Source of the DNA: Halioglobus sp.
GTDB taxonomy: Bacteria > Pseudomonadota > Gammaproteobacteria > Pseudomonadales > Halieaceae
Assembly: GCA_002699145.1 (NCBI GenBank)
Contig: PABK01000061.1
Coordinates: 134,130-198,129 of the forward strand
Length of the DNA stretch: 64,000 nt
Direction: 5' to 3'
Made by a program: the position numbers and the translations under genes. Shown in pieces: positions 1 through 64,000 of the stretch. Numbering within the stretch: position 1 is the stretch's first letter; each line of letters begins with the position of its first letter. The notes under the pieces were generated by a model that was not told the DNA's origin, searched no databases, and worked only from the letters and a program-made list of their open reading frames with translations.

Positions 1-58
1 TTGCTCCGCCTGGAATTCGAGTCACAGATGGTGGAGGGCCCGTATTTCCCCCTCAAGC
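1..58. other. Left edge, outside the IS21 element
   Basis: These 58 bases lie left of the IS21 terminal repeat. In plus frame 1 they read open from the window edge and continue into the IS to a stop at about 85, so they could be the 3' part of a truncated gene. I do not recognise the peptide. They do not match the copA-like sequence on the other side of the IS, and no target duplication links the two flanks. Confidence 0.3.
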
Positions 59-120
59 TGTTGATTTGCACCGAAAATTGACCCACTAACCCCCCAGATT
101 TGCATCGAATTTTGACCCAC
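59..120 (+). repeat. IS21 left terminal repeats (two copies)
   Basis: Two copies of a 23-bp unit lie at 63-85 and 97-119, each starting GATTTGCA and ending TTGACCCA. They are presumably the transposase binding sites. The inner copy differs by about two bases from the inverted copy at the right end. Confidence 0.8.
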
Positions 121-163
121 GTATAACCCCTCCCTGCACAAATAATGAGCAGGGGTAACAGGA

Positions 164-1690
164 GTGATAGACGTGGCACTAGTAAGTGTAATTCGACGCT
201 GGCATCTACGTGATGGCATGCCGATCCGGGAGATCGCACGCCGCACCGGACTGTCCAGAAACACGGTTCGCAAGTACCTTGCCAGCAAGGATCTCGAACC
301 GGCGTACCCCTCTCGCAAGTCTCCCAGCAAACTGGACAGCTACGAAGAAACCTTAACCAACTGGCTGTTCCGGGAATCCCGGCGACACCGTAAACAGCGA
401 CGTACCGTGAAGCGGCTCTACAAAGATCTGGTGGGCCTGGGCTACACCGGCTCTTATGATCGCGTAGCGGCATTTGCCCGCCAGTGGCGCCAGGCTCAGC
501 AGGACGCCAAGTTGCAGGCGGCGAAGCAGGCCTATGTGCCACTTCAGTTTGCCCCCGGAGAAGCCTTCCAGTTCGACTGGAGCGAAGATTGGGTAAAGAT
601 CAACGGCATCAGGACCAAGCTGCAAATCGCCCACTTCAAGCTGAGCTACAGCCGGGCCTACTTCATGCGGGCCTACCTGACCCAGTCCCACGAGATGTTG
701 TTCGATGCGCACTACCACGCGTTCATGGCCTTCGGCGGTATACCGGAGCGGGGCATCTACGACAACATGAAGACTGCCGTGGACAAGGTAGGCCGCGGCA
801 AACAACGCCAGGTCAACAAGCGCTTCCACGCCATGGTCGGCCACTACCTGTATGAGCCCGAGTTCTGTAATCCCGCTGCTGGCTGGGAGAAGGGTCAGGT
901 TGAAAAAGCGGTTCTGGATGCTCGCCACGGCCTCTGGTACGACACCCCGCCGTTCAAATCCCTGCAAGAGCTGAACATCTGGCTACAGGAACGCTGCCAG
1001 GTGTTGTGGCAGGAGACTGCCCATCCTCAGCTCAAGAACCGCTCCCTGGCCGAATGCCTGGAGGACGAGCAATCGAAGATGATGCAGGTGCCTGCCGCCT
1101 TCGACGGCTTTGTTGAGCACAGCAAACGGGTCTCCTCCACCTGCCTGATCACCTTCGAACATAATCGGTACAGTGTGCCTGCCAGCTTCGCCAACCGTGT
1201 GATCAGTCTGCGCGTCTATCCGGAGCGGCTGGTGATTGTTGCCGAGGCCCAGGTAGTCGCAGAACATGTCCGTGCGTTCAATCGGGACAAGAGCACGCCG
1301 GGGCAAACCATCTACAAGTGGCGCCACTACCTCTCGGTGGCGCAACGCAAACCAGGCGCCTTACGCAACGGTGCCCCGTTTATGGAACTGCCTGAGAGCT
1401 TCCGGCAATTACGTACACGGCTTCTGAAGCGCCCTGGTGGCGACCGGGAGATGGTCGACATCCTCGCCCTGGTATTACTCCACGACGAACAGCAGGTAGA
1501 GCGAGCCGTGGCTAAGGCCTTGGAAGCCGGCGAGCCCTCCAAACAGCACGTCTTGAATTGCCTCAGCCGACTAGAGGAACCCAGACGGCCCAAACGGCTT
1601 AAGGCACCGCCAGCGCTGAAGCTGGTCACTGAGCCCTTGGCCGACACCGCACGCTACGACAAACTCCGGAGGACACGCCATGAACCCTGA
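164..1690 (+). CDS. istA: IS21 transposase IstA
   Basis: This 508-residue DDE transposase catalyses cut-and-paste movement of the element. A helix-turn-helix lies near residues 18-40 ([19 protein letters not shown]). The catalytic triad is visible as D138 (FDWSED), D200 (IYDN) and E247 (GQVEKAV), with the spacing seen in IstA proteins. The GTG start at 164 has an AGGAG-like site just upstream, and GTG 173 is an alternative. The gene overlaps istB by 11 bases, the usual arrangement for translational coupling. The reading frame is intact, so the element may still be active. Confidence 0.93.
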
Positions 1691-2459
1691 TGCCATGATC
1701 ACCACCCTGAAATCAATGAAGCTGCACGGCATGGCCGATGCTGTCGGCGAGCTCTCTACGCAGTCGTCGCCGGCCTACCAACAGGCAGTCCCGGTGCTGG
1801 AGATGCTGCTCAAGGCTGAAGCCTCAGAGCGGGATGTGCGCTCGATCAACTACCAGATGAAGGTAGCCAAGTTCCCGGCCTACCGGGATCTCACCGGCTT
1901 CGACTTTAGCCAGAGCCTGGTGGATGAGGCGTTGGTGAAATCGCTGCACCGGTGCCAGTTCCTGGAAGATGCCCAGAACGTTGTATTGGTGGGAGGCCCA
2001 GGCACTGGCAAAACCCATCTGGCGACTGCCATCGCTGTCCAGGCTATACAGCACCACCGTCAGCGCGTCAGGTTCCTATCCACCATCGAATTGGTCAACG
2101 CACTGGAGCAGGAGAAGCAGGCCGGACAGCAGGGCCGACTGGCCAACCGGTTGATCCACACCGACCTGGTGATCCTGGATGAACTGGGCTACTTGCCTAT
2201 CAGCCAGGTGGGTGGAGCTCTCTTGTTCCATCTGATCAGCAAGCTGTACGAGCGCACCAGCATCATCATTACCACCAACCTCAGCTTCGCGGAGTGGTCG
2301 ACGGTGTTTGTAGACGAGAAGATGACAACAGCGCTGCTGGATCGGTTGACCCATCACTGCCATATCCTCGAGACAGGCAATGACAGCTACCGACTAAAGC
2401 ACTCGACGATCAATCAGGAGGGAGGAAAAGGCAGCAAGAAACCTAAAACTACGCCATAA
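1680..2459 (+). CDS. istB: IS21 helper ATPase IstB
   Basis: This 259-residue AAA+ ATPase related to DnaC assists IstA in target selection and strand transfer. Walker A (GGPGTGKT) is at residues 105-112 and a Walker B-like LVILDELGY near 165. The N-terminal 70 residues match the usual IstB helical domain ([12 protein letters not shown]). The ATG at 1680 lies inside the end of istA. Length and motifs are normal for the family and no damage is visible. Confidence 0.93.
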
Positions 2460-2472
2460 TCTGGCGACCAGG

Positions 2473-2524
2473 GTGGGTCAATATTAGATGCAAATCCTGG
2501 GTCAGTTTTAAGTGCAAATCAACA
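2473..2524 (-). repeat. IS21 right terminal repeats (two copies)
   Basis: Two inverted copies of the GATTTGCA/TTGACCCA unit form the right end. The last bases, GTGCAAATCAACA, complement the left tip with two mismatches. Confidence 0.8.
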
Positions 2525-3210
2525 TGACCTTGAGGGTCAGGAACAATCTGGCCCACGATAGTTCGATACACTGGCACGGGATTATTCTGCCAACGGGTAT
2601 GGATGGCGTGCCGGGGCTCAGCTTTGCGGGGATCAAACCGGGTGAGTCTTTTGAATACCATTTCGATGTTAATCAGAGTGGCACCTACTGGTACCACAGC
2701 CACTCGGGTTTCCAGGAGCAGACCGGGATGTACGGTGTCATTGTGATTGCGCCGCGTGAACCGGACCCTGTCAGTTATGACCGGGATTACGTCATACTGC
2801 TGTCGGACTGGAGCGATGAGGAGCCGTCAAACGTCTACGCCAAGCTCAAGAAGATGGGAGATTACTACAATTTCCGAGAGCGCACGGCGGGTGATCTTTG
2901 GGACGAGATAAAGGCTAAGGGTGTTGCGCAGACATGGAAGGACAGGTCTATGTGGAATGAGATGCGCATGAGTGATCGCGATATCTCGGATGTCACAGCG
3001 TATACCTATACATATTTGATCAATGGGGTAACGCCCGAGGACGGTTGGGTAGGGCTATTCAAACGCAATGAAAAAGTTCGCCTGCGTTTTATCAACAGCG
3101 CCGCGATGAGGATTTTCGATGTCCGGATTCCCGGTCTGAGAATGACTGTGGTTGCATCAGACGGACAGAACATTGATCCGGTAACCGTGGATGAATTTCG
3201 TACGGCGAGA
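2525..3210 (+). pseudogene. Truncated copper oxidase CopA fragment
   Basis: The frame from 2512 to 3258 encodes the middle of a CopA-type multicopper oxidase: the first copper motif HWHG (IHWHGIILPTGMDGVPG), then HSHSGFQ and the SDWSDEEP block that also occurs in the intact CopA encoded at 5578-7440. The signal peptide and about 90 N-terminal residues are missing at the IS21 border. Similarity stops at about 3203 after VDEFR, so the second cupredoxin half, the Met-rich region and the C-terminal copper ligands are lost. The start at 2512 is created by the IS. This is a second, more divergent copA copy, disabled by IS insertion and a 3' deletion. Confidence 0.85.
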
Positions 3211-3237
3211 GCATTCAATCTGGCAGTGGACACTGTC

Positions 3238-3570
3238 TCATTGGCTGTGCCAGCCTGAAGCGATAATGGCCATCCCCAGTAACGCGACACTCGCTCCCAG
3301 CCAATCTGTTCTGGTCAAGTCGACCCCGTCTACCACCCTGAGCCAAACTAAGGCCGTGGCGACGTAAACACCGCCGTAGGCTGCGTAAACGCGACCTGCG
3401 GCGCTTGGGTGCAAGGAGAGCAGCCAGGCAAACAATGCCAAGCTGATAGCTGCGGGCAACAATACCCAGGCCGGTGCAGATTTTTTGAGCCACAGGTAAG
3501 GTAAATAACAACCAATAATCTCGGCGATGGCGGTGACGACAAACAAAACAAGCGTAGTTGGAATTTGCAT
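3238..3570 (-). CDS. YnfA/UPF0060 family membrane protein
   Basis: The 110-residue protein has four hydrophobic segments and matches the small YnfA family, distant relatives of SMR drug exporters. Family features visible are the first helix followed by [14 protein letters not shown], then the [24 protein letters not shown] block and a last helix ending in GW. I chose the ATG at 3570 (MQIPTT) because the upstream 17 codons are not family-like. Its 3' end overlaps the dead frame of the truncated copA, so a deletion endpoint lies close to its stop codon. The substrate of this family is unknown. Confidence 0.85.
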
Positions 3571-3789
3571 CAGGCACCCCTGCTGATTTGTCGCGAGAAA
3601 AAGACGTACCTCTTGAGTCATAATATATGAAGAGATTGATAATGGGTTTGATTTTTTTCATGAAAGTCTAATCTGACATTGTCGCGCATTTCTCAAATTG
3701 AATGTGTAACTTAGCCCGACATACAATATGTGAGCCAGGTACTGGGAATAGAGAAATTACGTGCTGGAGTATTGTCAGATCGGGAGTGT

Positions 3790-4371
3790 TCAATGATCGT
3801 CTTTGGGACCAGTTTTTCCACGAGCCGTCAATATCTGATACTCGTCTGCGGAAAGTTCTGGCAGGCGCTGCAAGAAAGCCACCATGTTCCATATACGCTC
3901 GTCGCTGTGCAATGGTCCCCAGGCAGGCATGCCCGAAGCCTTGATTCCGTGTTTAATAATCCAGAATTGTCGCTTGGTGGCCGCGTTGCTGTTTCCGGAG
4001 CCATTGGCATGCTCGTGCTCATGTTCATCACCAGGTAGTGCGAGATTGGGCGGTGCCGGATACAGCCCCAGAGTGAAATCGCTTTCGCTTCTTCCCGGCT
4101 TCAAATGGCACCCTGCGCACATGTCATTGTAATCGGCGCCACCCGCCAGCAACCGCTTCGAGACGTTAAGGTCATCAGGAATATCAATGTCATTGGCTGC
4201 GCGGGTGACGGAGCGTTCGCGCAATGTTTCCAACAACCAGTAAGTCAATCGGTTATGCGGCACATCTGCGCCCATCGGATAGAGGCCCGAATAGAGAAAC
4301 AGACCACCGCCCACCAACACAATGACAGCAGTAACGACCAGACTCTTGATATAGGCAGTAAGCGTCGGCAT
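3790..4371 (-). CDS. Membrane-anchored mono-haem cytochrome c
   Basis: The 193-residue protein has an N-terminal hydrophobic anchor (about residues 10-30) and a periplasmic domain with one haem c site, CAGCH. A His/Glu-rich stretch (DEHEHEHANG) follows, and the distal Met is probably in IKASGMPAWGP. An AGGAG site precedes the ATG, eight bases after the stop of the upstream Met/His gene, so it is the last gene of the copA-copB operon. Similar cytochromes accompany cop genes. It may take electrons from copper oxidation or serve haem-linked copper handling, but that role is inferred. Confidence 0.8.
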   Translation of the reverse strand: MPTLTAYIKSLVVTAVIVLVGGGLFLYSGLYPMGADVPHNRLTYWLLETLRERSVTRAANDIDIPDDLNVSKRLLAGGADYNDMCAGCHLKPGRSESDFTLGLYPAPPNLALPGDEHEHEHANGSGNSNAATKRQFWIIKHGIKASGMPAWGPLHSDERIWNMVAFLQRLPELSADEYQILTARGKTGPKDDH

Positions 4372-4379
4372 GAAAACTC

Positions 4380-4685
4380 CTAAGGTCGATCAGTGTTGGT
4401 GTTCTGAATGTTTTGTTCGCCTGAGTTTTCCTCTTTGGCTTCATGGTCAGCCAGCGCATCATCCTCTTTAGATTCGTTGTGATGCATGTCTTCCGCACAC
4501 TGTTTCATCATGGCTTGTTGCACCGGATCATTCATATCCATTTTACTGTGGTCCATATTTTTCATGGCGGCGCAGTTTGGATCTTCTGCGTCTTTCATGT
4601 GCTTCTTGGGGTCATGAGCCTGCGCAGAAAAAGCGATACCCAGAGCGGCGAATCCGATAATTTTGGCGAAATGTTGAATTTTCAT
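4380..4685 (-). CDS. Small periplasmic Met/His-rich protein
   Basis: This 101-residue protein has a clear signal peptide (cleavage expected after AQA near residue 23). The mature part is rich in Met, His, Asp and Glu (HDPKKHMKD, MDHSKMDMND, EDMHHNESKED). The Met/His clusters resemble copper-binding segments of CopA and CopB, and it sits between copB and the cytochrome c gene in the same direction. I do not recognise a named family. A periplasmic copper buffer or chaperone is the natural guess. It contains one Cys in the mature N-terminal part and another later. Confidence 0.65.
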   Translation of the reverse strand: MKIQHFAKIIGFAALGIAFSAQAHDPKKHMKDAEDPNCAAMKNMDHSKMDMNDPVQQAMMKQCAEDMHHNESKEDDALADHEAKEENSGEQNIQNTNTDRP

Positions 4686-4735
4686 AAGCGTGTTTCTCTT
4701 GAAAGAAAGTGATAATGAACAGAATGTGTTGATGA

Positions 4736-5581
4736 CTAGAACCAGAACCGCAATCCGGCAACAAACTGGGTGTCCGAGGTTTTGTTTCCAGCCTCGCGTC
4801 GGTAATCAGCTGTATCACCATAGGCACCAGCCCACTCCACCCCGATGTAGGGGGCAAATTGACGGGTGATTTCATAACGCAGGCGCAACCCTAAGGAAAT
4901 ATCCGAAAGACCTGACCCCAAACCATTGTCAGGATCATCCTTGCCGTACAGGTTCAACTCAGCGCGAGGCTGCAGGATCAGCCGTTGCGTCAGCAGCAGT
5001 TCGTACTCGGCTTCGGCCTTAATTGCAGTCCGACCGCCGTCAGCAACATAGGCGGCGACATCCAGCTCGAACCAATAGGGTGCGAGACCCTGTACTCCCA
5101 ATGCCAACCATTGCCTGTCCTTGCCCTCGTCGTATTGGTCGATCCGAACACCCAGTTGGGTATCGAAATAGGGGTTGAGTGCATTGCCCCATAGCAGGTC
5201 GGTGGAGCTTTCTTCCAGTGAGCCGTCTGCGATATCTCCCTCCGCCTTGATGACGAAACGGTTGTAGGTGGTGCCATACCAGCCCTGTAGATCGTAGACC
5301 GTGCTCTCGCTGCTTTCCTGGTATTCAAGGCGATCACCAAGCACCGCCCAGAAAATGTGCTCGTCCATTAGCTTCAACTGTCTGGGTCCCGGTTGGGCGT
5401 AGGGCCCTTCAGTCAGCGTATAGCCATCGGAATAGGCATTGGGATCACGGGCATCAGCGGGTGCGCTGCCACCTTGCATCTGCATATCCCCATGATCCAT
5501 TTGTGCCAGTACGGTATTCGTCTGCAGTGCGCCGACAGCAAAAACTAATGTTGTGAGGTATTTCATCGCATTACGTCTCAT
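4736..5581 (-). CDS. copB: Copper resistance outer membrane protein CopB
   Basis: The 281-residue protein is a CopB-type outer membrane beta-barrel. A signal peptide ends near TVLA, followed by a short Met/His copper-binding segment (QMDHGDMQMQGG), then alternating barrel strands ending in the terminal aromatic residue (LRFWF). The ATG at 5581 overlaps the copA stop codon as ATGA, so the two are translationally coupled. An internal ATG at 5566 is an alternative. CopB acts with CopA in periplasmic copper sequestration. The longer open frame to 5758 lies inside copA and is not used. Confidence 0.9.
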   Translation of the reverse strand: MRRNAMKYLTTLVFAVGALQTNTVLAQMDHGDMQMQGGSAPADARDPNAYSDGYTLTEGPYAQPGPRQLKLMDEHIFWAVLGDRLEYQESSESTVYDLQGWYGTTYNRFVIKAEGDIADGSLEESSTDLLWGNALNPYFDTQLGVRIDQYDEGKDRQWLALGVQGLAPYWFELDVAAYVADGGRTAIKAEAEYELLLTQRLILQPRAELNLYGKDDPDNGLGSGLSDISLGLRLRYEITRQFAPYIGVEWAGAYGDTADYRREAGNKTSDTQFVAGLRFWF

Positions 5582-7440
5582 GACACGACCACCTCGCGGA
5601 ACATACCTGCATCCATATGAAACAACAGGTGACAATGCCAGGCCCAGCGCCCCACATCGTGGGGTGTGGTCAGGAAACTGATGCGCTGCGCCGGCTGTAC
5701 GGGAATGGTATGGCGGCGTACCCGCAGTTCGCCCTGATCGGTTTCCAGTTCGCTCCACATGCCGTGCAAGTGCATGGGGTGAGTCATCATGGTGTCGTTC
5801 TGCAGAATGATTCTGACCCGCTCGTTGTGGCGCAGGGACACCGGGGTGCTTTTGCCAAACTCCAGTCCATCGAAGGACCAGGAGTAGCGTTCCATATTAC
5901 CGGTCAGGTGCAGCTCGAGTTCGGTCGCGGGTGCACGATGGTCATCCAGCACGCCATCGATGGATTTCAGATCCGCCAGCGTCAGCACGCGGTGGCCCGG
6001 TGGGCGTAGCCCACGCTGGCTTAAGTTGCGCAAGCCAATGCCCGGGTCGTCGAGATTGGTGCGTGGCATATCCACCCGCATGTCCACCGACGGGCCGTAT
6101 TCGCTCCGAGCGTGGCGTACCGAGGAGGAGGGTTTGGCAAGCGAGTTCGTGGCACCTTGTTGCATGCCGTGCATACTGTGGTCCATGGCCATGCCGCCAT
6201 GCGTTTGGGGCTGATCCATCTTGCTGTGGTCCATGGCACCCATATTCATAGAACCCTGATTCATTCCACCATGATTCATGCCGCCTTCGTTCATAGCTCC
6301 CATCATGTCTTCCATGGTGAGCCATTCCGCGGGATCAAGCGCCGGTACCGGTGCTGACACGTCTGGTCGCACTGCCAGCGTGCCGCGAGCGTAACCGGTG
6401 CGTTCCATACTCTGTGCGAAGATGGTATACGCATCGTCACTGGGTTCGACCAGCACATCGTAGGTTTCACCCGGTCCGAATCGAAACTCGTCTATCGATA
6501 CCGGTTCCACATCCTGTCCGTCAGCCTGAACGACGGTGAGCTTCAAGCCGGGAATACGGACATCATAAAAACTGTTGCCGGTGGCGTTGATAAAGCGCAG
6601 TCGTACACGCTCACCTGGATTAAAAATACCTGTCCAATTACCTGCCGGCGTGGTGCCGTTCATCAAGTAGGTGAGAGTCGCCGCCGATAGATCCGCCAGA
6701 TCGGTTGGATTCATACGCATTTGATTCCACATCTGGCGTTTTTCCACCGCGGCTTTTAAACCGATAGTGGAGACGTCACGGGTGAAGTCGAACAAGGTGG
6801 GCTGATTGAAGTTGTATACATCGCCCTGCACCTTCAGCTTGCTGAACGCGTGCATCGGTTCTTCGTCGGTCCAGTCAGAGAGCTGTACCACGTAGTCCCG
6901 CTCGGCACGTTGCCTGTCACCTGCGCGTGGCTCGATAATCAGGGCACCGTACATTCCGGTCATTTCCTGAAAGCCGGAGTGGCTGTGATACCAGTAGGTA
7001 CCGCTCTGCCGCAGGGTAAACTGATAAACAAAGGTTTCGCCCGGTGCGATCCCCTTGAAGCTGATACCTGGCACCCCGTCCATCTGATAGGGCAGAAGGA
7101 TGCCGTGCCAGTGAATAGAAGTGGCTACCGGCAAGCGGTTAGTGACCCGAATGGTTACCGCATCGCCCTCCCGCAACCGAAGCGTAGGAGCCGGAATGGA
7201 GCCATTGATGGTGGTAGCCATACGGGTGACACCGGTGAAATTGACCGGGGTTTCGGCGATCACCAGATCGATTTCACGGCCGCTGAGGACCGGTGCCGAC
7301 CCCAGTGCTGTCGCGGCGTTTGCGTCGGCACGTAAGAAGGCCGGCGCGGTCGCCAGCACACCACCGGCCGCAAGGCCCTGCACAAAGCGGCGGCGACTGA
7401 ACTGCACGGGCTGTCTGGGTGGGGGAAGCCATCGGGTCAT
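5578..7440 (-). CDS. copA: Copper resistance multicopper oxidase CopA
   Basis: The 620-residue periplasmic oxidase starts with a Tat signal peptide (SRRRFVQG, twin arginines at 16-18). Copper ligand motifs are HWHG near residue 110, HSHSGFQ near 152, HPMHLHGMW near 555 and HCHLLFHMDAGM near 600. A Met-rich insert near residues 375-420, with repeats such as MNHGGMNQGSMNMG, is typical of CopA and binds further Cu(I). It is expected to oxidise Cu(I) to Cu(II) and sequester copper. It is the first gene of a minus-strand operon with copB, the Met/His protein and cytochrome c, transcribed from the region holding the box at 7531-7546. Confidence 0.95.
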   Translation of the reverse strand: MTRWLPPPRQPVQFSRRRFVQGLAAGGVLATAPAFLRADANAATALGSAPVLSGREIDLVIAETPVNFTGVTRMATTINGSIPAPTLRLREGDAVTIRVTNRLPVATSIHWHGILLPYQMDGVPGISFKGIAPGETFVYQFTLRQSGTYWYHSHSGFQEMTGMYGALIIEPRAGDRQRAERDYVVQLSDWTDEEPMHAFSKLKVQGDVYNFNQPTLFDFTRDVSTIGLKAAVEKRQMWNQMRMNPTDLADLSAATLTYLMNGTTPAGNWTGIFNPGERVRLRFINATGNSFYDVRIPGLKLTVVQADGQDVEPVSIDEFRFGPGETYDVLVEPSDDAYTIFAQSMERTGYARGTLAVRPDVSAPVPALDPAEWLTMEDMMGAMNEGGMNHGGMNQGSMNMGAMDHSKMDQPQTHGGMAMDHSMHGMQQGATNSLAKPSSSVRHARSEYGPSVDMRVDMPRTNLDDPGIGLRNLSQRGLRPPGHRVLTLADLKSIDGVLDDHRAPATELELHLTGNMERYSWSFDGLEFGKSTPVSLRHNERVRIILQNDTMMTHPMHLHGMWSELETDQGELRVRRHTIPVQPAQRISFLTTPHDVGRWAWHCHLLFHMDAGMFREVVVS

Positions 7441-7508
7441 GGGTAATCCTTATTGGGAGTGGGTGCTGGGAATTCCATGTTGTGATTCTGCAGGGTAGCC
7501 AGTCGGGC

Positions 7509-7556
7509 CTGTCACCCGCATGACGCATAGATTACGGTACTGTAATCTATGCGTCA
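7509..7556. promoter_or_regulatory. Divergent cop promoter with CopR-like box
   Basis: The 178-bp gap between copA and the permease gene holds a perfect 15-bp inverted repeat, TGACGCATAGATTAC (7521-7535) and its complement (7542-7556), separated by six bases. Its core ATTACGGTACTGTAAT (7531-7546) matches the box found at four other places in the island. On the copA side it is followed by GTCATGCGGGTGACAG (7509-7524, minus strand), identical over 16 bases to the sequence beside the copK box. I infer an operator for the local CopR acting on both divergent operons. Confidence 0.75.
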
Positions 7557-7618
7557 CCTTTCTGTGAGGTGGGCAGGTATAGACTGGTCGAATACCATTA
7601 TGCGACATTTAGGAACAT

Positions 7619-8950
7619 ATGGAGAACAAGCAAGGGAGAGCATCGCAATATGCTGAAGACAGCCTGACTCTAGTCGGTGCCGTTGCCCTTGGTACTGGCG
7701 TAATGATTGGCGCTGGAATATTTGCACTTACGGGGCAGATGGCCGAAATGACGGGTGCGTTGTTTCCATTTGCATTCATCTCTGCCGCCGTTGTTGTTTC
7801 ATTCAGCGCCTATTCCTATGTGAAGATGTCCAATGCGTATCCTTCCGCTGGTGGGATCGCAATGTTCCTTAAGAAGGCCTATGGCACAACCTTGCCAACT
7901 GCATTTTTTTCATTGTTGATGTATTTTTCGATGGTGATTGCGCAGAGTTTTCTGGCGCGAACTTTTGGGTCTTATACGCTGCAATTGTTTGATATCAGCG
8001 ATACCCGCATCCTGGTCCCCGGCCTCGGCATTGCGTTACTTATTTTTGCCTTTGTTGTAAATCTGTCTGCCAATAAGCTCATTGAAGGGCTGGCATCACT
8101 GCTGGGGATGGTCAAGATTGGTGGAATCATCGTCTTTGGTCTAGTGGGCATTGCCGTTGCCGACAAGACAGAAGTCATGTCATCCAGTAACCATCTTGAG
8201 GGTGGCTTGCTAGGGTTTCTAGGTGCAACTGCTCTGGGTATTCTTGCTTTCAAAGGCTTCACAACGATTACAAATAGTGGATCAGAGCTGAAGAACCCAC
8301 ACCGCAATGTGGGTCGCTCCATAGTCATTTCCATTTTGCTATGCATCTTCATTTATGGCCTTGTCGGCTTCGCTGTTTCCAGCAATTTGTCGCTTGAGGA
8401 GATAATCAAGACTCGCGATTATTCGCTGGCCGCCGCCGCTCGACCTGCAATGGGCGATTATGGGCTCTGGTTCACCGTGATTTTGGCGATGGTCGCCACC
8501 GCTGGCGGCATTATTGCCAGCGTCTTTGCCGTTTCTCGCATGCTGGCCATGTTGACGGAAATGAATCTGGTACCACACAGCCACTTTGGCATGCCCGGAA
8601 GCATTCAAAAACATACGCTAGTGTATACGATAGTTTTGGGTCTGTTACTTACAGCATTTTTTGACCTATCCCGAATTGCTGCTCTGGGGGTCATCTTTTA
8701 TTTGGTGATGGATATTGCCATTCACTGGGGTGTGCTACGACATCTCCACAGCGAATTGGGCGCAAGGCGTGATATTGTCGTGATCGCAACAGTGCTGGAC
8801 CTTGCCATACTGACAGGCTTTGTGCTGGTCAAGATTGTCAGCGATCCGCTCGTTATCGGCGTGGCATGTATCGCGATGGCGGCTATTCTGATTGCCGAAG
8901 TGATATTCCTTCACCGTAACCCCATTACCTCTGAACAGCACGACCACTAA
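7619..8950 (+). CDS. APC-superfamily amino acid permease
   Basis: The 443-residue protein has about twelve hydrophobic segments. It carries the APC signature in the first helix (GVMIGAGIFALTGQMAEMTG), the conserved PSAGG in the loop after helix 2 (AYPSAGGIAMFLKKAYG) and a helix-6-like block (LGFLGATALGILAFKGFTTITNSGSELKNPHRN). It would be a proton-coupled amino acid or amine importer in the inner membrane. It is the first gene after the CopR-like box, on the plus strand, with 56 bases to the next gene. Why a permease heads a copper operon is unclear; uptake of a copper-binding amino acid is one possibility, unproven. Confidence 0.85.
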   Translation: MENKQGRASQYAEDSLTLVGAVALGTGVMIGAGIFALTGQMAEMTGALFPFAFISAAVVVSFSAYSYVKMSNAYPSAGGIAMFLKKAYGTTLPTAFFSLLMYFSMVIAQSFLARTFGSYTLQLFDISDTRILVPGLGIALLIFAFVVNLSANKLIEGLASLLGMVKIGGIIVFGLVGIAVADKTEVMSSSNHLEGGLLGFLGATALGILAFKGFTTITNSGSELKNPHRNVGRSIVISILLCIFIYGLVGFAVSSNLSLEEIIKTRDYSLAAAARPAMGDYGLWFTVILAMVATAGGIIASVFAVSRMLAMLTEMNLVPHSHFGMPGSIQKHTLVYTIVLGLLLTAFFDLSRIAALGVIFYLVMDIAIHWGVLRHLHSELGARRDIVVIATVLDLAILTGFVLVKIVSDPLVIGVACIAMAAILIAEVIFLHRNPITSEQHDH

Positions 8951-9006
8951 CAACCGTTTCTATCGAGTCGGGTGCTCGAGTGACGGCATGATCATGGAGA
9001 GGAAGG

Positions 9007-10137
9007 ATGCTCCAGTACATTGTACGTCAGTTACGGATTGATATGAGTCGCACCCTCATGAGAGGCGGCGCTATAGCCGCCGTAGTGGCTGTTATATTGG
9101 TCCTGGAGGGCTTCTATGCCGGACAGCTTGTCCAGTTACGCAATACGTCATTAAACAGGGGAGGAGACTTGATTGTTCTTCAGGCCGGCGTATCTAACAT
9201 GATCGCCGTCCGTTCAGTGCTTCCGCAGTTTTCTCGTCAGGATGTGGAGGTTGTAAACGGTGTCGCCTCAGCCCACCCGCTAACCACTATCGCATTGATC
9301 TATGAACAGGCTGGGATACGAACCCCTATCTCATTGTTTGTGTATGATACTGCGGGCGGTCCAGGAGGGTTGTTTGCAGGCAGGCCGATCGAGAAAGATC
9401 GCGAAATAGTCGTCGATCGTTCACTGGCAGAAAAATACGATCTCAGCCCCGGTGATACCTTCGTCCTCTCTGACTTTGAGTTTCATATAGCGGGGATCTC
9501 GGAGGGAGACGCCGCATACTTCACCTCTTTCGGTTTTGTACTTTTTGACGATCTTCTGGACTTCTATTTTGAATCTGATCTAGCCGACGATATCAGTACT
9601 TTCCCGTTATTGAGCTTTCTGCTGGTAAACCTTGTTGCGGATGAGAATCTTGTTACTGTCGCACAGCGCATTGAGGAGTCAGTGCCCAGTGCTGACGTCT
9701 ATCTGCCTGAGATGCTTGCGGACAAAGATGAAGTGCTGGGGCGAGTCACGCTTGGGCCAATCTTTGAAACGATGATAGGTGTCGCTTATATAGTAGGGAT
9801 ACTGGTCACCGGAATTATTATGTTTGCGGCCATCAACGGGCGTCGGCATGACCTGGGTGTATTGAAGGCCCTTGGGTTCAGCAATGGCTATCTGCTGCGC
9901 ATCGTAATACTGGAAGCCCTAATACTGGCATCTCTGGCTATACCAGTGGGTATTGTGCTTGCAATGCTTTTGGGCGTGTTCATCGAGAGCATGGCACCGC
10001 TTTATCTCGTTTTGCCCACTGAAACGATACCAATGATACGCACAGCTCTGGCATGTTGGGGGTTCGCAATCGCGGGGTCACTGCTGCCGGTTCACATGAT
10101 ATACCGGTTGGACCCCGGTATGGTTTTCAGGAACTGA
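9007..10137 (+). CDS. ABC transporter permease, FtsX/LolC type (1)
   Basis: The 376-residue protein has one N-terminal helix (residues 20-42), a periplasmic domain of about 200 residues and three C-terminal helices in the FtsX layout. The cytoplasmic loop INGRRHDLGVLKALGFSNGYL is the typical coupling motif of FtsX/MacB/LolC permeases. An excellent ribosome site (GAGAGGAAGG) precedes the ATG. It is followed after two bases by a second permease of the same type, so the two probably form a heterodimer like LolC/LolE. Substrate unknown; lipoproteins or lipids are suggested by the LolA-like gene downstream. Confidence 0.85.
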   Translation: MLQYIVRQLRIDMSRTLMRGGAIAAVVAVILVLEGFYAGQLVQLRNTSLNRGGDLIVLQAGVSNMIAVRSVLPQFSRQDVEVVNGVASAHPLTTIALIYEQAGIRTPISLFVYDTAGGPGGLFAGRPIEKDREIVVDRSLAEKYDLSPGDTFVLSDFEFHIAGISEGDAAYFTSFGFVLFDDLLDFYFESDLADDISTFPLLSFLLVNLVADENLVTVAQRIEESVPSADVYLPEMLADKDEVLGRVTLGPIFETMIGVAYIVGILVTGIIMFAAINGRRHDLGVLKALGFSNGYLLRIVILEALILASLAIPVGIVLAMLLGVFIESMAPLYLVLPTETIPMIRTALACWGFAIAGSLLPVHMIYRLDPGMVFRN

Positions 10138-10139
10138 TT

Positions 10140-11255
10140 ATGACGCGCTGGATGATCAAAAGTCTGTTGCTGGAGCCCTTAATGTTGATGATTGCGATCA
10201 CATCTGGTGCCAGTGCATTCCTGCTAATCATAATGTTTGAGGGAATATTTGCGGGTGAGTCAGAGAAAATTGTAGCCTATGTACGCAATGTGGAAGCTGA
10301 CGTCTGGGTAATGCAGCGTGGGGTCTCGAACATGCATATGGCCACCTCCTACGTGGCAGACTGGAAGGTTCGGCAAGTTCGAGAACTCCCTGGGGTCGCA
10401 GCCGTGGATCCTATTCTCTACCTGAATACAGTCGTGGAAGCTGGTGAACATCGGTGGTTTTCTTATGTGGTGGGGCTTGATGTGCCTTCTGCATATGCCG
10501 GCCCATGGGCGATGTCGATAGGTCGGGATCAGCCCGCTCTCGGCGAGGTGATTGTGCCGGAGGTATTTGCCCGGATGGCCCAACTTAAAATAGGTAGTCA
10601 GCTGCGAATCACAGACCATGAATTCATTATCGTTGGCCTATCTCGAGAAACGTTTTCGATGGCCAATTCTGTCATTTTCATCAACAAGATTGATATGGAA
10701 GACATTATGTCATCCTTCGATATCTCCAGCTTCATGCTCGTAAAGACAGCTAATGGCGTCACACCGGGCGACCTCGCCGCTACTATTGAGCGCGAAGTGG
10801 ATAAGGTACATGCCCTCACGGCAGAGCAGTTCCTGAAAAACGACAAAAAGATGGCTATGCAAATGGGCACAGATACGATCGCACTTATGACACTTATCGG
10901 CGGTGCTCTGGCTATCCTGTTGGTAGCTTTTACGATTTATTCACAGGTTGCCCGCCAGCGTTGTGAACTGGCGGTTGCCAAGGCACTGGGGGTGACTAAC
11001 GGAGCCCTGTATGCCAGCGTGGTATTTCAGGCAATAGTGATCACTCTTACCAGCGTGATAGTAGCAACTCTCGTAGCCGCTCTATTGATGCCTGTGTTAT
11101 CAAAGCTCATTCCGGCGGTCACCATGCGTTTGACAATGGCATCTGTAACCAAAATCGCTGCGGCAGGCATATTTGTGGCGATCGCTGCTTCATTAATGCC
11201 GGCACGCCAGATTGCACGCCTTGACCCTGTATCGGCATTCCAGGGCGGAGGATAA
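10140..11255 (+). CDS. ABC transporter permease, FtsX/LolE type (2)
   Basis: The protein is 371 residues from the ATG at 10140; the frame is open further upstream, but that part overlaps permease 1. It has an N-terminal helix, a periplasmic domain (VWVMQRGVSNMHMATSYV resembles the LIVLQAGVSNMIAV block of permease 1) and three C-terminal helices. The coupling loop SQVARQRCELAVAKALGVTNG is present. The two permeases are clearly paralogous. The gene lies between permease 1 (two bases) and the ATPase (seven bases), a tight operon. I expect an inner-membrane heterodimer driven by the next gene product. Confidence 0.85.
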   Translation: MTRWMIKSLLLEPLMLMIAITSGASAFLLIIMFEGIFAGESEKIVAYVRNVEADVWVMQRGVSNMHMATSYVADWKVRQVRELPGVAAVDPILYLNTVVEAGEHRWFSYVVGLDVPSAYAGPWAMSIGRDQPALGEVIVPEVFARMAQLKIGSQLRITDHEFIIVGLSRETFSMANSVIFINKIDMEDIMSSFDISSFMLVKTANGVTPGDLAATIEREVDKVHALTAEQFLKNDKKMAMQMGTDTIALMTLIGGALAILLVAFTIYSQVARQRCELAVAKALGVTNGALYASVVFQAIVITLTSVIVATLVAALLMPVLSKLIPAVTMRLTMASVTKIAAAGIFVAIAASLMPARQIARLDPVSAFQGGG

Positions 11256-11262
11256 GTTTATT

Positions 11263-12150
11263 ATGAAAGAGAATATTGTTCTGCAAGCAGACCACCTCGT
11301 AAAAACCTTTGGCACGGGTCACACAGAAGTTCGTGCTGTTGACGATGTGTCGCTAACCTTAAAAAAAGGCGAACTCGTGTTGGTAATGGGTCCATCCGGT
11401 TCGGGCAAGACGACAATGCTCTCAATGCTGGGTGGTTTACTCAGGCCCACCTCGGGGCGAGTGCTTATTGGTGGTACCGAGATTACTGCTTTAGGAGAAT
11501 CGCAATTACCGAGGATTCGTGCCCGTAGCGTCGGCTTTATCTTTCAGGCATTCAATTTGCTGGACGCGCTCACCGTGGAGGAGAATATCCTGTTTCCCTC
11601 TCGGCTAATTCGTGGCAATTTTCGCCAGGCATCAGAGAGGGCTGCACAATTGATTGAACGCCTTGGCCTTGGCCACCGACGTAAAGCATTGCCGCGAACC
11701 TTATCTGGTGGAGAGAAACAACGGGTGGCGATTGCGAGAGCGTTGATCAATGCACCCCCGCTTATTCTTGCAGACGAACCGACGGGTAATCTTGACTCTG
11801 TCAGCGGCCAGGAAGTGATGATGATTCTGCACGATATTGCCCGTGATGAGGGCAGATCGATTGTTTTGGTAACTCACGATCCGCGAGTCGAGGATGTAGC
11901 AGACCGTATTTTGTGGCTGGAAGATGGAGCGCTGCGAGATCGCAAAACTGAGTTGCATTCCTGGGTGCGTGATCCCGTGTGTGGTATGAGGGTAGATGAA
12001 TGGACCGCAGAGATTACAACAACTTATGAAGGTCTCCGCTATGTTTTTTGCGCGCAGCGATGTCTGGAACGCTTTGAGAAGGAGCCTCTGCGCTATTTGC
12101 ATGACGCCTCAGGAACCATGGCTTCTAACGGAAATACCGGGGAGCAATAA
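11263..12150 (+). CDS. ABC ATPase (LolD/MacB type) fused to a YHS metal domain
   Basis: The 295-residue protein has a complete nucleotide-binding domain: Walker A GPSGSGKTT, Q-loop FIFQAFNLLDALT, signature LSGGEKQRVAIARAL, Walker B LILADEPTGNLD and the switch His in VLVTHDPRVEDVA. The last 50-60 residues form a YHS/TRASH-type domain: DPVCGMRVDEW, then YEGLRYVFCAQRCLERFEKEP, with the C-x-G-M and C-x3-C cysteines in place. YHS domains are linked to copper and other soft metals in CopZ-like and P-type ATPase proteins. The fusion suggests that metal occupancy controls ATP hydrolysis. AGGCGGAGG precedes the ATG at 11263. Confidence 0.88.
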   Translation: MKENIVLQADHLVKTFGTGHTEVRAVDDVSLTLKKGELVLVMGPSGSGKTTMLSMLGGLLRPTSGRVLIGGTEITALGESQLPRIRARSVGFIFQAFNLLDALTVEENILFPSRLIRGNFRQASERAAQLIERLGLGHRRKALPRTLSGGEKQRVAIARALINAPPLILADEPTGNLDSVSGQEVMMILHDIARDEGRSIVLVTHDPRVEDVADRILWLEDGALRDRKTELHSWVRDPVCGMRVDEWTAEITTTYEGLRYVFCAQRCLERFEKEPLRYLHDASGTMASNGNTGEQ

Positions 12151-12152
12151 CT

Positions 12153-12959
12153 ATGAAGCACTTTGTCAAAATCATCGGCTTACTATTGGCTTGTACACAG
12201 GTAACCGGAGTTGCTCAGAATAGTACGACACTCACACCAGAGGCCAGGGGACTGGCGATTGCGCGGGAAGCGTCACATCGCAACGAGGGGTATGGTGATA
12301 CTACCGCAGACCTCACCATGGATTTGATTTCAGTCGATGGCAGAACTCGTCAGCGGGTGCTTAGCTGGCAGATTCTCGAATCAGATAATCCGGAAGATGG
12401 TGACAAGGCCCTGACGATTTTCCATGAACCTCGAGATATTGCCGGCACAGGCTTCCTAAGTCATACACATATCTCACGGGAAGATGACCAGTGGCTTTAC
12501 CTGCCGTCTCTAAAACGTGTGAAACGCATTGCTTCGGCCAACAAATCCAGTGCCTTTGTGGGGAGTGAGTTCGCCTACGAGGATCTCCTTTCTGACGAGG
12601 TGGAGAAATTTTCCTATCGCTGGATCAGGGATGAACCATGCGGTAATTGGCAGTGCTTTGTAGTTGAGAGGGTTCCAGTTTACGATAACTCAGGATACAG
12701 CCGGGAAATTGTGTGGATAGAGCAGTCTGATTACAGGATTTATAAAACTGACTTCTACGACCTGAAAGATAAATTGGAGAAAACCCTGTATTTCGAGGAT
12801 TATCATCAATACCTCGACAGGTTCTGGCGTGCTCACGTACTGCGCATGGAGAATGTCCAGACGGGTAAAAAAACAGTACTGACTTTCAAGCCCTACCTCT
12901 TCCAGACCGGCCTCACCGAACAGGCTTTTAGCCCTGATGCGCTGAAGCGTATTCGTTAA
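12153..12959 (+). CDS. LolA-like outer membrane lipoprotein-sorting protein
   Basis: The 268-residue protein has a signal peptide (residues 1-21, ending VTGVAQ) and matches the LolA-like family often named outer membrane lipoprotein-sorting protein. Visible blocks are the AREASHRNEGYGDTTADLTM start, FHEPRDIAGTGFLSHTHI, WLYLPSLKRVKRI and SFVGSEFAYEDL-like FVGSEFAYEDLL. Such proteins have a half-barrel fold that carries lipid or lipoprotein across the periplasm. The gene starts two bases after the ATPase gene, so it probably takes cargo from the FtsX transporter. The C-terminal LQTGL-like tail is intact. Confidence 0.8.
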   Translation: MKHFVKIIGLLLACTQVTGVAQNSTTLTPEARGLAIAREASHRNEGYGDTTADLTMDLISVDGRTRQRVLSWQILESDNPEDGDKALTIFHEPRDIAGTGFLSHTHISREDDQWLYLPSLKRVKRIASANKSSAFVGSEFAYEDLLSDEVEKFSYRWIRDEPCGNWQCFVVERVPVYDNSGYSREIVWIEQSDYRIYKTDFYDLKDKLEKTLYFEDYHQYLDRFWRAHVLRMENVQTGKKTVLTFKPYLFQTGLTEQAFSPDALKRIR

Positions 12960-12960
12960 C

Positions 12961-14175
12961 ATGCTGTATAGATCAGCCAGGTGTGCTTATTGCGGGGCGG
13001 TTCTGATTGTTATCGCGAACCAGTGCCTGGCACAGCAGCAAGATTGGGCCGGTTATATTGCTTTTGAGCCACGTATTTTCTTTGAAGAACCGAAGTATGA
13101 CCAGCATCCGCACAATGGACTATCGCCTTCCGCCGTAGTCTCGCCGGAATTTCGTTATGAGTGGCATGAAGGCAGTGACCGAATAACGATAATTCCGTTT
13201 TACCGCTATGACGCCGACGATGAAAATCGTACTCACTGGGACTTGCGGGAGGCCAACTGGCAGCATTTTAGAGGGCCCTGGACGTGGCTACTGGGCGTCG
13301 GCAAGGTGTTCTGGGGTGTTACTGAATCCCGACACCTTGTTGATATCATCAATCAAACTGACCTTGTCGAGGATATTGACGAGGAGCAGAAGCTCGGGCA
13401 GCCCATGATCAATCTTGAGCACTGGAGCGAAGGCGGAACTCTCAGCCTCTTTCTACTTCCCGGTTTTCGGGAGCGCACTTTCCCGGCAAATAATGCGCGC
13501 CTGCGGGGGCCATTGCCAATTTCCAATCACGATGCAGTGTACGATTCCGGGGCAGGAGATCAGCATCTGGATATTGCACTGCGCTGGACCAAATCCGTTA
13601 CCAACTGGGATATCGGGTTGTCCGGATTCTACGGCAATGGTAGAGAGCCCCGTCTGGTGCCGACCCTGGTTGCGTCGGGAAGCGTCTTTCTCGTGCCACA
13701 TTATGATGTCATCAGCCAGCTTGGCGTCGATATCCAGTACACGCAGGAAGCCTGGTTGTGGAAGTTAGAAGCGATTGGCCGTTCAGGGCAGGGCGATGAC
13801 TTTGGTGCCTTTGCTGGGGGGGTGGAGTACACATTCTATGGCATCCGGGGAACCAATGTCGACATCGGCCTTCTCGCCGAATATTTGTACGATGCGCGTG
13901 ACGACGCTGCACCGGCAACTTCATTGGATGATGATGTATTTGTTGGAGCCAGATTTACTCTGAATGACGCGGATGACACTAATATTCTGGTGGGCGCAAT
14001 TGTGGATCCTGCCGACGGGGAAACAATTGCTTTCGTCGAGGCCCAGCGACGTATGGGTGAGCGATGGACTCTGGAGTTTGAATTGCGTTTGCTGACGAAT
14101 ATTTCAGAAGATGGGCGGTTATACGGATTTGAAAAAGATAGCTACATGACGTTGAGAACGTCATGGTATTTTTAA
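12961..14175 (+). CDS. Outer membrane beta-barrel protein, unnamed
   Basis: The 404-residue protein has a signal peptide (about residues 1-24, ending CLAQQ) and alternating hydrophobic and aromatic strands finishing in a terminal Phe (RTSWYF), the usual Omp ending. I do not recognise the family with certainty. Proteins of this size often accompany LolA-like proteins in MMPL-type export loci, from general knowledge. It begins one base after the LolA-like gene. As the last envelope component it could accept cargo or act as a pore at the outer membrane; this is inferred from position alone. Confidence 0.7.
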   Translation: MLYRSARCAYCGAVLIVIANQCLAQQQDWAGYIAFEPRIFFEEPKYDQHPHNGLSPSAVVSPEFRYEWHEGSDRITIIPFYRYDADDENRTHWDLREANWQHFRGPWTWLLGVGKVFWGVTESRHLVDIINQTDLVEDIDEEQKLGQPMINLEHWSEGGTLSLFLLPGFRERTFPANNARLRGPLPISNHDAVYDSGAGDQHLDIALRWTKSVTNWDIGLSGFYGNGREPRLVPTLVASGSVFLVPHYDVISQLGVDIQYTQEAWLWKLEAIGRSGQGDDFGAFAGGVEYTFYGIRGTNVDIGLLAEYLYDARDDAAPATSLDDDVFVGARFTLNDADDTNILVGAIVDPADGETIAFVEAQRRMGERWTLEFELRLLTNISEDGRLYGFEKDSYMTLRTSWYF

Positions 14176-14197
14176 TCCGTGATAGTTGTTGGTTTCA

Positions 14198-15361
14198 ATG
14201 CTGACGATTGACACACTGATCTGGTTGTTATCCGGGGCTGTTCTTGTAGCCTCCAATGCGCTTTTTGATCGATATAGGCTGCCGCTCGCGGCGGTGGTGA
14301 TTCTGTTGGGAATGCTGCTGGGTCCTCTGTGGCTTGAACTAATTTCCTTCGGTAGCGAAGAACGCATCATCACAGAAATCGTAGTGGTGTTCATACTCTT
14401 CGCAGCGGGATATGAAGTTAATTGGAAACGATTTATAGCGGCTGTGCAACCTGCCCTGATTGTTGGAATAGCTGGTATTCTGGCTAGTGCTTCGCTGGGT
14501 TATATCGCAGGATTCACTATCAATGGGCGAATAGACGAAGCCTTGTATATTGCAGTTGCGCTCGCTGCTACCAGCATAGGGATAAGTGTCCCGTTACTGA
14601 GTCGGGAGGGTATTTTACACACCAAGGTTGGCCAGATTTTTCTTGCTGCAGCTGTGGTCGATGACATACTTGCATTGTATCTATTGTCGTCAATCCATTT
14701 GAGTTTAACTGGCACTAACGGATATCAGCAGATACTTACATCACTACTGATCGGAATTTTGGCTTTGCTTGCAATTATCATGCTTCTTTCGGCAGTTTAC
14801 GTCTTGCTCAATAGAAGCGGTATGCTCAAATCTACTATTTCTAGGCGATCTGCAATCATCTCGCTGACCCTGTTGACTGCCTGGTTAACACATCTGGGGG
14901 GATTGTCTGCTGCTGTAGGTGGGTTTGTCGCAGGTGCTGTACTTGCAGCGATGGAGCCAGAAAAGCGAGGTCGAGATAGCGCCTTTTTTGATCGACTCGC
15001 AGCCTGTGTCACCCCCCTTTTCTTTGTCGGCATCGGCATGCAAATAACTGAACTTGACGTGAATGACCTGGGTCTGCTCTACGTGGTACTGCTGGTATTG
15101 ATAGCGGCTATACTGGGGAAATTGTTCGTACCATGGCTGATTTCTTCGCAATTGAACGTTCGTGAGAGGTGGATTCTTGGCGCTGCTTTGCTGCCGCGTG
15201 GTGAAGTGGGCTTGGTCGTTGCAAGCATAGGATTGATGCAAAAACATCTGTCACACCATGGCATGGTAAGCCTGGTTATCATGACACTAGTTACTGCTTT
15301 GGCGTCTTCCATTATTATCCCCCGATTGGCAAGGAGCTATACTGCTCGCGGAAACGACTAG
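14198..15361 (+). CDS. Cation:proton antiporter, CPA2 (KefB-like)
   Basis: The 387-residue protein has about twelve hydrophobic segments of the Na+/H+ exchanger fold. Conserved parts are LPLAAVVILLGMLLGP, the FILFAAGYEVNW block, the acidic pair VVDDILALY in helix 5 and PRGEVGLVVASIGL. No TrkA-N nucleotide-binding domain follows, so it is a membrane-only form. The ATG at 14198 is preferred over a TTG at 14186; neither has a strong ribosome site. It ends the plus-strand operon beginning at 7619. It may balance ion or proton load during metal stress; no direct sign of the ion is visible. Confidence 0.83.
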   Translation: MLTIDTLIWLLSGAVLVASNALFDRYRLPLAAVVILLGMLLGPLWLELISFGSEERIITEIVVVFILFAAGYEVNWKRFIAAVQPALIVGIAGILASASLGYIAGFTINGRIDEALYIAVALAATSIGISVPLLSREGILHTKVGQIFLAAAVVDDILALYLLSSIHLSLTGTNGYQQILTSLLIGILALLAIIMLLSAVYVLLNRSGMLKSTISRRSAIISLTLLTAWLTHLGGLSAAVGGFVAGAVLAAMEPEKRGRDSAFFDRLAACVTPLFFVGIGMQITELDVNDLGLLYVVLLVLIAAILGKLFVPWLISSQLNVRERWILGAALLPRGEVGLVVASIGLMQKHLSHHGMVSLVIMTLVTALASSIIIPRLARSYTARGND

Positions 15362-15435
15362 ACTTATGAATAGCTGGATGTTGAGTGGGAACGATGCTCG
15401 CTGGTCTTCAACCGGTCAAGCAGAGGGCGGTTTAC
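15362..15435. other. Gap after the antiporter gene
   Basis: The sequence between the antiporter and the kinase remnant has no convincing gene. The 599-bp stretch 15362-15960 as a whole holds a kinase gene remnant, a CopR-like box and the copK leader, described separately. Confidence 0.5.
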
Positions 15436-15640
15436 GGAAGCATTTGGTAACACAGCGTTCTTCGATTCTCAGATTTGGCTGAAAGGCATGCCCCATCATT
15501 TTCGACAATGGAATTTACTATAGCAAGATCAAAGTCGGCGCTACTACCGATGTTGGGGCGTTTCCATGATCGGTCTGCGCGAAGTCATTGCGTGTCGTCT
15601 ATCATGCTGGTCATGCGCTCATATGCTTTCAAAAAAGAGT
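15436..15640 (-). pseudogene. Remnant of a second copper sensor kinase gene
   Basis: This stretch aligns without gaps over at least 80 bases (15502-15583) to the 3' end of the intact sensor gene at about 16450-16535, about three quarters identical by eye. That part encodes the ATPase end ([27 protein letters not shown]). The match then jumps to the sequence at about 16873-16915 (MTRMINDML), so some 330 bases are deleted. Weaker similarity reaches back to about 15436. It has the same orientation as copS. No open frame survives; the short plus-strand frame here is a shadow. Confidence 0.75.
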
Positions 15641-15695
15641 ATTACGATATTCTTGTGTATTGACAGTGTTAGGCTTTGTTTATGGAAATGTAACG

Positions 15696-15733
15696 ATGAC
15701 GTAATTGTAATGTGTGTGTCATGCGGGTGACAG
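15696..15733 (+). promoter_or_regulatory. CopR-like box upstream of copK
   Basis: ATGACGTAATTGTAAT (15696-15711) is a one-base-off form of the ATTAC(A/G)-N4-TGTAAT box. GTGTGTGTCAT follows, as at the cupredoxin promoter, and GTCATGCGGGTGACAG (15718-15733) is identical to the copA promoter. The long distance to copK (about 250 bases) leaves room for an untranslated leader. Confidence 0.65.
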
Positions 15734-15959
15734 AGACAGGTCGCTATATTGGGATTGGTGATTCGGACGCTTGTTGCGACCTAAACAATTAGGTGCCAGC
15801 AGTTGGTCGTGCCGGGTTTTTGAAAACGCGCTCATTACGGTGGGCATTTGAGATAGGTGGTCGGCCGTAGTCACTAAGGCCAGGGTTGCGGTACCAGGAC
15901 CGCAGCTGACGGAAATCATGCTATGGACGGCCTTGGGCGTCTGTTGAGGAGAGGTCAAT

Positions 15960-16256
15960 ATGAATTTCAGAAAGATGGGTTGCACATTGGCGGTCTGCGG
16001 AGCGGTGGGATTTATGACGCCTGCACTTGCAGAAGAACCGCTGGCGGAGAAAATACAGCTAAAAGACGGGTCAACGCTATATCTACATCCAGACGGTACG
16101 GGCCGAATGATAGACCAGCATGGCAAGCCCATGAGCATGGCCGATGGAACGAAAATGGAGACGAAGGATGGCCGGGTCATCATGATGGAAAACAAGCGCG
16201 TTTGGGTGCGGTACGGCCCGCCTGGAAAAGGAAGGGTGACGCAAAAAATTGATTAA
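15960..16256 (+). CDS. copK: CopK-family periplasmic copper-binding protein
   Basis: The 98-residue precursor has a signal peptide (cleavage after ALA near residue 24). The mature part matches CopK: LKDGSTLYLHPDGTGRM, GKPMSMADGTKMETKDG and a basic-aromatic tail with WVRYGPP. CopK of Cupriavidus metallidurans is a small beta-sandwich that binds Cu(I) through Met residues and then gains affinity for Cu(II). Met residues in the MSM and METKDG regions and later MM are present. A GAGGAG site lies just before the ATG. It is convergent with copS. The weaker N-terminal similarity is normal for signal peptides. Confidence 0.85.
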   Translation: MNFRKMGCTLAVCGAVGFMTPALAEEPLAEKIQLKDGSTLYLHPDGTGRMIDQHGKPMSMADGTKMETKDGRVIMMENKRVWVRYGPPGKGRVTQKID

Positions 16257-16311
16257 ACCGCATGTTGCCGAGGGCATTCGACGGAAGCCTTGGTAATCTT
16301 ACTCTTTGGCT

Positions 16312-16349
16312 GGTGAGTAGCTGGGCGTGGAGCTTGCTGGCTACTCACC
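16312..16349. terminator. Hairpin between convergent copK and copS
   Basis: GGTGAGTAGC (16312-16321) pairs perfectly with GCTACTCACC (16340-16349) around an 18-base loop. It lies between the convergent ends of copK and copS. No clear T-run follows in either direction, so termination is inferred from position. Confidence 0.4.
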
Positions 16350-16357
16350 GGCGGTGA

Positions 16358-17797
16358 TCATCCCGCCAAACTTCGGTCGGAAATTGGAAGTGTTATCTCA
16401 AACGTAGTTTTTCCATTTTCTGATCGGGCGAAAATGCTACCGCCATGTAAGTCCACAATCGAATTCACTATTGCCAGACCGAGTCCGGCACCACTACCAT
16501 TGCCGGAGCGTTGCCGAGATTGGTCTGCGCGATAAAATCTTTCAAACAAATATGGTAGATGTTCAGCTGGGATGTCGTCCCCGACATTTTCTACCGCAAT
16601 ATGAATATTTTGGTTATCACTGCTAAGTCGTACGACGATAGATGAACCGGGAGTCGAATGGTGGATAGCATTGGTGAGGAGATTGGTAAGCGCGCGGCGC
16701 AACATTTCTTTATCTCCGATTATTGTTGGGCGGCTCCCTTCCAGTGTCAGATTTATATTGCAATGCTCTGCCCAGGCTCCGAGATAATCGAATAGTTCTG
16801 TCAGCTCTATAGCAGGATCCAGAGTTTCAAAACGAGGTTTGAGTATGCCATTATCGGCCTGAGCGAGCCATAGCATGTCGTTTATCATCCTGGTCATGCG
16901 TTCATACTCTTCCAGGTTGGAATACAGAATCTCCTGATATTCCTCTGAGTCTCTTGCCTTGCTCAGCGACACTTGCGTCTGTGTAGAGAGATTGGTAATT
17001 GGCGTGCGCAGTTCATGCGCTATATCTGCTGAAAAGTTGGATAGGCGTTGAAACACATCATCCATACGTGCCAGCATATCGTTAAAAGATGTGACTAGTT
17101 CCAGCAAGTCAGCGGGTGCGTTTTCAGGATCCAGACGAAGATTTAGTTTTTCACTGGTGATGTTGCCTATCTCTTTGCTAATTTTGTGTAGAGGCCTGTG
17201 CGCCACCTGCACGGCAAACCAGGCAGATAACAAGATTAATAGACTTGAACAGCCTAGAACGCCCCATAATTGTTTACGAAACTGATCCATAAACTGCAAA
17301 TGAAAATCCATAGACGCGGCTACGATGATGGTCATTTTGTCAATTGTTGTATTGATCTTATCTTCTGTCTCAACAACAGTTCCGCGATAGGTTTTTCCAT
17401 TTTCTGACCAAAGATAAAGGTTATCCCTGCTAATAGTTTTGACCGGTGGAATACTAGTGAGTAGATTAGACAATTGAGGCCCCGGGGTGGAAAAAATCAT
17501 ATTACTCTCGCCGTCAAAAACGGCGTAGTACATTCCGTGGTGGCCAGAAACAGCCTGCTCCAGACTTTTCTGAAAGTCATCACCGTGGAGATTCCCTAAG
17601 CTATTTTGCAGTGCGAGCTCAACGGAAGCAGACACGACGCGAAGTTCATCGGCGTCCCCCTCGGCGAAATGGCCGTCGATGGAGTCTTGTATAACTATAC
17701 CCAGCATTAGTACACAAGAAAGAAACGTGGCACCAACAATTGCAGTCACCCTGCCAGCAAGTGGCATCCGACGCCAGTTATATGTTCTAAATGTCAT
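16358..17797 (-). CDS. copS: Heavy-metal sensor histidine kinase (CopS/CusS)
   Basis: The 479-residue inner-membrane kinase has two membrane segments (about residues 16-35 and 180-200) enclosing a periplasmic sensor domain, then a HAMP region. The phospho-acceptor is in [21 protein letters not shown]1 and G2 boxes are visible ([27 protein letters not shown]). The layout matches heavy-metal sensor kinases that detect periplasmic Cu or Ag. Its start overlaps the copR end by 11 bases, so the pair is co-translated. A degraded second copy of its 3' part lies beyond copK. Confidence 0.92.
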
Positions 17798-18470
17798 CGA
17801 GAATATCTAGCTGATAGCCCATGCCACGGACGGTGTGGATTAGCTTCGGCGAATAGGGCTCGTCAATTTTCACTCGCAAGCGCCGAATAGCCACATCGAT
17901 TACATTGGTGTCACTGTCGAAGTTCATGTCCCATACCTGTGATGCGATAAGCGAGCGTGGCAAAACTTCTCCCTGTCGCCTCACCATTAGTTCCAGCAAT
18001 GAAAACTCTCTATTAGTAAGATTGATGCGATTGCCACCGCGTGTGACACGTCGACGTGGGAGGTCAAGGACCAGATCGGCTATTTCCATGTGTTCCACTA
18101 ACGCGGAGTTAAGACCGCGCCGCAGGAGGGTTCGAACTCTCGCCAGTAATTCCGCGAACGCAAAAGGCTTGACCAGATAATCGTCGGCGCCCAGTTCCAG
18201 GCCCTTGACCCTATCGTCCACGCTATCTCGGGCGGTTAAGAACAAGACAGGAGTGGCTTGGTTTGCCTCCCTGAGAGATTGGATGATCTTCCAGCCATCT
18301 ACATCGGGAAGCATCACGTCTAGAACAATCAGGTCGAAGGCTTCGGTCATGGCGAGATGGTGACCATCGAGCCCATTCCGGGCCAGGTCTACCAGAAATC
18401 CGGCTTCAGTCAGTCCCTTCTGCAGGTAATCGCCTGTCTTAATTTCATCTTCAACAACAAGGAGCCGCAT
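17787..18470 (-). CDS. copR: Copper response regulator (CopR/CusR)
   Basis: The 227-residue OmpR-family regulator has a receiver domain with phospho-acceptor Asp in [12 protein letters not shown] (about residue 51), acidic pocket VEDE, Thr/Ala switch LTARD and Lys in [13 protein letters not shown]. The C-terminal winged helix contains the family blocks [25 protein letters not shown] and [18 protein letters not shown], ending in TVRGMGYQL. It should bind the ATTAC-N4-TGTAAT boxes of the island; one lies 123 bases upstream, so it may regulate itself. High similarity to CopR/CusR proteins leaves little doubt about class. Confidence 0.93.
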
Positions 18471-18592
18471 TGCAAAACCTCCTGGCGAGGGGGGAGATCA
18501 CCAATCTTCACAGTCTTGGAGTGGAGCTCGCCGGATCGAGCACCATCGTATCCAGATTAGGGCAGCTCACCTGTCGATAAGATTACCACGCC

Positions 18593-18608
18593 ATTACAGA
18601 TATGTAAT
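18593..18608. promoter_or_regulatory. CopR-like box between copR and cupredoxin gene
   Basis: ATTACAGATATGTAAT is a perfect 6-4-6 dyad of the island box. On the plus side it is followed by GTGTGTGTCAT, as at the copK box. It can serve both copRS (minus) and the cupredoxin-ATPase operon (plus). Confidence 0.75.
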
Positions 18609-18728
18609 GTGTGTGTCATCAGACAGAAAGCTGTTCTGGAGTAGTTTTGGTCCCTATATCGGGCGAAGTCTGCGAACGAGGAGTTCACGCAGATTTCGCT
18701 GTTTTCATACCTCAGGAGAAAAGTAAAA

Positions 18729-19304
18729 GTGAATCCATTCATATCCGCTGTCGCGTTGCCTCGTTTAGTTCTTGCGTTGTCGGTTTTGGCCGTGATGACG
18801 TTCCCGGCTTATGCAGGGGGCGGGCACCATGGTGAACTAAGCGATGCCCTTAACCCATTGTCACCTGAAGACGGTGCTCCTACGGGAAGTGAGGACCAGC
18901 ACAACCACAACCACAATGAGGGAGCTGGGCCAGTGGGTAAGCCTGCGCAGCCCTCTGTAGCCGACAGGGTCATCAAGGTGGGTTTGACAGACGAGATGAA
19001 AATAAATTTCTCAGAAGAACTCGCAACCATCAAGTCAGGAACCACTATTGAATTCATTGTTACAAACGAAGGTAAGATTGCACATGAGTTCTCGATAGGC
19101 AATGAGGCGGAACAGCGAGAGCATGCTGAAATGATGCGCCGTATGCCAAGCATGGTTCATGCTGATGGCAATACCTTAACGGTTGAACCGGGGATGACAA
19201 AGTTTCTAACCTGACAGTTTGAAGGTGACGACATAGTGGTCTTTGCTTGCAATATACCGGGCCATTATGAAGCTGGAATGTTTCAAAAGGTAGAATTGAG
19301 GTAG
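18729..19304 (+). pseudogene. Cupredoxin-type copper protein, interrupted by TGA
   Basis: The frame from GTG 18729 (AGGAGA site upstream) encodes a signal peptide ending AYAGG, a His/Asn-rich linker (DQHNHNHNEG) and a plastocyanin-like domain. A TGA at 19212-19214 stops it after TKFLT. The same frame continues at once with QFEGDDIVVFACNIPGHYEAG and ends at TAG 19302-19304. That tail holds the C...H...M copper ligands of the family. Relatives usually have Trp at the TGA position, so a TGG-to-TGA change is likely. The truncated product (161 residues) lacks three of four copper ligands. A sequencing error cannot be excluded. Confidence 0.8.
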
Positions 19305-19336
19305 GACGAAAGGGATTGTGATCCGAGGAATATAGG

Positions 19337-21649
19337 ATGAATGGCGCAGTTAACCACGACCACGAAGACCAACAACATGCGGAAGAAGAGAGTGATACTC
19401 CTGCAGTGAAATCTATGGTCGGGCAGCAGGAACTAATTGTCGAGGGGGCGATCTGCGGCAGTTGTGTAACAAAAATTGAGAATGCAATTAGGCAGGTACC
19501 CGGCGTGATGGGCGCCGAAATGAACCTTGCCCAGCGTACCGTTTCAGTGACCGGGGAAGTCGATACGCAGGCGCTGGTCAACGCTATTGAGAAAGCAGGC
19601 TACAACGCGAAGGCCGTTGGAGCCCAGTCCGAAGATGATGCAATGGAGGAAAAGGAAAAGTCGGAGAGAGCTTACTACCGGCGTCTGATGCGGGAAATGA
19701 CCATCGCTCTGCTACTAGGGGTGCCCTTGATGGTCTACAGCATCATCGGCGGAGAAATGACAATTACTACTGACTCCGAGCGCCTGGTTTGGCTAATTGT
19801 CGGTCTGCTGACTCTAAGTGTCATGGTGTTTTCGGGGAAACACTTTTATGTAGGTGCCTGGCAGTCTTTCAAGAACCACTCCGCCAATATGGATACCTTG
19901 ATTGCTCTGGGGACTGGTACTGCCTGGCTGTACTCCATGGTGGTGGTTTTCGCACCTGGTGTGGTGCCGGATATGGCGCGCCATGTGTACTTTGAGGCGA
20001 CTGCCATGATTATCGGCTTGATTGATCTAGGACTCGCCCTGGAACTCAAGGCCCGAGGTCGTACATCAGAAGCGATAAAACGTCTGATCGGCCTGCAAGC
20101 CAAAACGGCGCGTGTGATCCGGGACGACAAGGAGCTGGACATTGCGATCGAGCAGGTGCTCCTGAATGATATCGTGCGTGCTAGACCTGGAGAAAAGATT
20201 CCGGTGGATGGTGAAGTCGTAGAAGGCCATACGGCGATAGATGAATCCATGCTCACCGGTGAACCCATGCCAGTGGAGAAAGGCGAGGGCGATGAGGTCG
20301 TCGCGGGGACTTTAAACAAAACGGGCTCTATCCTGTTTAGGGCGACCAGGGTCGGTAAAGATACCGCTTTGGCGCAAATCATCAACATGGTTAAGCGTGC
20401 ACAAAACTCCAAGCCACCTATCGGGCGTCTGGCCGATATCATTTCTGGCTATTTTGTCCCGGTCGTGATGATTATCGCAGTTGTGAGCGCCCTGGCATGG
20501 TTAAACTTCGGTCCTGATCCAGCGGTAGCCTTTGCAATTGTCTCCGCAACAACCGTGCTGATCATCGCTTGTCCCTGCGCGTTGGGTCTGGCAACACCCA
20601 TGTCTGTAATGGTTGGAGTTGGCAAGGCAGCTGAGGCTGGTGTGCTCATACGCAATGGTGAAGCCCTGCAGATGGCCTCCAAAATCACAGCCATGGTCCT
20701 CGATAAGACAGGCACCATTACCCAGGGTGCCCCCAAAGTTACGGACATTGTATTGGTCGCCGGGGAAAGTGAAGACGCTGTACTGCAGCTTGTCGCGAGC
20801 CTGGAGTCTGGTTCTGAACACCCACTGGCGTTAGCCATTGTGGAGTCGGCTGAGGAACGAGGATTGAAGCCTGAAAAAGTATCCAACTTCAACGCTATTG
20901 CTGGCCATGGTGTAGAAGCCGATATAGATGGTAAGCACCTGTTATTCGGCAACGAAAAACTGATGCGCGAACACAACATAGATTGTAGATCTATCGTTGA
21001 GAAGGCACAAAACCTGGCAGTTGAAGCCAAAACACCGATGTACTTTGCAGTAAATGGCCAACTGAATGCAATTATAGCAGTAGCGGATCCCATTAAGGAG
21101 GACTCCGTCGCTGCGATTAAGCGACTCCAGCATAATGGCATACGCATAATAATGCTTACCGGCGATAACCGCGGCACAGCTCAGGCAGTGGCCGAAAGGG
21201 TGGGCATCACTGAATACTTTGCGGAGGTACTGCCCCAGGACAAGACAGAGAAGGTGGTTGAACTGCAGATGCAGGATGAGATCGTAGGTATGACTGGCGA
21301 TGGGATTAATGATGCGCCCGCGCTGGCCATGGCTAATGTGGGGTTTGCGATAGGGACGGGCACAGATGTGGCAATTGAAAGTGCGGACATCACGCTGATG
21401 CGCGGGTCCCTGCATGGGTTGGCCGACGCAATAGCAGTAAGCAAAGCTACCCTGCGGAATATAAAGCAAAATCTGTTTGGAGCGTTCATCTACAACGTAG
21501 CAGGTGTGCCCTTTGCTGCCGGAGTGTTGTACCCGTTTTTCGGCCTGCTGTTGAGCCCTGTCATCGCGGGTGCAGCGATGGCCTTTTCCTCACTAACTGT
21601 AGTGACGAATGCAAATCGCCTGCGCTTGTTCAAAGCGCAGGAACACTGA
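19337..21649 (+). CDS. Copper-exporting P1B-type ATPase
   Basis: The 770-residue pump moves Cu(I) from cytoplasm to periplasm. It has a His/Glu-rich N-terminus and one HMA domain (GAICGSC, Cys40 and Cys43). Eight membrane helices carry the CPC motif ([12 protein letters not shown], near residue 414). The catalytic DKTGT is near 456, the SEHP loop near 494 and [11 protein letters not shown] near 655. YN in helix 7 and MAFSS in helix 8 are the Cu(I) signature. It is the third-position gene after the CopR-like box at 18593 in a plus-strand operon that continues into the cus genes. This is the CopA/ActP class; I leave the symbol blank to avoid confusion with the oxidase CopA. Confidence 0.95.
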
Positions 21650-21664
21650 AAAGGAGACTACAGC

Positions 21665-22018
21665 GTGTTGCTAATAAATATAGCAGGCGTGGCGCTTATA
21701 GCGCTCATCGTGTGGTGGTTCTGGCTATACAAGGCAAGAGAGGTCGCCCTGGATGATGACGACCTCGTGATAGTGGTTGAGAACGGCACCTATACTCCGG
21801 CGCGCATAAGATTAGCTGCCAATCAGGCCGCAGAACTGCATTTTCTCCGCAAGGATGCCTCTCCCTGCTCCGAAATGCTGCTGCTCCCGGAATTGGAGAT
21901 CAGCGAGAGCCTGCCTATGAATAAATCCAAGTCCATAAAATTGCCACCAATGGCAGAAGGCGAATACGATTTTCATTGCCAGATGCAAATGTATCGCGGC
22001 GTCTTGAAAGTTGAGTGA
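21665..22018 (+). CDS. Membrane-anchored cupredoxin-like protein
   Basis: The 117-residue protein has one N-terminal helix (residues 2-22) and a cupredoxin-like domain: VVENGTYTPARIRLAANQAAELHFLRKDASPCSE, then a core and a YDFHCQMQMYRG copper-site end. The ligand set Cys...H-C...M suggests Cu binding. GTG start with an AAGGAGA site, 15 bases after the ATPase gene. Proteins like this follow Cu P-type ATPases in many proteobacteria and may pass exported copper onward. The paired Cys in DASPCSE and FHC could also form a disulphide. Confidence 0.75.
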   Translation: MLLINIAGVALIALIVWWFWLYKAREVALDDDDLVIVVENGTYTPARIRLAANQAAELHFLRKDASPCSEMLLLPELEISESLPMNKSKSIKLPPMAEGEYDFHCQMQMYRGVLKVE

Positions 22019-22026
22019 GTAGAATT

Positions 22027-22341
22027 ATGAAGAATCAAAAGTCGTTTTGGCGTACGCCCCAGGGCACTGCCGCTATCGCTATGATTGGCGCAGTGACTTA
22101 CTTCCTCCTGATGGAACATCGCGTACATTTTTTTCAAGCACTGCCTTTCCTGATTCTATTATTGTGTCCTTTGATGCATATGTTCATGCACGGTGGTCAC
22201 GGGCATGCAGGTCAGGACCACGGCGATGCGGGGCCAACCCATCATAATTCTGAAGAGACGGATAGCGAGGCATATCGTAGGGGGCTAGAGGAAGGGCGCA
22301 GACAGTCCTTCAAAGATGGCCGTACAGATAGGGGAGGGTAG
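22027..22341 (+). CDS. DUF2933 small membrane protein, His-rich tail
   Basis: The 104-residue protein has two hydrophobic segments with the DUF2933 core (LMEHRVHFFQALPFLILLLCPLMHMFMHGG), then a His-rich tail (HGHAGQDHGDAG, THHNSEE) and an acidic-basic end. I use the ATG at 22027 (MKNQKS); an in-frame GTG at 22015 overlaps the previous gene. DUF2933 proteins occur in copper and mercury loci; function unknown. The CPLMHMFMHGGHGH run has potential soft-metal ligands in the membrane and on the surface. Confidence 0.78.
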   Translation: MKNQKSFWRTPQGTAAIAMIGAVTYFLLMEHRVHFFQALPFLILLLCPLMHMFMHGGHGHAGQDHGDAGPTHHNSEETDSEAYRRGLEEGRRQSFKDGRTDRGG

Positions 22342-22345
22342 GGCT

Positions 22346-23014
22346 ATGCATAATGATTCGGCATATGGTCTATGGACGCTGGTGATCCTTAACTCGGCAA
22401 TTTTCATTTTTTTTGCGTTTAGTTTCGTTAAGCCGAAGACCAAACAGGATTGGCGAAGCCTGAGCGCATTTTCCGCATTTGTTGTAGCACTATTCACCGA
22501 AATGTACGGATACCCACTAACGATCTATTTTCTCTCAGGGTGGTTAGCCGAAAAATATCCCGGCATCGATTTTCTCGCGCATGACAATGGCCATCTATTG
22601 CATACGTTTTTTGGGTTCTCCGGCAATGCCCATTTTGATCCGCTACATATAGCTAGCAATGTAATTATCATATTGGGCTTCTTCTTGCTGTCCGCGGCTT
22701 GGAGGGTTTTACACGCAGCTCAAAGGACGAGGTCTCTCGCAACAAGCGGTTGGTATGCACGTTGTCGGCATCCACAGTACGTCGCTTTCATCATGATAAT
22801 GTTTGGCTTTCTGTTGCAGTGGCCCACCTTGCCTACACTCGTGATGTTCCCCGTTCTGGTAGTCGTTTATGTTCGATTGGCAAAACGTGAGGAACAAATG
22901 GCTATTGATGAATATGGAGATGACTATCGCCGCTACATGGGCGTTACTCCGCCATGGATACCAAAATTTGGTCGAACATCCTCGATCTCAATAGAAGAGA
23001 GCTCGCAACAGTAG
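22346..23014 (+). CDS. Isoprenylcysteine methyltransferase-like membrane protein (1)
   Basis: The 222-residue protein has about five membrane helices and the C-terminal ICMT/PEMT signature: TSGWYARCRHPQYVAFIMIM, then AKREEQMAIDEYGDDYRRYM. These bind S-adenosylmethionine in the family. A Gly-rich ribosome site (GGGAGGG) precedes the ATG. It overlaps nothing and follows the DUF2933 gene by four bases. It is the first of three such genes in the island (others at 46661 and 47266). The natural substrate in bacteria is unknown; a thiol or lipid headgroup is possible. Confidence 0.8.
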   Translation: MHNDSAYGLWTLVILNSAIFIFFAFSFVKPKTKQDWRSLSAFSAFVVALFTEMYGYPLTIYFLSGWLAEKYPGIDFLAHDNGHLLHTFFGFSGNAHFDPLHIASNVIIILGFFLLSAAWRVLHAAQRTRSLATSGWYARCRHPQYVAFIMIMFGFLLQWPTLPTLVMFPVLVVVYVRLAKREEQMAIDEYGDDYRRYMGVTPPWIPKFGRTSSISIEESSQQ

Positions 23015-23061
23015 GCGGATCAAACTAATACAAAGGGGAATATCCCGAAGAGGTGAATACT

Positions 23062-23418
23062 ATGAGTAAGACTGAACATCGACTGGGAGTATCTGAAGTC
23101 AACCTGGTGGTTCGTCACCTAAAATTGCTGGAAGTTGAAGAGGAAAGCGTTACAAAGGCGATGGAGGAGATTAATGAAATCTATGGCATGGATGACATCT
23201 CCTTTGATCGAGAGTCACATGTTCTAAATTTTTCCTACGATGCTTCTAGAACCTGTATAGATTGTATTGAGGACATTCTCGAGAATTACTCCATTCAGGT
23301 CAGCCAAGATTGGTGGACCCGCTTTAAGGAGGGTTACTACCGGTATATTGACCAGAATGTGAAGGACAATGCTACTCACGAGCCGTTCAGTTGCCACAAG
23401 ATTCCTCCACATAAATAG
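23062..23418 (+). CDS. Small HMA-like protein, function unknown
   Basis: The 118-residue soluble protein looks like a beta-alpha-beta-beta-alpha-beta fold: VNLVVRHLKLL, helix EEESVTKAMEEINEIYG, strands DISFDRE and HVLNFSYD, helix CIDCIEDILENY, strand SIQVSQD. A CIDC pair starts the second helix rather than the first, unlike ordinary HMA domains. The tail contains WWTRFKEGYYRYID and EPFSCHKIPPHK. GTG 23053 is an alternative start; ATG 23062 is preferred. It lies just before the cusC-like gene, so a copper chaperone for the pump is plausible. I do not recognise a named family. Confidence 0.6.
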   Translation: MSKTEHRLGVSEVNLVVRHLKLLEVEEESVTKAMEEINEIYGMDDISFDRESHVLNFSYDASRTCIDCIEDILENYSIQVSQDWWTRFKEGYYRYIDQNVKDNATHEPFSCHKIPPHK

Positions 23419-23544
23419 TACATTATTAAGCGTCTATATGACGAGGCATAGAGGTGATCTGAATCCATAGTCGCCGACAGGACAAAACTTCGAAGAATCT
23501 CGGGTTTGGATGCATTTCCAGAAGCTATCCATATTCAGGAAAAC

Positions 23545-24867
23545 ATGGAAACTATGAAAAGACATCGATACAAATTTGGTTCGCAATATCTAATTTCAAT
23601 CTGGTACTTGACATTCCTGTTGGCTAGTCTCCCCTGCTCTATGGCTAACGCCGTTGATGAAGCAGTCTTGCAACTTGTAGATGCTCGATCCCGGGCGTTG
23701 TCTAACAATCCAGGCCTTGCAGAAATGCAACAGCGCTATGAAGCTCTAACCTATATTGCTCCCCAGGTGAGCACCCTGCCTGATCCCGTCCTGAGCCTGA
23801 ATGGGATGAACTTACCCTGGGACTCATTTGATCTCCAACAGGAACCGATGACCCAGTTGCAGCTAGGCGTCAGTCAAATGTTTCCTTTCCCGGGGAAACT
23901 TTCGCTGCGAGAGGATATAGCTGTATTTGAGGCCGAAGCAGCGCTCCACTCAGTCGAGGAGATGAGACTCAATCTGGATATGAACGTCTCGATAACGTGG
24001 TGGGAGATCTATTTTTTGGACAGGTCTATCGAAACTGTACTGAGTAACCAGGGTCTGCTTCGACAGTTTATCGATATCGCAAAGAAAAAGTATGAGGTAG
24101 GCCAGGGGCTACAGCAGGACGTATTGCTTGCGCAGTTAGAGTTGTCAAAATTTCTGGACCAGGAGGTACAACTGAAATCCATGCGCGAGCAACGCGTTAT
24201 ACGCCTGAACGTTCTGATGAATGTCACGCCAGAGCAATCTGTCCAGTTGCCGTCGGTGATGCCCGTCTTCACAGGAACTATCGCTAGCGAATCCGAGTTG
24301 CATCAACGAGCACTAGCGGCAAGGCCCATCTTGATGGAGGAAAAAGCATCCATCAGCGCATCAGAATCGCGGTTGGCATTGGCCAAGAAGGACTATTACC
24401 CCGACTTTATGGTAGGACTTGGGTATGGAAACCGCCAGGAGGACGATCTTGGTCGATCGCGGCAGGATTTTCTGTCAATCATGCTGAGTGTGAACATTCC
24501 CTTGTATACAGGAACCAAACAATCCCAGGCCGTGCAGCAACGCGCAAGAGAGCTTGCCAAAAGTCGTTATTCGTTGGTTGATCAACGAAACATGGTCCTG
24601 TCCTCCATTTCGAGCGCGGTAACCGGGTATGAACAGGCAAAGGAGCAATTATCGCTCTATAGCGGGGGCATTCTCCCGCAGGCCAGGCAAACCGTTCAAT
24701 CAATGCTCGCAGGATATCAGGTCAGTGAAGTGGACTTCCTGAACGTTGTGCGCAGTCAGGTGACACTTTTTAACTATGAATTGCAGTATTGGAAGTCCTT
24801 TACTGAGATTAACCAGTCCATTGCTCGCCTCGAAGCGGCGGTAGGTGAGGAGAATGTTTATGAGTAA
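23545..24867 (+). CDS. cusC: CusC-like outer membrane efflux protein (TolC family)
   Basis: The 440-residue protein has a signal peptide (LTFLLASLPCSMANA) and the two coiled-coil repeats of the outer membrane efflux family. Characteristic blocks are VSTLPDPVLSLNGMNLPW, KKYEVGQGLQQDVLLAQLELSK and the second-repeat YYPDFMVGLGYG. It is the channel for the CusBA pump encoded next. I use the ATG at 23545 (GGAA site upstream); ATG 23554 is possible and TTG 23506 is not needed. It overlaps cusB by eight bases. The whole length is normal for the family. Confidence 0.87.
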   Translation: METMKRHRYKFGSQYLISIWYLTFLLASLPCSMANAVDEAVLQLVDARSRALSNNPGLAEMQQRYEALTYIAPQVSTLPDPVLSLNGMNLPWDSFDLQQEPMTQLQLGVSQMFPFPGKLSLREDIAVFEAEAALHSVEEMRLNLDMNVSITWWEIYFLDRSIETVLSNQGLLRQFIDIAKKKYEVGQGLQQDVLLAQLELSKFLDQEVQLKSMREQRVIRLNVLMNVTPEQSVQLPSVMPVFTGTIASESELHQRALAARPILMEEKASISASESRLALAKKDYYPDFMVGLGYGNRQEDDLGRSRQDFLSIMLSVNIPLYTGTKQSQAVQQRARELAKSRYSLVDQRNMVLSSISSAVTGYEQAKEQLSLYSGGILPQARQTVQSMLAGYQVSEVDFLNVVRSQVTLFNYELQYWKSFTEINQSIARLEAAVGEENVYE

Positions 24868-26275
24868 GGGGATAGTGATGGTGGCTGTATTGAGCCTGGC
24901 CATCGGTGTGGGCGTTGGATATTTTGCGATTCCTGCAAAACACGGAACGGGTATTGAAACCGAGGTAGAACGGAAGCCTCTGTTCTACAGAAACCCGATG
25001 AATCCCGAAGTGACATCACCAGTACCCACCAAAGACCCAATGGGTATGGATTATGTCCCTGTCTATGCAGACGCGGATAAGCCGCAGGAGAAGAAGATCC
25101 TTTTTTATCGAAATGCAATGAACCCCGCAGTGACCTCTCCCACACCCGCTAAGGACGCCATGGGCATGGACTATGTCCCCGTGTATGCTGAGGAGGATAG
25201 CGGCGGCCCTCCCGGAACCGTAAAAATCAGTCCTGTGGTGCAAAACAATATTGGGCTGCGGACCACAGTTGCTGAAAAGCGAAATATATCCCGGTCGATT
25301 CGTGCTGTAGGCAGAGTCGACTACGATGAAGAGAAAATCTTCCGACTGCATCCGAAAGTGGAGGGGTGGGTTAGTCGCGTTCGTGTCGATAAAACCGGAC
25401 AACCCGTCGCTCAGGGCGAAGTATTGCTGGACATCTACGCACCTAAACTGGTTTCTACGCAGCAGGAATACCTTCTCGCTCTGAACAATTATGAAGCGCT
25501 TAAGGACAGTCCCTTCAATGACATACAACAGGGCGCCAGTGCATTGGTGAAAAGTTCCAGGGCCAGGCTTCGACTCCTGGATGTACCTGAAAAACAAATC
25601 AAGGAACTGGAGAAGACAAAGGTTGTGAAAGAGACCCTGCCGATCACTGCGCCTGCTGATGGCACAGTGCTGCATATTGGAGCTCGACAGGGTCAGTTCG
25701 TCATGCCGGGGATGGAACTCTATCGGATTGTGGATCTCGGCATAGTCTGGGTCTATGCAGATATCTACGAGTACGAGTTGCCGTGGGTGAGGGAGGGAGA
25801 TACGGCGGAAATGACACTGACAAGTCTCCCCGGGACAGTACTGAAGGGCACTGTCTCCTACATCTACCCATACTCAGAATCCAAAACGCGTACCACCAAG
25901 GTGCGACTGATTTTTGACAATCCGGAGCAACTGCTACGACCCGATATGTTGGCGAATATTACAATTCACGCGCAGGAAATGCCCAATTCGGTCGTTGTGC
26001 CGGCGGAAGCGATAGTACGATCCGGCGAATATGACCAGATTTTCGTGATAAAGGAGGAGGGTGTCCTCGAACCCAGAAGAGTTAATCTGGGTATCGAATC
26101 CGAGGGGGTTGTAGCTGTATTGGATGGCCTACAGGGCGGCGAGCGTGTAGTCGTGTCTGCCCAGTTCCTCATCGATTCCGAGTCGAAACTGCGGGAAGCG
26201 ACAGCAAAAATGGTCTCTCCAGATAGCCCTCCTGCCGATACAGAAGCAGGGAACCATGTAGGAGCGCACCAATAA
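24860..26275 (+). CDS. cusB: CusB-like periplasmic adaptor with tandem metal-binding repeats
   Basis: The 471-residue membrane-fusion protein begins with one helix and two tandem heavy-metal-binding units near residues 40-70 and 80-110. Each has the form YRN(P/A)MNP, then a Pro-rich turn, then KD(P/A)MGMDYVPVY. Most CusB proteins have one such unit, so two would double the Met ligand set. The rest is the standard adaptor: barrel-sandwich parts around VEGWVSRVRVDKTGQPV and PADGTVLHIGARQGQFV, helical hairpin between, and beta-barrel region. GAGGAG sits seven bases before ATG 24860. It links CusC and CusA and delivers periplasmic copper to the pump. Confidence 0.9.
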   Translation: MSKGIVMVAVLSLAIGVGVGYFAIPAKHGTGIETEVERKPLFYRNPMNPEVTSPVPTKDPMGMDYVPVYADADKPQEKKILFYRNAMNPAVTSPTPAKDAMGMDYVPVYAEEDSGGPPGTVKISPVVQNNIGLRTTVAEKRNISRSIRAVGRVDYDEEKIFRLHPKVEGWVSRVRVDKTGQPVAQGEVLLDIYAPKLVSTQQEYLLALNNYEALKDSPFNDIQQGASALVKSSRARLRLLDVPEKQIKELEKTKVVKETLPITAPADGTVLHIGARQGQFVMPGMELYRIVDLGIVWVYADIYEYELPWVREGDTAEMTLTSLPGTVLKGTVSYIYPYSESKTRTTKVRLIFDNPEQLLRPDMLANITIHAQEMPNSVVVPAEAIVRSGEYDQIFVIKEEGVLEPRRVNLGIESEGVVAVLDGLQGGERVVVSAQFLIDSESKLREATAKMVSPDSPPADTEAGNHVGAHQ

Positions 26276-29200
26276 TGATCAATGCCATTATCAGTGCCTC
26301 GTTGAAGGACCGGGTAATGGTCCTGCTGGCGACTGCCATAATCGCTGTTGTTGGTTTTTTCTCCTATACCAACGCGCCATTGGATGCGATACCGGATCTG
26401 TCAGATGTACAGGTTATTGTGCTGACCAAGTACCCCGGGCAATCGCCGCAGATCGTAGAGGACCAGGTCACCTACCCATTAACGACCGCAATGCTGGCGG
26501 TACCCAGGACCAAAGTGGTTCGCGGTTACTCGTTCTTTGGTCTCTCCTTTGTCTTTATTATATTCGAGGACAACGTCGATATGTATTGGGCGCGTTCACG
26601 CGTGCTTGAATCGCTCAATTATGTCAGCGGGCGTTTACCGGACGGCGTTATTCCCACGCTTGGGCCCGATGCTACAGGGGTCGGCTGGGTGTACGAATAT
26701 GCGCTCGTGGACAAGACAGGCCAGCACGATCTCTCTGAATTGCGTTCCCTGCAGGATTGGTATTTGCGTTATCCACTGCAGACAGTGCCCGGCGTTGCTG
26801 AGGTCGCCTCCGTCGGTGGGTTCGTAAAGCAATACCAGATCGAAGTCGATCCCGATGCATTAGCCCGCTATAACATTCCGCTAGACAAAGTGAAAAATGC
26901 GGTGATGCGATCTAATAACGACATAGGCGGGCGCCTGATTGAGCTGGCTGAAACCGAGTATATGGTAAGAGGTCTCGGCTATATACAATCGATTGACGAC
27001 ATTAATTCCATTCCGTTGGCTGTTGACGGATCGGGTACTCCCATTCGTATACAGGATATTGCCAACGTTCATTTAGGCCCCGAGCTGCGACGCGGCCTTG
27101 TTGACCTGAACGGCGAAGGGGAAGTCGCCGGTGGCGTTGTCATTATGCGTTTCGGTGAAAATGCCCTGGAGACGATCAAGGGCGTTCGCGCGAAGCTCGA
27201 GGAACTTAAGCAAGGATTGCCTGACGGAGTTGAAATTGTCCCCGTATACGATCGTGGTGACCTGATTGAACGAGCCGTGGCCAGCCTGAATGTCTCGCTT
27301 ATTCAGGAACTGGTGATTGTCAGTCTGGTAGTTATTATGTTCCTGCTCCATGCGCGTTCTGCATTTGTAGCAATCATTACATTGCCGCTTGGGATACTGA
27401 TGGCCTTCATCGTTATGCGCTTCCAGGGACTCAACGCGAATATCATGTCCCTGGGTGGGATAGCGATCACCATAGGTACTATGGTTGATGGCGCTATTGT
27501 GATGGTGGAAAACGGCCATAAACACCTCGCCCGGGCCGTGGAGGAGAAGGGCCGTGTGTTGACCGCAAACGAACGTTGGGAAGTTATTGGTCAATCGTCT
27601 CGCGAAGTAGGCCCCGCACTGTTCTTTTCACTTTTAGTGATCACAGTATCTTTCCTGCCGATCTTTACCATGCAGGCACAGGAGGGGCGTCTTTTCAGTC
27701 CTTTGGCGTTTACCGCAACCTATTCGATGGCTGCTGCGGCGATACTCTCGATTACGCTGGTTCCCGTCATGATGGGATACTTTCTTCGAGGAAAGATCCG
27801 ATCAGAGCAGGCCAATCCGATTAACCGATTCATGCATGCAATACATACGCCAGTCTTATCTTTATTCATGAAGTTCAGGGCAGTTACAATTCTGTGTGCT
27901 TTAATCCTGCTGGGCATTACCGCCTATCCTTACAGTCAGCTGGGTAGTGAATTCATGCCGCCACTGGATGAAGGGGACATCTTGTATATGCCAACCACGT
28001 TTCCCGGTATATCGATAACCAAATCAAAGGAGCTTCTGCAGCAAACTGACCGCATTCTGCGGACATTTCCAGAGGTCCACCATGTGTTTGGCAAGGTGGG
28101 GCGAGCGGATACCGCCACTGATGCTGCGCCGCTTTCCATGTTTGAAACCACGGTGCGACTAAAGCCCAAGGATGAATGGCCCAATCCGGACAAAACAACC
28201 AAGGAATTGATGAGCGAAATGGACAAGGCCATCCAATTTCCTGGACTGGCAAACGCCTGGACCATGCCTATAAAAACCCGTATTGACATGCTTTCTACCG
28301 GAATCAAGACCCCCGTGGGTATCAAGGTGTCCGGTCCGGACCTGGCAACACTGCAGGAGATCTCCAAAGATATCGAGCAAGCCCTGAAGACGCTGCCCGA
28401 TACGCTCTCGGCATTTGGTGACAGGGCAGTGGGTGGATATTACCTGGACTTTGGTATCAACAGGGAGTCCGCCGCGCGATATGGACTCACTGTAGGTCAA
28501 GTACAGGACGTCATTATGAGCGCGATTGGGGGCATGAATGTCACTCAAACAATTGAGGGACTTGAGCGATATCCGGTCAACATTCGTTATCCCAGAGCGC
28601 TCAGGGGGGATATGGAGACATTAGAGAGGGTTCTGATTCCGACACCCACGGGTGTGCAGATACCACTGGCTATGGTGGCGGATATTGAATATCGCAGGGG
28701 TCCTCCAGTGATTAAATCAGAGGATGCTCGACCCAATGCCTGGATATACGTGGATCTCAACACCGACGATATTGGCGGCTTTGTCAGGCAAGCCAAAGAG
28801 GTCTTGGCCAATCAGGTCGACATCCCAGCCGGTTATACGGTGAGTTGGTCCGGGCAGTTTGAGTACATGGAGCGCGCCTCGGCACGACTGAGGATTGTTG
28901 CCCCTTTAACACTGTTTATCATATTCCTTCTTCTGTACGTGAATTTCAGGAACATCGTCGCGCCGGTGGTGGTCATGCTGTCGATACCCTTTGGACTGAT
29001 CGGTGGTATCTGGCTCATCTATATCAACGGCTACAACATGTCGGTTGCGGTAGGAGTGGGGTTTATCGCCCTTGCCGGAATGGCAGCTGAGATTGGAGTG
29101 CTTGTGCTCAGCTTTATTGACGAGGAAATTTCTGTCGTGCGCCAGAAAAACCCGGGGAAACTTAGTCCGGAACTGATCAAGAACGCTGCACTTTCGGCTA

Positions 29201-29436
29201 CATCAATGCGAGTTAGACCAGTAGTCATGACGGCCGTGTCCACGATGGCCGGCCTGATACCTGTCATGTTGAGCTCCGGTTCGGGAGCGGATGTAACCCA
29301 TAGAATAGCCGCGCCGATGCTCGGTGGCATGTTAACTGTTCTTATACTCAATTTATTGGTCTTGCCCGTAATTTACAGCGTGGTGCTGCAATGGAAAGAG
29401 AGTGGAACCCAAGAAGCAGATGCCAGAACAGAGTGA
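26275..29436 (+). CDS. cusA: CusA-like heavy-metal RND pump
   Basis: The 1053-residue proton-driven pump has twelve membrane helices and two large periplasmic loops. Monovalent-metal CusA features are YMPTTFPGIS after DEGD (Cu/Ag type, unlike the CzcA type at 41664) and the helix-4 motif GGIAITIGTMVDGAIVMVENGHKHL. The N-terminal DAIPDLSDVQVIVLTKYPGQSP block is also typical. Its ATG overlaps the cusB stop by one base (TAATG). Together with cusC and cusB it forms a complete trans-envelope exporter of Cu(I)/Ag(I). The chain is full length with no frameshift. Confidence 0.95.
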   Translation: MINAIISASLKDRVMVLLATAIIAVVGFFSYTNAPLDAIPDLSDVQVIVLTKYPGQSPQIVEDQVTYPLTTAMLAVPRTKVVRGYSFFGLSFVFIIFEDNVDMYWARSRVLESLNYVSGRLPDGVIPTLGPDATGVGWVYEYALVDKTGQHDLSELRSLQDWYLRYPLQTVPGVAEVASVGGFVKQYQIEVDPDALARYNIPLDKVKNAVMRSNNDIGGRLIELAETEYMVRGLGYIQSIDDINSIPLAVDGSGTPIRIQDIANVHLGPELRRGLVDLNGEGEVAGGVVIMRFGENALETIKGVRAKLEELKQGLPDGVEIVPVYDRGDLIERAVASLNVSLIQELVIVSLVVIMFLLHARSAFVAIITLPLGILMAFIVMRFQGLNANIMSLGGIAITIGTMVDGAIVMVENGHKHLARAVEEKGRVLTANERWEVIGQSSREVGPALFFSLLVITVSFLPIFTMQAQEGRLFSPLAFTATYSMAAAAILSITLVPVMMGYFLRGKIRSEQANPINRFMHAIHTPVLSLFMKFRAVTILCALILLGITAYPYSQLGSEFMPPLDEGDILYMPTTFPGISITKSKELLQQTDRILRTFPEVHHVFGKVGRADTATDAAPLSMFETTVRLKPKDEWPNPDKTTKELMSEMDKAIQFPGLANAWTMPIKTRIDMLSTGIKTPVGIKVSGPDLATLQEISKDIEQALKTLPDTLSAFGDRAVGGYYLDFGINRESAARYGLTVGQVQDVIMSAIGGMNVTQTIEGLERYPVNIRYPRALRGDMETLERVLIPTPTGVQIPLAMVADIEYRRGPPVIKSEDARPNAWIYVDLNTDDIGGFVRQAKEVLANQVDIPAGYTVSWSGQFEYMERASARLRIVAPLTLFIIFLLLYVNFRNIVAPVVVMLSIPFGLIGGIWLIYINGYNMSVAVGVGFIALAGMAAEIGVLVLSFIDEEISVVRQKNPGKLSPELIKNAALSATSMRVRPVVMTAVSTMAGLIPVMLSSGSGADVTHRIAAPMLGGMLTVLILNLLVLPVIYSVVLQWKESGTQEADARTE

Positions 29437-29583
29437 TGTTTGGCTATATATGAAAGCGATATTAGCACTAAATTGCCACGGGTCGCTTTGACACTCAGGT
29501 CGAGTAATGGGTGGCGTCGCCTGTCCAACGGCGCGATGAAAATCGCGATAACAATTCAGACGATCATCATATGAAGGCAGTCT

Positions 29584-30039
29584 ATGGTAGTAGCAATTCT
29601 CCTGGCGTTTAGTCTTGTTGCCGTATCGTTTTTCTTCCACTACCGATGTCTACTTTGGCTTGGCGCGAATGCATCGAAATATAGTCGGCAGTCACAAGCC
29701 GGAGTCCTGGTGATTGTACTGGCGTTGTTCTGCGCTCATGTGTTGGAAATCGCACTGTACGCTCTAGGCTACGCCGGGCTAGTCGAGTATCTAGGGCTCG
29801 GTAGCTTCAACGGTGCCTCAATTGAAGACCCTATGGCTTATCTCTATTACTCGGGTGTAATGTTTACTTCTCTGGGACTTGGGGATGTCTATCCAGAGGG
29901 CCATATTCGTTTCGTCACTGCTCTTGAGGCACTCAATGGTCTTCTGTTGATCACCTGGTCAGCTTCGTTTACTTTTTTGGCGATGGGCCGCTTATGGCCC
30001 GAGGTGTGTTGCGACGATAGGAGAGTGGTTGATAGATGA
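29584..30039 (+). CDS. Two-helix potassium-channel-like protein
   Basis: The 151-residue membrane protein has hydrophobic segments near residues 1-20 and 45-65, then a pore region YSGVMFTSLGLGDVYPEGHIRFVTALEALNGLLLITWSASFTFLAM. This matches the Ion_trans_2 pore loop; the selectivity filter reads TSLGLGD where most K+ channels have TVGYGD. No cytoplasmic regulatory domain follows. The gene stands alone, 148 bases after cusA. It may set membrane potential during metal stress, as proposed for the antiporter; the ion is not proven. The changed filter makes the selectivity uncertain. Confidence 0.75.
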   Translation: MVVAILLAFSLVAVSFFFHYRCLLWLGANASKYSRQSQAGVLVIVLALFCAHVLEIALYALGYAGLVEYLGLGSFNGASIEDPMAYLYYSGVMFTSLGLGDVYPEGHIRFVTALEALNGLLLITWSASFTFLAMGRLWPEVCCDDRRVVDR

Positions 30040-30140
30040 CTAGCGTACTTTGGATGGATTTTCTCAAGTAGTATAAGGGCCACGATAAAGCGGCGGCCCT
30101 AAGCTAATATTGAAAGAGCAGGAGAAGGTACTAGTCCAGA

Positions 30141-30584
30141 CTAGTTATAGTAGGCTGATAGCTGAACAATAATGGCATCTACATCCAGTACGGCCTTTGA
30201 AACAGCTGGCCATGGCCCTCCCGCTTTTTTCTCAGAATACCTTTTTAAATCGATCATCATATTTTCCAATGTTTCGAAAATAGGCTTCGTTTCATTCTTT
30301 GACTTACCATCTTCAAGCGCTAATGATAAATCGTTGGCGACACTCAAAAAATGACGCACATGGTAACGAAACTCCAAATGACCGCTACTGCTATTGTCAT
30401 CGTATCTGGGTGGAGACTGACGACATTCGATGCTCAATTGTCGAGCTGCAGAAAAAAGATCGTCCGACAACTGTAGTGCAGCCGGTCCGTTCCACGCAAC
30501 TTGCTCAGCCCCAATTGCAGGAGCCATTCCGACAAGTAGCAGCATGATGTACAGATTTGCGATGTGGCATTTTGCAGTATTCAT
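30141..30584 (-). CDS. Secreted helical protein, unknown
   Basis: The 147-residue precursor has a signal peptide ending at GAEQ (about residue 24). The mature part is predicted all-helical: DDLFSAARQLSIECRQSPP, FRYHVRHFLSVANDLSLALEDG and TLENMMIDLKRYSEKK. Two His lie in the second helix and one Cys in the first. I do not recognise a family; the size and helices recall four-helix periplasmic proteins such as cytochrome c prime, but no CxxCH is present. ATG 30584 is chosen over 30596. It follows the small His/Lys-rich gene at 30638-30919 on the same strand by 53 bases. Confidence 0.55.
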   Translation of the reverse strand: MNTAKCHIANLYIMLLLVGMAPAIGAEQVAWNGPAALQLSDDLFSAARQLSIECRQSPPRYDDNSSSGHLEFRYHVRHFLSVANDLSLALEDGKSKNETKPIFETLENMMIDLKRYSEKKAGGPWPAVSKAVLDVDAIIVQLSAYYN

Positions 30585-30637
30585 TGTCGCCTCCAATAGG
30601 ATAAGGGCATAGTGCTACCAGGAATTGATAATGTGCC

Positions 30638-30919
30638 TCATAGGTTTTTCATCTTTCGATGGTCATGTGTCTGAGTGCTTTTCTTCTCTGTCTTACATTT
30701 CGTATCTTGAGTCTGGGATTCCTTTCCACTGTCTACCTTGCTTGCCTTGCTTTGGGTCTGTTCACAGTCTTTGTCGGTTTCCTTCTTGCCGGTTTTAGGC
30801 ATAATGATGCCCTTAGTAGCTTGATGATCGTGAGTTTTTGGCTCAGCAGCCAGTGACGCCATTGGACCTGTGACGAAGGCCAGAAGGGCGAAAACAGATA
30901 GAATATTCTTTGTGTTCAT
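30638..30919 (-). CDS. Small periplasmic His/Lys/Cys protein
   Basis: The 93-residue precursor has a signal peptide ending SLAAEP. The mature part is hydrophilic, with a THDHQ start, two Cys (KDCEQ, TKCKTE), many Lys/Thr/Ser and an HDHRKMKNL end. HDH at both ends would suit metal binding. No family recognised. It lies divergent from the porin operon; the interval carries two CopR-like boxes and a half site (30988-31003). The unusual, low-complexity composition makes homology hard to judge, but the clean signal peptide supports a real gene. Confidence 0.5.
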   Translation of the reverse strand: MNTKNILSVFALLAFVTGPMASLAAEPKTHDHQATKGIIMPKTGKKETDKDCEQTQSKASKVDSGKESQTQDTKCKTEKKSTQTHDHRKMKNL

Positions 30920-31082
30920 ACTAAGTACCTCTTTCAAAGTTAGTGGCCAGTGACTGCCCAGAATTTATGTCGCGCGATCAATCCGTGATTACATGAATTA
31001 GAACCCATTGCTTTCTCATCCCAAATGCATGTACGGCAGTTAAACTGTAGCAGTCCAATCCTGTCGCAAGCATTACGCATTG

Positions 31083-31098
31083 ATTACATATTTGTAAC
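31083..31098. promoter_or_regulatory. CopR-like box (distal, porin/secreted protein)
   Basis: ATTACATATTTGTAAC matches the island box with one change in the right half. It lies 164 bases from the minus-strand small gene and 355 from the porin gene. Confidence 0.55.
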
Positions 31099-31323
31099 CC
31101 TCCCGAGATCGACCCAGGTGTGTAGATTTATGTTCGATTCACTTCGGGAATTTACGTCTGTATCTATATCAACCTATCTAGAACACCATTGGTCTGAGAC
31201 TTGGGGTTCACCGTGTTTAGTTAGTGTGATCAATCTGATTTACGTCTCAATTAGGTGTCCCTAGATCTTGTTCACTCAACTGTAGTTCAAAGAATTCTTT
31301 GTTACTTACCAGAAATAATGGTG

Positions 31324-31339
31324 ATTACACAAATGTAAT
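31324..31339. promoter_or_regulatory. CopR-like box (proximal to porin gene)
   Basis: ATTACACAAATGTAAT is a perfect match to the two half sites of the island box. It lies 114 bases upstream of the porin ATG, a distance like that at the copA (93) and cupredoxin (120) promoters. Confidence 0.65.
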
Positions 31340-31453
31340 TGTTCAGTAACTCTCGAGACAGCGACCTACTGCTATCGTGAATAGAAACTCGCCTACTTGA
31401 AAAGCACTACACGAGTAAATCGGCATGCCGAAAAGAATATGTCTGGAGGTTCT

Positions 31454-32731
31454 ATGAAAAATGCAGGATACCAAAGCGGAATGGTTGGGCTCGCAGCTTC
31501 CATTGGTCTTGTATTGTCGGCACAAGTACATGCTGATACAGATTACGATGCGCTGAAGGCACAGGTAGAAGTGTTGCAAAAGCAGCTCGAGGAAGTACAA
31601 GAACAGTTGATCGCTCAGGAGAAAGAGTCTGTCAGCAGGGAGGATATGCGGCAGTTAGAAAAGGAGGTGGCGAAATCATCAGAATGGCGTTCACCGAATA
31701 CGCTTATCCATATGGCAGGGTATGGCGATGTAGGTTACGAAAAAACCGACGGTGATGGTGATGACGGAAGCTTTAAGGTTGGTAACTTCGCACCCATTTT
31801 CCATTTTCAGTATCGCGACCTTGTCATGCTTGAAGCCGAGCTGGAAATCACTGTCGAAGACGATGGCGAAACTGATACGGAATTAGAATACATGACGATT
31901 GACTATTTCATGAATGACTACGTTACTTTGGTGGGCGGAAAGTTCCTTAGTCCAGTTGGTCAGTTCCGTCAGAATATCCACCCCTCGTGGATCAACAAAA
32001 TGGCCTCAGCTCCACCGGGATTCGGCCATGATGGGGCTGCTCCAGTTTCAGATGTTGGGTTTCAGCTTCGTGGAGGTCTGCCTACTTTTGCCAATGTTAG
32101 GACAAGCTATGCCATCTATGTTAGCAATGGCCCGACACTAAACTTTGAAGACGGCGGGCTGGAGGGCATAGACGCGGAGGGATTCAATAAGGACGCTGAT
32201 GGCGACAAGGTTTTCGGCGGGCGATTCGCGATTTTGCCAGTATCTAGCTTGGAGATAGGCCTATCGGGAGCAACAGGAAAAGCAGCAGTCAATAGAGATG
32301 ATGGCGAGTCGATAGATATCAAAGATGAAGGTAATCGCGATTACGATGTCTATGGCGCTGACTTCAGCTATGAGCTCAGGTCATTGGATGTAGGTTGGTT
32401 TCAGGGTCTGGGTTTCCGTGGCGAATACGTAAAGTCCAAGGTGGGTTCGACTGAAACGGGTATGGCCGCTTCCGCGGGTGCAGACTGGTCGACCTGGTAT
32501 ACCCAGGCGGCATATCGTATTCCATTGACTCAATTTGAAGGTGTAGTTCGTTACACCGATTTCGACTCGGCGGTTGATAGTGCTGATCAGGAACAATGGG
32601 CTCTAGGGATAAATTACCTGTTCTCCAATAACTTTATTGGCAAGTTGAACTACGAGTGGAATGATGGAATTGATAAAGACTCAAGTGCAGACAGCAATCG
32701 CTTCCTTTTCCAACTGGCCTACGGTTTTTAG
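31454..32731 (+). CDS. Porin (OprO/OprP-like) with coiled-coil start
   Basis: The 425-residue outer membrane protein has a signal peptide ending VHA, a coiled coil (DALKAQVEVLQKQLEEVQEQLIAQEKES) and an all-beta barrel ending in GF (FLFQLAYGF). The phosphate-selective porin family has this layout with an N-terminal trimeric coiled coil. Asp/Glu are frequent in the barrel (EKTDGDGDDGSF, EDDGETDTE), which suggests cation rather than anion preference. ATG 31454 has a GGAGG site; earlier in-frame starts lack it. It heads an operon with the di-haem cytochrome gene and is preceded by a CopR-like box. Confidence 0.8.
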   Translation: MKNAGYQSGMVGLAASIGLVLSAQVHADTDYDALKAQVEVLQKQLEEVQEQLIAQEKESVSREDMRQLEKEVAKSSEWRSPNTLIHMAGYGDVGYEKTDGDGDDGSFKVGNFAPIFHFQYRDLVMLEAELEITVEDDGETDTELEYMTIDYFMNDYVTLVGGKFLSPVGQFRQNIHPSWINKMASAPPGFGHDGAAPVSDVGFQLRGGLPTFANVRTSYAIYVSNGPTLNFEDGGLEGIDAEGFNKDADGDKVFGGRFAILPVSSLEIGLSGATGKAAVNRDDGESIDIKDEGNRDYDVYGADFSYELRSLDVGWFQGLGFRGEYVKSKVGSTETGMAASAGADWSTWYTQAAYRIPLTQFEGVVRYTDFDSAVDSADQEQWALGINYLFSNNFIGKLNYEWNDGIDKDSSADSNRFLFQLAYGF

Positions 32732-32741
32732 GGAGATCGTT

Positions 32742-33356
32742 ATGAAAGCAAAAATTCTAAACGTACTGCAAACGCTGAAATTTAGTGTCGTAGTGGTGTT
32801 AGCAGCGGGCTTATCATCGATTTCAGCCTGGGGGTTCGATTACCCAGCCCGAGGAGATTATGCACTGGGCGCCCAGCAATGGGCAGACAACTGTACGCGC
32901 TGCCACAACTTGCGCGGACCCAATGATCTGCGAGATGACCAGTGGATCACGACCATGTTTCATATGCGTATTCGTGCTGGCCTCACGGGTGAAGAAACCC
33001 GAAATATACTAACGTTTTTGCAGGTATCGAATGACAGTCATATCGGGGGCGAGGCAGTCGATTCAACCACTCCATCTCCCACTTCCACACCAAATGTTAG
33101 TCTCTCGGGCAAGGCCATATACGACCAGACATGTATTGCGTGTCATGGTGAAAACGGTAAAGGGGCCATACCAGGCGTACCTGATCTTGGCGCACGCCTG
33201 TCCCAATCAGAGGATGTCCTTCTTATTAGTATTATCAGGGGAATGCAGAGTCCTGGTTCGGCGATGGCAATGCCGCCTAAAGGCGGAAATCCATCCTTAT
33301 CGGAAGCCGATATCCGCTCTGTGATTGGATACCTTCGTTCGAGTTTTGGATTCTGA
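32742..33356 (+). CDS. Di-haem cytochrome c
   Basis: The 204-residue periplasmic protein has a signal peptide ending SAWGF and two class-I haem sites, CTRCH near residue 52 and CIACH near 133. They are joined by a Ser/Thr/Pro linker (STTPSPTSTP). Distal Met candidates are in the TMFHMRIRAG and MAMPPKGG regions. A GGGAGA site precedes ATG 32742, ten bases after the porin stop. Electron transfer in the periplasm is expected; a link to copper redox is inferred from the upstream CopR-like box. Confidence 0.82.
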   Translation: MKAKILNVLQTLKFSVVVVLAAGLSSISAWGFDYPARGDYALGAQQWADNCTRCHNLRGPNDLRDDQWITTMFHMRIRAGLTGEETRNILTFLQVSNDSHIGGEAVDSTTPSPTSTPNVSLSGKAIYDQTCIACHGENGKGAIPGVPDLGARLSQSEDVLLISIIRGMQSPGSAMAMPPKGGNPSLSEADIRSVIGYLRSSFGF

Positions 33357-33489
33357 AGTAAGTACGAGCCACTATGCCCGGCCTGTCTCAGGCTAGAACT
33401 GGATCTACTGATGTTTGGACGGGCCAGAAATCTGCCCCAGAAGTGTATGTCGTTTTGGGATTATTGACGGCCAAGAGGTTATTACTGCT

Positions 33490-33666
33490 ATGACAGAAAA
33501 TATATTTGAGGATCGCAGAAAACGAGGGGAAAGGCGTGTGCGTCGTGATCCGTATTACGTCCATCCCTGCCGGCGTATAGCCATCGATAGACGAACAGCA
33601 CGAGACCAACTCGTCCAAAGTCCTTGGTGGCTAAGGACCAATTACACATCGGTAAGAAACTGCTGA
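33490..33666 (+). CDS. Small basic protein with DRR motifs, unknown
   Basis: The 58-residue protein is rich in Arg (FEDRRKRGERRVRRDPYYVHPCRRIAIDRR) and ends PWWLRTNYTSVRNC. Repeated DRR/ERR motifs occur in small uncharacterised proteins, but I cannot name a family. ATG 33490 has no strong ribosome site; the open frame extends upstream to 33415. It lies between the cytochrome and a secreted-protein gene on the same strand. The regular pattern makes it more likely than chance to be coding. Confidence 0.45.
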   Translation: MTENIFEDRRKRGERRVRRDPYYVHPCRRIAIDRRTARDQLVQSPWWLRTNYTSVRNC

Positions 33667-33703
33667 TTCGCGGTTTTCCAATCATGCTGGAGGAGGCAAC
33701 GAG

Positions 33704-34117
33704 ATGAGGTTCCATCTATTGATCGGATTTGTAGTGTGCGCCTTTTTGGTGTCGCCGTTGACGGCAGCAGATGAAGGTTTAAGCGTTCTCCAAGAGAAAA
33801 TGGCTGGAAAAAATCTGGAAATGGAGGATCTTGTTGAAGAAATGGAGAAGGAAAGTGATGGTTGGAAGCTTCGATCCATGATGCAACAACATGCCGAGAT
33901 AATGGAAGAGAGCGCTACGTTGGCTTCAGAGATCGCAGCGGCTGAATATCAAGAAGCTGAACACTGTCTTAAAACGCAGCTTAGCGGCGAGGATTTCAAG
34001 GATTGTTCTGTACCGGCCGAATTCCGAAATTCGCAATACCAATTGTTGGTTGTGCTAATGCGGCATGTAATTCGTCGGCAAAACATACTTATGGAGAAAA
34101 CCGGAATTTTTAGGTAG
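33704..34117 (+). CDS. Secreted helical protein, unknown
   Basis: The 137-residue precursor has a signal peptide ending PLTAAD near residue 24. The mature part is acidic and helical (EDLVEEMEKESDGWKLRSMMQQHAEIMEESATLASEIAAAEYQEAEHC) with Met and His residues that could bind metal, and two Cys (HCLK, DCSV) about 20 residues apart. GGAGG lies nine bases before the ATG. Unnamed. It resembles in style the secreted protein at 30141 and may belong to the same response. Confidence 0.62.
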   Translation: MRFHLLIGFVVCAFLVSPLTAADEGLSVLQEKMAGKNLEMEDLVEEMEKESDGWKLRSMMQQHAEIMEESATLASEIAAAEYQEAEHCLKTQLSGEDFKDCSVPAEFRNSQYQLLVVLMRHVIRRQNILMEKTGIFR

Positions 34118-34290
34118 TTGCTTCAAGCCAAATAAAGCAAAATACTCATATTATCTCTCGCACTCGTGATCGGCGGAGGCCTGATCGTCTATCAAATCAA
34201 TACCAGAGCCATCGCTTCGTCAGTTAGTGGGTCTATATAAACCGATCGCACTCGTTTGAGTGGCTGCATTGATGCTTCTAAATCAAAATA
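34118..34290 (+). other. Short gap with a possible gene remnant
   Basis: From about 34138 to 34240 a plus-strand frame reads a single hydrophobic segment (ILILSLALVIGGGLIVYQIN) and then stops. It looks like the N-terminal anchor of a lost membrane or adaptor protein. No start codon or ribosome site is evident. Confidence 0.3.
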
Positions 34291-34306
34291 TCTCGTTTAA
34301 ACGAGA
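34291..34306. repeat. 16-bp perfect palindrome
   Basis: TCTCGTTTAAACGAGA is fully self-complementary. It lies between the convergent ends of the secreted-protein gene and the DUF2934 gene. It could be an operator or a weak terminator; no T-run follows. Confidence 0.5.
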
Positions 34307-34337
34307 CTCATCGGTATAAGAATCTCGGACCCTCACT

Positions 34338-34562
34338 CTAACTCGGTTTCGATAGCCGGCTCTTTACTTCTGAATCCGCCTGCAACCAGTCATCAAGCGC
34401 CGCATCACCCTGGAAGCATCGTTGTTCCGCGATCAGGTAGGCAGTTACAGCAATCATTCGATGCTGCGCCTCGTCTATAGTGGTAGGAGACTCGTCTCGA
34501 TCGAGCTCTTCATATATGCTGTGGAGATTGACCTCTTCAGCTTTGCGCTTACGTTGTACCAT
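34338..34562 (-). CDS. DUF2934 family protein
   Basis: The 74-residue protein contains the DUF2934 core: RMIAVTAYLIAEQRCFQGDAALDDWLQADSEV. The pattern of IA..AY..AE..G/C F......DDW..A..E is the family signature. Function unknown. A GGAGGAATTGCT site precedes the ATG. It stands alone on the minus strand; a stray gene of the host or island. Confidence 0.78.
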   Translation of the reverse strand: MVQRKRKAEEVNLHSIYEELDRDESPTTIDEAQHRMIAVTAYLIAEQRCFQGDAALDDWLQADSEVKSRLSKPS

Positions 34563-35003
34563 AGCAATTCCTCCTTTCTAATGCTCGGTTATAAATGAAA
34601 GTTCAGGTGTCCTTTCTTCGCACATCTGAATGATCAGCCAGCGTCAAAAGATTACCTAGGAAAGCTATCACAGGAGTCCTGACCTGCAGATGGCGCGCAC
34701 ATTACAAAGCTGAAATATCGCTTTGTCGCAACTTGCCAAGGGCGACTAATGCTAGATGTGCGGTGGGCGGGCAATCATTAGGGATCGCTCATGCGACGCG
34801 AGCAATAGAGCGGTTAGAGCAACGTCGCGGTCACTGTATTATCGAGAGTTACTACGCTTCCTTTCTTTATCTATGAACAATGGCGACAAGCCAGACAAGG
34901 TTTTAAATTTGCTTGTTGTTGAGCAGTCCCAGCGCAGACATAAATTTTAGCGGCGCCTTCCCGCAGACAGCAACATACAGCCAGTTGTACTTTTTACCGT
35001 TCC
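34563..35003. other. Gene-free gap before the lead operon
   Basis: About 440 bases. The one open frame on the plus strand (34756-34950) has no ribosome site and no recognisable content. I see no RNA gene or repeat. The pbrT promoter begins at its right edge. Confidence 0.5.
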
Positions 35004-35034
35004 TTGACTCTATAGTGACTATAAGTTCTACAAT
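35004..35034 (+). promoter_or_regulatory. MerR-type promoter of the pbrT-like gene
   Basis: TTGACT (35004-35009) and TACAAT (35029-35034) are 19 bases apart. The long spacer holds the dyad CTATAGTGACTATA. This matches the PbrR/CadR operator layout and the second promoter at 37489. Confidence 0.8.
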
Positions 35035-35079
35035 TGAAATTAGTTATTGTTTGCAACTCTAAGGTATGAGATTTCGAAG

Positions 35080-37083
35080 ATGCTTGACTGTCGAAAACGT
35101 CCACCGTTGGAACGCCCGAATCGGCACCCCCTGAAGGCTTTCACATTTTTGATGCTGTTATTTTCGCTCTTAACCGGGGTGAGTGAGGCGGAGACCACAG
35201 CGAACACCGCTGAACTTCGACAACTGGCACAATTGGCTGAATATATTGGCGTTGATTACGCCGAGGCGGTAACGGAAGGTCAGGTGAGCAATGAGAACGA
35301 ATATCAGGAGATGATCGAATTTTCACACTTGCTTGTAGAAAAGAGCGCCTCAAGTTCGACAGATGCCTCCACGGCACTGACGGTTCAGGCCAAGTTATTA
35401 CAGAAGGCAATCCACAACAAGGCAAGTGTTGAGAGCGTTCGTCAATTGAGCGCCAGTCTACGTGGTACGCTGCTTGGCCTGATGCCACAAGCACTGCCGC
35501 CCGATCGCCTGCTGCCGGGAGAGGCTGTCCAGTCTTTGTATGAAACTAACTGCGCGGCTTGCCATGGTGTATCCGGTCTCGGTGATGGGGCACTGGCGAC
35601 GCAACTCGATCCGGCCCCCACAGACTTTAGCGATAAGGCGCGGGCACAGAACCGTTCTGTTCTAAGTTTGTACGATGCCATTTCCAATGGGATCGACGAC
35701 ACCGCGATGCCTGCATTCCAGCAACTGACAGAGCAGCAACGCTGGTCGTTGGCATTCTATGTGGGCGGAATAGCTTTCCGAAATAGCCCTCCGCCAACAA
35801 GCAAGGATTCCAGTATAACTTTGCAGCAACTGATCAATCACAACCCGGTACAACTGGTGTCTGGTCATACCAATGTGACCCAGCAGGTGGTCGAATGGCT
35901 CCGTGCCAATCCTGTATTTTTATTCCATACGACTCAAAATCCGCTGACCATCACTCGTGCGCGATTGAGATCGGCACAAAATACTCACCTGATGGGCGAT
36001 TATACCGCAGCGAGTGATTTGGCTGTGAGCGCCTATCTGGATGGTTTTGAACTAATTGAAAATAGCCTGGATGCTCGGGATAAAGCGCTTCGCCAAGCCA
36101 TTGAGGCGAACATGATGACACTGCGCCGACTATTGAAAGAACCGCAACCAGGCGGAGAACTTGACGCGATGATCGCTGAGACCCTGATACTGCTGGATGA
36201 TGCTGAGCGATCGCTCACCGCGTCCACGCTATCCAGCGGGACATTGTTCATCGCTAGCCTGATCATCTTACTCCGGGAGGGCTTGGAGGCATTATTGGTC
36301 GTCATTGCCTTGACTACAGTTCTGATCCGTACCGAGCGCCGGGACGCGCTCCGCTATGTGCACCTGGGCTGGCTCGCGGCGCTGTTGGCCGGTGGCGCAA
36401 CCTGGGCTGCGGCCCAGTCGCTGATCAATATCAGCGGCGCCAGCCGCGAAGTGATGGAAGGCGTTGCCGCTTTGCTGGCAGCACTGGTGCTGCTGTATGT
36501 CGGGATCTGGATGCACAGTAAAACCCATGCCGCTCAATGGCAGGCCTACATTCAGCAGCGCATCGGCGCGCGACTGAAGTCTGGTACATTGTGGGGGTTG
36601 GCAGCACTGGCATTTGTGGCCGTTTACCGGGAAGTGTTTGAAACGGTGTTATTCTACCAATCGCTGTTAACGCAGGCAGGGTCAATGCAATATTCCTTCG
36701 TGGCAGGGGGCTTTATAGTTGGAGGTTTGCTGTTGGCCGTGCTGGCTTGGGTGTTTATTCGTTATTCGGTTAAACTTCCAATTGCTAAATTCTTTTCCGC
36801 CACCACCTATTTGCTGCTGGCCCTGGCCTTTATCTTAATGGGGAAGGCTGTCTCGGCGCTTCAGGAGGCAGCTATTATTGGTATAGCGCCACTGCCTGTC
36901 AGCTTCGAGTGGGACTGGATCGGCGTCAAATCCACCTGGCAAGGTGTGCTGGCGCAGTTGTCAGTATTGCTGGTTTTTCTGGTATTCATGGCGTTAACCC
37001 GGAGCCAGCAGCGGAGATCTGTCTCTGAATCGCAAAACAGCGATGCCAACAACCCCCGCGATACCGTTGCTAATTCTGATTAG
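35080..37083 (+). CDS. pbrT: PbrT-like lead uptake protein: cytochrome c plus FTR1 permease
   Basis: The 667-residue protein (from ATG 35080) has a signal peptide, a c-type haem site CAACH (near residue 160) and a C-terminal FTR1 permease with seven helices. The two REGLE-type motifs are REGLEALL and REVFETVLF. PbrT of Cupriavidus has this layout and imports Pb(II). TTG 35047 would lie only a few bases after the predicted transcription start, so ATG 35080 is preferred. It runs convergently into pbrR (14-base overlap). High-affinity iron uptake is the alternative role, but the MerR-type promoter favours lead. Confidence 0.85.
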   Translation: MLDCRKRPPLERPNRHPLKAFTFLMLLFSLLTGVSEAETTANTAELRQLAQLAEYIGVDYAEAVTEGQVSNENEYQEMIEFSHLLVEKSASSSTDASTALTVQAKLLQKAIHNKASVESVRQLSASLRGTLLGLMPQALPPDRLLPGEAVQSLYETNCAACHGVSGLGDGALATQLDPAPTDFSDKARAQNRSVLSLYDAISNGIDDTAMPAFQQLTEQQRWSLAFYVGGIAFRNSPPPTSKDSSITLQQLINHNPVQLVSGHTNVTQQVVEWLRANPVFLFHTTQNPLTITRARLRSAQNTHLMGDYTAASDLAVSAYLDGFELIENSLDARDKALRQAIEANMMTLRRLLKEPQPGGELDAMIAETLILLDDAERSLTASTLSSGTLFIASLIILLREGLEALLVVIALTTVLIRTERRDALRYVHLGWLAALLAGGATWAAAQSLINISGASREVMEGVAALLAALVLLYVGIWMHSKTHAAQWQAYIQQRIGARLKSGTLWGLAALAFVAVYREVFETVLFYQSLLTQAGSMQYSFVAGGFIVGGLLLAVLAWVFIRYSVKLPIAKFFSATTYLLLALAFILMGKAVSALQEAAIIGIAPLPVSFEWDWIGVKSTWQGVLAQLSVLLVFLVFMALTRSQQRRSVSESQNSDANNPRDTVANSD

Positions 37084-37480
37084 ACGACAGCGTTTGCAAG
37101 ATGCCGCACTGCTCAACTGTGCGCTGGTTTGAGCAGTGGCCGCGCAACGCTCTTAATTGCTCGTGTAATTGGGTCAGCTCGCGAATTCTCGCTTCAACCT
37201 GTTGAATGTGTGCCTCCATCATGCGATTTACCTCATCACACTGAGCACCTGGAGAACATTTTAATGCCAATAACTGGCGGATCTCCGACAAACTGAGGTC
37301 CAGGCCGCGACAGAGCTTGATAAATAACAATTGCTCTGCGGAAGCCTCGTCGTAAAGGCGAAAATTGTCTTCACTGCGCCGGGTCGAGGGCAGCAATTGT
37401 TCCTTTTCATAGTAGCGGATGGTTTGTACCGAACAGCCCGTCAGTTTTGCCAGTTCACCGATCTTCATGGCGTGATTCAT
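37070..37480 (-). CDS. pbrR: MerR-family Pb(II)/Cd(II) regulator (PbrR/CadR)
   Basis: The 136-residue regulator has the MerR wing-helix (MKIGELAKLTGCSVQTIRYYEKEQLLP), a dimer helix and three metal-site Cys in PbrR/CadR positions: KCSPGAQC near residue 76-82 and the C-terminal HCSNQRTVEQCGIL. It untwists promoters with long spacers. Two such promoters, at 35004 and 37489, flank it and share TTGACTCTATAGT. It is transcribed away from the CDF gene. Pb and Cd sensors cannot be told apart from the sequence. Confidence 0.92.
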   Translation of the reverse strand: MNHAMKIGELAKLTGCSVQTIRYYEKEQLLPSTRRSEDNFRLYDEASAEQLLFIKLCRGLDLSLSEIRQLLALKCSPGAQCDEVNRMMEAHIQQVEARIRELTQLHEQLRALRGHCSNQRTVEQCGILQTLSSNQN

Positions 37481-37488
37481 CCTCTCGC

Positions 37489-37519
37489 TTGACTCTATAG
37501 TAACTATAGAGATTAAACT
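37489..37519 (+). promoter_or_regulatory. MerR-type promoter of the CDF gene
   Basis: TTGACT (37489-37494) and TAAACT (37514-37519) are separated by 19 bases that hold the dyad CTATAGTAACTATAG (37495-37509). It lies between pbrR and the CDF gene and should control both. Confidence 0.82.
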
Positions 37520-37548
37520 ACAAACTGTGGATAGAACAAGAGGTGTTT

Positions 37549-38448
37549 GTGGCAGATCAATGTGAAAGCTGCGTTGAAAGCAACGCGAAGGAGCAGCTTC
37601 AGCAAGCGCCCGAGAAGGGCGACCTTTCGCCGGTTGGTTTTGTCAGTGACTATACTGTCCCCAAGATGGACTGCCCTTCCGAGGAGGGGCTGATCCGTAT
37701 GGCACTGGATGGTGTGGAGCCACAGGTTTATCTGCAGTTTGATACCCCCAATCGCAAGGTACGTATCTTTCATGCTGACAACGCAGACACTATCGAAGAA
37801 CAGATGCGCTCAGTGGGCTTGGGCGCCAGGCGCGAGAGTACCAATCAAGTCTACGGCGATGAAATTATCCGGGCCCAGGAGACCGCACAGGGAGCGGCAC
37901 AGAAGGAAACCGGCGTTCTTAAATGGCTGTTAGCGATAAACGGCATTATGTTTGTGGTAGAGATCGCGGTTGGCTGGTGGGCGCAATCCACGGGCCTGAT
38001 TGCGGATTCTCTGGACATGTTTGCCGATGCCGCCGTCTACGGCGTCGCGCTCTATGCAGTCGGCCACAGCGCGCGGATGAAGTTGCGCGCAGCGCATTTC
38101 GCCGGCTGGCTGCAGGTGATTCTGGCCCTTGGCGCCTTGAGCGAGGTGGTACGGCGTTTTGTGTTCGGCAGTGATCCGCACTCCAGCTTGATGATGTCCT
38201 TCGGCTTGGTTGCCCTGGCGGCCAATGTGTTGTGCCTGCTACTTATTGCCCAGCATCGGGAGGGGGGAGCGCATATGAAAGCCAGTTGGATTTTCTCAGC
38301 CAATGATGTGATAGCTAATCTGGGGGTCATTCTTGCCGGTGGCCTGGTCGCCTGGAGCGGATCACGTTATCCGGATTTGGTCATCGGGTTCATTATCGCG
38401 GGGATTGTTTTGAACGGTGCACGCCGGATTTTGCAATTCAAATCCTGA
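37549..38448 (+). CDS. CDF-family metal exporter with N-terminal metal domain
   Basis: The 299-residue protein starts with CESC and an HMA-like domain with MDCPSEEG (about residues 1-105), then a six-helix cation diffusion facilitator with the Asp-rich DSLDMFADAAVYG and NDVIANLG metal sites. It should export divalent metal (Zn, Cd, Pb) from the cytoplasm. GTG 37549 is five bases after AAGAGG; GTG 37543 overlaps that site. The PbrR-type promoter ends 30 bases upstream. It likely replaces the PbrA ATPase in this version of the lead operon. The substrate is inferred from context. Confidence 0.87.
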   Translation: MADQCESCVESNAKEQLQQAPEKGDLSPVGFVSDYTVPKMDCPSEEGLIRMALDGVEPQVYLQFDTPNRKVRIFHADNADTIEEQMRSVGLGARRESTNQVYGDEIIRAQETAQGAAQKETGVLKWLLAINGIMFVVEIAVGWWAQSTGLIADSLDMFADAAVYGVALYAVGHSARMKLRAAHFAGWLQVILALGALSEVVRRFVFGSDPHSSLMMSFGLVALAANVLCLLLIAQHREGGAHMKASWIFSANDVIANLGVILAGGLVAWSGSRYPDLVIGFIIAGIVLNGARRILQFKS

Positions 38449-38528
38449 GTATGAGGGTGCGATGAAAGTAATCGACACGCCACTTTACCCTTGGAGTACT
38501 AGAGAATTACCGAACATAAGGTGTATCG

Positions 38529-38543
38529 CCGATTTTAAATCGG
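38529..38543. repeat. Dyad CCGATTT-T-AAATCGG upstream of czcI
   Basis: Two complementary 7-base arms around one base lie 75 bases upstream of the czcI-like gene. It could be an operator for the czc genes. No dedicated regulator gene is nearby. Confidence 0.4.
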
Positions 38544-38617
38544 TATGTTAAATTCTGCCTCCGTGCTAAAGTTCAGAAGTCGTAAACGGTTAAATGAATG
38601 CTCTACAGTAAAAGCCA

Positions 38618-38977
38618 ATGCTTAGATTTCGCCGCGCAATAGCCATATTTATTTTGGCGCTGCTAACTTGCCAGTCAGTTACGGCGGGTCTCGGCGAGCA
38701 TTTCGCGGTTTTGTCCGACAGTGAAGTTGAAAGCACTCTACCGCTCGATGCTGTGGATCACTTTTTCGCCAGCCAATCTGATCACGGACAACCTGGCTCC
38801 GGAGATTTAGTTGACACAAATTGTTGTCATGCCCACGGCCACTGCCACGTGTTGGCTTTAGGCTGCCAGATTAGTTCTGTGCCTTCACCCTACGGGCGGA
38901 GCTTCGTTTCGTCTCATTCCTTCTCCTATAACTTTCAGTACCTTGATCCACTCCTAAGACCCCCTGCCAGCGCCTGA
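38618..38977 (+). CDS. czcI: CzcI-like small secreted protein
   Basis: The 119-residue protein has a signal peptide ending SVTAG and a His/Cys cluster in the middle (TNCCHAHGHCHVLALGCQ). Small Cys/His-rich proteins of this kind stand before czcC in czc operons and are named CzcI; their role is regulatory or metal sensing. The C-terminal part has no clear match. The gap of 195 bases to czcC has no gene. Confidence rests mainly on position and the cluster. Confidence 0.65.
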   Translation: MLRFRRAIAIFILALLTCQSVTAGLGEHFAVLSDSEVESTLPLDAVDHFFASQSDHGQPGSGDLVDTNCCHAHGHCHVLALGCQISSVPSPYGRSFVSSHSFSYNFQYLDPLLRPPASA

Positions 38978-39171
38978 TCTCGCCATTTCCTGGCGAACAA
39001 GCGCGTTCTACTGCGCAAATTCTGATCCTGATGTTCCTCGGGATATAGCGTATTTCCCAGTGAAATTCGTGTTTCCGCGCTGGATTAAGCAGTAGTTGCG
39101 TTGTTTTGAGCCTGTGTTTCGCCTCGGCGATCCAGGCAGAGACAGGTAGACCTAAACCAGGGGTTAACAGA

Positions 39172-40518
39172 ATGCATCAATCCATCTGCGGGATCCAAAT
39201 CCGCAAACTCGATCGGTACCGGTCGTCGATACACACATTAATCGGCTGCCTTTTTACAGCCGTGTTGGGATTGCCGGCAAACGCCGCTGAAACCAGCGAT
39301 ACAACAATGACACTGGGTTCGGCGATACAACTCGCGCTGTCTCAAAATCCAGACCTCCAGGTGTATCGCTTCAGGGAAATCGGCCTACAGGGTTTGACAC
39401 AAACCGCCGATCTGCGGCCACAATTTGATCTGAGTGCTGAGGCTGAAAACCTTGGCGGTACGGACGATTTTAGCGGCGCCGATAGCGCGGAGTTTACCCT
39501 GGCCTTATCGTCCGTTATCGAATTGGGCGGCAAGAGAGAAGCCCGAGTTGCTGCCGTCAATGCGCAACGCCATTTGATTGATGGAGAGCGCCAGGCGCGA
39601 GCCCTCGATTTATTGGGGGAAGTGACGCGTCGTTATGTGGACGTGGTGGCTACCCAGGCGCGTCTGGATCTTGCGGTCAGTAGCAGGTCGCTCGCGCAAG
39701 ACGTTATTCAATCGGTGGAACGCCGCACCCGCGCCGGGGCTGCTCCGGAGGCTGAATTACTGCGAGCGCGCGCGCAACTGGCTCAGGCCGAGATTGTGGT
39801 GACTGAGGCGCAGAACTGGTTGCGAGCATCGCGGCTGGCGCTCTCCGTGTTATGGGGCGCGGCAGAACCCGATTTCGTGCGGGTGGTTGGTGATTTGCAG
39901 TGGCTGGGTAAGGTCGGTGACTTCGACGCGCTGTTCCAGCGTGCAATCCAGAATCCCGCCATCGAAATCTTCGCCAGCGAAGAGCGCTTGCGCGAGGCGG
40001 AATTCCAACTCGCGAAAACACAGTCCAGCACTGATATTGGCTGGTCTGTGGGTGTCCGGCAATTCCAGGACACGGACGATACTGCTCTGGTCGCGGGCGT
40101 GAGCATTCCCTTATTCAGCGCAAAGCGAAATGCCGGTGCAATCCAGTCTGCACGCGCCTCGCGGGATGAAGTCTCTGTCCGACGTGAATCAGCGCTGCTG
40201 AATTTGCGCGCGAGTCTTTTTGACGCCTACCAACAGCGCAAGCTGGGGATAGAAACCGCGAACTCTCTTCGAGTGGATGTCATTCCCACACTGACACGCG
40301 CGCTGCAGCAAACACAGGCGGCTTACGAGAACGGCCGCTATGGCTATCAGGAGTGGGTGGCTGCGCGGCAGGAATTGATCTCGGCGGAGTATGCCCTGAT
40401 CGCAGCTGCCTCCTCCGCACTCCAAAGCGGCGCCACGATCGAGCAATTGACCTCTGAACCCCTATTACCTTCGCTGGAACGCGGTTCCAATGAGACCGAA
40501 CAGGAATCTGACCAATGA
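39172..40518 (+). CDS. czcC: CzcC-like outer membrane efflux protein
   Basis: The 448-residue TolC-family protein has a signal-like hydrophobic segment (LIGCLFTAVLGLPANA) and the two repeats of the family; visible blocks are LSQNPDLQVYRFREIGLQG, VERRTRAGAAPEAELLRARAQLAQAE and YENGRYGYQEWVAARQELI. It forms the outer membrane channel of the Czc pump. I start at ATG 39172; the frame is open from 39106. The stop overlaps the czcB start (ATGA). A long N-region before the hydrophobic segment is unusual. Confidence 0.87.
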   Translation: MHQSICGIQIRKLDRYRSSIHTLIGCLFTAVLGLPANAAETSDTTMTLGSAIQLALSQNPDLQVYRFREIGLQGLTQTADLRPQFDLSAEAENLGGTDDFSGADSAEFTLALSSVIELGGKREARVAAVNAQRHLIDGERQARALDLLGEVTRRYVDVVATQARLDLAVSSRSLAQDVIQSVERRTRAGAAPEAELLRARAQLAQAEIVVTEAQNWLRASRLALSVLWGAAEPDFVRVVGDLQWLGKVGDFDALFQRAIQNPAIEIFASEERLREAEFQLAKTQSSTDIGWSVGVRQFQDTDDTALVAGVSIPLFSAKRNAGAIQSARASRDEVSVRRESALLNLRASLFDAYQQRKLGIETANSLRVDVIPTLTRALQQTQAAYENGRYGYQEWVAARQELISAEYALIAAASSALQSGATIEQLTSEPLLPSLERGSNETEQESDQ

Positions 40519-41573
40519 AAACACTTACACGATACCGCAACTTCTTGTGGCTGCGCTTGATCATATTAACAATGCCGCTCAGTTGGAGCGCTTTGCCTGT
40601 CTATGGTCAACCGGCAGACACAAGTCCGTTATACCACCTCGTGCCGCGGTGGCTGACGCTACTCATTTTGGTCATCACACTGGTATGGGTAGTCAACCCT
40701 GCCCACGGGGAGTCTCCCGCGCCAGACGGTCATGAACAAGAAGAGGCTCACGGCGAAGAGGGTCATATCGCTCTTACGCCAGACCAAATCAAACATGCCG
40801 AAATAGCCGTTGAGCGCGTCGGACCGGCGAGTATCCGTGAGACCTTGCCAATATATGGGCAGATCGTTGCCAATGCGGAGCGCGAGCATACCGTCTCGGC
40901 GCGTTTCCCGGGGGTCATCAAAAACGTGGCTAAACAGATTGGCGATGTGGTGCAACAGGGCGAAACCCTGGCGACGGTGGAAAGCAACGAAAGTCTAAAA
41001 TCCTACCCCGTGGTCGCTTCGCTCAGTGGCGTTGTCACCCAACGCAACGCCAATGTCGGCGAGCAGACCGGCGACAGAGCGTTGTTTGTGATCGGGGATT
41101 ACTCCACGGTCTGGGTTGATCTCTCGGTCTTTCCCGCGGATCTCTCCAAAGTCCGTGTGGGACAGTCAGTAAGGATTGTCAATCGAGACCGGTCTATCAC
41201 TGGTGAAGGCAGGATCATCACGGTTTTTCCTGTGGGCAGCAGTACCAACCAGACAACTACGGCCAGGGTCTTGCTGGACAACCCGGATCGGCAGTGGGTC
41301 CCCGGTCATTTTGTCACCGCTGAAGTGGTGCTGTCTGAAACGGAGGTGCCAACGGCCATTCGGGATGAGGCTATCCAGATTGTCGAGGACCAGCCCGTGG
41401 TTTTTGTAGAGGGTGACGAAGGCTTCGAGGCGCGGCCCGTAACCCTGGGTCGTAGCGATGGGCAAGTCAGTGAGGTTATGAGTGGGTTACAAGTTGGCGA
41501 GGCCTATGTCTCGACCAACAGCTTCACGCTCAAGTCCGAGCTCGGCAAGGAGGACGCTGAACATGGGCACTAA
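40515..41573 (+). CDS. czcB: CzcB-like periplasmic adaptor
   Basis: The 352-residue membrane-fusion protein has two hydrophobic stretches at the N-terminus (about 10-28 and 45-62), then a His/Glu-rich spacer (DGHEQEEAHGEEGHIALTPDQ) and the adaptor core with ARFPGVIKNVAKQIGDVVQQGETLA. The helical hairpin is very short, and the lipoyl half motif SLSGVVTQRNANVGEQTGD follows directly. It bridges CzcC and CzcA. The HEQEEAHGEEGH region may bind zinc. It is translationally coupled to czcC. Confidence 0.87.
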   Translation: MKTLTRYRNFLWLRLIILTMPLSWSALPVYGQPADTSPLYHLVPRWLTLLILVITLVWVVNPAHGESPAPDGHEQEEAHGEEGHIALTPDQIKHAEIAVERVGPASIRETLPIYGQIVANAEREHTVSARFPGVIKNVAKQIGDVVQQGETLATVESNESLKSYPVVASLSGVVTQRNANVGEQTGDRALFVIGDYSTVWVDLSVFPADLSKVRVGQSVRIVNRDRSITGEGRIITVFPVGSSTNQTTTARVLLDNPDRQWVPGHFVTAEVVLSETEVPTAIRDEAIQIVEDQPVVFVEGDEGFEARPVTLGRSDGQVSEVMSGLQVGEAYVSTNSFTLKSELGKEDAEHGH

Positions 41574-41663
41574 GATTCTTCAACCTACTAGGCTCCCCTT
41601 GATCACTCAATCGGCGTCACCGCATCACGTGTGCGGCCTAATGTCAGTCAGCAGGTTTCTATT

Positions 41664-44600
41664 ATGATTGATGCGCTTATTCAATTTTCAATTGCGCGCC
41701 GGTGGCTGATCATCTTTCTGGTCGCGGCTGTAGCGGCGGTGGGTGTCTGGAACTACCAGAACCTGCCTATCGACGCGGTCCCGGACATCACCAATGTGCA
41801 GGTCCAGATCAATACCGAGGCACCCGGTTACTCGCCGCTGGAAGTCGAGCAGCGGATAACTTATCTGGTGGAGCTGGCAATCACCGGATTGCCCTATGTC
41901 GAAGAAACCCGTTCCATCTCCCGCTATGCCTTATCCCAAGTCACTGTTGTTTTTGAGAAAGGCACCGACATTTATTTTGCCCGAAATCTCATTAATGAAC
42001 GCTTGCAACAAGCCAAGAGTGAGATGCCAGGGGGTATTGAGCCCGTTATGGGCCCGGTCGCCACAGGGTTGGGTGAAATTTTTCACTACGCGGTGAAAGC
42101 CGAGCCCGACGCAAGACAAGAGAACGGCGAAGCCTATGACGCGACCGCCCTGCGCACCCTGCAGGATTGGGTCATTCGGCCGCAGCTTCGACTGGTGCCG
42201 GGTGTGACCGAAATCAACACTATCGGCGGCTATGAGAAAGAATTCCATATCACGCCGGATCCGGCAGGGCTATTGGCATACGGTCTGACGTTTGATGATC
42301 TGGTGGAGGCACTGCCTAAAAATAATGTCAACGTCGGAGCCGGTTATATTGAAAAAAACGGCGAGCAGTATCTAATCCGAGCACCGGGCCAGGTGGCCGA
42401 TATCGCCGCGATAGAAAGGGTCATCGTCGCCTATCGCGGGAATGTACCAGTCACCATAGCCGATGTCGCCGAGGTGGGGTTCGGTAAGCAATTGCGCACC
42501 GGTGCCGCCACGCTCGACGGTCAGGAAACCGTCCTGGGCACCGCTGTTATGTTGTTGGGTGCCAACAGCCGCACTGTCTCAGAGGCGGTGGCTGAGAAGC
42601 TGGCGGAGATCAACAAAACCCTGCCTGAGGGGGTTACCGCCGAACCGGTTTACAACCGCACAGTGCTGGTGGACAAAACCATTACCACGGTGCAGACCAA
42701 CCTGCTCGAAGGCGCCGTCCTGGTGGTGGTTGTGCTGCTGGTAATGCTTGGTAATGTTCGCGCTGCACTGCTTACGGCGATGGTCATTCCCCTGTCCATG
42801 CTTATGTTGATCTCTGGCATGGTAGAGACGAAAGTCAGTGCCAACCTGATGAGTCTGGGCGCGCTGGATTTCGGGCTGATCGTCGACGGCGCAGTTATCA
42901 TCGTTGAAAATTGTATTCTGCGGCTCGCAGAGCGCCAGCATCATCTCGGTCGTATCCTGAAACTCGATGAACGTTTGCAAACAACATTCGCCGCCACGAG
43001 AGAGGTGTTTACACCCAGCTTGATCAGCGTGCTGGTGGTGATTCTGGTCAATCTCCCGATTCTGGCCTTGACGGGCGTAGAGGGCAAAATGTTTACGCCC
43101 ATGGCGATGGCCGTGATTATGGCGTTGGTCTCGGCGTTAATCCTCTCGCTCACGTTTGTCCCTGCGGCCGTCGCGCTGCTGCTGACCGGTCGCATTGAAG
43201 AAAAGGACAATGCCATTGTGCGCACAGCCAAGTCGTTGTATCTCCCAACACTGTCGGCTGCGCTTCGATTCCGGCTTCCGGTATTGTTTGGCGCGGTGCT
43301 GTTTGTGCTCGGCTGTGGCTGGTTGGCTACGCGTATGGGCGCCGAGTTCATTCCCAACCTGGATGAAGGTGACGTGGCGATTCAAGCGTTGCGTATTCCG
43401 GGCACGAGCCTGACCCAATCGCTCGAAATGCAGTTCCAGTTGGAGCGCGCAATACTGGAGCTGCCGGAGGTTAAAACCTACTTTTCGCGGGTAGGGACTG
43501 CCGAAGTCGCCAGTGATCCCATGGGTCCCAATATCTCTGATGGCTATGTGATGCTCAAGGACCACGAGGAGTGGCCAGACCCGAATAAGTCCAAGGCACA
43601 GTTGTTGGAAGAGATCGGCGAGAAACTGGCACTGTTGCCAGGTAATGCCTTTGAAATCAGCCAACCCATTCAGTTGCGTTTCAACGAGCTGATTTCCGGT
43701 GTGCGCTCCGACCTGGGCGTGAAGGTGTTTGGTGACGACCTGGGGCAATTGCTGCGCTCTGGCAATGAAATTGCCGAGGTCATCAATAGCATTGAGGGAG
43801 CTGAAGGCGTGAAGGTCGAACAGGTGTCGGGCCTCCCGATACTGTCGGTTGAAGCGGACCGGCCGGCACTGTATCGCTACGGCCTCAATGTTGCCGATGT
43901 GCAGGACGTGCTCGCGGCAGCGACCGGCGGAGAAGATGCGGGCCTGGTGTTCGAGGGTGATCGACGATTTGCGATCGTGGTACGGCTACCCGAACAGTTG
44001 CGCAGTGATCTCAGAACTCTGGAGCGCCTGCCGGTGCCACTGCCCCAGGGCGGCTTTGTACCCCTGGGGGAGGTGGCGACAGTGAAGTTGGCACCGGGCG
44101 CCAACCAGATTTCGCGAGAAAACGGCAAGCGCCGCCTGGTGGTGAGTGCCAACGTCCGGGGACGGGATCTGGCGGGGTTTGTCGCCGAAGTCCAGCAGAA
44201 GATAGATGAACAGGTCAAAATCCCACCCGGCTATTGGTTGAGCTACGGCGGCACGTTCGAGCAACTGGAATCGGCGACCGAGCGGCTCACCCTGTTGGTG
44301 CCTGTGACACTGGTTATGATCTTCGCTTTGCTGATGATGACCTTCGGTTCGGCGAAGGACGCTGCACTGGTGTTCAGCGGCGTACCGCTGGCGCTGACTG
44401 GCGGGGTCATCTCACTGTGGTTACGCGATATTCCCCTGTCGATCACGGCGGGGGTTGGTTTTATTACCCTTTGCGGCGTATCGGTCCTGACAGGCGTGAT
44501 GATGGTGTCGGCGTTTCGGGATGGGCTGGCGAATGGCAAGGATATTGACGCCTCGATTCGAGACGGTGCTCTGCTGCGCTTACGGCCTATCCTGATGGTC

Positions 44601-44813
44601 GCGTTAGTGGCAGCGTTGGGCTTTTTACCGATGGCGCTCAATACGAGTACGGGAGCCGAGGTTCAACGCCCGCTCGCGACCGTGGTGATTGGTGGGATTA
44701 TATCCTCAACCCTGTTGACGCTCATTGTGCTTCCAGGGCTGTATCGGATGGCCTATCGAAGGCCAAGAGCAGTCACTGAGAATGCAGAAGTGACTGCTTC
44801 GCCGGAGATATAA
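41664..44813 (+). CDS. czcA: CzcA-like divalent-metal RND pump
   Basis: The 1049-residue pump has the twelve-helix RND fold. CzcA-specific signs are the helix-4 proton motif DFGLIVDGAVIIVEN and the ALRIPGTSLTQS block after LDEGDVAI, both unlike the CusA at 26275. ATG 41664 (MIDALIQFSIARRW) fits the family start; the frame extends upstream to 41631. It should export Zn, Co or Cd from periplasm or cytoplasm with CzcB and CzcC. The protein is full length. A hairpin and a PII-like gene follow. Confidence 0.94.
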   Translation: MIDALIQFSIARRWLIIFLVAAVAAVGVWNYQNLPIDAVPDITNVQVQINTEAPGYSPLEVEQRITYLVELAITGLPYVEETRSISRYALSQVTVVFEKGTDIYFARNLINERLQQAKSEMPGGIEPVMGPVATGLGEIFHYAVKAEPDARQENGEAYDATALRTLQDWVIRPQLRLVPGVTEINTIGGYEKEFHITPDPAGLLAYGLTFDDLVEALPKNNVNVGAGYIEKNGEQYLIRAPGQVADIAAIERVIVAYRGNVPVTIADVAEVGFGKQLRTGAATLDGQETVLGTAVMLLGANSRTVSEAVAEKLAEINKTLPEGVTAEPVYNRTVLVDKTITTVQTNLLEGAVLVVVVLLVMLGNVRAALLTAMVIPLSMLMLISGMVETKVSANLMSLGALDFGLIVDGAVIIVENCILRLAERQHHLGRILKLDERLQTTFAATREVFTPSLISVLVVILVNLPILALTGVEGKMFTPMAMAVIMALVSALILSLTFVPAAVALLLTGRIEEKDNAIVRTAKSLYLPTLSAALRFRLPVLFGAVLFVLGCGWLATRMGAEFIPNLDEGDVAIQALRIPGTSLTQSLEMQFQLERAILELPEVKTYFSRVGTAEVASDPMGPNISDGYVMLKDHEEWPDPNKSKAQLLEEIGEKLALLPGNAFEISQPIQLRFNELISGVRSDLGVKVFGDDLGQLLRSGNEIAEVINSIEGAEGVKVEQVSGLPILSVEADRPALYRYGLNVADVQDVLAAATGGEDAGLVFEGDRRFAIVVRLPEQLRSDLRTLERLPVPLPQGGFVPLGEVATVKLAPGANQISRENGKRRLVVSANVRGRDLAGFVAEVQQKIDEQVKIPPGYWLSYGGTFEQLESATERLTLLVPVTLVMIFALLMMTFGSAKDAALVFSGVPLALTGGVISLWLRDIPLSITAGVGFITLCGVSVLTGVMMVSAFRDGLANGKDIDASIRDGALLRLRPILMVALVAALGFLPMALNTSTGAEVQRPLATVVIGGIISSTLLTLIVLPGLYRMAYRRPRAVTENAEVTASPEI

Positions 44814-44847
44814 CATCGTTACACCGGAGGGAGTGATTTCCAGTATC

Positions 44848-44877
44848 AGGCCGCTCGATGCGCAGCTAAAGCGGCCT
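44848..44877 (+). other. Hairpin between czcA and the PII-like gene
   Basis: AGGCCGCT (44848-44855) pairs with AGCGGCCT (44870-44877) around 14 bases. No T-run follows. It may be an mRNA processing or attenuation element inside the operon. Confidence 0.35.
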
Positions 44878-44899
44878 ATCAATAGCAGAGGAAATAGCA

Positions 44900-45223
44900 A
44901 TGAAACAAATAAAGGCGTTTGTACACCACATCCGTTCAGCGGCCGTAGTGGATGCACTGCGTGATGCGGGCGTAACGAATATCACCCTGCTCGATGTCAA
45001 GGGCACCTTAAAGCCCTTGTCTGAATCTGAGCAGGCATATTCGGTCGAGGTCGGGGTGGTGATTATTTCCGAGGTGCGCATATCGCTGGTATGCGACGAC
45101 GCTGATGTCGTGCGGATAACAGACATTATCCGGAGGGCAGGACGAATCGGAAGCGGTGTCTCCGGGTGGGTTTACGTGAGTCCAGTCGAGCAGGCCCTGC
45201 CCATCGGAGGGCCCGACCATTGA
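44900..45223 (+). CDS. PII-like protein next to the RND pump
   Basis: The 107-residue protein has the ferredoxin-like fold pattern of PII relatives: MKQIKAFVHHIRSAAVVDALRDAGV, a T-loop-like region, then the EVRISLVCDDADVVRITDIIRRAG and GWVYVSPVEQALPIGG blocks. It lacks the canonical Tyr T-loop of GlnB. Such PII-like proteins recur beside heavy-metal RND pumps and may sense metal or nucleotide to tune transport. GAGGAA precedes the ATG. It follows czcA by 86 bases. Confidence 0.8.
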   Translation: MKQIKAFVHHIRSAAVVDALRDAGVTNITLLDVKGTLKPLSESEQAYSVEVGVVIISEVRISLVCDDADVVRITDIIRRAGRIGSGVSGWVYVSPVEQALPIGGPDH

Positions 45224-45254
45224 TTACTTACGGAGTGGAATTGAGGTAATAACC

Positions 45255-45455
45255 ATGCAGCGTAAAACAGACGATCCCCGATCAATACATTTTCACGTGA
45301 AACGCATTCACCGCACCAATGGCCTCTGGTATTTTGAAACGCGGGAGGGAGGTAACGTTGGCCCATTCGGTTCTCAAGAGGAGGCTCGCAAAGAACTTTC
45401 GCGATTTATGGCTGAAACCGGAGCAGAGATATCAGATAAAAATCCGACCCCATAG
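45255..45455 (+). CDS. Small DUF6316-like protein
   Basis: The 66-residue protein contains NGLWYFETREGGNVGPFGSQEEARKEL, the WYF-x-TREG-x-GPF pattern that I associate with the gammaproteobacterial DUF6316 family. Function unknown. A GAGG site precedes the ATG. It lies 31 bases after the PII-like gene on the same strand. Confidence 0.65.
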   Translation: MQRKTDDPRSIHFHVKRIHRTNGLWYFETREGGNVGPFGSQEEARKELSRFMAETGAEISDKNPTP

Positions 45456-45668
45456 AGACGGGCGATGCTCAATCTGTAGACATACTTCGATTTTTCCGTT
45501 CTATAAGTGAAAGTCCCGAAAACTGATATGCATGATCACAGGCACTATCGCATGCAGTCTTCATCTAAGCAGATGGATCGACCGTGTTGACCAAGAATCC
45601 TGGGAAAAACCAGCGCCTTTGGGTTTTGCATACTGTCACGAACAACTAACATCCTTTGAGGCCACCAT

Positions 45669-46574
45669 ATGTCCCACGATCACGGAATAGATCCTGAACA
45701 AGGCGATAAGCGCGTCGGCGTCGCGATAGTCGCCAATCTGATTCTGACGGTCGCGCAAGTGATCGGCGGCATTCTGGCGGGTAGTCTTGCGCTTATTGCT
45801 GACGCCCTGCACAACTTCTCCGACGTCGCTTCACTGGTAATCGCCTTCGGCGCACGCAAGATAGCCCGGCGGCCGGCTGACGTGCGCATGACGTTTGGAT
45901 ACGGTCGAGTCGAGATAGTGGCCGCTCTCATCAACTACACGACGCTAATCGTGATAGGACTCTATCTGATCTACGAGGGTGGCATGCGTTTCATTGACCC
46001 GCCGGAGGTCAAAGGTTGGGTCGTCGTCATACTGGGCAGTGTCGCCCTTGCGGTTGATGCCCTCACGGCCTTACTCACTTACTCAATGCAAAAGGGCAGC
46101 GTGAATATTCGCGCGCTGTTCCTCCACAATCTATCAGATGCGCTCGCTTCGGTTGCTGTAATCGTGGGTGGATCGCTGATCCTGCTTTTCGATATGCGTT
46201 GGGTCGACCCGCTCATTACGATTCTAATCGCCGCGTATATCCTCTATCTCGCGTTTACCGAAATCGGTGGAGTAATCCATACCCTGATGCTGGGGAGTCC
46301 ACCAGAAATCGATACCGATAGCGTCATCAATTCGGTTATTGATGTTGACGGCGTCACGGAGGTCCATCACGTGCATTTCTGGCAAATGGGAGAGCATGAG
46401 GCTGCGCTGGATACACACGTAGTTATTGATATTCAGCGCTGGGACGATCTCGAAGAGATCAAGCTGGCGATCAAAACCCGCCTCGAAAACGAGTTTGGAA
46501 TCCGCCATTCGACATTGGAGTTTGAACGGTCGGACCGCATGCACCAGGATGCTGAAAAATACGGTCACGGATAG
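45669..46574 (+). CDS. czcD: CzcD-like CDF zinc/cadmium exporter
   Basis: The 301-residue protein is a six-helix cation diffusion facilitator with the tetrahedral metal site motifs HNFSD (helix 2) and HNLSD (helix 5), and a C-terminal dimer domain with EVHHVHFWQMGEHEAALDTHV. A His-rich MSHDHG start is present. GAGG lies just before the ATG. It exports Zn/Cd/Co against protons and typically works with CzcCBA. The 214-base gap upstream has no gene. Confidence 0.92.
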   Translation: MSHDHGIDPEQGDKRVGVAIVANLILTVAQVIGGILAGSLALIADALHNFSDVASLVIAFGARKIARRPADVRMTFGYGRVEIVAALINYTTLIVIGLYLIYEGGMRFIDPPEVKGWVVVILGSVALAVDALTALLTYSMQKGSVNIRALFLHNLSDALASVAVIVGGSLILLFDMRWVDPLITILIAAYILYLAFTEIGGVIHTLMLGSPPEIDTDSVINSVIDVDGVTEVHHVHFWQMGEHEAALDTHVVIDIQRWDDLEEIKLAIKTRLENEFGIRHSTLEFERSDRMHQDAEKYGHG

Positions 46575-46660
46575 TTGAAAAGCAGAAAAACATGCTCAAG
46601 ATCGTTGATTTTGGAGCCGAGAGTGTTATTGGTCTGCGTTGAGAATCTGAGGTTCAGTTG

Positions 46661-47230
46661 ATGACGGTTCTATTTTTTACCATTTCGATAGTTGCGGGCT
46701 TCACTCTGCTGGCACTGTCGCTCGCATCGCTGTGGCGACCACGAATCAGGTTCTGGCCACCCCCTGCTATCGATACCTGGCAGTACAGGGTGTTCTGGTG
46801 GCTTTTCCGTATCTTTTTTGTTGGTGTCCTGTTGGTATGTATCCTGGATTTTGGCGCCATCGGCAGCCAAGGTTCTGTTCAGCTCGTTGCTGGCATTGTA
46901 TTGGCAATATTAGGATTTGGCGCAGCTTTTTATGTGACATTCCTACTAGGCTGGAAAGACGCACATGGTGAAGCGAACTGCCTCACCACCAGCGGCTGGT
47001 ATAGATGGAGTCGAAACCCGATTTATGTTGTAACGATTATGGGTTTGGTTGGGCTGGGACTACTGGCGCATTCTTGGTTCGCGTATTGCCTTCTGTCGGT
47101 TTGGGCCGCACTCTATGTAGCTGCCGCCTATCTTGAAGAGCCCTGGCTTGAACAGCAGTACGGAGACGCGTATCGAGCGTATAAGTCAGAAGTATCGCGC
47201 TTCGTAGGAAGGCACCGCCCTGAATTTTAA
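46661..47230 (+). CDS. Isoprenylcysteine methyltransferase-like membrane protein (2)
   Basis: The 189-residue protein has four to five membrane helices and the ICMT/PEMT end: TSGWYRWSRNPIYVVTIMGL, then EEPWLEQQYGDAYRAYKSEV. In this family these residues bind S-adenosylmethionine. ATG 46661 is used; TTG 46658 is adjacent. It follows czcD by 86 bases, and is followed by a related gene. Substrate unknown. Confidence 0.78.
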   Translation: MTVLFFTISIVAGFTLLALSLASLWRPRIRFWPPPAIDTWQYRVFWWLFRIFFVGVLLVCILDFGAIGSQGSVQLVAGIVLAILGFGAAFYVTFLLGWKDAHGEANCLTTSGWYRWSRNPIYVVTIMGLVGLGLLAHSWFAYCLLSVWAALYVAAAYLEEPWLEQQYGDAYRAYKSEVSRFVGRHRPEF

Positions 47231-47265
47231 TCGGTCATTTTAAGCAATCGGTGGAGAATCTCACC

Positions 47266-47865
47266 ATGACCTCGGACACATGGATCATAATGCTACACCA
47301 AATGCTATTTCAGGGCATGTTCTTCGCCAAGAACGTCGTGCTGCGCCGCAGGCTCAATCAGCCGATTAGGGGTTTCAACCTGGAGGCTAACTTATCGATT
47401 GCCTTCTTTGCGATCTTCATCGGCGTGGCACTCTGGCTGTCCCTGGGTCTGAACACGCATCGGGCTACTGGCCTGGCGGGAGGCGTAGCGCAGTCTTTTT
47501 CCGCGCTGTTAATGCTAGCGAGCTTGGGTATTGGCGCCGCATCGCTCAATGATCTGGGCGACTCCTGGCGCGTTGGTGTTATCGAGGAGCAACAGACCGA
47601 ACTGATAGAGCGGGGGGTTTACCGTTTCAGCAGGCATCCCTATTTCCTCGCCTACCTGCTGTTGTTCGCTGCTTATACGATACTTTTGCAAAGTTTTCTC
47701 CTACTGGTACTGTCTGTAATCGGTTTCGGTTTGGTGCACGGAATGATCCTGCGGGAAGAGCGGTACCTTGCGGATAAGCATCCCGCCGATTACGAGCGTT
47801 ACCGGCAGCGTGTATCGCGGTATCTGAATCTGCGTAAGGCGATAGGATGGACTCCTCGTAGTTGA
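47266..47865 (+). CDS. Isoprenylcysteine methyltransferase-like membrane protein (3)
   Basis: The 199-residue protein has about five membrane helices and the signature ERGVYRFSRHPYFLAYLLLF, then REERYLADKHPADYERYRQRVSRYL. It is a relative of the gene before it, though the two are not close. ATG 47266 has a GGAG site; GTG 47251 is possible. The IS110 element begins soon after its stop, so it may be shortened at the 3' end, but the C-terminal motif is complete. Confidence 0.8.
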   Translation: MTSDTWIIMLHQMLFQGMFFAKNVVLRRRLNQPIRGFNLEANLSIAFFAIFIGVALWLSLGLNTHRATGLAGGVAQSFSALLMLASLGIGAASLNDLGDSWRVGVIEEQQTELIERGVYRFSRHPYFLAYLLLFAAYTILLQSFLLLVLSVIGFGLVHGMILREERYLADKHPADYERYRQRVSRYLNLRKAIGWTPRS

Positions 47866-47921
47866 TCTACCCTTTGAGTGGGCATCTGTTCCAGCCCATT
47901 CACTGTAGAGGAGTACTTGCT

Positions 47922-48962
47922 ATGTCTGTTTCCGTCGTAGGTGTTGATCTATTCAAGTCAGTATTTCAATTATCAGTGGCTGATGCAAAGCATCGTGTTG
48001 TTGATCGCAAGCGACTCAGCCGTGCACAGTTCCATCGATTTTTAGCCCAGAATGAGCCCGTTCGCCTGGTCATGGAGGCCTGCGGCACTTCCCACTATTG
48101 GGCGAGAACAGGGCTGTCACTGGGTCATGAGGTCAAGTTACTGCACGCCAATTACGTTAAAGCCTACGTCCGGCGCACAAAAACAGATGCCGCCGATGCA
48201 GATGCCCTGGTCCTTGCTGATAGCGATAAAAGCCTGCACCCTATACCGATCAAACCCGAAGAACTGCAAGCACTTCAGAGCGTGCATCGCATTCGTGAAC
48301 AGTGGAAACGAGCCCGAGTAGCCAGAATCTGTGAGGCCAGGGCGCTACTGGCTGAATTCGGTATCACTACCCCAGTGGGAGTCAGGGGTATTTCCAGGAA
48401 GCTGACACTGGCTACAGAACGAGCTCCAATGCTGATACAGCCCACCCTACTAGATCTCATCCAGGAAATTAGCGAACTAGAGCAACGACTGAAGCGCGTG
48501 GACCAGGCCCTCGCGGCCTATGCCGACACCAACCCAGATGTGCAGACCCTGTTGGGCATTCAGGGTATTGGGATCACTATAGCTACCGCATTTGTGGCAC
48601 GCGTATCCAATATTCACACGTTCAAGCGGGGGCGTTCTTTTGCCTCCTGGCTGGGACTTACCTGTAGAGAGTACAGCTCTGGACAGAACCGGCGACTTGG
48701 CAGGATCACCAGGCAGGGTGACCGCTACTTGCGCACGATGCTTATTCACGGCGCCCGGGCTGCATTGATGGCAGCACGACGCAAACAAGCGAACGGTAAA
48801 GAGCTGACACGATTGGAAACCTGGGCGGTGAATACTCAGACCAGAGTCGGTCACAACAAAGCCACTGTGGCATTGGCGAACAAGATGGCGCGCATCATAT
48901 GGGCAGTGTGGACAAGACATGAAGCATTTAACGGCAACGATGCACTGCGCTTTGCTGCATAG
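47922..48962 (+). mobile_element. IS110/IS1111-family transposase and element
   Basis: The 346-residue transposase has the DEDD catalytic domain at the N-terminus (GVDLFKSVFQL, RLVMEACGTSHYWAR, KTDAADADAL) and the Transposase_20 domain at the C-terminus (LLGIQGIGITIATAFVARV, SWLGLTCREYSSGQNRRLGRITRQGDRYLRTMLIHGAR). A GAGGAG site precedes ATG 47922. The family has no true terminal repeats or target duplications, so I cannot fix the ends; they lie somewhere in 47866-47921 and 48963-49200. Confidence 0.9.
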
Positions 48963-49321
48963 ATAGCACGGATCCTATCCACGAAGCTGCGCAGATTGAT
49001 CGCTTGACGATACACACGGTTTACCGTGCCGCCTGAAAGGCCGATAGTAATTCCAGAACTCACGAGTTCGACATGGCGATAGGTCCGGGCGGTGCGGATC
49101 CTCTCATGGCCCGGTGGTACGACCACCACTTACAAAGGCCGGATACACGAATGCAGCCGATTCCGTCCGATCGATCCCGTCATGTGGCAGCTAGGAGAAA
49201 AAGAATGAGTTAATCTCAGTTGACGGAGGAGTCCATACACGAGTTACTAATTCAGATTTACAAACGCCCCCGTTTCTGATCGGACGTCACGAGACCGGTT
49301 GTGGGCCTGTGATTGGGATCC
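48963..49321. other. Gap after the IS110 transposase
   Basis: About 360 bases with no convincing gene. The first part probably belongs to the untranslated 3' region of the IS110-type element. The remainder leads into the first att repeat. Confidence 0.45.
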
Positions 49322-49472
49322 TTCTTGGGACCACCATGGGACCACTCTCATGCCCTTCGATGCCCTCTAATGCCAAGCTCATTTTTTAAGTCTCTGATTT
49401 ACAAGGCATTAGGAGGCATGACGAGGCGTAAAATAGCATGGCTCAGGGTTCGAATCCCTCGCTCTCCGCCAT
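49322..49472 (+). repeat. att-type direct repeat A with tRNA-Ser 3' end
   Basis: This 151-bp copy is about 89% identical (17 mismatches by hand count, no gaps) to 51918-52068. The last 32 bases (49441-49472) are identical and contain the T-arm and acceptor end of a tRNA-Ser, GGTTCGAATCCCTCGCTCTC plus CGCCA. No 5' half of the tRNA is present, so it is an attachment site, not a gene. I read it as the right end of the metal island. Confidence 0.75.
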
Positions 49473-49476
49473 ATCC

Positions 49477-49500
49477 CCCTGAATCCATTGGGATTCAGGG
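49477..49500. terminator. Perfect hairpin just after att repeat A
   Basis: CCCTGAATCC and GGATTCAGGG pair perfectly over ten bases around ATTG. It starts four bases after the repeat. It could be the original terminator of a tRNA-Ser gene; no T-run is visible. Repeat B is not followed by it. Confidence 0.5.
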
Positions 49501-49699
49501 CATCTTCCTAGCGTTACCCACCAGTCTACCCACCATTTATATACGCAAGGTCAGGTCTGGCCTGACCGGCACCACACGCTCACGCCTCAGAGATTATGCG
49601 GCTTTCGATGCCTGCCAGTGCGCTGACTCCAGTGCGAATACCAGCCTGAGTATATCTACCCTAAGTGTCGGGTCCACCTGTGCCTGGCGAATTGGTAAA
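49501..49699. other. Gap between att repeat A and the integrase pseudogene
   Basis: No supported gene. The plus frame here (49313-49714) crosses the att repeat and has no recognisable domain. It could hold the decayed start of an integrase gene that once lay beside the att site, but I cannot show that. Confidence 0.35.
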
Positions 49700-50779
49700 T
49701 CAAGCCGCCGCTGAAGGTTGAACTAGCCCCCTGCAGTGGCTTTCCCAACAATAGTCGTTCATGCCAAGCACCTTTCTATTGGAGAATTCGACTCGAGTAG
49801 CTCCATTGCGACTAGAGTGACAACGTTTCTCGTTGTAGTGCTGCTGATATGAGCGCAACTTGTTTTCTAGATCGCTCTGGGTCCAGAAGAAAGTCTGATC
49901 CAATAGTTCTCGACGTACGCTGCCGATAAGTCGTTCGACAAACGGATGTGACATCGGTAAGTAAGGTAACGATTTGATTTCCTCTATCTCGAGGATATTG
50001 AGATTGGCCTTCCACTACCGATAATGAAACAGCGGATCGTTGTCCGTGCTGATTCGATCCGGAACGCATTGCCCTGCGGTGGCTTCGTTGAACATTCGGC
50101 AGAGCGTGGGACCATCCACGGCGTCGGCATGCACGGAGAAGCCGATGATTCCGCGGGTGTACTGATCCATGACCACCATAACCCAGTGGCTATTAAGCAA
50201 GATAGATTCGCAGCGGAACAGGTCGATGCTCCATAGACTTTCCTTGGCGTGACCTAGGGTCGTCAGCCAGGACGGACCGCGGTGCTCTGGATCGGGTTTG
50301 TAGTGACTTGCGAGCACGCGCCGAACAATGTCTTTGTCCAGTTCCAATCCAAAAGCTAGATTAATCTGTTGGGCAATGCGTGGGCAGCCATATCTAGAAT
50401 TTCGCCGCTTCATTTCTACGATTGCACTAATGACTTCCTTGGAAGGCCCAAGTGGCCCCGGTCTGCGACCACCATGAGGAGAGTAGAGTTGCTGGTATTT
50501 ACGCTTTACCAGAGCAGAGTGGAAACGAAGTAGGGTGGATGGCCGAATGATGATAGCTGCACGGGCTATCCTCCTAGGGTTTAAGAATAATGATAGGAAT
50601 CCTAAGATCGTGCGATTTTGAGTTGTCAGATTTGGTGATCTCTGGCCTGCTCGGCTGTGAATGATGAGTTGCTGTTTTAGCAACAGGTTTTCAGCAATGA
50701 TAGTTCGATATCCACCAGGCCGGATCAGCTTGGCGAGGGCAGAGAGTAGATTTAAAACAAAGAGGACTGCGGCGTTCAT
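49700..50779 (-). pseudogene. Integrase-core (IS3/DDE type) gene with in-frame TAG
   Basis: One reading frame runs from ATG 50779 to 49700, broken only by TAG at 50015-50017. The N-terminal part has a hydrophobic start and a helix-turn-helix region (GPSKEVISAIVEMKRRNSRYGCPRIAQQI). The integrase core follows: SIDLFRCESI (first Asp), TDNDPLF (second Asp), then HYR-stop-WKANLNIL, then SHPFVERLIGSVRRELLD with the Glu. Relatives read through this point with a sense codon, so the stop looks like a CAG-to-TAG change. The catalytic Glu is on the far side of the stop, so the product is inactive unless suppressed. Confidence 0.82.
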
Positions 50780-51154
50780 AGCGACCGAAGATAGTATTTA
50801 GGCGCCTATGGCAGCAACCGCTAAGTGTCAGATAATATTAGAGAATTACTAATTCGCCAGGGACAAGTATGAGAACAATCGGGCTGAGCAATCACACGAA
50901 GTTACAAGGGTGCGAGAGCGAGGGATACGGCGATTCAAGTCAATGAAGCAGGCTCAGTGATTTTTGACGGTACATGTGGCTGTCAGTAACCTGTTCAACC
51001 TGGGAAGGCATTTGATTCGCGCTGAGCACTATAGGAGTCTCAGGGTGAGTGCGTTCAATGAGTGGAGCAGGGCGGTTGCTTGAAGATGGGCAGCAGATTT
51101 CTGTGAGCAGCAGAAGTTAATTTTCCAATACCTTAACGGATTATTAGAGAACGC
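50780..51154. other. Gene-free gap
   Basis: About 375 bases between the integrase pseudogene and vapC with no supported gene or RNA. I see no repeat of note. Confidence 0.45.
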
Positions 51155-51556
51155 TCAGCTCGCCCAGTTCTCCATGCGTAATCCAGAAACGCGCTCAAAT
51201 TCACGTTCGTCATTGGTGACCACGATCAGCCCGAGACTTCGAGCATGGCCGGCAATCATTTGATCATACGGACCAATCGGCGTGCCTAGTTTCTGAAGTT
51301 CGGCACGGAGTTGGCCGGTATGTTCGGCGGCATGCAGGTCGTAATCTAGCAAAGCCAATCTGGCGAGAAAGGCTTCGATCACCGCCAGGTTTTTTTCAGG
51401 TGCTGCGGATTTCTCTGCGCCAAAAATCAGCTCCATTGCGGCCACTGTACTCACGCACAATTGATCTTGGTGACGAATAAATGCATCGCGAACCTGGCTT
51501 GGTCGATTCTTGATCGTGTAGATACAGATGTTCGTATCCAACATGTACTTGTACAT
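51155..51556 (-). CDS. vapC: VapC toxin (PIN-domain ribonuclease)
   Basis: The 133-residue PIN-domain protein has the acidic catalytic residues in MLDTNICIYTI (Asp7), AMELIFGAE (Glu42), PIGPYDQMIAGHAR and VTNDEREFERV. VapC cleaves tRNA or rRNA and is neutralised by VapB. The ATG is directly after the vapB stop codon. The pair sits in the small remnant element between the att repeats, where a toxin-antitoxin pair would stabilise it. Confidence 0.92.
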   Translation of the reverse strand: MYKYMLDTNICIYTIKNRPSQVRDAFIRHQDQLCVSTVAAMELIFGAEKSAAPEKNLAVIEAFLARLALLDYDLHAAEHTGQLRAELQKLGTPIGPYDQMIAGHARSLGLIVVTNDEREFERVSGLRMENWAS

Positions 51557-51787
51557 TTAGAAGCCTTCGCGTGGTTGTTCGGGCGGTTGATCGCGTTCAA
51601 CCATAAAGTCATCGCTTACAGCTTCACCCGCAAACCATTCATCCCAGGAAGTACCCTCGGGAGTGATGATCCGTGTCTTACCAATGGCGACGACATCGAC
51701 TCGTTTGACGTCTTCAGGCAAGGCAACCGATTTGGGTAACCGCACGGCCTGACTCTTGTTACTTTTGAATACAGATGCCTTTTCCAT
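51557..51787 (-). CDS. vapB: VapB antitoxin (AbrB-type)
   Basis: The 76-residue protein has a swapped-hairpin DNA-binding start (KASVFKSNKSQAVRLPKSVALP) and a C-terminal toxin-binding segment (SWDEWFAG... ERDQPPEQPREGF). It represses its operon together with VapC. A palindrome-like TATCCAATAGGTATATAC region lies just upstream (51804-51822), in the right place for the operator. Adjacent to vapC with no spacing. Confidence 0.9.
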   Translation of the reverse strand: MEKASVFKSNKSQAVRLPKSVALPEDVKRVDVVAIGKTRIITPEGTSWDEWFAGEAVSDDFMVERDQPPEQPREGF

Positions 51788-51917
51788 TGCTGGAGTCCTC
51801 GTATATACCTATTGGATATACAGGCTATTGGGGGCGCTGGGATATGTCAAGGGGATATACGCAAGAATGATCTGAAATAGGTTAGGTTTAGCGCTTCTCT
51901 GTAATTCGGATTGGAAA
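51788..51917. promoter_or_regulatory. vapBC promoter region
   Basis: The 130 bases upstream of vapB contain repeated GGATATAC/GTATATCC-like half sites (near 51805-51822 and 51840-51858) that could bind VapBC. No gene is seen. Confidence 0.4.
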
Positions 51918-52068
51918 TTCTTGGGACCACCATGGGACCATCCCCACGCCCTTTGATGCCCTCCAATGCCGGGCTCATTTTTTAACTCTTTGATTTTCAA
52001 GGTATTAGGAGGCATGGCGAAGAGTGAAATAGCATAGCTCAGGGTTCGAATCCCTCGCTCTCCGCCAT
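51918..52068 (+). repeat. att-type direct repeat B with tRNA-Ser 3' end
   Basis: Second 151-bp copy; the 32-bp core with the tRNA-Ser 3' end is at 52037-52068. The upstream half again shows no tRNA 5' part. To its right the sequence has no mobile genes, so I place the chromosome boundary here. Both copies have the same orientation, as expected for two elements inserted in tandem at one tRNA gene. Confidence 0.75.
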
Positions 52069-52223
52069 GCAGTCTCCTCCCCAGTGCTGCTGGTTGCCGG
52101 GAGTATGGCATGAACACACACGGCGGCGCAGGGCATCAGGACGTGGACAGGTACAGCGAAACAGAGACAGGCCGCAGCCTTCACGGCCAGTTAACCGTGC
52201 TCCGTGTCGAGACCACGCAGCTT
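52069..52223. other. Short chromosomal gap after the att site
   Basis: The 155 bases between repeat B and the surface-protein stop codon hold no supported gene. The whole stretch 51788-52223 (about 435 bases) is gene-free. Confidence 0.4.
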
Positions 52224-53576
52224 TCAGGAGCCGTCAGGCCTGGAGCGCTCGCGACGGTAGGCGAACGCGAGGACTGCCATCAAGCATGCCAGCACAGCGA
52301 GAGCCCACTGTGGCGAAGTCGGAACTGCAACAGACGATCCTGGGCCTGCAAGCGCGACAGGGCTGCCTATACCGCCCGGGTCGCGAATAATTCCGTCAGC
52401 CGGATCAAGATCACCGGGGCCGTTATCAGTGATCGTAAAGGTGACCGTGTCGCCTGAAATAGTTGAGGGAATCGTGAACCAGCCTCGCGTTCCATCATAC
52501 TTGTAATATTCAGAGCCGGGCCGGATATCGCTTGGATACTGGATGCTCGCCTCAACACTGAACCCTGGCGCGCAGCCCGAGAAATTGAATCCGAACCCCC
52601 CATGGGGAAGCGTTATGCCCGCAGGCGGCGGTGCCGGAATGGCTAAAGTCCGAGCGTTGGAAACGACGCAGCCTGCGGCTGTGTCAGTGGGGGTCAGCGC
52701 GATGCGCACGGTGCCTGAGTCCGTCGGCGAAGGTTCTTCAAGTTCAATGGGATCCTGCGGCGGTGGTGGTGGCGGCGGTGGCGGCGGATCGTCGTTCGGA
52801 TCCGGTGCAAGCGGACCCAGCGTACCCTCAAGAATGTAAAAAACACCGGCGCTGGTTCGCGTACTGTATGGTTCGCCAGTCCGGTGTATGCGCAATGATA
52901 CGCCCGTAGCGTGCCACGTGGCGCCGAACAGGTTGTCGGGTGTGCGGGCGATGCTGTGAGTGCAGGTAAGCGCCGTCGGGGCGACATCGCTGAACGCTGC
53001 GAGACCGCCCGGGGTGCCGACACCGCCGGCCCCATAGTTGACAAAATCACCAGCTGCACCGCATCCAGAGCGGGTTCCGGTTGCGCCCGCCCCAAGTTCC
53101 GGGCTTGTCAGGATGAGTTGATTCCCCGCGTATCCGTTTTGAGGGGTCGTGCCGTCTTGATAGCTGTACGCCTGGCAGCTTTGGAACTCTCCTGTGATTT
53201 GGTCGATATAAAAGCAGAACCCGAACTCGTTGAACTCAATAGCGCTGTAGCACGGCGAGGGCTCCCAAACGTTGGTGTAGTAATTACCACTCTCACAGGC
53301 AGGTATGCGAGGAGTGACTGTCAGCTGGACCGAGCCACTTCCGGATAGCGCGCCCGACGAGGAAATATCAACATAGTCACTTTCATCGACGCAGGCGCCC
53401 CGGATAGGATCGACTGAACGATCACACAACGGCAATGGCCTGACGGGTGCCGGGGTGCCCGGAGGCGCTGCCTGAATTGCGCCTGCCAAAAAACTCCCCG
53501 CGAGCAGTATGAAAAAAAGGCGAATGGCCGTCACAGCTGCCCTGATACTGCCCGGGCATCCTTCGAAATCTCTCAT
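52224..53576 (-). CDS. Surface protein, choice-of-anchor U type with IPTL-CTERM-like end
   Basis: The 450-residue protein has a signal peptide (LFFILLAGSFLAGAIQA), an N-terminal domain with several Cys (CDRS, GACVDE, CESG, CYSAIEF, CFYID), a Pro run (ten P, near residue 265-275) and a domain with YYKYDGTRGWFTIPSTI and DNGPGDLDPADGIIRDPGG, the choice-of-anchor U pattern. It ends VPTSPQWALAVLACLMAVLAF then RRERSR, an IPTL-CTERM-like sorting tail: short motif, hydrophobic helix, basic end. It is probably processed by an exosortase-type system and shown on the surface. Confidence 0.75.
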   Translation of the reverse strand: MRDFEGCPGSIRAAVTAIRLFFILLAGSFLAGAIQAAPPGTPAPVRPLPLCDRSVDPIRGACVDESDYVDISSSGALSGSGSVQLTVTPRIPACESGNYYTNVWEPSPCYSAIEFNEFGFCFYIDQITGEFQSCQAYSYQDGTTPQNGYAGNQLILTSPELGAGATGTRSGCGAAGDFVNYGAGGVGTPGGLAAFSDVAPTALTCTHSIARTPDNLFGATWHATGVSLRIHRTGEPYSTRTSAGVFYILEGTLGPLAPDPNDDPPPPPPPPPPQDPIELEEPSPTDSGTVRIALTPTDTAAGCVVSNARTLAIPAPPPAGITLPHGGFGFNFSGCAPGFSVEASIQYPSDIRPGSEYYKYDGTRGWFTIPSTISGDTVTFTITDNGPGDLDPADGIIRDPGGIGSPVALAGPGSSVAVPTSPQWALAVLACLMAVLAFAYRRERSRPDGS

Positions 53577-54103
53577 CGCAATGCTCTCCTTGGCGAGCGG
53601 GTTGTTGTACTTCTTCTTATCACCTTCATCATCAGCCCGGCCTGTGTTGGTGGCTCATTCGAAAGAGAGGTTGTTGGCCAGGCTGTTACCATAAGCACAG
53701 TCACCACAGGCAAAATCTATACAGCCAGGCGCTAACCCGGTAATTACCGAGGTAGAGGCAATGGCTTGCAATTGTGGTGCCCGAAAGCCTGATTAAAGCA
53801 ATTTTCTCTGGCAGTAACCACCGGGGGAAATTCGAATTTTCAAAATGAAAGTTACTAGGCAAGACAGGGCTGGTGGAGGCTCAATCGACGCTCATAACTG
53901 CAAAAAACTAAGAAAAAAGACGCTCAAGAAAAGCTAATACTAGCTACAATGGCCCCCGGCACAATCATCGAGGCATCGGATTTTTCCGAAATGAAAATTC
54001 CAGGACAGGCCTGAAAAATGGCAGTGTCGAGTGCCGGATTGCCTGACAGCCCAGAGGGGCTCCGCCAAGCGCGCTTGTTCAGAGGAGGATCAATTTAGGT
54101 GTC
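53577..54103. other. Gene-free chromosomal gap
   Basis: About 525 bases. The short plus frame at 53509-53694 overlaps the signal peptide of the surface protein and is a shadow. No RNA, repeat or terminator is clear. Confidence 0.45.
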
Positions 54104-54724
54104 TTACCGATTAATCTGTGCGTGATCTTCGACCTTTTCGACATAAGACGTGAGCAATCGGTCTATCGCATCGCGGGCAACGAACTTTTGCCCTTCTTGA
54201 AAGCCAAGGCTGGCGACCATCTTCCAATGACCATACATCAGGCATACAAACCAATAGCCCAGATTTTCACATGCCTGAATAGGCAGCCCAGGATAGGAGA
54301 CCTGCAGCTCCTGGCTCACCACGTCTTTTAACAACGTATACTGGGAACCCAGTTTGTCACGAATATCAGGGCTAGCCGTCGATAGAGACAGGAGTGCGTC
54401 ATATATTTGGTCATCTCTAGGCTTGGGTGAACCCTCTAGCAGGTCAAAATAAAAGTCGAAGAAAATGTTGATGCGATCCTTACCCTCGGCTTCTCGTACC
54501 AATGTGACCAGTGTTTTACGGTACATCAAAGCAATGTGATCACACAGCGCCAGCATTAGATCTTCTGAATTCGGGAAGTGGTATTTGACTAGCTGCCGGG
54601 AAAGGCCCCCTTCCTCAGCGATCCTGTCGTAAGAAAGGGTCGGAAGACCATGCTTTAGAAGTGCCGAATATGCGGCGTTGACGATATTATTTCGCCTCGA
54701 TTGACGATCCAACTCTGATGCCAC
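54104..54724 (-). CDS. TetR-family transcriptional regulator
   Basis: The 206-residue protein has a TetR N-terminal helix-turn-helix (RRNNIVNAAYSALLKHGLPTLSYDRIAEEGGLSRQLVKYHFPNSEDLML) and a helical ligand-binding part (SLSTASPDIRDKLGSQY...). The ligand is unknown. It lies 511 bases downstream of the M24 peptidase gene on the same strand; control of that gene is possible but not shown by any operator I can see. Confidence 0.88.
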   Translation of the reverse strand: MASELDRQSRRNNIVNAAYSALLKHGLPTLSYDRIAEEGGLSRQLVKYHFPNSEDLMLALCDHIALMYRKTLVTLVREAEGKDRINIFFDFYFDLLEGSPKPRDDQIYDALLSLSTASPDIRDKLGSQYTLLKDVVSQELQVSYPGLPIQACENLGYWFVCLMYGHWKMVASLGFQEGQKFVARDAIDRLLTSYVEKVEDHAQINR

Positions 54725-55234
54725 TAGATTTCTCCCCTGAATTGAACTGGTTCGCCACGGGATATTCGAATAAATTTAGTGCCGCGTTACCCTCGGGCCA
54801 GGTAAAGGTCGAAGTAATAAGTACAAGAAAACAACGCGGCAAGTCGTAACAAATATTCTTTGCAGATTTCGGACATTCTGCCCGGATTGTTGACTTGCAG
54901 CAAATAATGAGGAAGCTCCAACTTTGGTGCGATAATTGCGATCCAATAGGGCCCGAAGACAAGCCAGTGACTCACGTGAAGCCAATCGCACCACTATTCC
55001 GGGCATTGATCCTGCTTGGCACCACACAGGCGCTTCCTGTTACCTCCGATATTGTGGTGCGGGCATGCGTGCTCCCCGAGCATTAATCGGGAACTCACTC
55101 GGAGCGATTCTTCGAAACCGCACGGTCGGTTTCCCGCTTTCGCTTCAAGTTAGCCCCAACAATAACCAGGAACATACTGGGAGACTCGATAGTATCGACG
55201 CCGCGGCTCAGGTGAGGACCAGTAAAGGTACGCC
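54725..55234. other. Gap between TetR and M24 genes
   Basis: About 510 bases. Overlapping short frames on both strands have no ribosome sites and no recognisable content. The TetR promoter must lie here. Confidence 0.45.
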
Positions 55235-56584
55235 CTAGTGAATCAACAGAATATGATGATTAGGCGGATAGAGGTACTGAACGCCATCCTCGGTGACAAT
55301 CGCATCGTCTTCGATACCGAATCGTACCCTTGCACCGTCCCACTCAGGAATGGCCGAGTCTGCAAACAGTTCGAAAGCAAACAGGTGATTGGGCTTGATC
55401 GTAAGGTCGGCCGTTCCCGGCCGGAAACCACAGATTGATGGACCCGCTTCAATCTCGCTGTCCCCGGTGTTTCCGACACAGTGGCAATCGCTGGAAATTT
55501 GCGTTTTGTCCTTGTCTTCCGGGCGCATACCACGAATCTCCAGCGCTTCCTGCCAGACGTCTTCCCAGCCGCCGCCAAATGCCGGGTCGGACTGCAGGTT
55601 GACAAAAACGAACCCTGCCGATTCGAAATTGTCAGCCATGATTTTTACGGTTTCGCCGGCGGTCTGGCCTACCTTGATACTGTTTCTCAACACCTGGCGG
55701 GCCCGCAACCCTTCGTCCCAGGCGTGTTGAACACCTGGCGGTACAGCCATTTCTCCCTCGGGAAGAATGTAGGCCGTGCGTTTGATATCGGTGCCGAAAT
55801 TCATGAAATCGAAACCAAAATCATACTGGAAAAGATCGCCTCTCTGAAAAACGTATTGCGGTGAATCCGTTTCTTCCAGGTTAGCCTTGGCCGAGTACAG
55901 TACCTTCGGCATAAACAAGCGTTCGAAGATGGGTTCCACACCCAGCGCAAGGATCTGATCCTTGATCCACCAGGCAACGTCTTCCATCGTCGTAACGCCC
56001 GGCGTGATGACCTCGTTAGAGAGCGCCCGTTCGATCAAACGCCGGGTCACCTCCCCGAGCTTGCCGTATTCCACGATCTCGCTGATTACACGTCGGCCAC
56101 GAAAATCACTGATGACGTGCTCAGCGGAGGTCAGCCGATCATTATAGGTGGGCTCGAGCGTCTCGAGCAGTCGCAAGTAGCCCGTATGGGACAAGCTGTC
56201 GGCCACCGCAAACTTGCCGGACATGTTTATCGCGATTCGCTTGGGATCACGCTCCGCCACGAAGCGCTTCAGGTCGCCTTCATCACCGACGATGTCGTAA
56301 CCGCCCATGCCGTTGAGAGCTTCGCCTCCAAGAATTGCGCGCTCTATCCTGTCGCCGCCCCGATCGGTAAAGATAAAGTACACGCTACTGCCGTCATAAG
56401 GTGCGGGTGACAGCAGTGCGAATCCGGCACCAAGATCCTTGAAGAGTGGGTCAGGATTACCCAGTTTCATGGCGTGAATCCACATATCCACGTTGTTTTC
56501 CCGCATGGCTTTCGGCAGCACGATGTCAAATTTTTCCTGGCGAATCAGGTCCAGGCGTTCCCAACGACTACGAAACTCACTCAT
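55235..56584 (-). CDS. M24-family metallopeptidase (Xaa-Pro peptidase-like)
   Basis: The 449-residue protein has an N-terminal creatinase-type domain and a C-terminal pita-bread domain. Visible metal-site blocks are DFGFDFMNFGTDIKRTAY (two Asp) and HLFAFELFADS (Glu) with the SDCHCVGNTGDSEIEAG block where the His is expected. It would cleave N-terminal residues next to proline, or a non-peptide substrate as in creatinase. GGAGA lies before ATG 56584; the TTG one codon earlier is less likely. Metal ligands are partly atypical, so the activity is uncertain. Confidence 0.8.
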   Translation of the reverse strand: MSEFRSRWERLDLIRQEKFDIVLPKAMRENNVDMWIHAMKLGNPDPLFKDLGAGFALLSPAPYDGSSVYFIFTDRGGDRIERAILGGEALNGMGGYDIVGDEGDLKRFVAERDPKRIAINMSGKFAVADSLSHTGYLRLLETLEPTYNDRLTSAEHVISDFRGRRVISEIVEYGKLGEVTRRLIERALSNEVITPGVTTMEDVAWWIKDQILALGVEPIFERLFMPKVLYSAKANLEETDSPQYVFQRGDLFQYDFGFDFMNFGTDIKRTAYILPEGEMAVPPGVQHAWDEGLRARQVLRNSIKVGQTAGETVKIMADNFESAGFVFVNLQSDPAFGGGWEDVWQEALEIRGMRPEDKDKTQISSDCHCVGNTGDSEIEAGPSICGFRPGTADLTIKPNHLFAFELFADSAIPEWDGARVRFGIEDDAIVTEDGVQYLYPPNHHILLIH

Positions 56585-57263
56585 CAAATTGTCTCCTTAG
56601 GCCAGCTCTGGCTTTGATCCTGTTCCTATTGGGTAGGCTTCTTCGAAATACCTGGCGTCCATGTAGCGGCACGTTGCAGGACGTGGTCTGTGCCGCGTAT
56701 CACGACCAGGTACGAATGAGGCGAAGCGCTCTTACAGTCAAGCCCCTTGAATATCATGCCAGACCCCCCAGGTTCGAGTTCGACGTTCAGTTAGTTGTCT
56801 ACACAGATCACCTGCCCGTCGCATTCTACTCGCCCAGTCGTCAGGACGAGGTCGCAGTGCACGTTACAAGGGGGTATCGCCCCCGAAACCCGGACCCTGT
56901 TCACCGGAGCTGAACGCGACCGCTCGACTCAGGCGAGTATTGTATATTATATTAAATCTGAAAACCAAGGGTCAGGGCAAGGTGCCGGAGTAAATTTGTG
57001 AAAGAGTCCGGGTGCTGAGAGGCAGTTTGCCGATCATCAGTTGGTTCCGAAGAACCTCCTGGTCCGGATCACCTGAAGGCAGGTAAAAGCTTCATCAGAG
57101 AGGAATTGTAGTGACCCGGCCAAAACTGCACCGTTGCGCCGCTATAATGTAAACCTCCAGGGGTGTTTTCATCCTGCGGTTGAAGCTGAGGGCAGCGAGC
57201 GAATGACTTGGCTCTCTGCCTTCGCGAATTCCAGATTCGAGTCGCCATTAGTGGCAGAAACTG
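56585..57263. other. Gap of about 680 bases
   Basis: No supported gene. Plus-strand frames at 56446-57001 are shadows or lack start sites. At 57005-57095 there is a region with CTGAGAGG, GAACCT and CCGGATCACC that superficially recalls a TPP riboswitch, but key pairings are missing and no plus-strand gene follows. Confidence 0.4.
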
Positions 57264-57725
57264 CTATCGGGAGCCGGGCCGCACGGTCATTGGACGATGC
57301 GCGTTAAAAACGACTGCTTCATAACACGGCTGATACCCGTGGCCACCGCATTCAGTGCCGTCTTGCGCCAGTAATAAAACCTTGTCCTCACCCCAGTCTA
57401 CGATTCGCCAACCGTTCACCTGCCAGCTGAACACGGCGCCATGCACTATCGCGTGCAGCATGTAACCGCCGTTCGGTGTAAACAGTGAGGCTGAGCTGGA
57501 GCACGTGAAGTGGCTTTCATCCAGCAGTTCGTCGCGCTCGCCATCGCCGTCGAGATCGAGCGTCACAATGTAATCGGCACCCGCCTTGAAACTTCCATTG
57601 TCCAGCGCCGTACAGTCAGTGCGGGCAGTATCCACCAGGCTTTTGGCGAGACTGGAGGATGTCGCGGCGGCGCAGCCAGATGCGAGCAGACATACGAAGA
57701 GCACACAGCAATAGTGTAATTGCAT
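57264..57725 (-). CDS. Lipoprotein, unknown
   Basis: The 153-residue precursor has a lipobox (CLLASGC, lipidated Cys near residue 18). The mature part contains an EF-like DLDGDGERDELLDE loop, typical of calcium or structural loops in secreted proteins, four more Cys (TDCTAL, FTCSS, TECGGHGYQPCYE) and a beta-rich pattern. ATG 57725 is chosen because the upstream frame has no signal. Family not recognised. Confidence 0.65.
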   Translation of the reverse strand: MQLHYCCVLFVCLLASGCAAATSSSLAKSLVDTARTDCTALDNGSFKAGADYIVTLDLDGDGERDELLDESHFTCSSSASLFTPNGGYMLHAIVHGAVFSWQVNGWRIVDWGEDKVLLLAQDGTECGGHGYQPCYEAVVFNAHRPMTVRPGSR

Positions 57726-57903
57726 ACAGACCTCGGCGTGACTCCCTGCTCCGGGCAGCCAGCGACGTAAAATAGATGTTTCATGCCGGACCTGTGCAGT
57801 GCCAGCCTGGCATGGTGAGTTCTGCCTGGCAGGCGAGCAGTCTCCGCCTGGCAGGCTGGCCCGGTAACGGGTCCCGGCGTTACAGCAGGGCGGGTGAACC
57901 GGG
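57726..57903. other. Short gap between lipoprotein and DUF3365 genes
   Basis: About 178 bases with repeats of TGCCAGGC/GCCTGGCA (near 57805-57862) that may form a hairpin. No gene. Confidence 0.35.
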
Positions 57904-58458
57904 CTACAGGTCACCGGAGACACTGATGGCACCGCGTACCTCGCCCAGTTTGTAACCGGTGGCCCAGTCGTCCGGGTAGTATTGTTGTAATGTCTCCTGA
58001 ACATCGTCAGCCAGTTCTTCGCCGTGGCACACGAGGCATAGCGGTTCGACCACCTGGGCTTGCATGTATCGGTATTGCCCATTGATTACTTCACCATACA
58101 ACAACTGCTCTGCTGCTTCCCCCGCAGCCTGTCGGCGGTCAAAGTCCAACAGCACATTACGCTCCCAGGTATCGGGCACTGCCCGACTGGCATTGCGTGA
58201 CTTGAGGCTGACGCGCTTTACCAGCCAGTCTGGGTCGGCGCTGAGTGCGTCGGCGATGTTCGGTGCGATGTCGGCGCATACGGCGATGGCATGTGTCGGG
58301 CCGCCTTCAGTCATTGCTTTCTTGAGTTGTGGTTTCAACTGGCCGACAAACCTGTCTGCCAGCGCGACGGCCTGCTGCTGTCGTTCATCCACTGTGTCGG
58401 CAGCCGCGTGCGCGGCATAGCCGATGCTCAGGAGCGCGATGAAAATTACTGTCCGCAT
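57904..58458 (-). CDS. DUF3365 (Tll0287-like) haem-binding protein
   Basis: The 184-residue protein has a signal peptide (IFIALLSIGYAAHAAA), a helical domain with AIAVCADIAPNIADAL, KRVSLKSRNASRAVPDTWE, and a single haem c site, PLCLVCHGEE, followed by YYPDDWATGYKLGEVRGAISV. This is the DUF3365 pattern of periplasmic c-type haem proteins that may sense redox or gas. ATG 58458 is chosen over an upstream one. Role in the cell unknown. Confidence 0.85.
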   Translation of the reverse strand: MRTVIFIALLSIGYAAHAAADTVDERQQQAVALADRFVGQLKPQLKKAMTEGGPTHAIAVCADIAPNIADALSADPDWLVKRVSLKSRNASRAVPDTWERNVLLDFDRRQAAGEAAEQLLYGEVINGQYRYMQAQVVEPLCLVCHGEELADDVQETLQQYYPDDWATGYKLGEVRGAISVSGDL

Positions 58459-58850
58459 GCGACCGCTTCTATTGTTTACCCAACGATTCAAGCGTACATC
58501 CGGTTTGCAATCCTGTGCCAGGATGTAGGTCAAGAGATCGTCAACTATAAGATATATTGAAGTCCTGATGAGCATGGAAACCCTCGCCGGTTCTGTCTAC
58601 TGGGATTGCTGATCAGTCGGAATATCGGCCTGTCGGCCCGAAAGCCCTCTACGCGGCGATGGTTTGGAGTAAAAACGCCATGGTAGCGCGTGAGATTGAC
58701 TACCGGCCCCAGCGCCAGGGCCGCCAACCTCGCGCTGAAATCCGCCATCTCAAAGGCCACCTGCGCCGTTCCATCGCGGTGCGGGGTCTTCAAGCTTTAG
58801 ACCACTTTGTCCGCGGAGCTCAGTGAAAGTCCGGAAACCGTTACGCCGGG
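58459..58850 (+). other. Gap with a possible 55-residue gene
   Basis: A plus-strand frame from ATG 58659 to TGA 58826 encodes 55 mostly basic residues (KNAMVAREIDYRPQRQG, LRRSIAVRGLQAL). It lies just before a terminator-like hairpin, which slightly favours a real transcript. No ribosome site or family is evident. Confidence 0.3.
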
Positions 58851-58890
58851 GCGAGCGATGTAGCGGCATAATCGCTCGCGCTTTTCCTTT
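58851..58890 (+). terminator. Rho-independent terminator-like hairpin
   Basis: GCGAGCGAT (58851-58859) pairs with ATCGCTCGC (58871-58879) around eleven bases; CGCTTTTCCTTTTC follows. It faces the plus strand. Confidence 0.65.
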
Positions 58891-59084
58891 TCATGACCTT
58901 CACAGCCCGGAGAATACCGTCCGGTTTTGCGTACAGCTCCACCTTCTCAAACCAGGGAGCCTGGGACAGATACGGGGCAATTCCCCATATTGATTCTCCT
59001 GAACGAGGCCACTACCATGCCGTGTGTCAGAAAGACAAATTACTCATAGTGCTGTTCAACGTTATTGGAGCCAGCTCTACTGAC

Positions 59085-59648
59085 ATGACTGACAATAATT
59101 CAAACGCTTTTATGGAAAGCTTTATCTTCGGAAAGCTGGCATCGAACTATGATCCCATCGGGGACAGCCTGGGCCAGCAGTGGCGCAGGAACATGGGCCT
59201 GGACAAACAGGTCAATCTCGAGGTTGACCCGAATCTTCCTGACGGACCCCTGGAAAAGTTGTGGGACAAAGGGATGGTTGGAATTGGTGCCGTCATTCTC
59301 TTCCCTTTTTATATTCTCTTTCACCTGATCATCGGGCCTTTTCGCAGCAAACTGGTCTGGCCGACCCTGACCCGGATCAGTGCGGTACTGGGTTGGGTAA
59401 GTATCTATTGCTTTAGCATCAGTCCATCGTTTCCCCGCCTGGAGCAGGAACTCGGCGAGGCAACGGCTTCGCTGCTGCAACTGGCCTATACCGGAATGCT
59501 GGTGAGCGGCCTGGTGACCATTCCGCTGCTGATCATACTGCCGAGATTTCGCCGCGGCCGGTTAAGCAAACGTTACCTGCGCAAGGCACGCAAGGCGGCG
59601 GAGAAGGCGCTGGCCGAAAGAGAACCGGACGGCGCAGTCGCCAAATAG
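59085..59648 (+). CDS. Membrane protein, unknown
   Basis: The 187-residue protein has an N-terminal soluble part (FGKLASNYDPIGDSLGQQWRRNMGL), then three or four hydrophobic segments (VGIGAVILFPFYILFHLIIGP, ISAVLGWVSIYCFSI, LVSGLVTIPLLIILP) and a basic tail (RFRRGRLSKRYLRKARKAAEKAL). ATG 59085 is the likely start, since the upstream 64 codons lack protein-like features, but its ribosome site is weak. No family recognised. Confidence 0.5.
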   Translation: MTDNNSNAFMESFIFGKLASNYDPIGDSLGQQWRRNMGLDKQVNLEVDPNLPDGPLEKLWDKGMVGIGAVILFPFYILFHLIIGPFRSKLVWPTLTRISAVLGWVSIYCFSISPSFPRLEQELGEATASLLQLAYTGMLVSGLVTIPLLIILPRFRRGRLSKRYLRKARKAAEKALAEREPDGAVAK

Positions 59649-59910
59649 TTGCCAAGCAGGATAAGGCGGTTACGGATCGCCTGGTGCGAGAATCACTGTC
59701 AAGGTGCCGCCAGATCGTCAAATCCACTTGCGCCATTCAGTCAGGTACTGCTTGGCCGAATGGTCGATAACCTGGGTAAACCGCGTAGAAAATCCTGAAT
59801 GGCACGATTTCACCTGTTTCGCCAGGCGCCGTACAGCCCCGGCGGATGCTGGGTGAGCGTGCATCGCCGCCAAAGCCCTGTCAATTGTCAGGTCCTTTGC
59901 CGCGCAGCAA
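59649..59910. other. Gap before the IDH-like gene end
   Basis: About 260 bases without a supported gene. The minus-strand frame here is a shadow. Confidence 0.4.
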
Positions 59911-61647
59911 TCAGTCAGCCTGCAGGTTCGCCTCAATCGCGTCGAGGAAGCCGTACATGTCGACCACCGTCTCCGCAGCCGGGTCGGTGGTCTTGCCCTG
60001 CAGGTCGCCGGTGATCACGCCCTGCGCCACGGTTTCGATCAGCGCCTCCTTCAAGGCAGCGGAGTACTGCGCCAGGGGGCGGTTGTCTTCCCGCTGCGCC
60101 AGGGTCTCCAGGGCGTTGGCCAGTGCATAGACCAGCGCCGAGGGGTTGAACAGCGCCTCCTTGCCGTCGCTGGCCAGGTACTTCAGGTACAGGTCGTGGG
60201 CGGTGCCGTGGGGTGCCTCGAAGAGCATGGTGCCGTCCTTGCTCTCGATGATAGAGCTGGCGGTGGCGAGGCTGCCGCCGAGGGCGGCGGCGATATCGGA
60301 GAAGATGTCGCCGTCCAGGTTCTGCGCCGGGTACAGCGCGTTGCGCGGCGGGTCGGTAATCATCTTTATCAGCTGGCTGGAGGGCCGCATGATCATGAAC
60401 GACGGCGGCGCGGTGCCGGAACTGGCCAGCGCGCGTCGCACGTCGGTAATCGAGGTGCTGAACACCTCGTCGTATTCCATGTACTCGCGCTTCAGCCCGA
60501 AGTACACCTCCTTGCCCTTGGTGGAAGCGTCGCGAAATACCTGGTGAACCCAGTCGGTAATGGCCTGCTGGTCGTTGGACATGAGCAGGATGGGATCGTT
60601 TTTCTTCACATCCCGCGCATGCTTCTCGTCGCCGTCGAGGATGACCTTGATGATGCCGTCTTCCGCCGCGGGCACGTTGAAACTACCGTACTGGTCGCCG
60701 CCGCCCGCGCTCATGCGCGAGATGGACAGGTGGTGATTGCGGTCGGGGATGCCGTGGCGTTTGAGCGCGCGCACCAGCTTGTACAGCTTGCGACCGGTGG
60801 TGTTGTCCGGGACGCCCCACAGGGCGCGCTCCGGGGGATTGGCGATGATGCGCGCGGCCTGCGCGTCGATGAGTTCGTAGTGGTAGTTGAGGCCCGCCGC
60901 GCGCAGCGGGTCGGCGTAGTCGCGCGTGTAGATGGCCTCGATCGTCTCGCGCATCACCCCGTCGTAGCCGGGAATGACAGTGTCCTTCAGGCCCAGGTAG
61001 ACGTCGCGTCTCTCGTCGAGGGCGCGCTGGAAGAACGCATGGGCCCAGGCCTCCACCTTCGCCATGCTGTTGGTGGCGAGCAACCACGGGTCGCCCTTGT
61101 TGACCCGGCGCCGGTGCAGTTCCACCGGGTCGCCGCTGCTGCCGACGAACAGCAGCTTGAGCACGCCGGTGTTGCGCGACAATTCGCTATAGCTGTGCTT
61201 GATACCGCCATCGTCCATAGTCATCACGTCGATATCGCGGCCGATCCAGTCGGGCTTGCGCACCTGCAGGTTGCGGAACTGGATGTCCTCGCGGGTGATG
61301 TTGCCGCCGATACCCTTGCGAATGGCGCCATTGGGAGACTTGGTAGCCAGCTTGTCGAGACGCTCCTCGACCAGATCCGGGTGCCTGGCCAGCAGCGCGT
61401 CAAGCTGCTGCCGGTTCACGGTGACGCCGGCATTCTTGATGCCCACCCCGTGCTCGCGCAGGGCGGCGATGGCCTCCTTTACCACCTGGCCATTGCTGGC
61501 GAGACGACTCTCGGCGCTGAGGTCCAGCTCCACCAGGCGGATCTCCAGGCGCCTGCGCACGAACTGCTCGAGGATGCGCTCGAAGGCGATCTGCGCCATC
61601 TCGTCGCCGTGCAGGATGACCAGGGGGCTGGCGACATCGATCTTCAT
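59911..61647 (-). CDS. Isocitrate dehydrogenase-like protein with internal duplication
   Basis: The 578-residue protein has IDH blocks: HGDEMAQI (residues 13-20), SPNGAIRKGIGGNITRED (104-121), NLDGDIFSDIAAALGGSLATASS (443-465), EAPHGTAHDLYLKY (477-490) and NPSALVYALANALE (501-514). It would oxidise isocitrate with NADP or be a related beta-decarboxylating dehydrogenase. It is about 150 residues longer than normal type II IDH because the region at 161-281 is repeated at 331-444 (KGDPWLL/KNDPILL, VYLGLK/VYFGLK, NPPERALW/DPPRNALY). The second copy runs into the catalytic NLDGD block. Whether it is active is open. Confidence 0.78.
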   Translation of the reverse strand: MKIDVASPLVILHGDEMAQIAFERILEQFVRRRLEIRLVELDLSAESRLASNGQVVKEAIAALREHGVGIKNAGVTVNRQQLDALLARHPDLVEERLDKLATKSPNGAIRKGIGGNITREDIQFRNLQVRKPDWIGRDIDVMTMDDGGIKHSYSELSRNTGVLKLLFVGSSGDPVELHRRRVNKGDPWLLATNSMAKVEAWAHAFFQRALDERRDVYLGLKDTVIPGYDGVMRETIEAIYTRDYADPLRAAGLNYHYELIDAQAARIIANPPERALWGVPDNTTGRKLYKLVRALKRHGIPDRNHHLSISRMSAGGGDQYGSFNVPAAEDGIIKVILDGDEKHARDVKKNDPILLMSNDQQAITDWVHQVFRDASTKGKEVYFGLKREYMEYDEVFSTSITDVRRALASSGTAPPSFMIMRPSSQLIKMITDPPRNALYPAQNLDGDIFSDIAAALGGSLATASSIIESKDGTMLFEAPHGTAHDLYLKYLASDGKEALFNPSALVYALANALETLAQREDNRPLAQYSAALKEALIETVAQGVITGDLQGKTTDPAAETVVDMYGFLDAIEANLQAD

Positions 61648-62205
61648 TTATATGCACACCGGGTAAGTGGACAGCAAACCTGATTCTATAAGTGGACTGC
61701 CGCCTGTGGCCAGAGGAGGTTTTACACCCTAACGACGCAGATGCCAGGGCGGGTAGCGGGGCAGTCCCAATGAATCGAGCGCTTCATCGATGAAAACACC
61801 CGACAGGGTTTCGAAATAGCGGCGTATCGGTGCAGTTTTTGCCTGGGTCTTTACGTTGACGCACCAGAACCGGGCGTCCAGGCGGTCTCCCGGTGCGATG
61901 TCCGCCCCTCGCCGGCCCCTTGCATGCATCATCACGGCGACCCCCCTGGCCGCCCCTGCGCATATACCCTGTTCGGGCCATCACAGAACTGTGAGCCAGT
62001 TCACACTTCCCGCTAAACTAGCAGAAACTACTTTCGGTAATTTGCCACATAAATCAAGGTATTGGACTAGGCTCAGGGGGCAGTGTCGCCCTGCCCGGGC
62101 GGCATGGAAAATGCGTAACGGCGGCACACTCTGACAACCAACTTGTTTGTCGGCGGCCCGGCAACTCGCTGCAGTCATTCAGGGAAGAATAAAGGCAGTC
62201 AAGCT
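61648..62205. other. Gap of about 560 bases before the autotransporter
   Basis: A minus-strand frame at 61729-61935 (68 residues, RYFETLSGVFIDEALDSLGL) might be coding but has no clear ribosome site. The rest shows no gene. The autotransporter leader with AAAGG lies at the right end. Confidence 0.35.
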
Positions 62206-64000
62206 ATGTGGTACCCCCTCGCCCGGCGCATGATGCAAGCGCGCGTCACGCTTTCCGTGACACAGTGTGCTTCTTACACGTCCCGTCACACAGCCCGTCA
62301 CACAGCCAGCGACACACCCAGTGGCACAGCCAGCGACTGTCGAGGCAGAGGCCTGCGGCCGCGAGTCGCCGCCGCCTGTGTGGCGCTGGCGGCAAGCAGC
62401 CTCGGTTGGCAGTCCGGGGCCCTCGCCTGTGGTGCGCCTCTGGCGTCCTCCAGCAGCGTGGTCGGCGACGAGGTCACCAACCCGGTGAATACCTCGGAGT
62501 GTTTCATTGTGCGCTCCCGGGTCACCTACGAGTTTGCCGGCTTTGACGATGACGATGTCGGCGGCAACGCCGAGGACGTGGCCTACGTGTTGGGTAATGG
62601 CGGCGAACTGGTGCTGGTGGCCACGGCCCCGGACGATTTTGTATTCCAGATTGTCGATGGCGCACCCCAGACCGAACTGTTCCAGGTCAAGGAGAGCCTC
62701 GGCGCCGTGGTCACCCTCTACCCGGCGGGTGGCGACATGGACGATGTCTCGGCCTACAGCGTGCAGCAGTCCTTCGACGTGTCCCCGGAAGAGCCGGGCG
62801 CAGAGGACCCGATTTCGCCTCCGCCCCTGTCGGGCAACCCCGAGGACCCGCTGGTGCTCAGCTATAGCGGCCCCGACGGCAAGAACGGCCGCAGTGGCTT
62901 CCTGTTTGGCGGCGGCAGCGACGCGGGCGATGGCGGCGCAGGCCCCGACGTCGACGTGACCATCGGCCCGAGCACCCTGAACGTCGATGTCACCTACGAC
63001 CCCGACGCGGTACCGAACATATTCGGCGTCGACCTGACCAGTATCTTCGATACCCAGTTCGACCTCAACGGTGTGCCGGTCGACTCGATTCTGTCGACGG
63101 CCACCACGACCCCCGGCGTCGAGGTGGCCAGCATCGGCGGCGATGGCGGCAAGGGCGGCAACTCCAATTCCATTTTCGGCGGCGGTGGTAACGGCGGTCT
63201 CGGCGCCCAGGGCGGCGACCTCGACGTGACCAACAACGTCAACATCAAGACGACCAGAAGCGATTCCCAGGGCATCTTCGCGATCAGCGCCAGCGGCAAG
63301 GGTGGCGACGGCGGCTCCGGCGGCCTGATCACCGGCGGTGGCGGCTCCGGCGGCGCCTCCCTGCAGGGCGGCAGGGTCGACGTCAGGAACAACGGCTCCA
63401 TCGAGACGGGCGTGTTGCGCGACGACGGCACGGTCGCCACCGGCACCGCTTTTCGCATCGAGTATGTCGAGGGTATCCCGACGCCGGTGCTCAAGACAGA
63501 GACCGATGGCCAGTCATCCCACGGCATCCAGGTGCTCAGCACCGGGGGCGCGGGTGGCCGCGGCGGGCAGACCTTCGGCCTGATTATCGGCCAGGGCGGC
63601 ACCGGTGGGAACGCGGGCGACGCCAACGAAGTGAGCGTGATCAACAGCGGCGATGGCCTGATTACGGTCCGCGGCGATTACGCCAGCGGCATCATCGCCC
63701 AGAGCATCGGCGGTGCCGGTGGTGACGGCGGCGGCGCGATCGCGCTGTTTGCACTGGCCGGGCGTTCCGGCGCCGGCGGCGACGGCGGCCGTGTCACCGT
63801 GACCAACGCCGGCGACATCCAGACCGGCGGCGTACTCCGTGCCGGCGATATCAGCGGGCGTGACCGCACGACCGGCGGTGTCGGCATCATCGCCCAGAGT
63901 ATCGGTGGCGGCGGCGGCACCGCCGGTAACGCCGCGGGCCTGTTCGGTCGCGGCGGTGAAGCGGCGCTGGGCGGCAACGCGGACCGCGTCACGGTGAACA
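62206..64000 (+). CDS. Autotransporter-type surface protein, 5' part
   Basis: The frame is open from ATG 62206 to the window end (598 codons, incomplete). A long N-region is followed by a hydrophobic signal core (VAAACVALAASSLG) with cleavage expected after ALA near residue 74. The passenger is Gly-rich, with a repeating unit of about 60-90 residues carrying GIIAQSIGGAGGDGGG or GIIAQSIGGGGG, then VTVTNAGDIQTGG. These are typical of large beta-helical autotransporters of Proteobacteria. The barrel domain would lie beyond the window. The short overlapping frames on both strands are shadows. Confidence 0.8.
   Translation, partial: MWYPLARRMMQARVTLSVTQCASYTSRHTARHTASDTPSGTASDCRGRGLRPRVAAACVALAASSLGWQSGALACGAPLASSSSVVGDEVTNPVNTSECFIVRSRVTYEFAGFDDDDVGGNAEDVAYVLGNGGELVLVATAPDDFVFQIVDGAPQTELFQVKESLGAVVTLYPAGGDMDDVSAYSVQQSFDVSPEEPGAEDPISPPPLSGNPEDPLVLSYSGPDGKNGRSGFLFGGGSDAGDGGAGPDVDVTIGPSTLNVDVTYDPDAVPNIFGVDLTSIFDTQFDLNGVPVDSILSTATTTPGVEVASIGGDGGKGGNSNSIFGGGGNGGLGAQGGDLDVTNNVNIKTTRSDSQGIFAISASGKGGDGGSGGLITGGGGSGGASLQGGRVDVRNNGSIETGVLRDDGTVATGTAFRIEYVEGIPTPVLKTETDGQSSHGIQVLSTGGAGGRGGQTFGLIIGQGGTGGNAGDANEVSVINSGDGLITVRGDYASGIIAQSIGGAGGDGGGAIALFALAGRSGAGGDGGRVTVTNAGDIQTGGVLRAGDISGRDRTTGGVGIIAQSIGGGGGTAGNAAGLFGRGGEAALGGNADRVTVN

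Follow-up and report, generated by a model that had tools for sequence, protein, structure and literature searches.

A possible Lol-like extraction and hand-over machine in a copper-gene neighbourhood of Halioglobus sp.

What might an operon that brings together two FtsX-type permeases, a YHS-bearing ATPase, a LolA-like carrier and a beta-barrel be doing beside copper genes? The operon lies within the window, by which we mean the whole 64,000-nucleotide stretch of Halioglobus sp. DNA analysed (contig PABK01000061.1, positions 134,130 to 198,129). An initial annotation made from the sequence alone described seven close-set plus-strand genes at 7619-15361, and all seven reading frames are indeed open. 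Using the likely starts (ATG 10140 for FtsX2 and ATG 11263 for the ATPase), the gaps between them are 56, 2, 7, 2, 1 and 10 bases:

7619..8950, plus strand, APC-type amino acid permease (Pfam AA_permease_2, 107.1 bits)
9007..10137, plus strand, FtsX1 permease (Pfam MacB_PCD and FtsX, both over cut-off)
10140..11255, plus strand, FtsX2 permease (Pfam FtsX and MacB_PCD over cut-off; fold of HrtB / LolE / LolC)
11263..12150, plus strand, ABC ATPase with a C-terminal YHS domain (Pfam ABC_tran, 126.8 bits; YHS, 50.6 bits against a cut-off of 30.3)
12153..12959, plus strand, PF17131 LolA-like periplasmic carrier (Pfam LolA_like, 203.7 bits against a cut-off of 30)
12961..14175, plus strand, outer-membrane-type beta-barrel (no Pfam match; strand-rich AlphaFold model)
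14186..15361, plus strand, CPA2-type cation/proton antiporter, the final gene of the run (Pfam Na_H_Exchanger, 176 bits)

The composition first proposed (two FtsX permeases, YHS-ATPase, LolA-like carrier, barrel and antiporter) is thus backed by Pfam and, for the barrel, by its model. After an N-terminal helix that model consists of nearly nothing but strands (a low mean pLDDT of 58.6; seven sequences). The 50 Foldseek matches listed are porins and other outer-membrane proteins, at TM-scores (query) of 0.28-0.42, which are low and so support the class of the protein, a barrel, and not its precise fold.

The operon is surrounded by copper genes and candidate regulatory sites:

5578..7440, minus strand, CopA-type multicopper oxidase, divergent across the first box (family-model match)
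7521..7556, no strand, near-perfect palindrome of 36 bases holding a CopR-type box, ATTACN5TGTAAT (box at 7531-7546; motif search)
15960..16256, plus strand, CopK-like protein (Pfam)
16358..18470, minus strand, copper-type sensor kinase and response regulator, CopS and CopR (family-model match)
18593..18608, no strand, second CopR-type box, in the stretch that separates copRS from the gene preceding the CopA-like ATPase (motif search)
19337..21649, plus strand, CPx-type (CopA-like) P-type ATPase (named from sequence alone; the metal marker of the survey)

As had been claimed, the start of the operon adjoins a CopR-like box that it has in common with copA: the copA multicopper oxidase and the first operon gene start divergently 178 bases apart, and the box at 7531-7546 falls within this gap. 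Searching the 5.2 Mb genome for exact copies of ATTACN5TGTAAT yields 4, every one of them within the window, and the reversed control yields none. With one mismatch allowed and both strands counted, there are 14 matches in the window against 0.57 expected. The box is found again between the multicopper oxidase and APC genes of the sister species, where the same stretch holds two extra ORFs. Promoter and terminator scans gave a yield no higher than chance. Our literature searches covered few subscription journals, so that an absence from them weighs little; they returned nothing on the CopR box, nothing uniting a YHS domain, an ABC transporter and copper (also with FtsX) and nothing linking aryl polyene, LolA and MMPL.

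Which part of the operon is the conserved unit? The five-part set of the initial annotation stands in so far as the sister species and three other loci (L040, L041 and L046) also have the order FtsX1-FtsX2-ABC(YHS)-carrier-barrel. The unit that is conserved is the three-gene FtsX1-FtsX2-ABC(YHS) cassette, and this core is a distinct family, of which 36 loci were examined besides the window and the sister species. A YHS domain is present on 29 of the 36 family ATPases, and 6 of the remaining 7 are cut at contig ends. Conserved YHS residues are H231, C239, M241, C262 and C266 (numbering without the start Met), with C239 found in 31/31 sequences and C262 and C266 in 30/30. In FtsX2 the set Met58/Met65-His66-Met67/Met242 is invariant (37/37 sequences), and M250 is also listed among the invariant residues. 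The Rhodococcus permease is without the MHM motif, which we count against a copper-responsive, Lol-like reading of the operon.

These residues also bear on another explanation, in which the ABC proteins move or sense periplasmic Cu(I) themselves by means of the MHM site and the YHS domain, and the carrier and barrel are co-regulated with them while doing a separate job. The invariant Met/His set and the YHS ligands would fit such a direct copper handler, as would the nearby metal genes and the local absence of the carrier in most relatives. Ion carriage is not known for FtsX-type ABC proteins, however, and we regard this explanation as distinctly unlikely.

If the cassette has to do with copper, its relatives might be expected to keep similar company. 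Metal-gene neighbours were found at 12 of the 22 cassette loci with at least 8 kb of total flank and at 1 of 36 control loci, a comparison in which the controls differ from the family in taxonomy and the reference proteins used for labelling were picked after some family loci had been viewed (DUF411 and several others come from those loci), which biases it toward the family. At 2 of the 12 (L044 and L060) the sole marker is a distant multicopper oxidase (30-34%). The remaining 10 well-flanked relatives are without any listed metal gene, and this we count against a copper-responsive reading. The picture of a gene order spread over many genomes with no link to metal loci, which the initial annotation had named as fatal to its idea, is nevertheless not what these counts give, and the copper link it proposed draws support from the box, the copper neighbours and the metal neighbours of relatives. 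For the Pfam scans of neighbours, 212 ORFs were picked (L045, L028, L030 and L031 lie outside this set), of which 177 were scanned in two runs; ten neighbour ORFs of L056 were scanned additionally, most of the unscanned ORFs are short or overlapping, and the families are those among the best 25 of each scan. No heme genes were noticed near cassettes among the neighbours scanned, which are part of all neighbours.

The same counts can be turned toward a third explanation, that of a MacB/DevC-like exporter or lipid mover of the usual kind, which is carried along in metal islands and has no copper role. Islands collect unrelated genes, and the 10 of 22 relatives without a listed metal gene would then cause no surprise. 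The permease and ATPase superfamily is common to the window system and to DevBCA and MacAB-TolC, and the window permeases match DevC and ADOP permease models weakly: FtsX1 and FtsX2 reach 32.0 and 20.0 bits on the DevC model (cut-off 290.35), and the ATPase reaches 230.7 bits on the DevA model, also below its cut-off (295.8). On the MacB model the ATPase scores 203.5 bits against a cut-off of 966, and the ATPase and permease genes are separate rather than fused. By Pfam, none of the seven operon genes encodes an adaptor or TolC. The missing adaptor, the YHS domain on 29/36 ATPases, the box at the promoter and the metal-gene enrichment over controls all speak against this explanation, which we think very improbable.

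How, then, does the system compare with LolCDE-LolA? Shared features are two FtsX-fold permeases, a LolD-like ATPase and a carrier of the LolA superfamily. By curated cut-offs the seven-gene system is not LolCDE: the ATPase scores 212.9 bits on the LolD model (TIGR02211), below the cut-off of 307.75, and neither FtsX1 nor FtsX2 matches the LolC/E model (TIGR02212) at E 0.01. It differs further in its PF17131 carrier, in having a barrel as the last step and in the YHS domain. A separate LolC/LolE-type pair is encoded elsewhere in the genome, with one member above the cut-off and the top LolC/E match on contig C7; an hhalign profile alignment to the genome's LolC was weak and left the position of the LolC Hook unplaced. 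By structure comparison FtsX2 has the fold of HrtB and of LolE/LolC, and its top match is the heme exporter HrtB and not LolE, a point we count against the Lol-like reading.

That match raises the possibility of an HrtBA-like remover of a hydrophobic tetrapyrrole or metal chelate. Its FtsX pair would use the Met/His set to bind a ligand within the inner membrane, be it heme, a porphyrin that has been damaged or a copper complex of greasy character, and would pass it outward via the carrier where one is present. HrtBA, the closest solved fold to FtsX2, has one permease type and no YHS domain, carrier or barrel, whereas here two unlike permeases are encoded with a YHS-bearing ATPase. LolA-superfamily carriers are known for lipids, and metal-resistance genes are found among the neighbours of the cassette, with none for heme noticed in the scanned part. 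We consider this explanation unlikely.

Two further systems invite comparison. Aat is a composite one, whose route to the outer membrane relies on a permease and an ATPase borrowed from the LolCDE type (PMC7943197); it differs from the window system in its type I secretion-like channel and glycine acyltransferase, and the parts of that source drawn on here give no copper link. In a PF17131-FtsX-FtsX-ABC locus (G050, L126) the carrier stands directly with an FtsX pair and ATPase, as it does here, but the ATPase (236 aa) is too short for a YHS fusion, the sequences are distant and there is no match to the metal reference proteins within 12 kb.

A precedent for the carrier and barrel comes from MMPL/RND-PF17131-barrel operons, in which an MMPL/RND pump normally serves the pair and the barrel is the usual PF17131 neighbour. 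In ABC-linked loci the ABC genes take the place of that pump beside a homologous carrier, which is followed by a homologous barrel; the window has FtsX1-FtsX2-ABC(YHS) in place of an MMPL pump, of which Pfam finds none among the seven genes. The window carrier compares with MMPL-operon carriers at 44-52% (Sulfitobacter 36%), and the barrel with their barrels at 39-48% (Sulfitobacter 28%). A CGx3C cysteine pair was considered as a mark of ABC-linked carriers (window, L039, L040, L041 and L046) and was dropped because the MMPL-linked L131 and L013 carry it too. The carrier is present at 4 of 20 cassette loci with enough flank (the sister species is one of the 4, and leaving it out gives 3 of 19) and was seen beside the cassette at 9 loci overall, window included; this low local frequency counts against the reading as a Lol-like machine. 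An MMPL-carrier-barrel operon often occurs in the same genome as an ABC-linked pair, and one lies elsewhere in 6 of the 8 genomes whose cassette has no local carrier.

In the transporter tree the carrier-linked loci fall in two separate branches with opposite gene order, and a single clade is rejected (p-AU 1.4e-6, for a grouping already known beforehand). The tree implies 3 changes of carrier state over 25 labelled rows (9 carrier-linked and 16 judgeable; 12 of 37 are unlabelled). Such repeated joining of carrier and barrel would be poorly explained if they were mere passengers, as direct copper handling would make them. In the carrier tree a single origin of the ABC-linked form is not rejected (p-AU 0.337), which we count against the Lol-like reading; this test compared 8 ABC rows with 11 that have an MMPL match, leaving out L014, L126, L128, L130 and L132-L134, and no MMPL match was found for L126, L130 and L134.

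We favor, with about even confidence, the possibility that the operon encodes a Lol-like machine that responds to copper, extracts a lipid-like substrate and hands it over. The Lol-like logic of the initial annotation is supported by the fold of FtsX2 and by a carrier/barrel pair taken from MMPL-type operons on two branches of the transporter tree. In this scheme (i) CopR would turn the operon on from the box common to copA; (ii) the ATPase would power the FtsX1-FtsX2 pair, which, to judge from its fold, would lift a membrane-embedded lipid-like substrate from the inner membrane; (iii) the pair would pass it to the PF17131 carrier and then the barrel, as the exchange of MMPL for ABC beside the same pair suggests; and (iv) copper may act on the machine via the cytosolic YHS domain and the FtsX2 Met/His set, whose residues make them candidate ligands. 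Relatives without a local carrier may borrow one from an MMPL operon at another place in their genome. We infer both the identity of the substrate and the gating by copper. The substrate is plausibly a lipid or lipoprotein, because both the acylation and the trafficking of lipoproteins are reported to be impaired by copper (PMC6538781). Most likely the machine would serve to maintain lipid or lipoprotein traffic, or to clear away damaged lipid, at times when the normal route is poisoned by copper. We offer tentatively a more specific version, a copper-gated spare Lol-type pathway in which Cu(I) bound at the YHS domain and at the Met/His set of FtsX2 activates the ABC, and lipids or copper-damaged or misacylated lipoproteins are extracted and delivered or ejected at the outer membrane via the MMPL-derived carrier/barrel pair, so that envelope building survives copper.

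Copper resistance is usually described as metal pumping or oxidation. If the favored reading is true, a Lol-like machine in a copper island would directly repair or bypass copper damage to lipoprotein acylation and trafficking, and it would show that carrier/barrel pairs for lipid-like cargo can swap motors, an ATP-driven FtsX pump replacing a proton-driven MMPL pump. The two parts with metal-binding-type residues hint, at the level of sequence, at envelope upkeep during copper poisoning, and, given the conserved Met/His set and the YHS fusion, metal control of an ABC of this kind can be tested directly.

Other genes accompany the cassette irregularly. Lgt was rejected as a regular partner, occurring only at L028 and on a Rhodococcus plasmid; that L028 is the one gammaproteobacterial cassette with Lgt beside it we count against the Lol-like reading. 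A fatty acid cis/trans isomerase likewise does not qualify as a regular partner: of 82 neighbour proteins scanned, 3 match it, two of them located at L042 and L044 and the third unlocated. It is over cut-off on other contigs in 4 of 10 genomes, and the partnership is only suggestive. The CPA2 antiporter, with matches only at L050 (34%) and L051 (43%), does not belong regularly to the set. Few relatives have the APC permease, namely the sister species, L030, L042 and L067, and in the last three its relatives adjoin the cassette (57-63%).

All seven reading frames of the plus-strand run at 7619-15361 are open and closely spaced, as the initial annotation had described, and their content and domains were established by computation. 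By Pfam matches, all above cut-off, the genes encode an APC permease, FtsX1 and FtsX2 (both FtsX permeases whose periplasmic domains are of MacB type), an ABC ATPase bearing a YHS domain at its C-terminus, a LolA-like protein (PF17131; the carrier) and a Na+/H+ exchanger. The sixth protein (the barrel) had no match in the Pfam scan. Its AlphaFold model, of low mean pLDDT (58.6) and better in the second half, has an N-terminal helix followed by long strands, and Foldseek gave 571 matches, 17 of them at E <= 0.001; the 50 listed are outer-membrane proteins, porins included, and their query TM-scores run from 0.28 to 0.42. The window genes failed the membership cut-offs tested for LolCDE, DevBCA and MacAB, and our claim is therefore that the seven-gene system works like a Lol system without being one; its cargo route and the nature of the cargo are putative.

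The FtsX1-FtsX2-ABC(YHS) core (the cassette) forms a transporter family of its own. When 84,980 species genomes were scanned in a pattern-based search with an FtsX1 alignment, 137 relatives were found, of which the best 80 were kept; these represent 78 distinct loci, 34 of them close (L039-L072) and 44 encoding distant FtsX proteins (L073-L116). By their record titles, L040-L072 are metagenome assemblies, mainly of Gammaproteobacteria, with L042, L045 and L047 alphaproteobacterial and L064 titled Deltaproteobacteria. Of 369 genomes drawn from the class, 11 matched the ATPase with an E-value no higher than 1e-62, namely the window's own, eight others with a YHS-type ATPase and two (G057 and G206) in which the match ends before the YHS region; FtsX1 occurs in 2 of 18 genomes of the window's genus, counting the window's own. 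The family set comprises three loci from the 369-genome draw (L028, L030 and L031) and L039-L072, giving 37 loci, or 36 without the sister species. On a loose motif check YHS is present on 29 of 36 family ATPases, and of the seven that failed six end at contig ends and one (L072) is a variant form.

The order FtsX1-FtsX2-ABC-carrier-barrel that had been noted in the window does recur elsewhere, in the sister species and in L040, L041 and L046, and a reversed arrangement, carrier-barrel-FtsX1-FtsX2-ABC, is found in L056 and L058. In L062 the carrier lies directly 5' of FtsX1 with no barrel match, and in L042 the sequence stops within the carrier. Twenty loci have 3 kb or more of upstream and 2 kb or more of downstream sequence; the carrier is present in 4 of these 20, the sister species being one of the four. 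The usual partner of the carrier and barrel in the same genomes is instead an MMPL/RND pump. PF17131 was found at 32 places in ten genomes, and in the 14 regions examined (G220 not among them) the MMPL-carrier-barrel set was present in eight, one per genome (L123-L125, L127, L129, L131, L135 and L136). L130 (genome G273) has carrier and barrel with no MMPL match; in L128, L132 and L133 the carrier stands with MMPL and there is no barrel match; and in L126 and L134 neither MMPL nor barrel was matched. The MMPL set is present in 6 of 8 genomes that have no local carrier at the cassette, and such cassettes may use a distant carrier in the same genome. The carrier/barrel pair also accompanies MMPL on Photobacterium and Halioglobus plasmids, and more loosely on Pseudoalteromonas and Sulfitobacter plasmids. 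On one Sulfitobacter plasmid (L014:1-10774) the MMPL-PF17131 pair lies immediately behind a gene for a type I polyketide synthase, a hint that the MMPL form may carry a polyketide lipid. At a distant locus of genome G050 (L126:5759-9955), PF17131 is followed by two FtsX permeases and an ABC ATPase that, at 236 aa, is too short for a YHS fusion; carrier and FtsX-ABC therefore exist together in another form too.

This exchange of motors was established by computation. In the transporter tree, tested with 9 carrier-linked rows and 16 rows with flanks sufficient for judgement, the two carrier-linked gene-order groups stand apart; carrier linkage needs three changes with judgeable rows (four with all rows), and a single carrier-linked clade was rejected (log-likelihood 388 lower, p-AU 1.4e-6). 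The same two groups separate in the carrier tree, yet there one origin was not rejected (p-AU 0.337), so a single type of carrier may have become linked to the transporter twice.

The metal neighbourhood was likewise established computationally. The run is flanked by genes for a CopA-type multicopper oxidase, a copper-type two-component pair, a CopK-like protein and a CopA-like P-type ATPase. Counting CPx-ATPase, multicopper oxidase, CopB, DUF411/CopG, CusA or a close CopR gene as markers, we found a marker near 14 of 36 family loci (sister species excluded). For loci whose two flanks together reach 8 kb or more, the counts were 12 of 22 in the family and 1 of 36 in controls taken from the distant FtsX loci (Fisher p 7.5e-6), which is not a matched test because control taxonomy differs and some reference proteins were drawn from family loci; in two of the 12 (L044 and L060) the sole marker is a distant multicopper oxidase (30-34%). 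Each of the ten family-bearing genomes searched has 2 to 6 CPx-ATPase matches; where the cassette's contig exceeds 35 kb (8 genomes), a match is found no more than 16 kb from the cassette in 7 (exception G079; G220 and G306, with contigs below 9 kb, fall outside this count). Other gene types recur across the 37 loci: an FAD protein at 11, small YHS proteins at 8, PEMT/ICMT-like methyltransferases and thioredoxin-like DUF255 proteins at 6 each, and patatin-like phospholipases at 3.

Several other neighbours were observed. A fatty acid cis/trans isomerase lies near the cassette in two relatives (L042:7219-9660, where it may be spread across two ORFs, and L044:10305-12812), and a small-protein family in six loci (L056:4819-5295, L058:280-759, L052, L057, L061 and L062), the L056 and L058 members being about 160 aa and having no Pfam match. 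On Rhodococcus plasmid pRWAY03 (L139:2974-31659) a YHS-fused ABC and an FtsX permease share a metal island with Lnt, two genes of Lgt type, an MMPL gene and genes for cytochrome c biogenesis, perhaps a spare set for lipoprotein maturation within the island.

The system may bind metal. All 37 FtsX2 sequences have Met58, Met65, His66, Met67 and Met242, and Met250 is conserved in 36 of 36; of the metal-type residues in FtsX1, only His90 (32/38) and the start Met exceed 80%. The MHM motif is absent from the Rhodococcus relative. The FtsX2 model (pLDDT 83.6), whose fold class is established by computation, places this motif in a loop after TM1 and the first strand, with Met242/Met250 at the helices that run into TM2; these elements should be adjacent in this fold. 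In the ATPase, H231, C239 and M241 are conserved in 31 of 31 rows reaching each position, and C262 and C266 in 30 of 30.

Copper induction of the operon is inferred. A box, ATTACGGTACTGTAAT, lies within a nearly perfect palindrome of 36 bases, in the gap that separates gene 1 from the divergent multicopper oxidase gene, and its position and form suggest that ATTACN5TGTAAT is a CopR site; our literature search for the box found no paper. With zero mismatches the pattern has four sites in the 5.2 Mb genome, every one inside the window and two of them at 29846 and 31324 (a one-mismatch copy is at 31083), and its reversed control has none. It occurs in 5 of 138 loci, a distribution established by computation: L038 and L039, which are one and the same place in the sister species, L045, L048 and the window itself (L121). 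Of the sister-species boxes, one is in the stretch from the multicopper oxidase gene to the APC gene, which there holds two further ORFs, and one is beside copR.

The metal island extends over 22316-37480, with a PEMT/ICMT-like methyltransferase gene at 22316-23014 and, named by eye from translations, a CusCBA-like set, a porin-like gene, a MerR-like regulator and a protein with a REGLE motif, which we take to be FTR1-like. An IS21-like transposase pair (164-2459) is directly followed by part of another CopA-type multicopper oxidase gene (2512-3258), both likewise named by eye.
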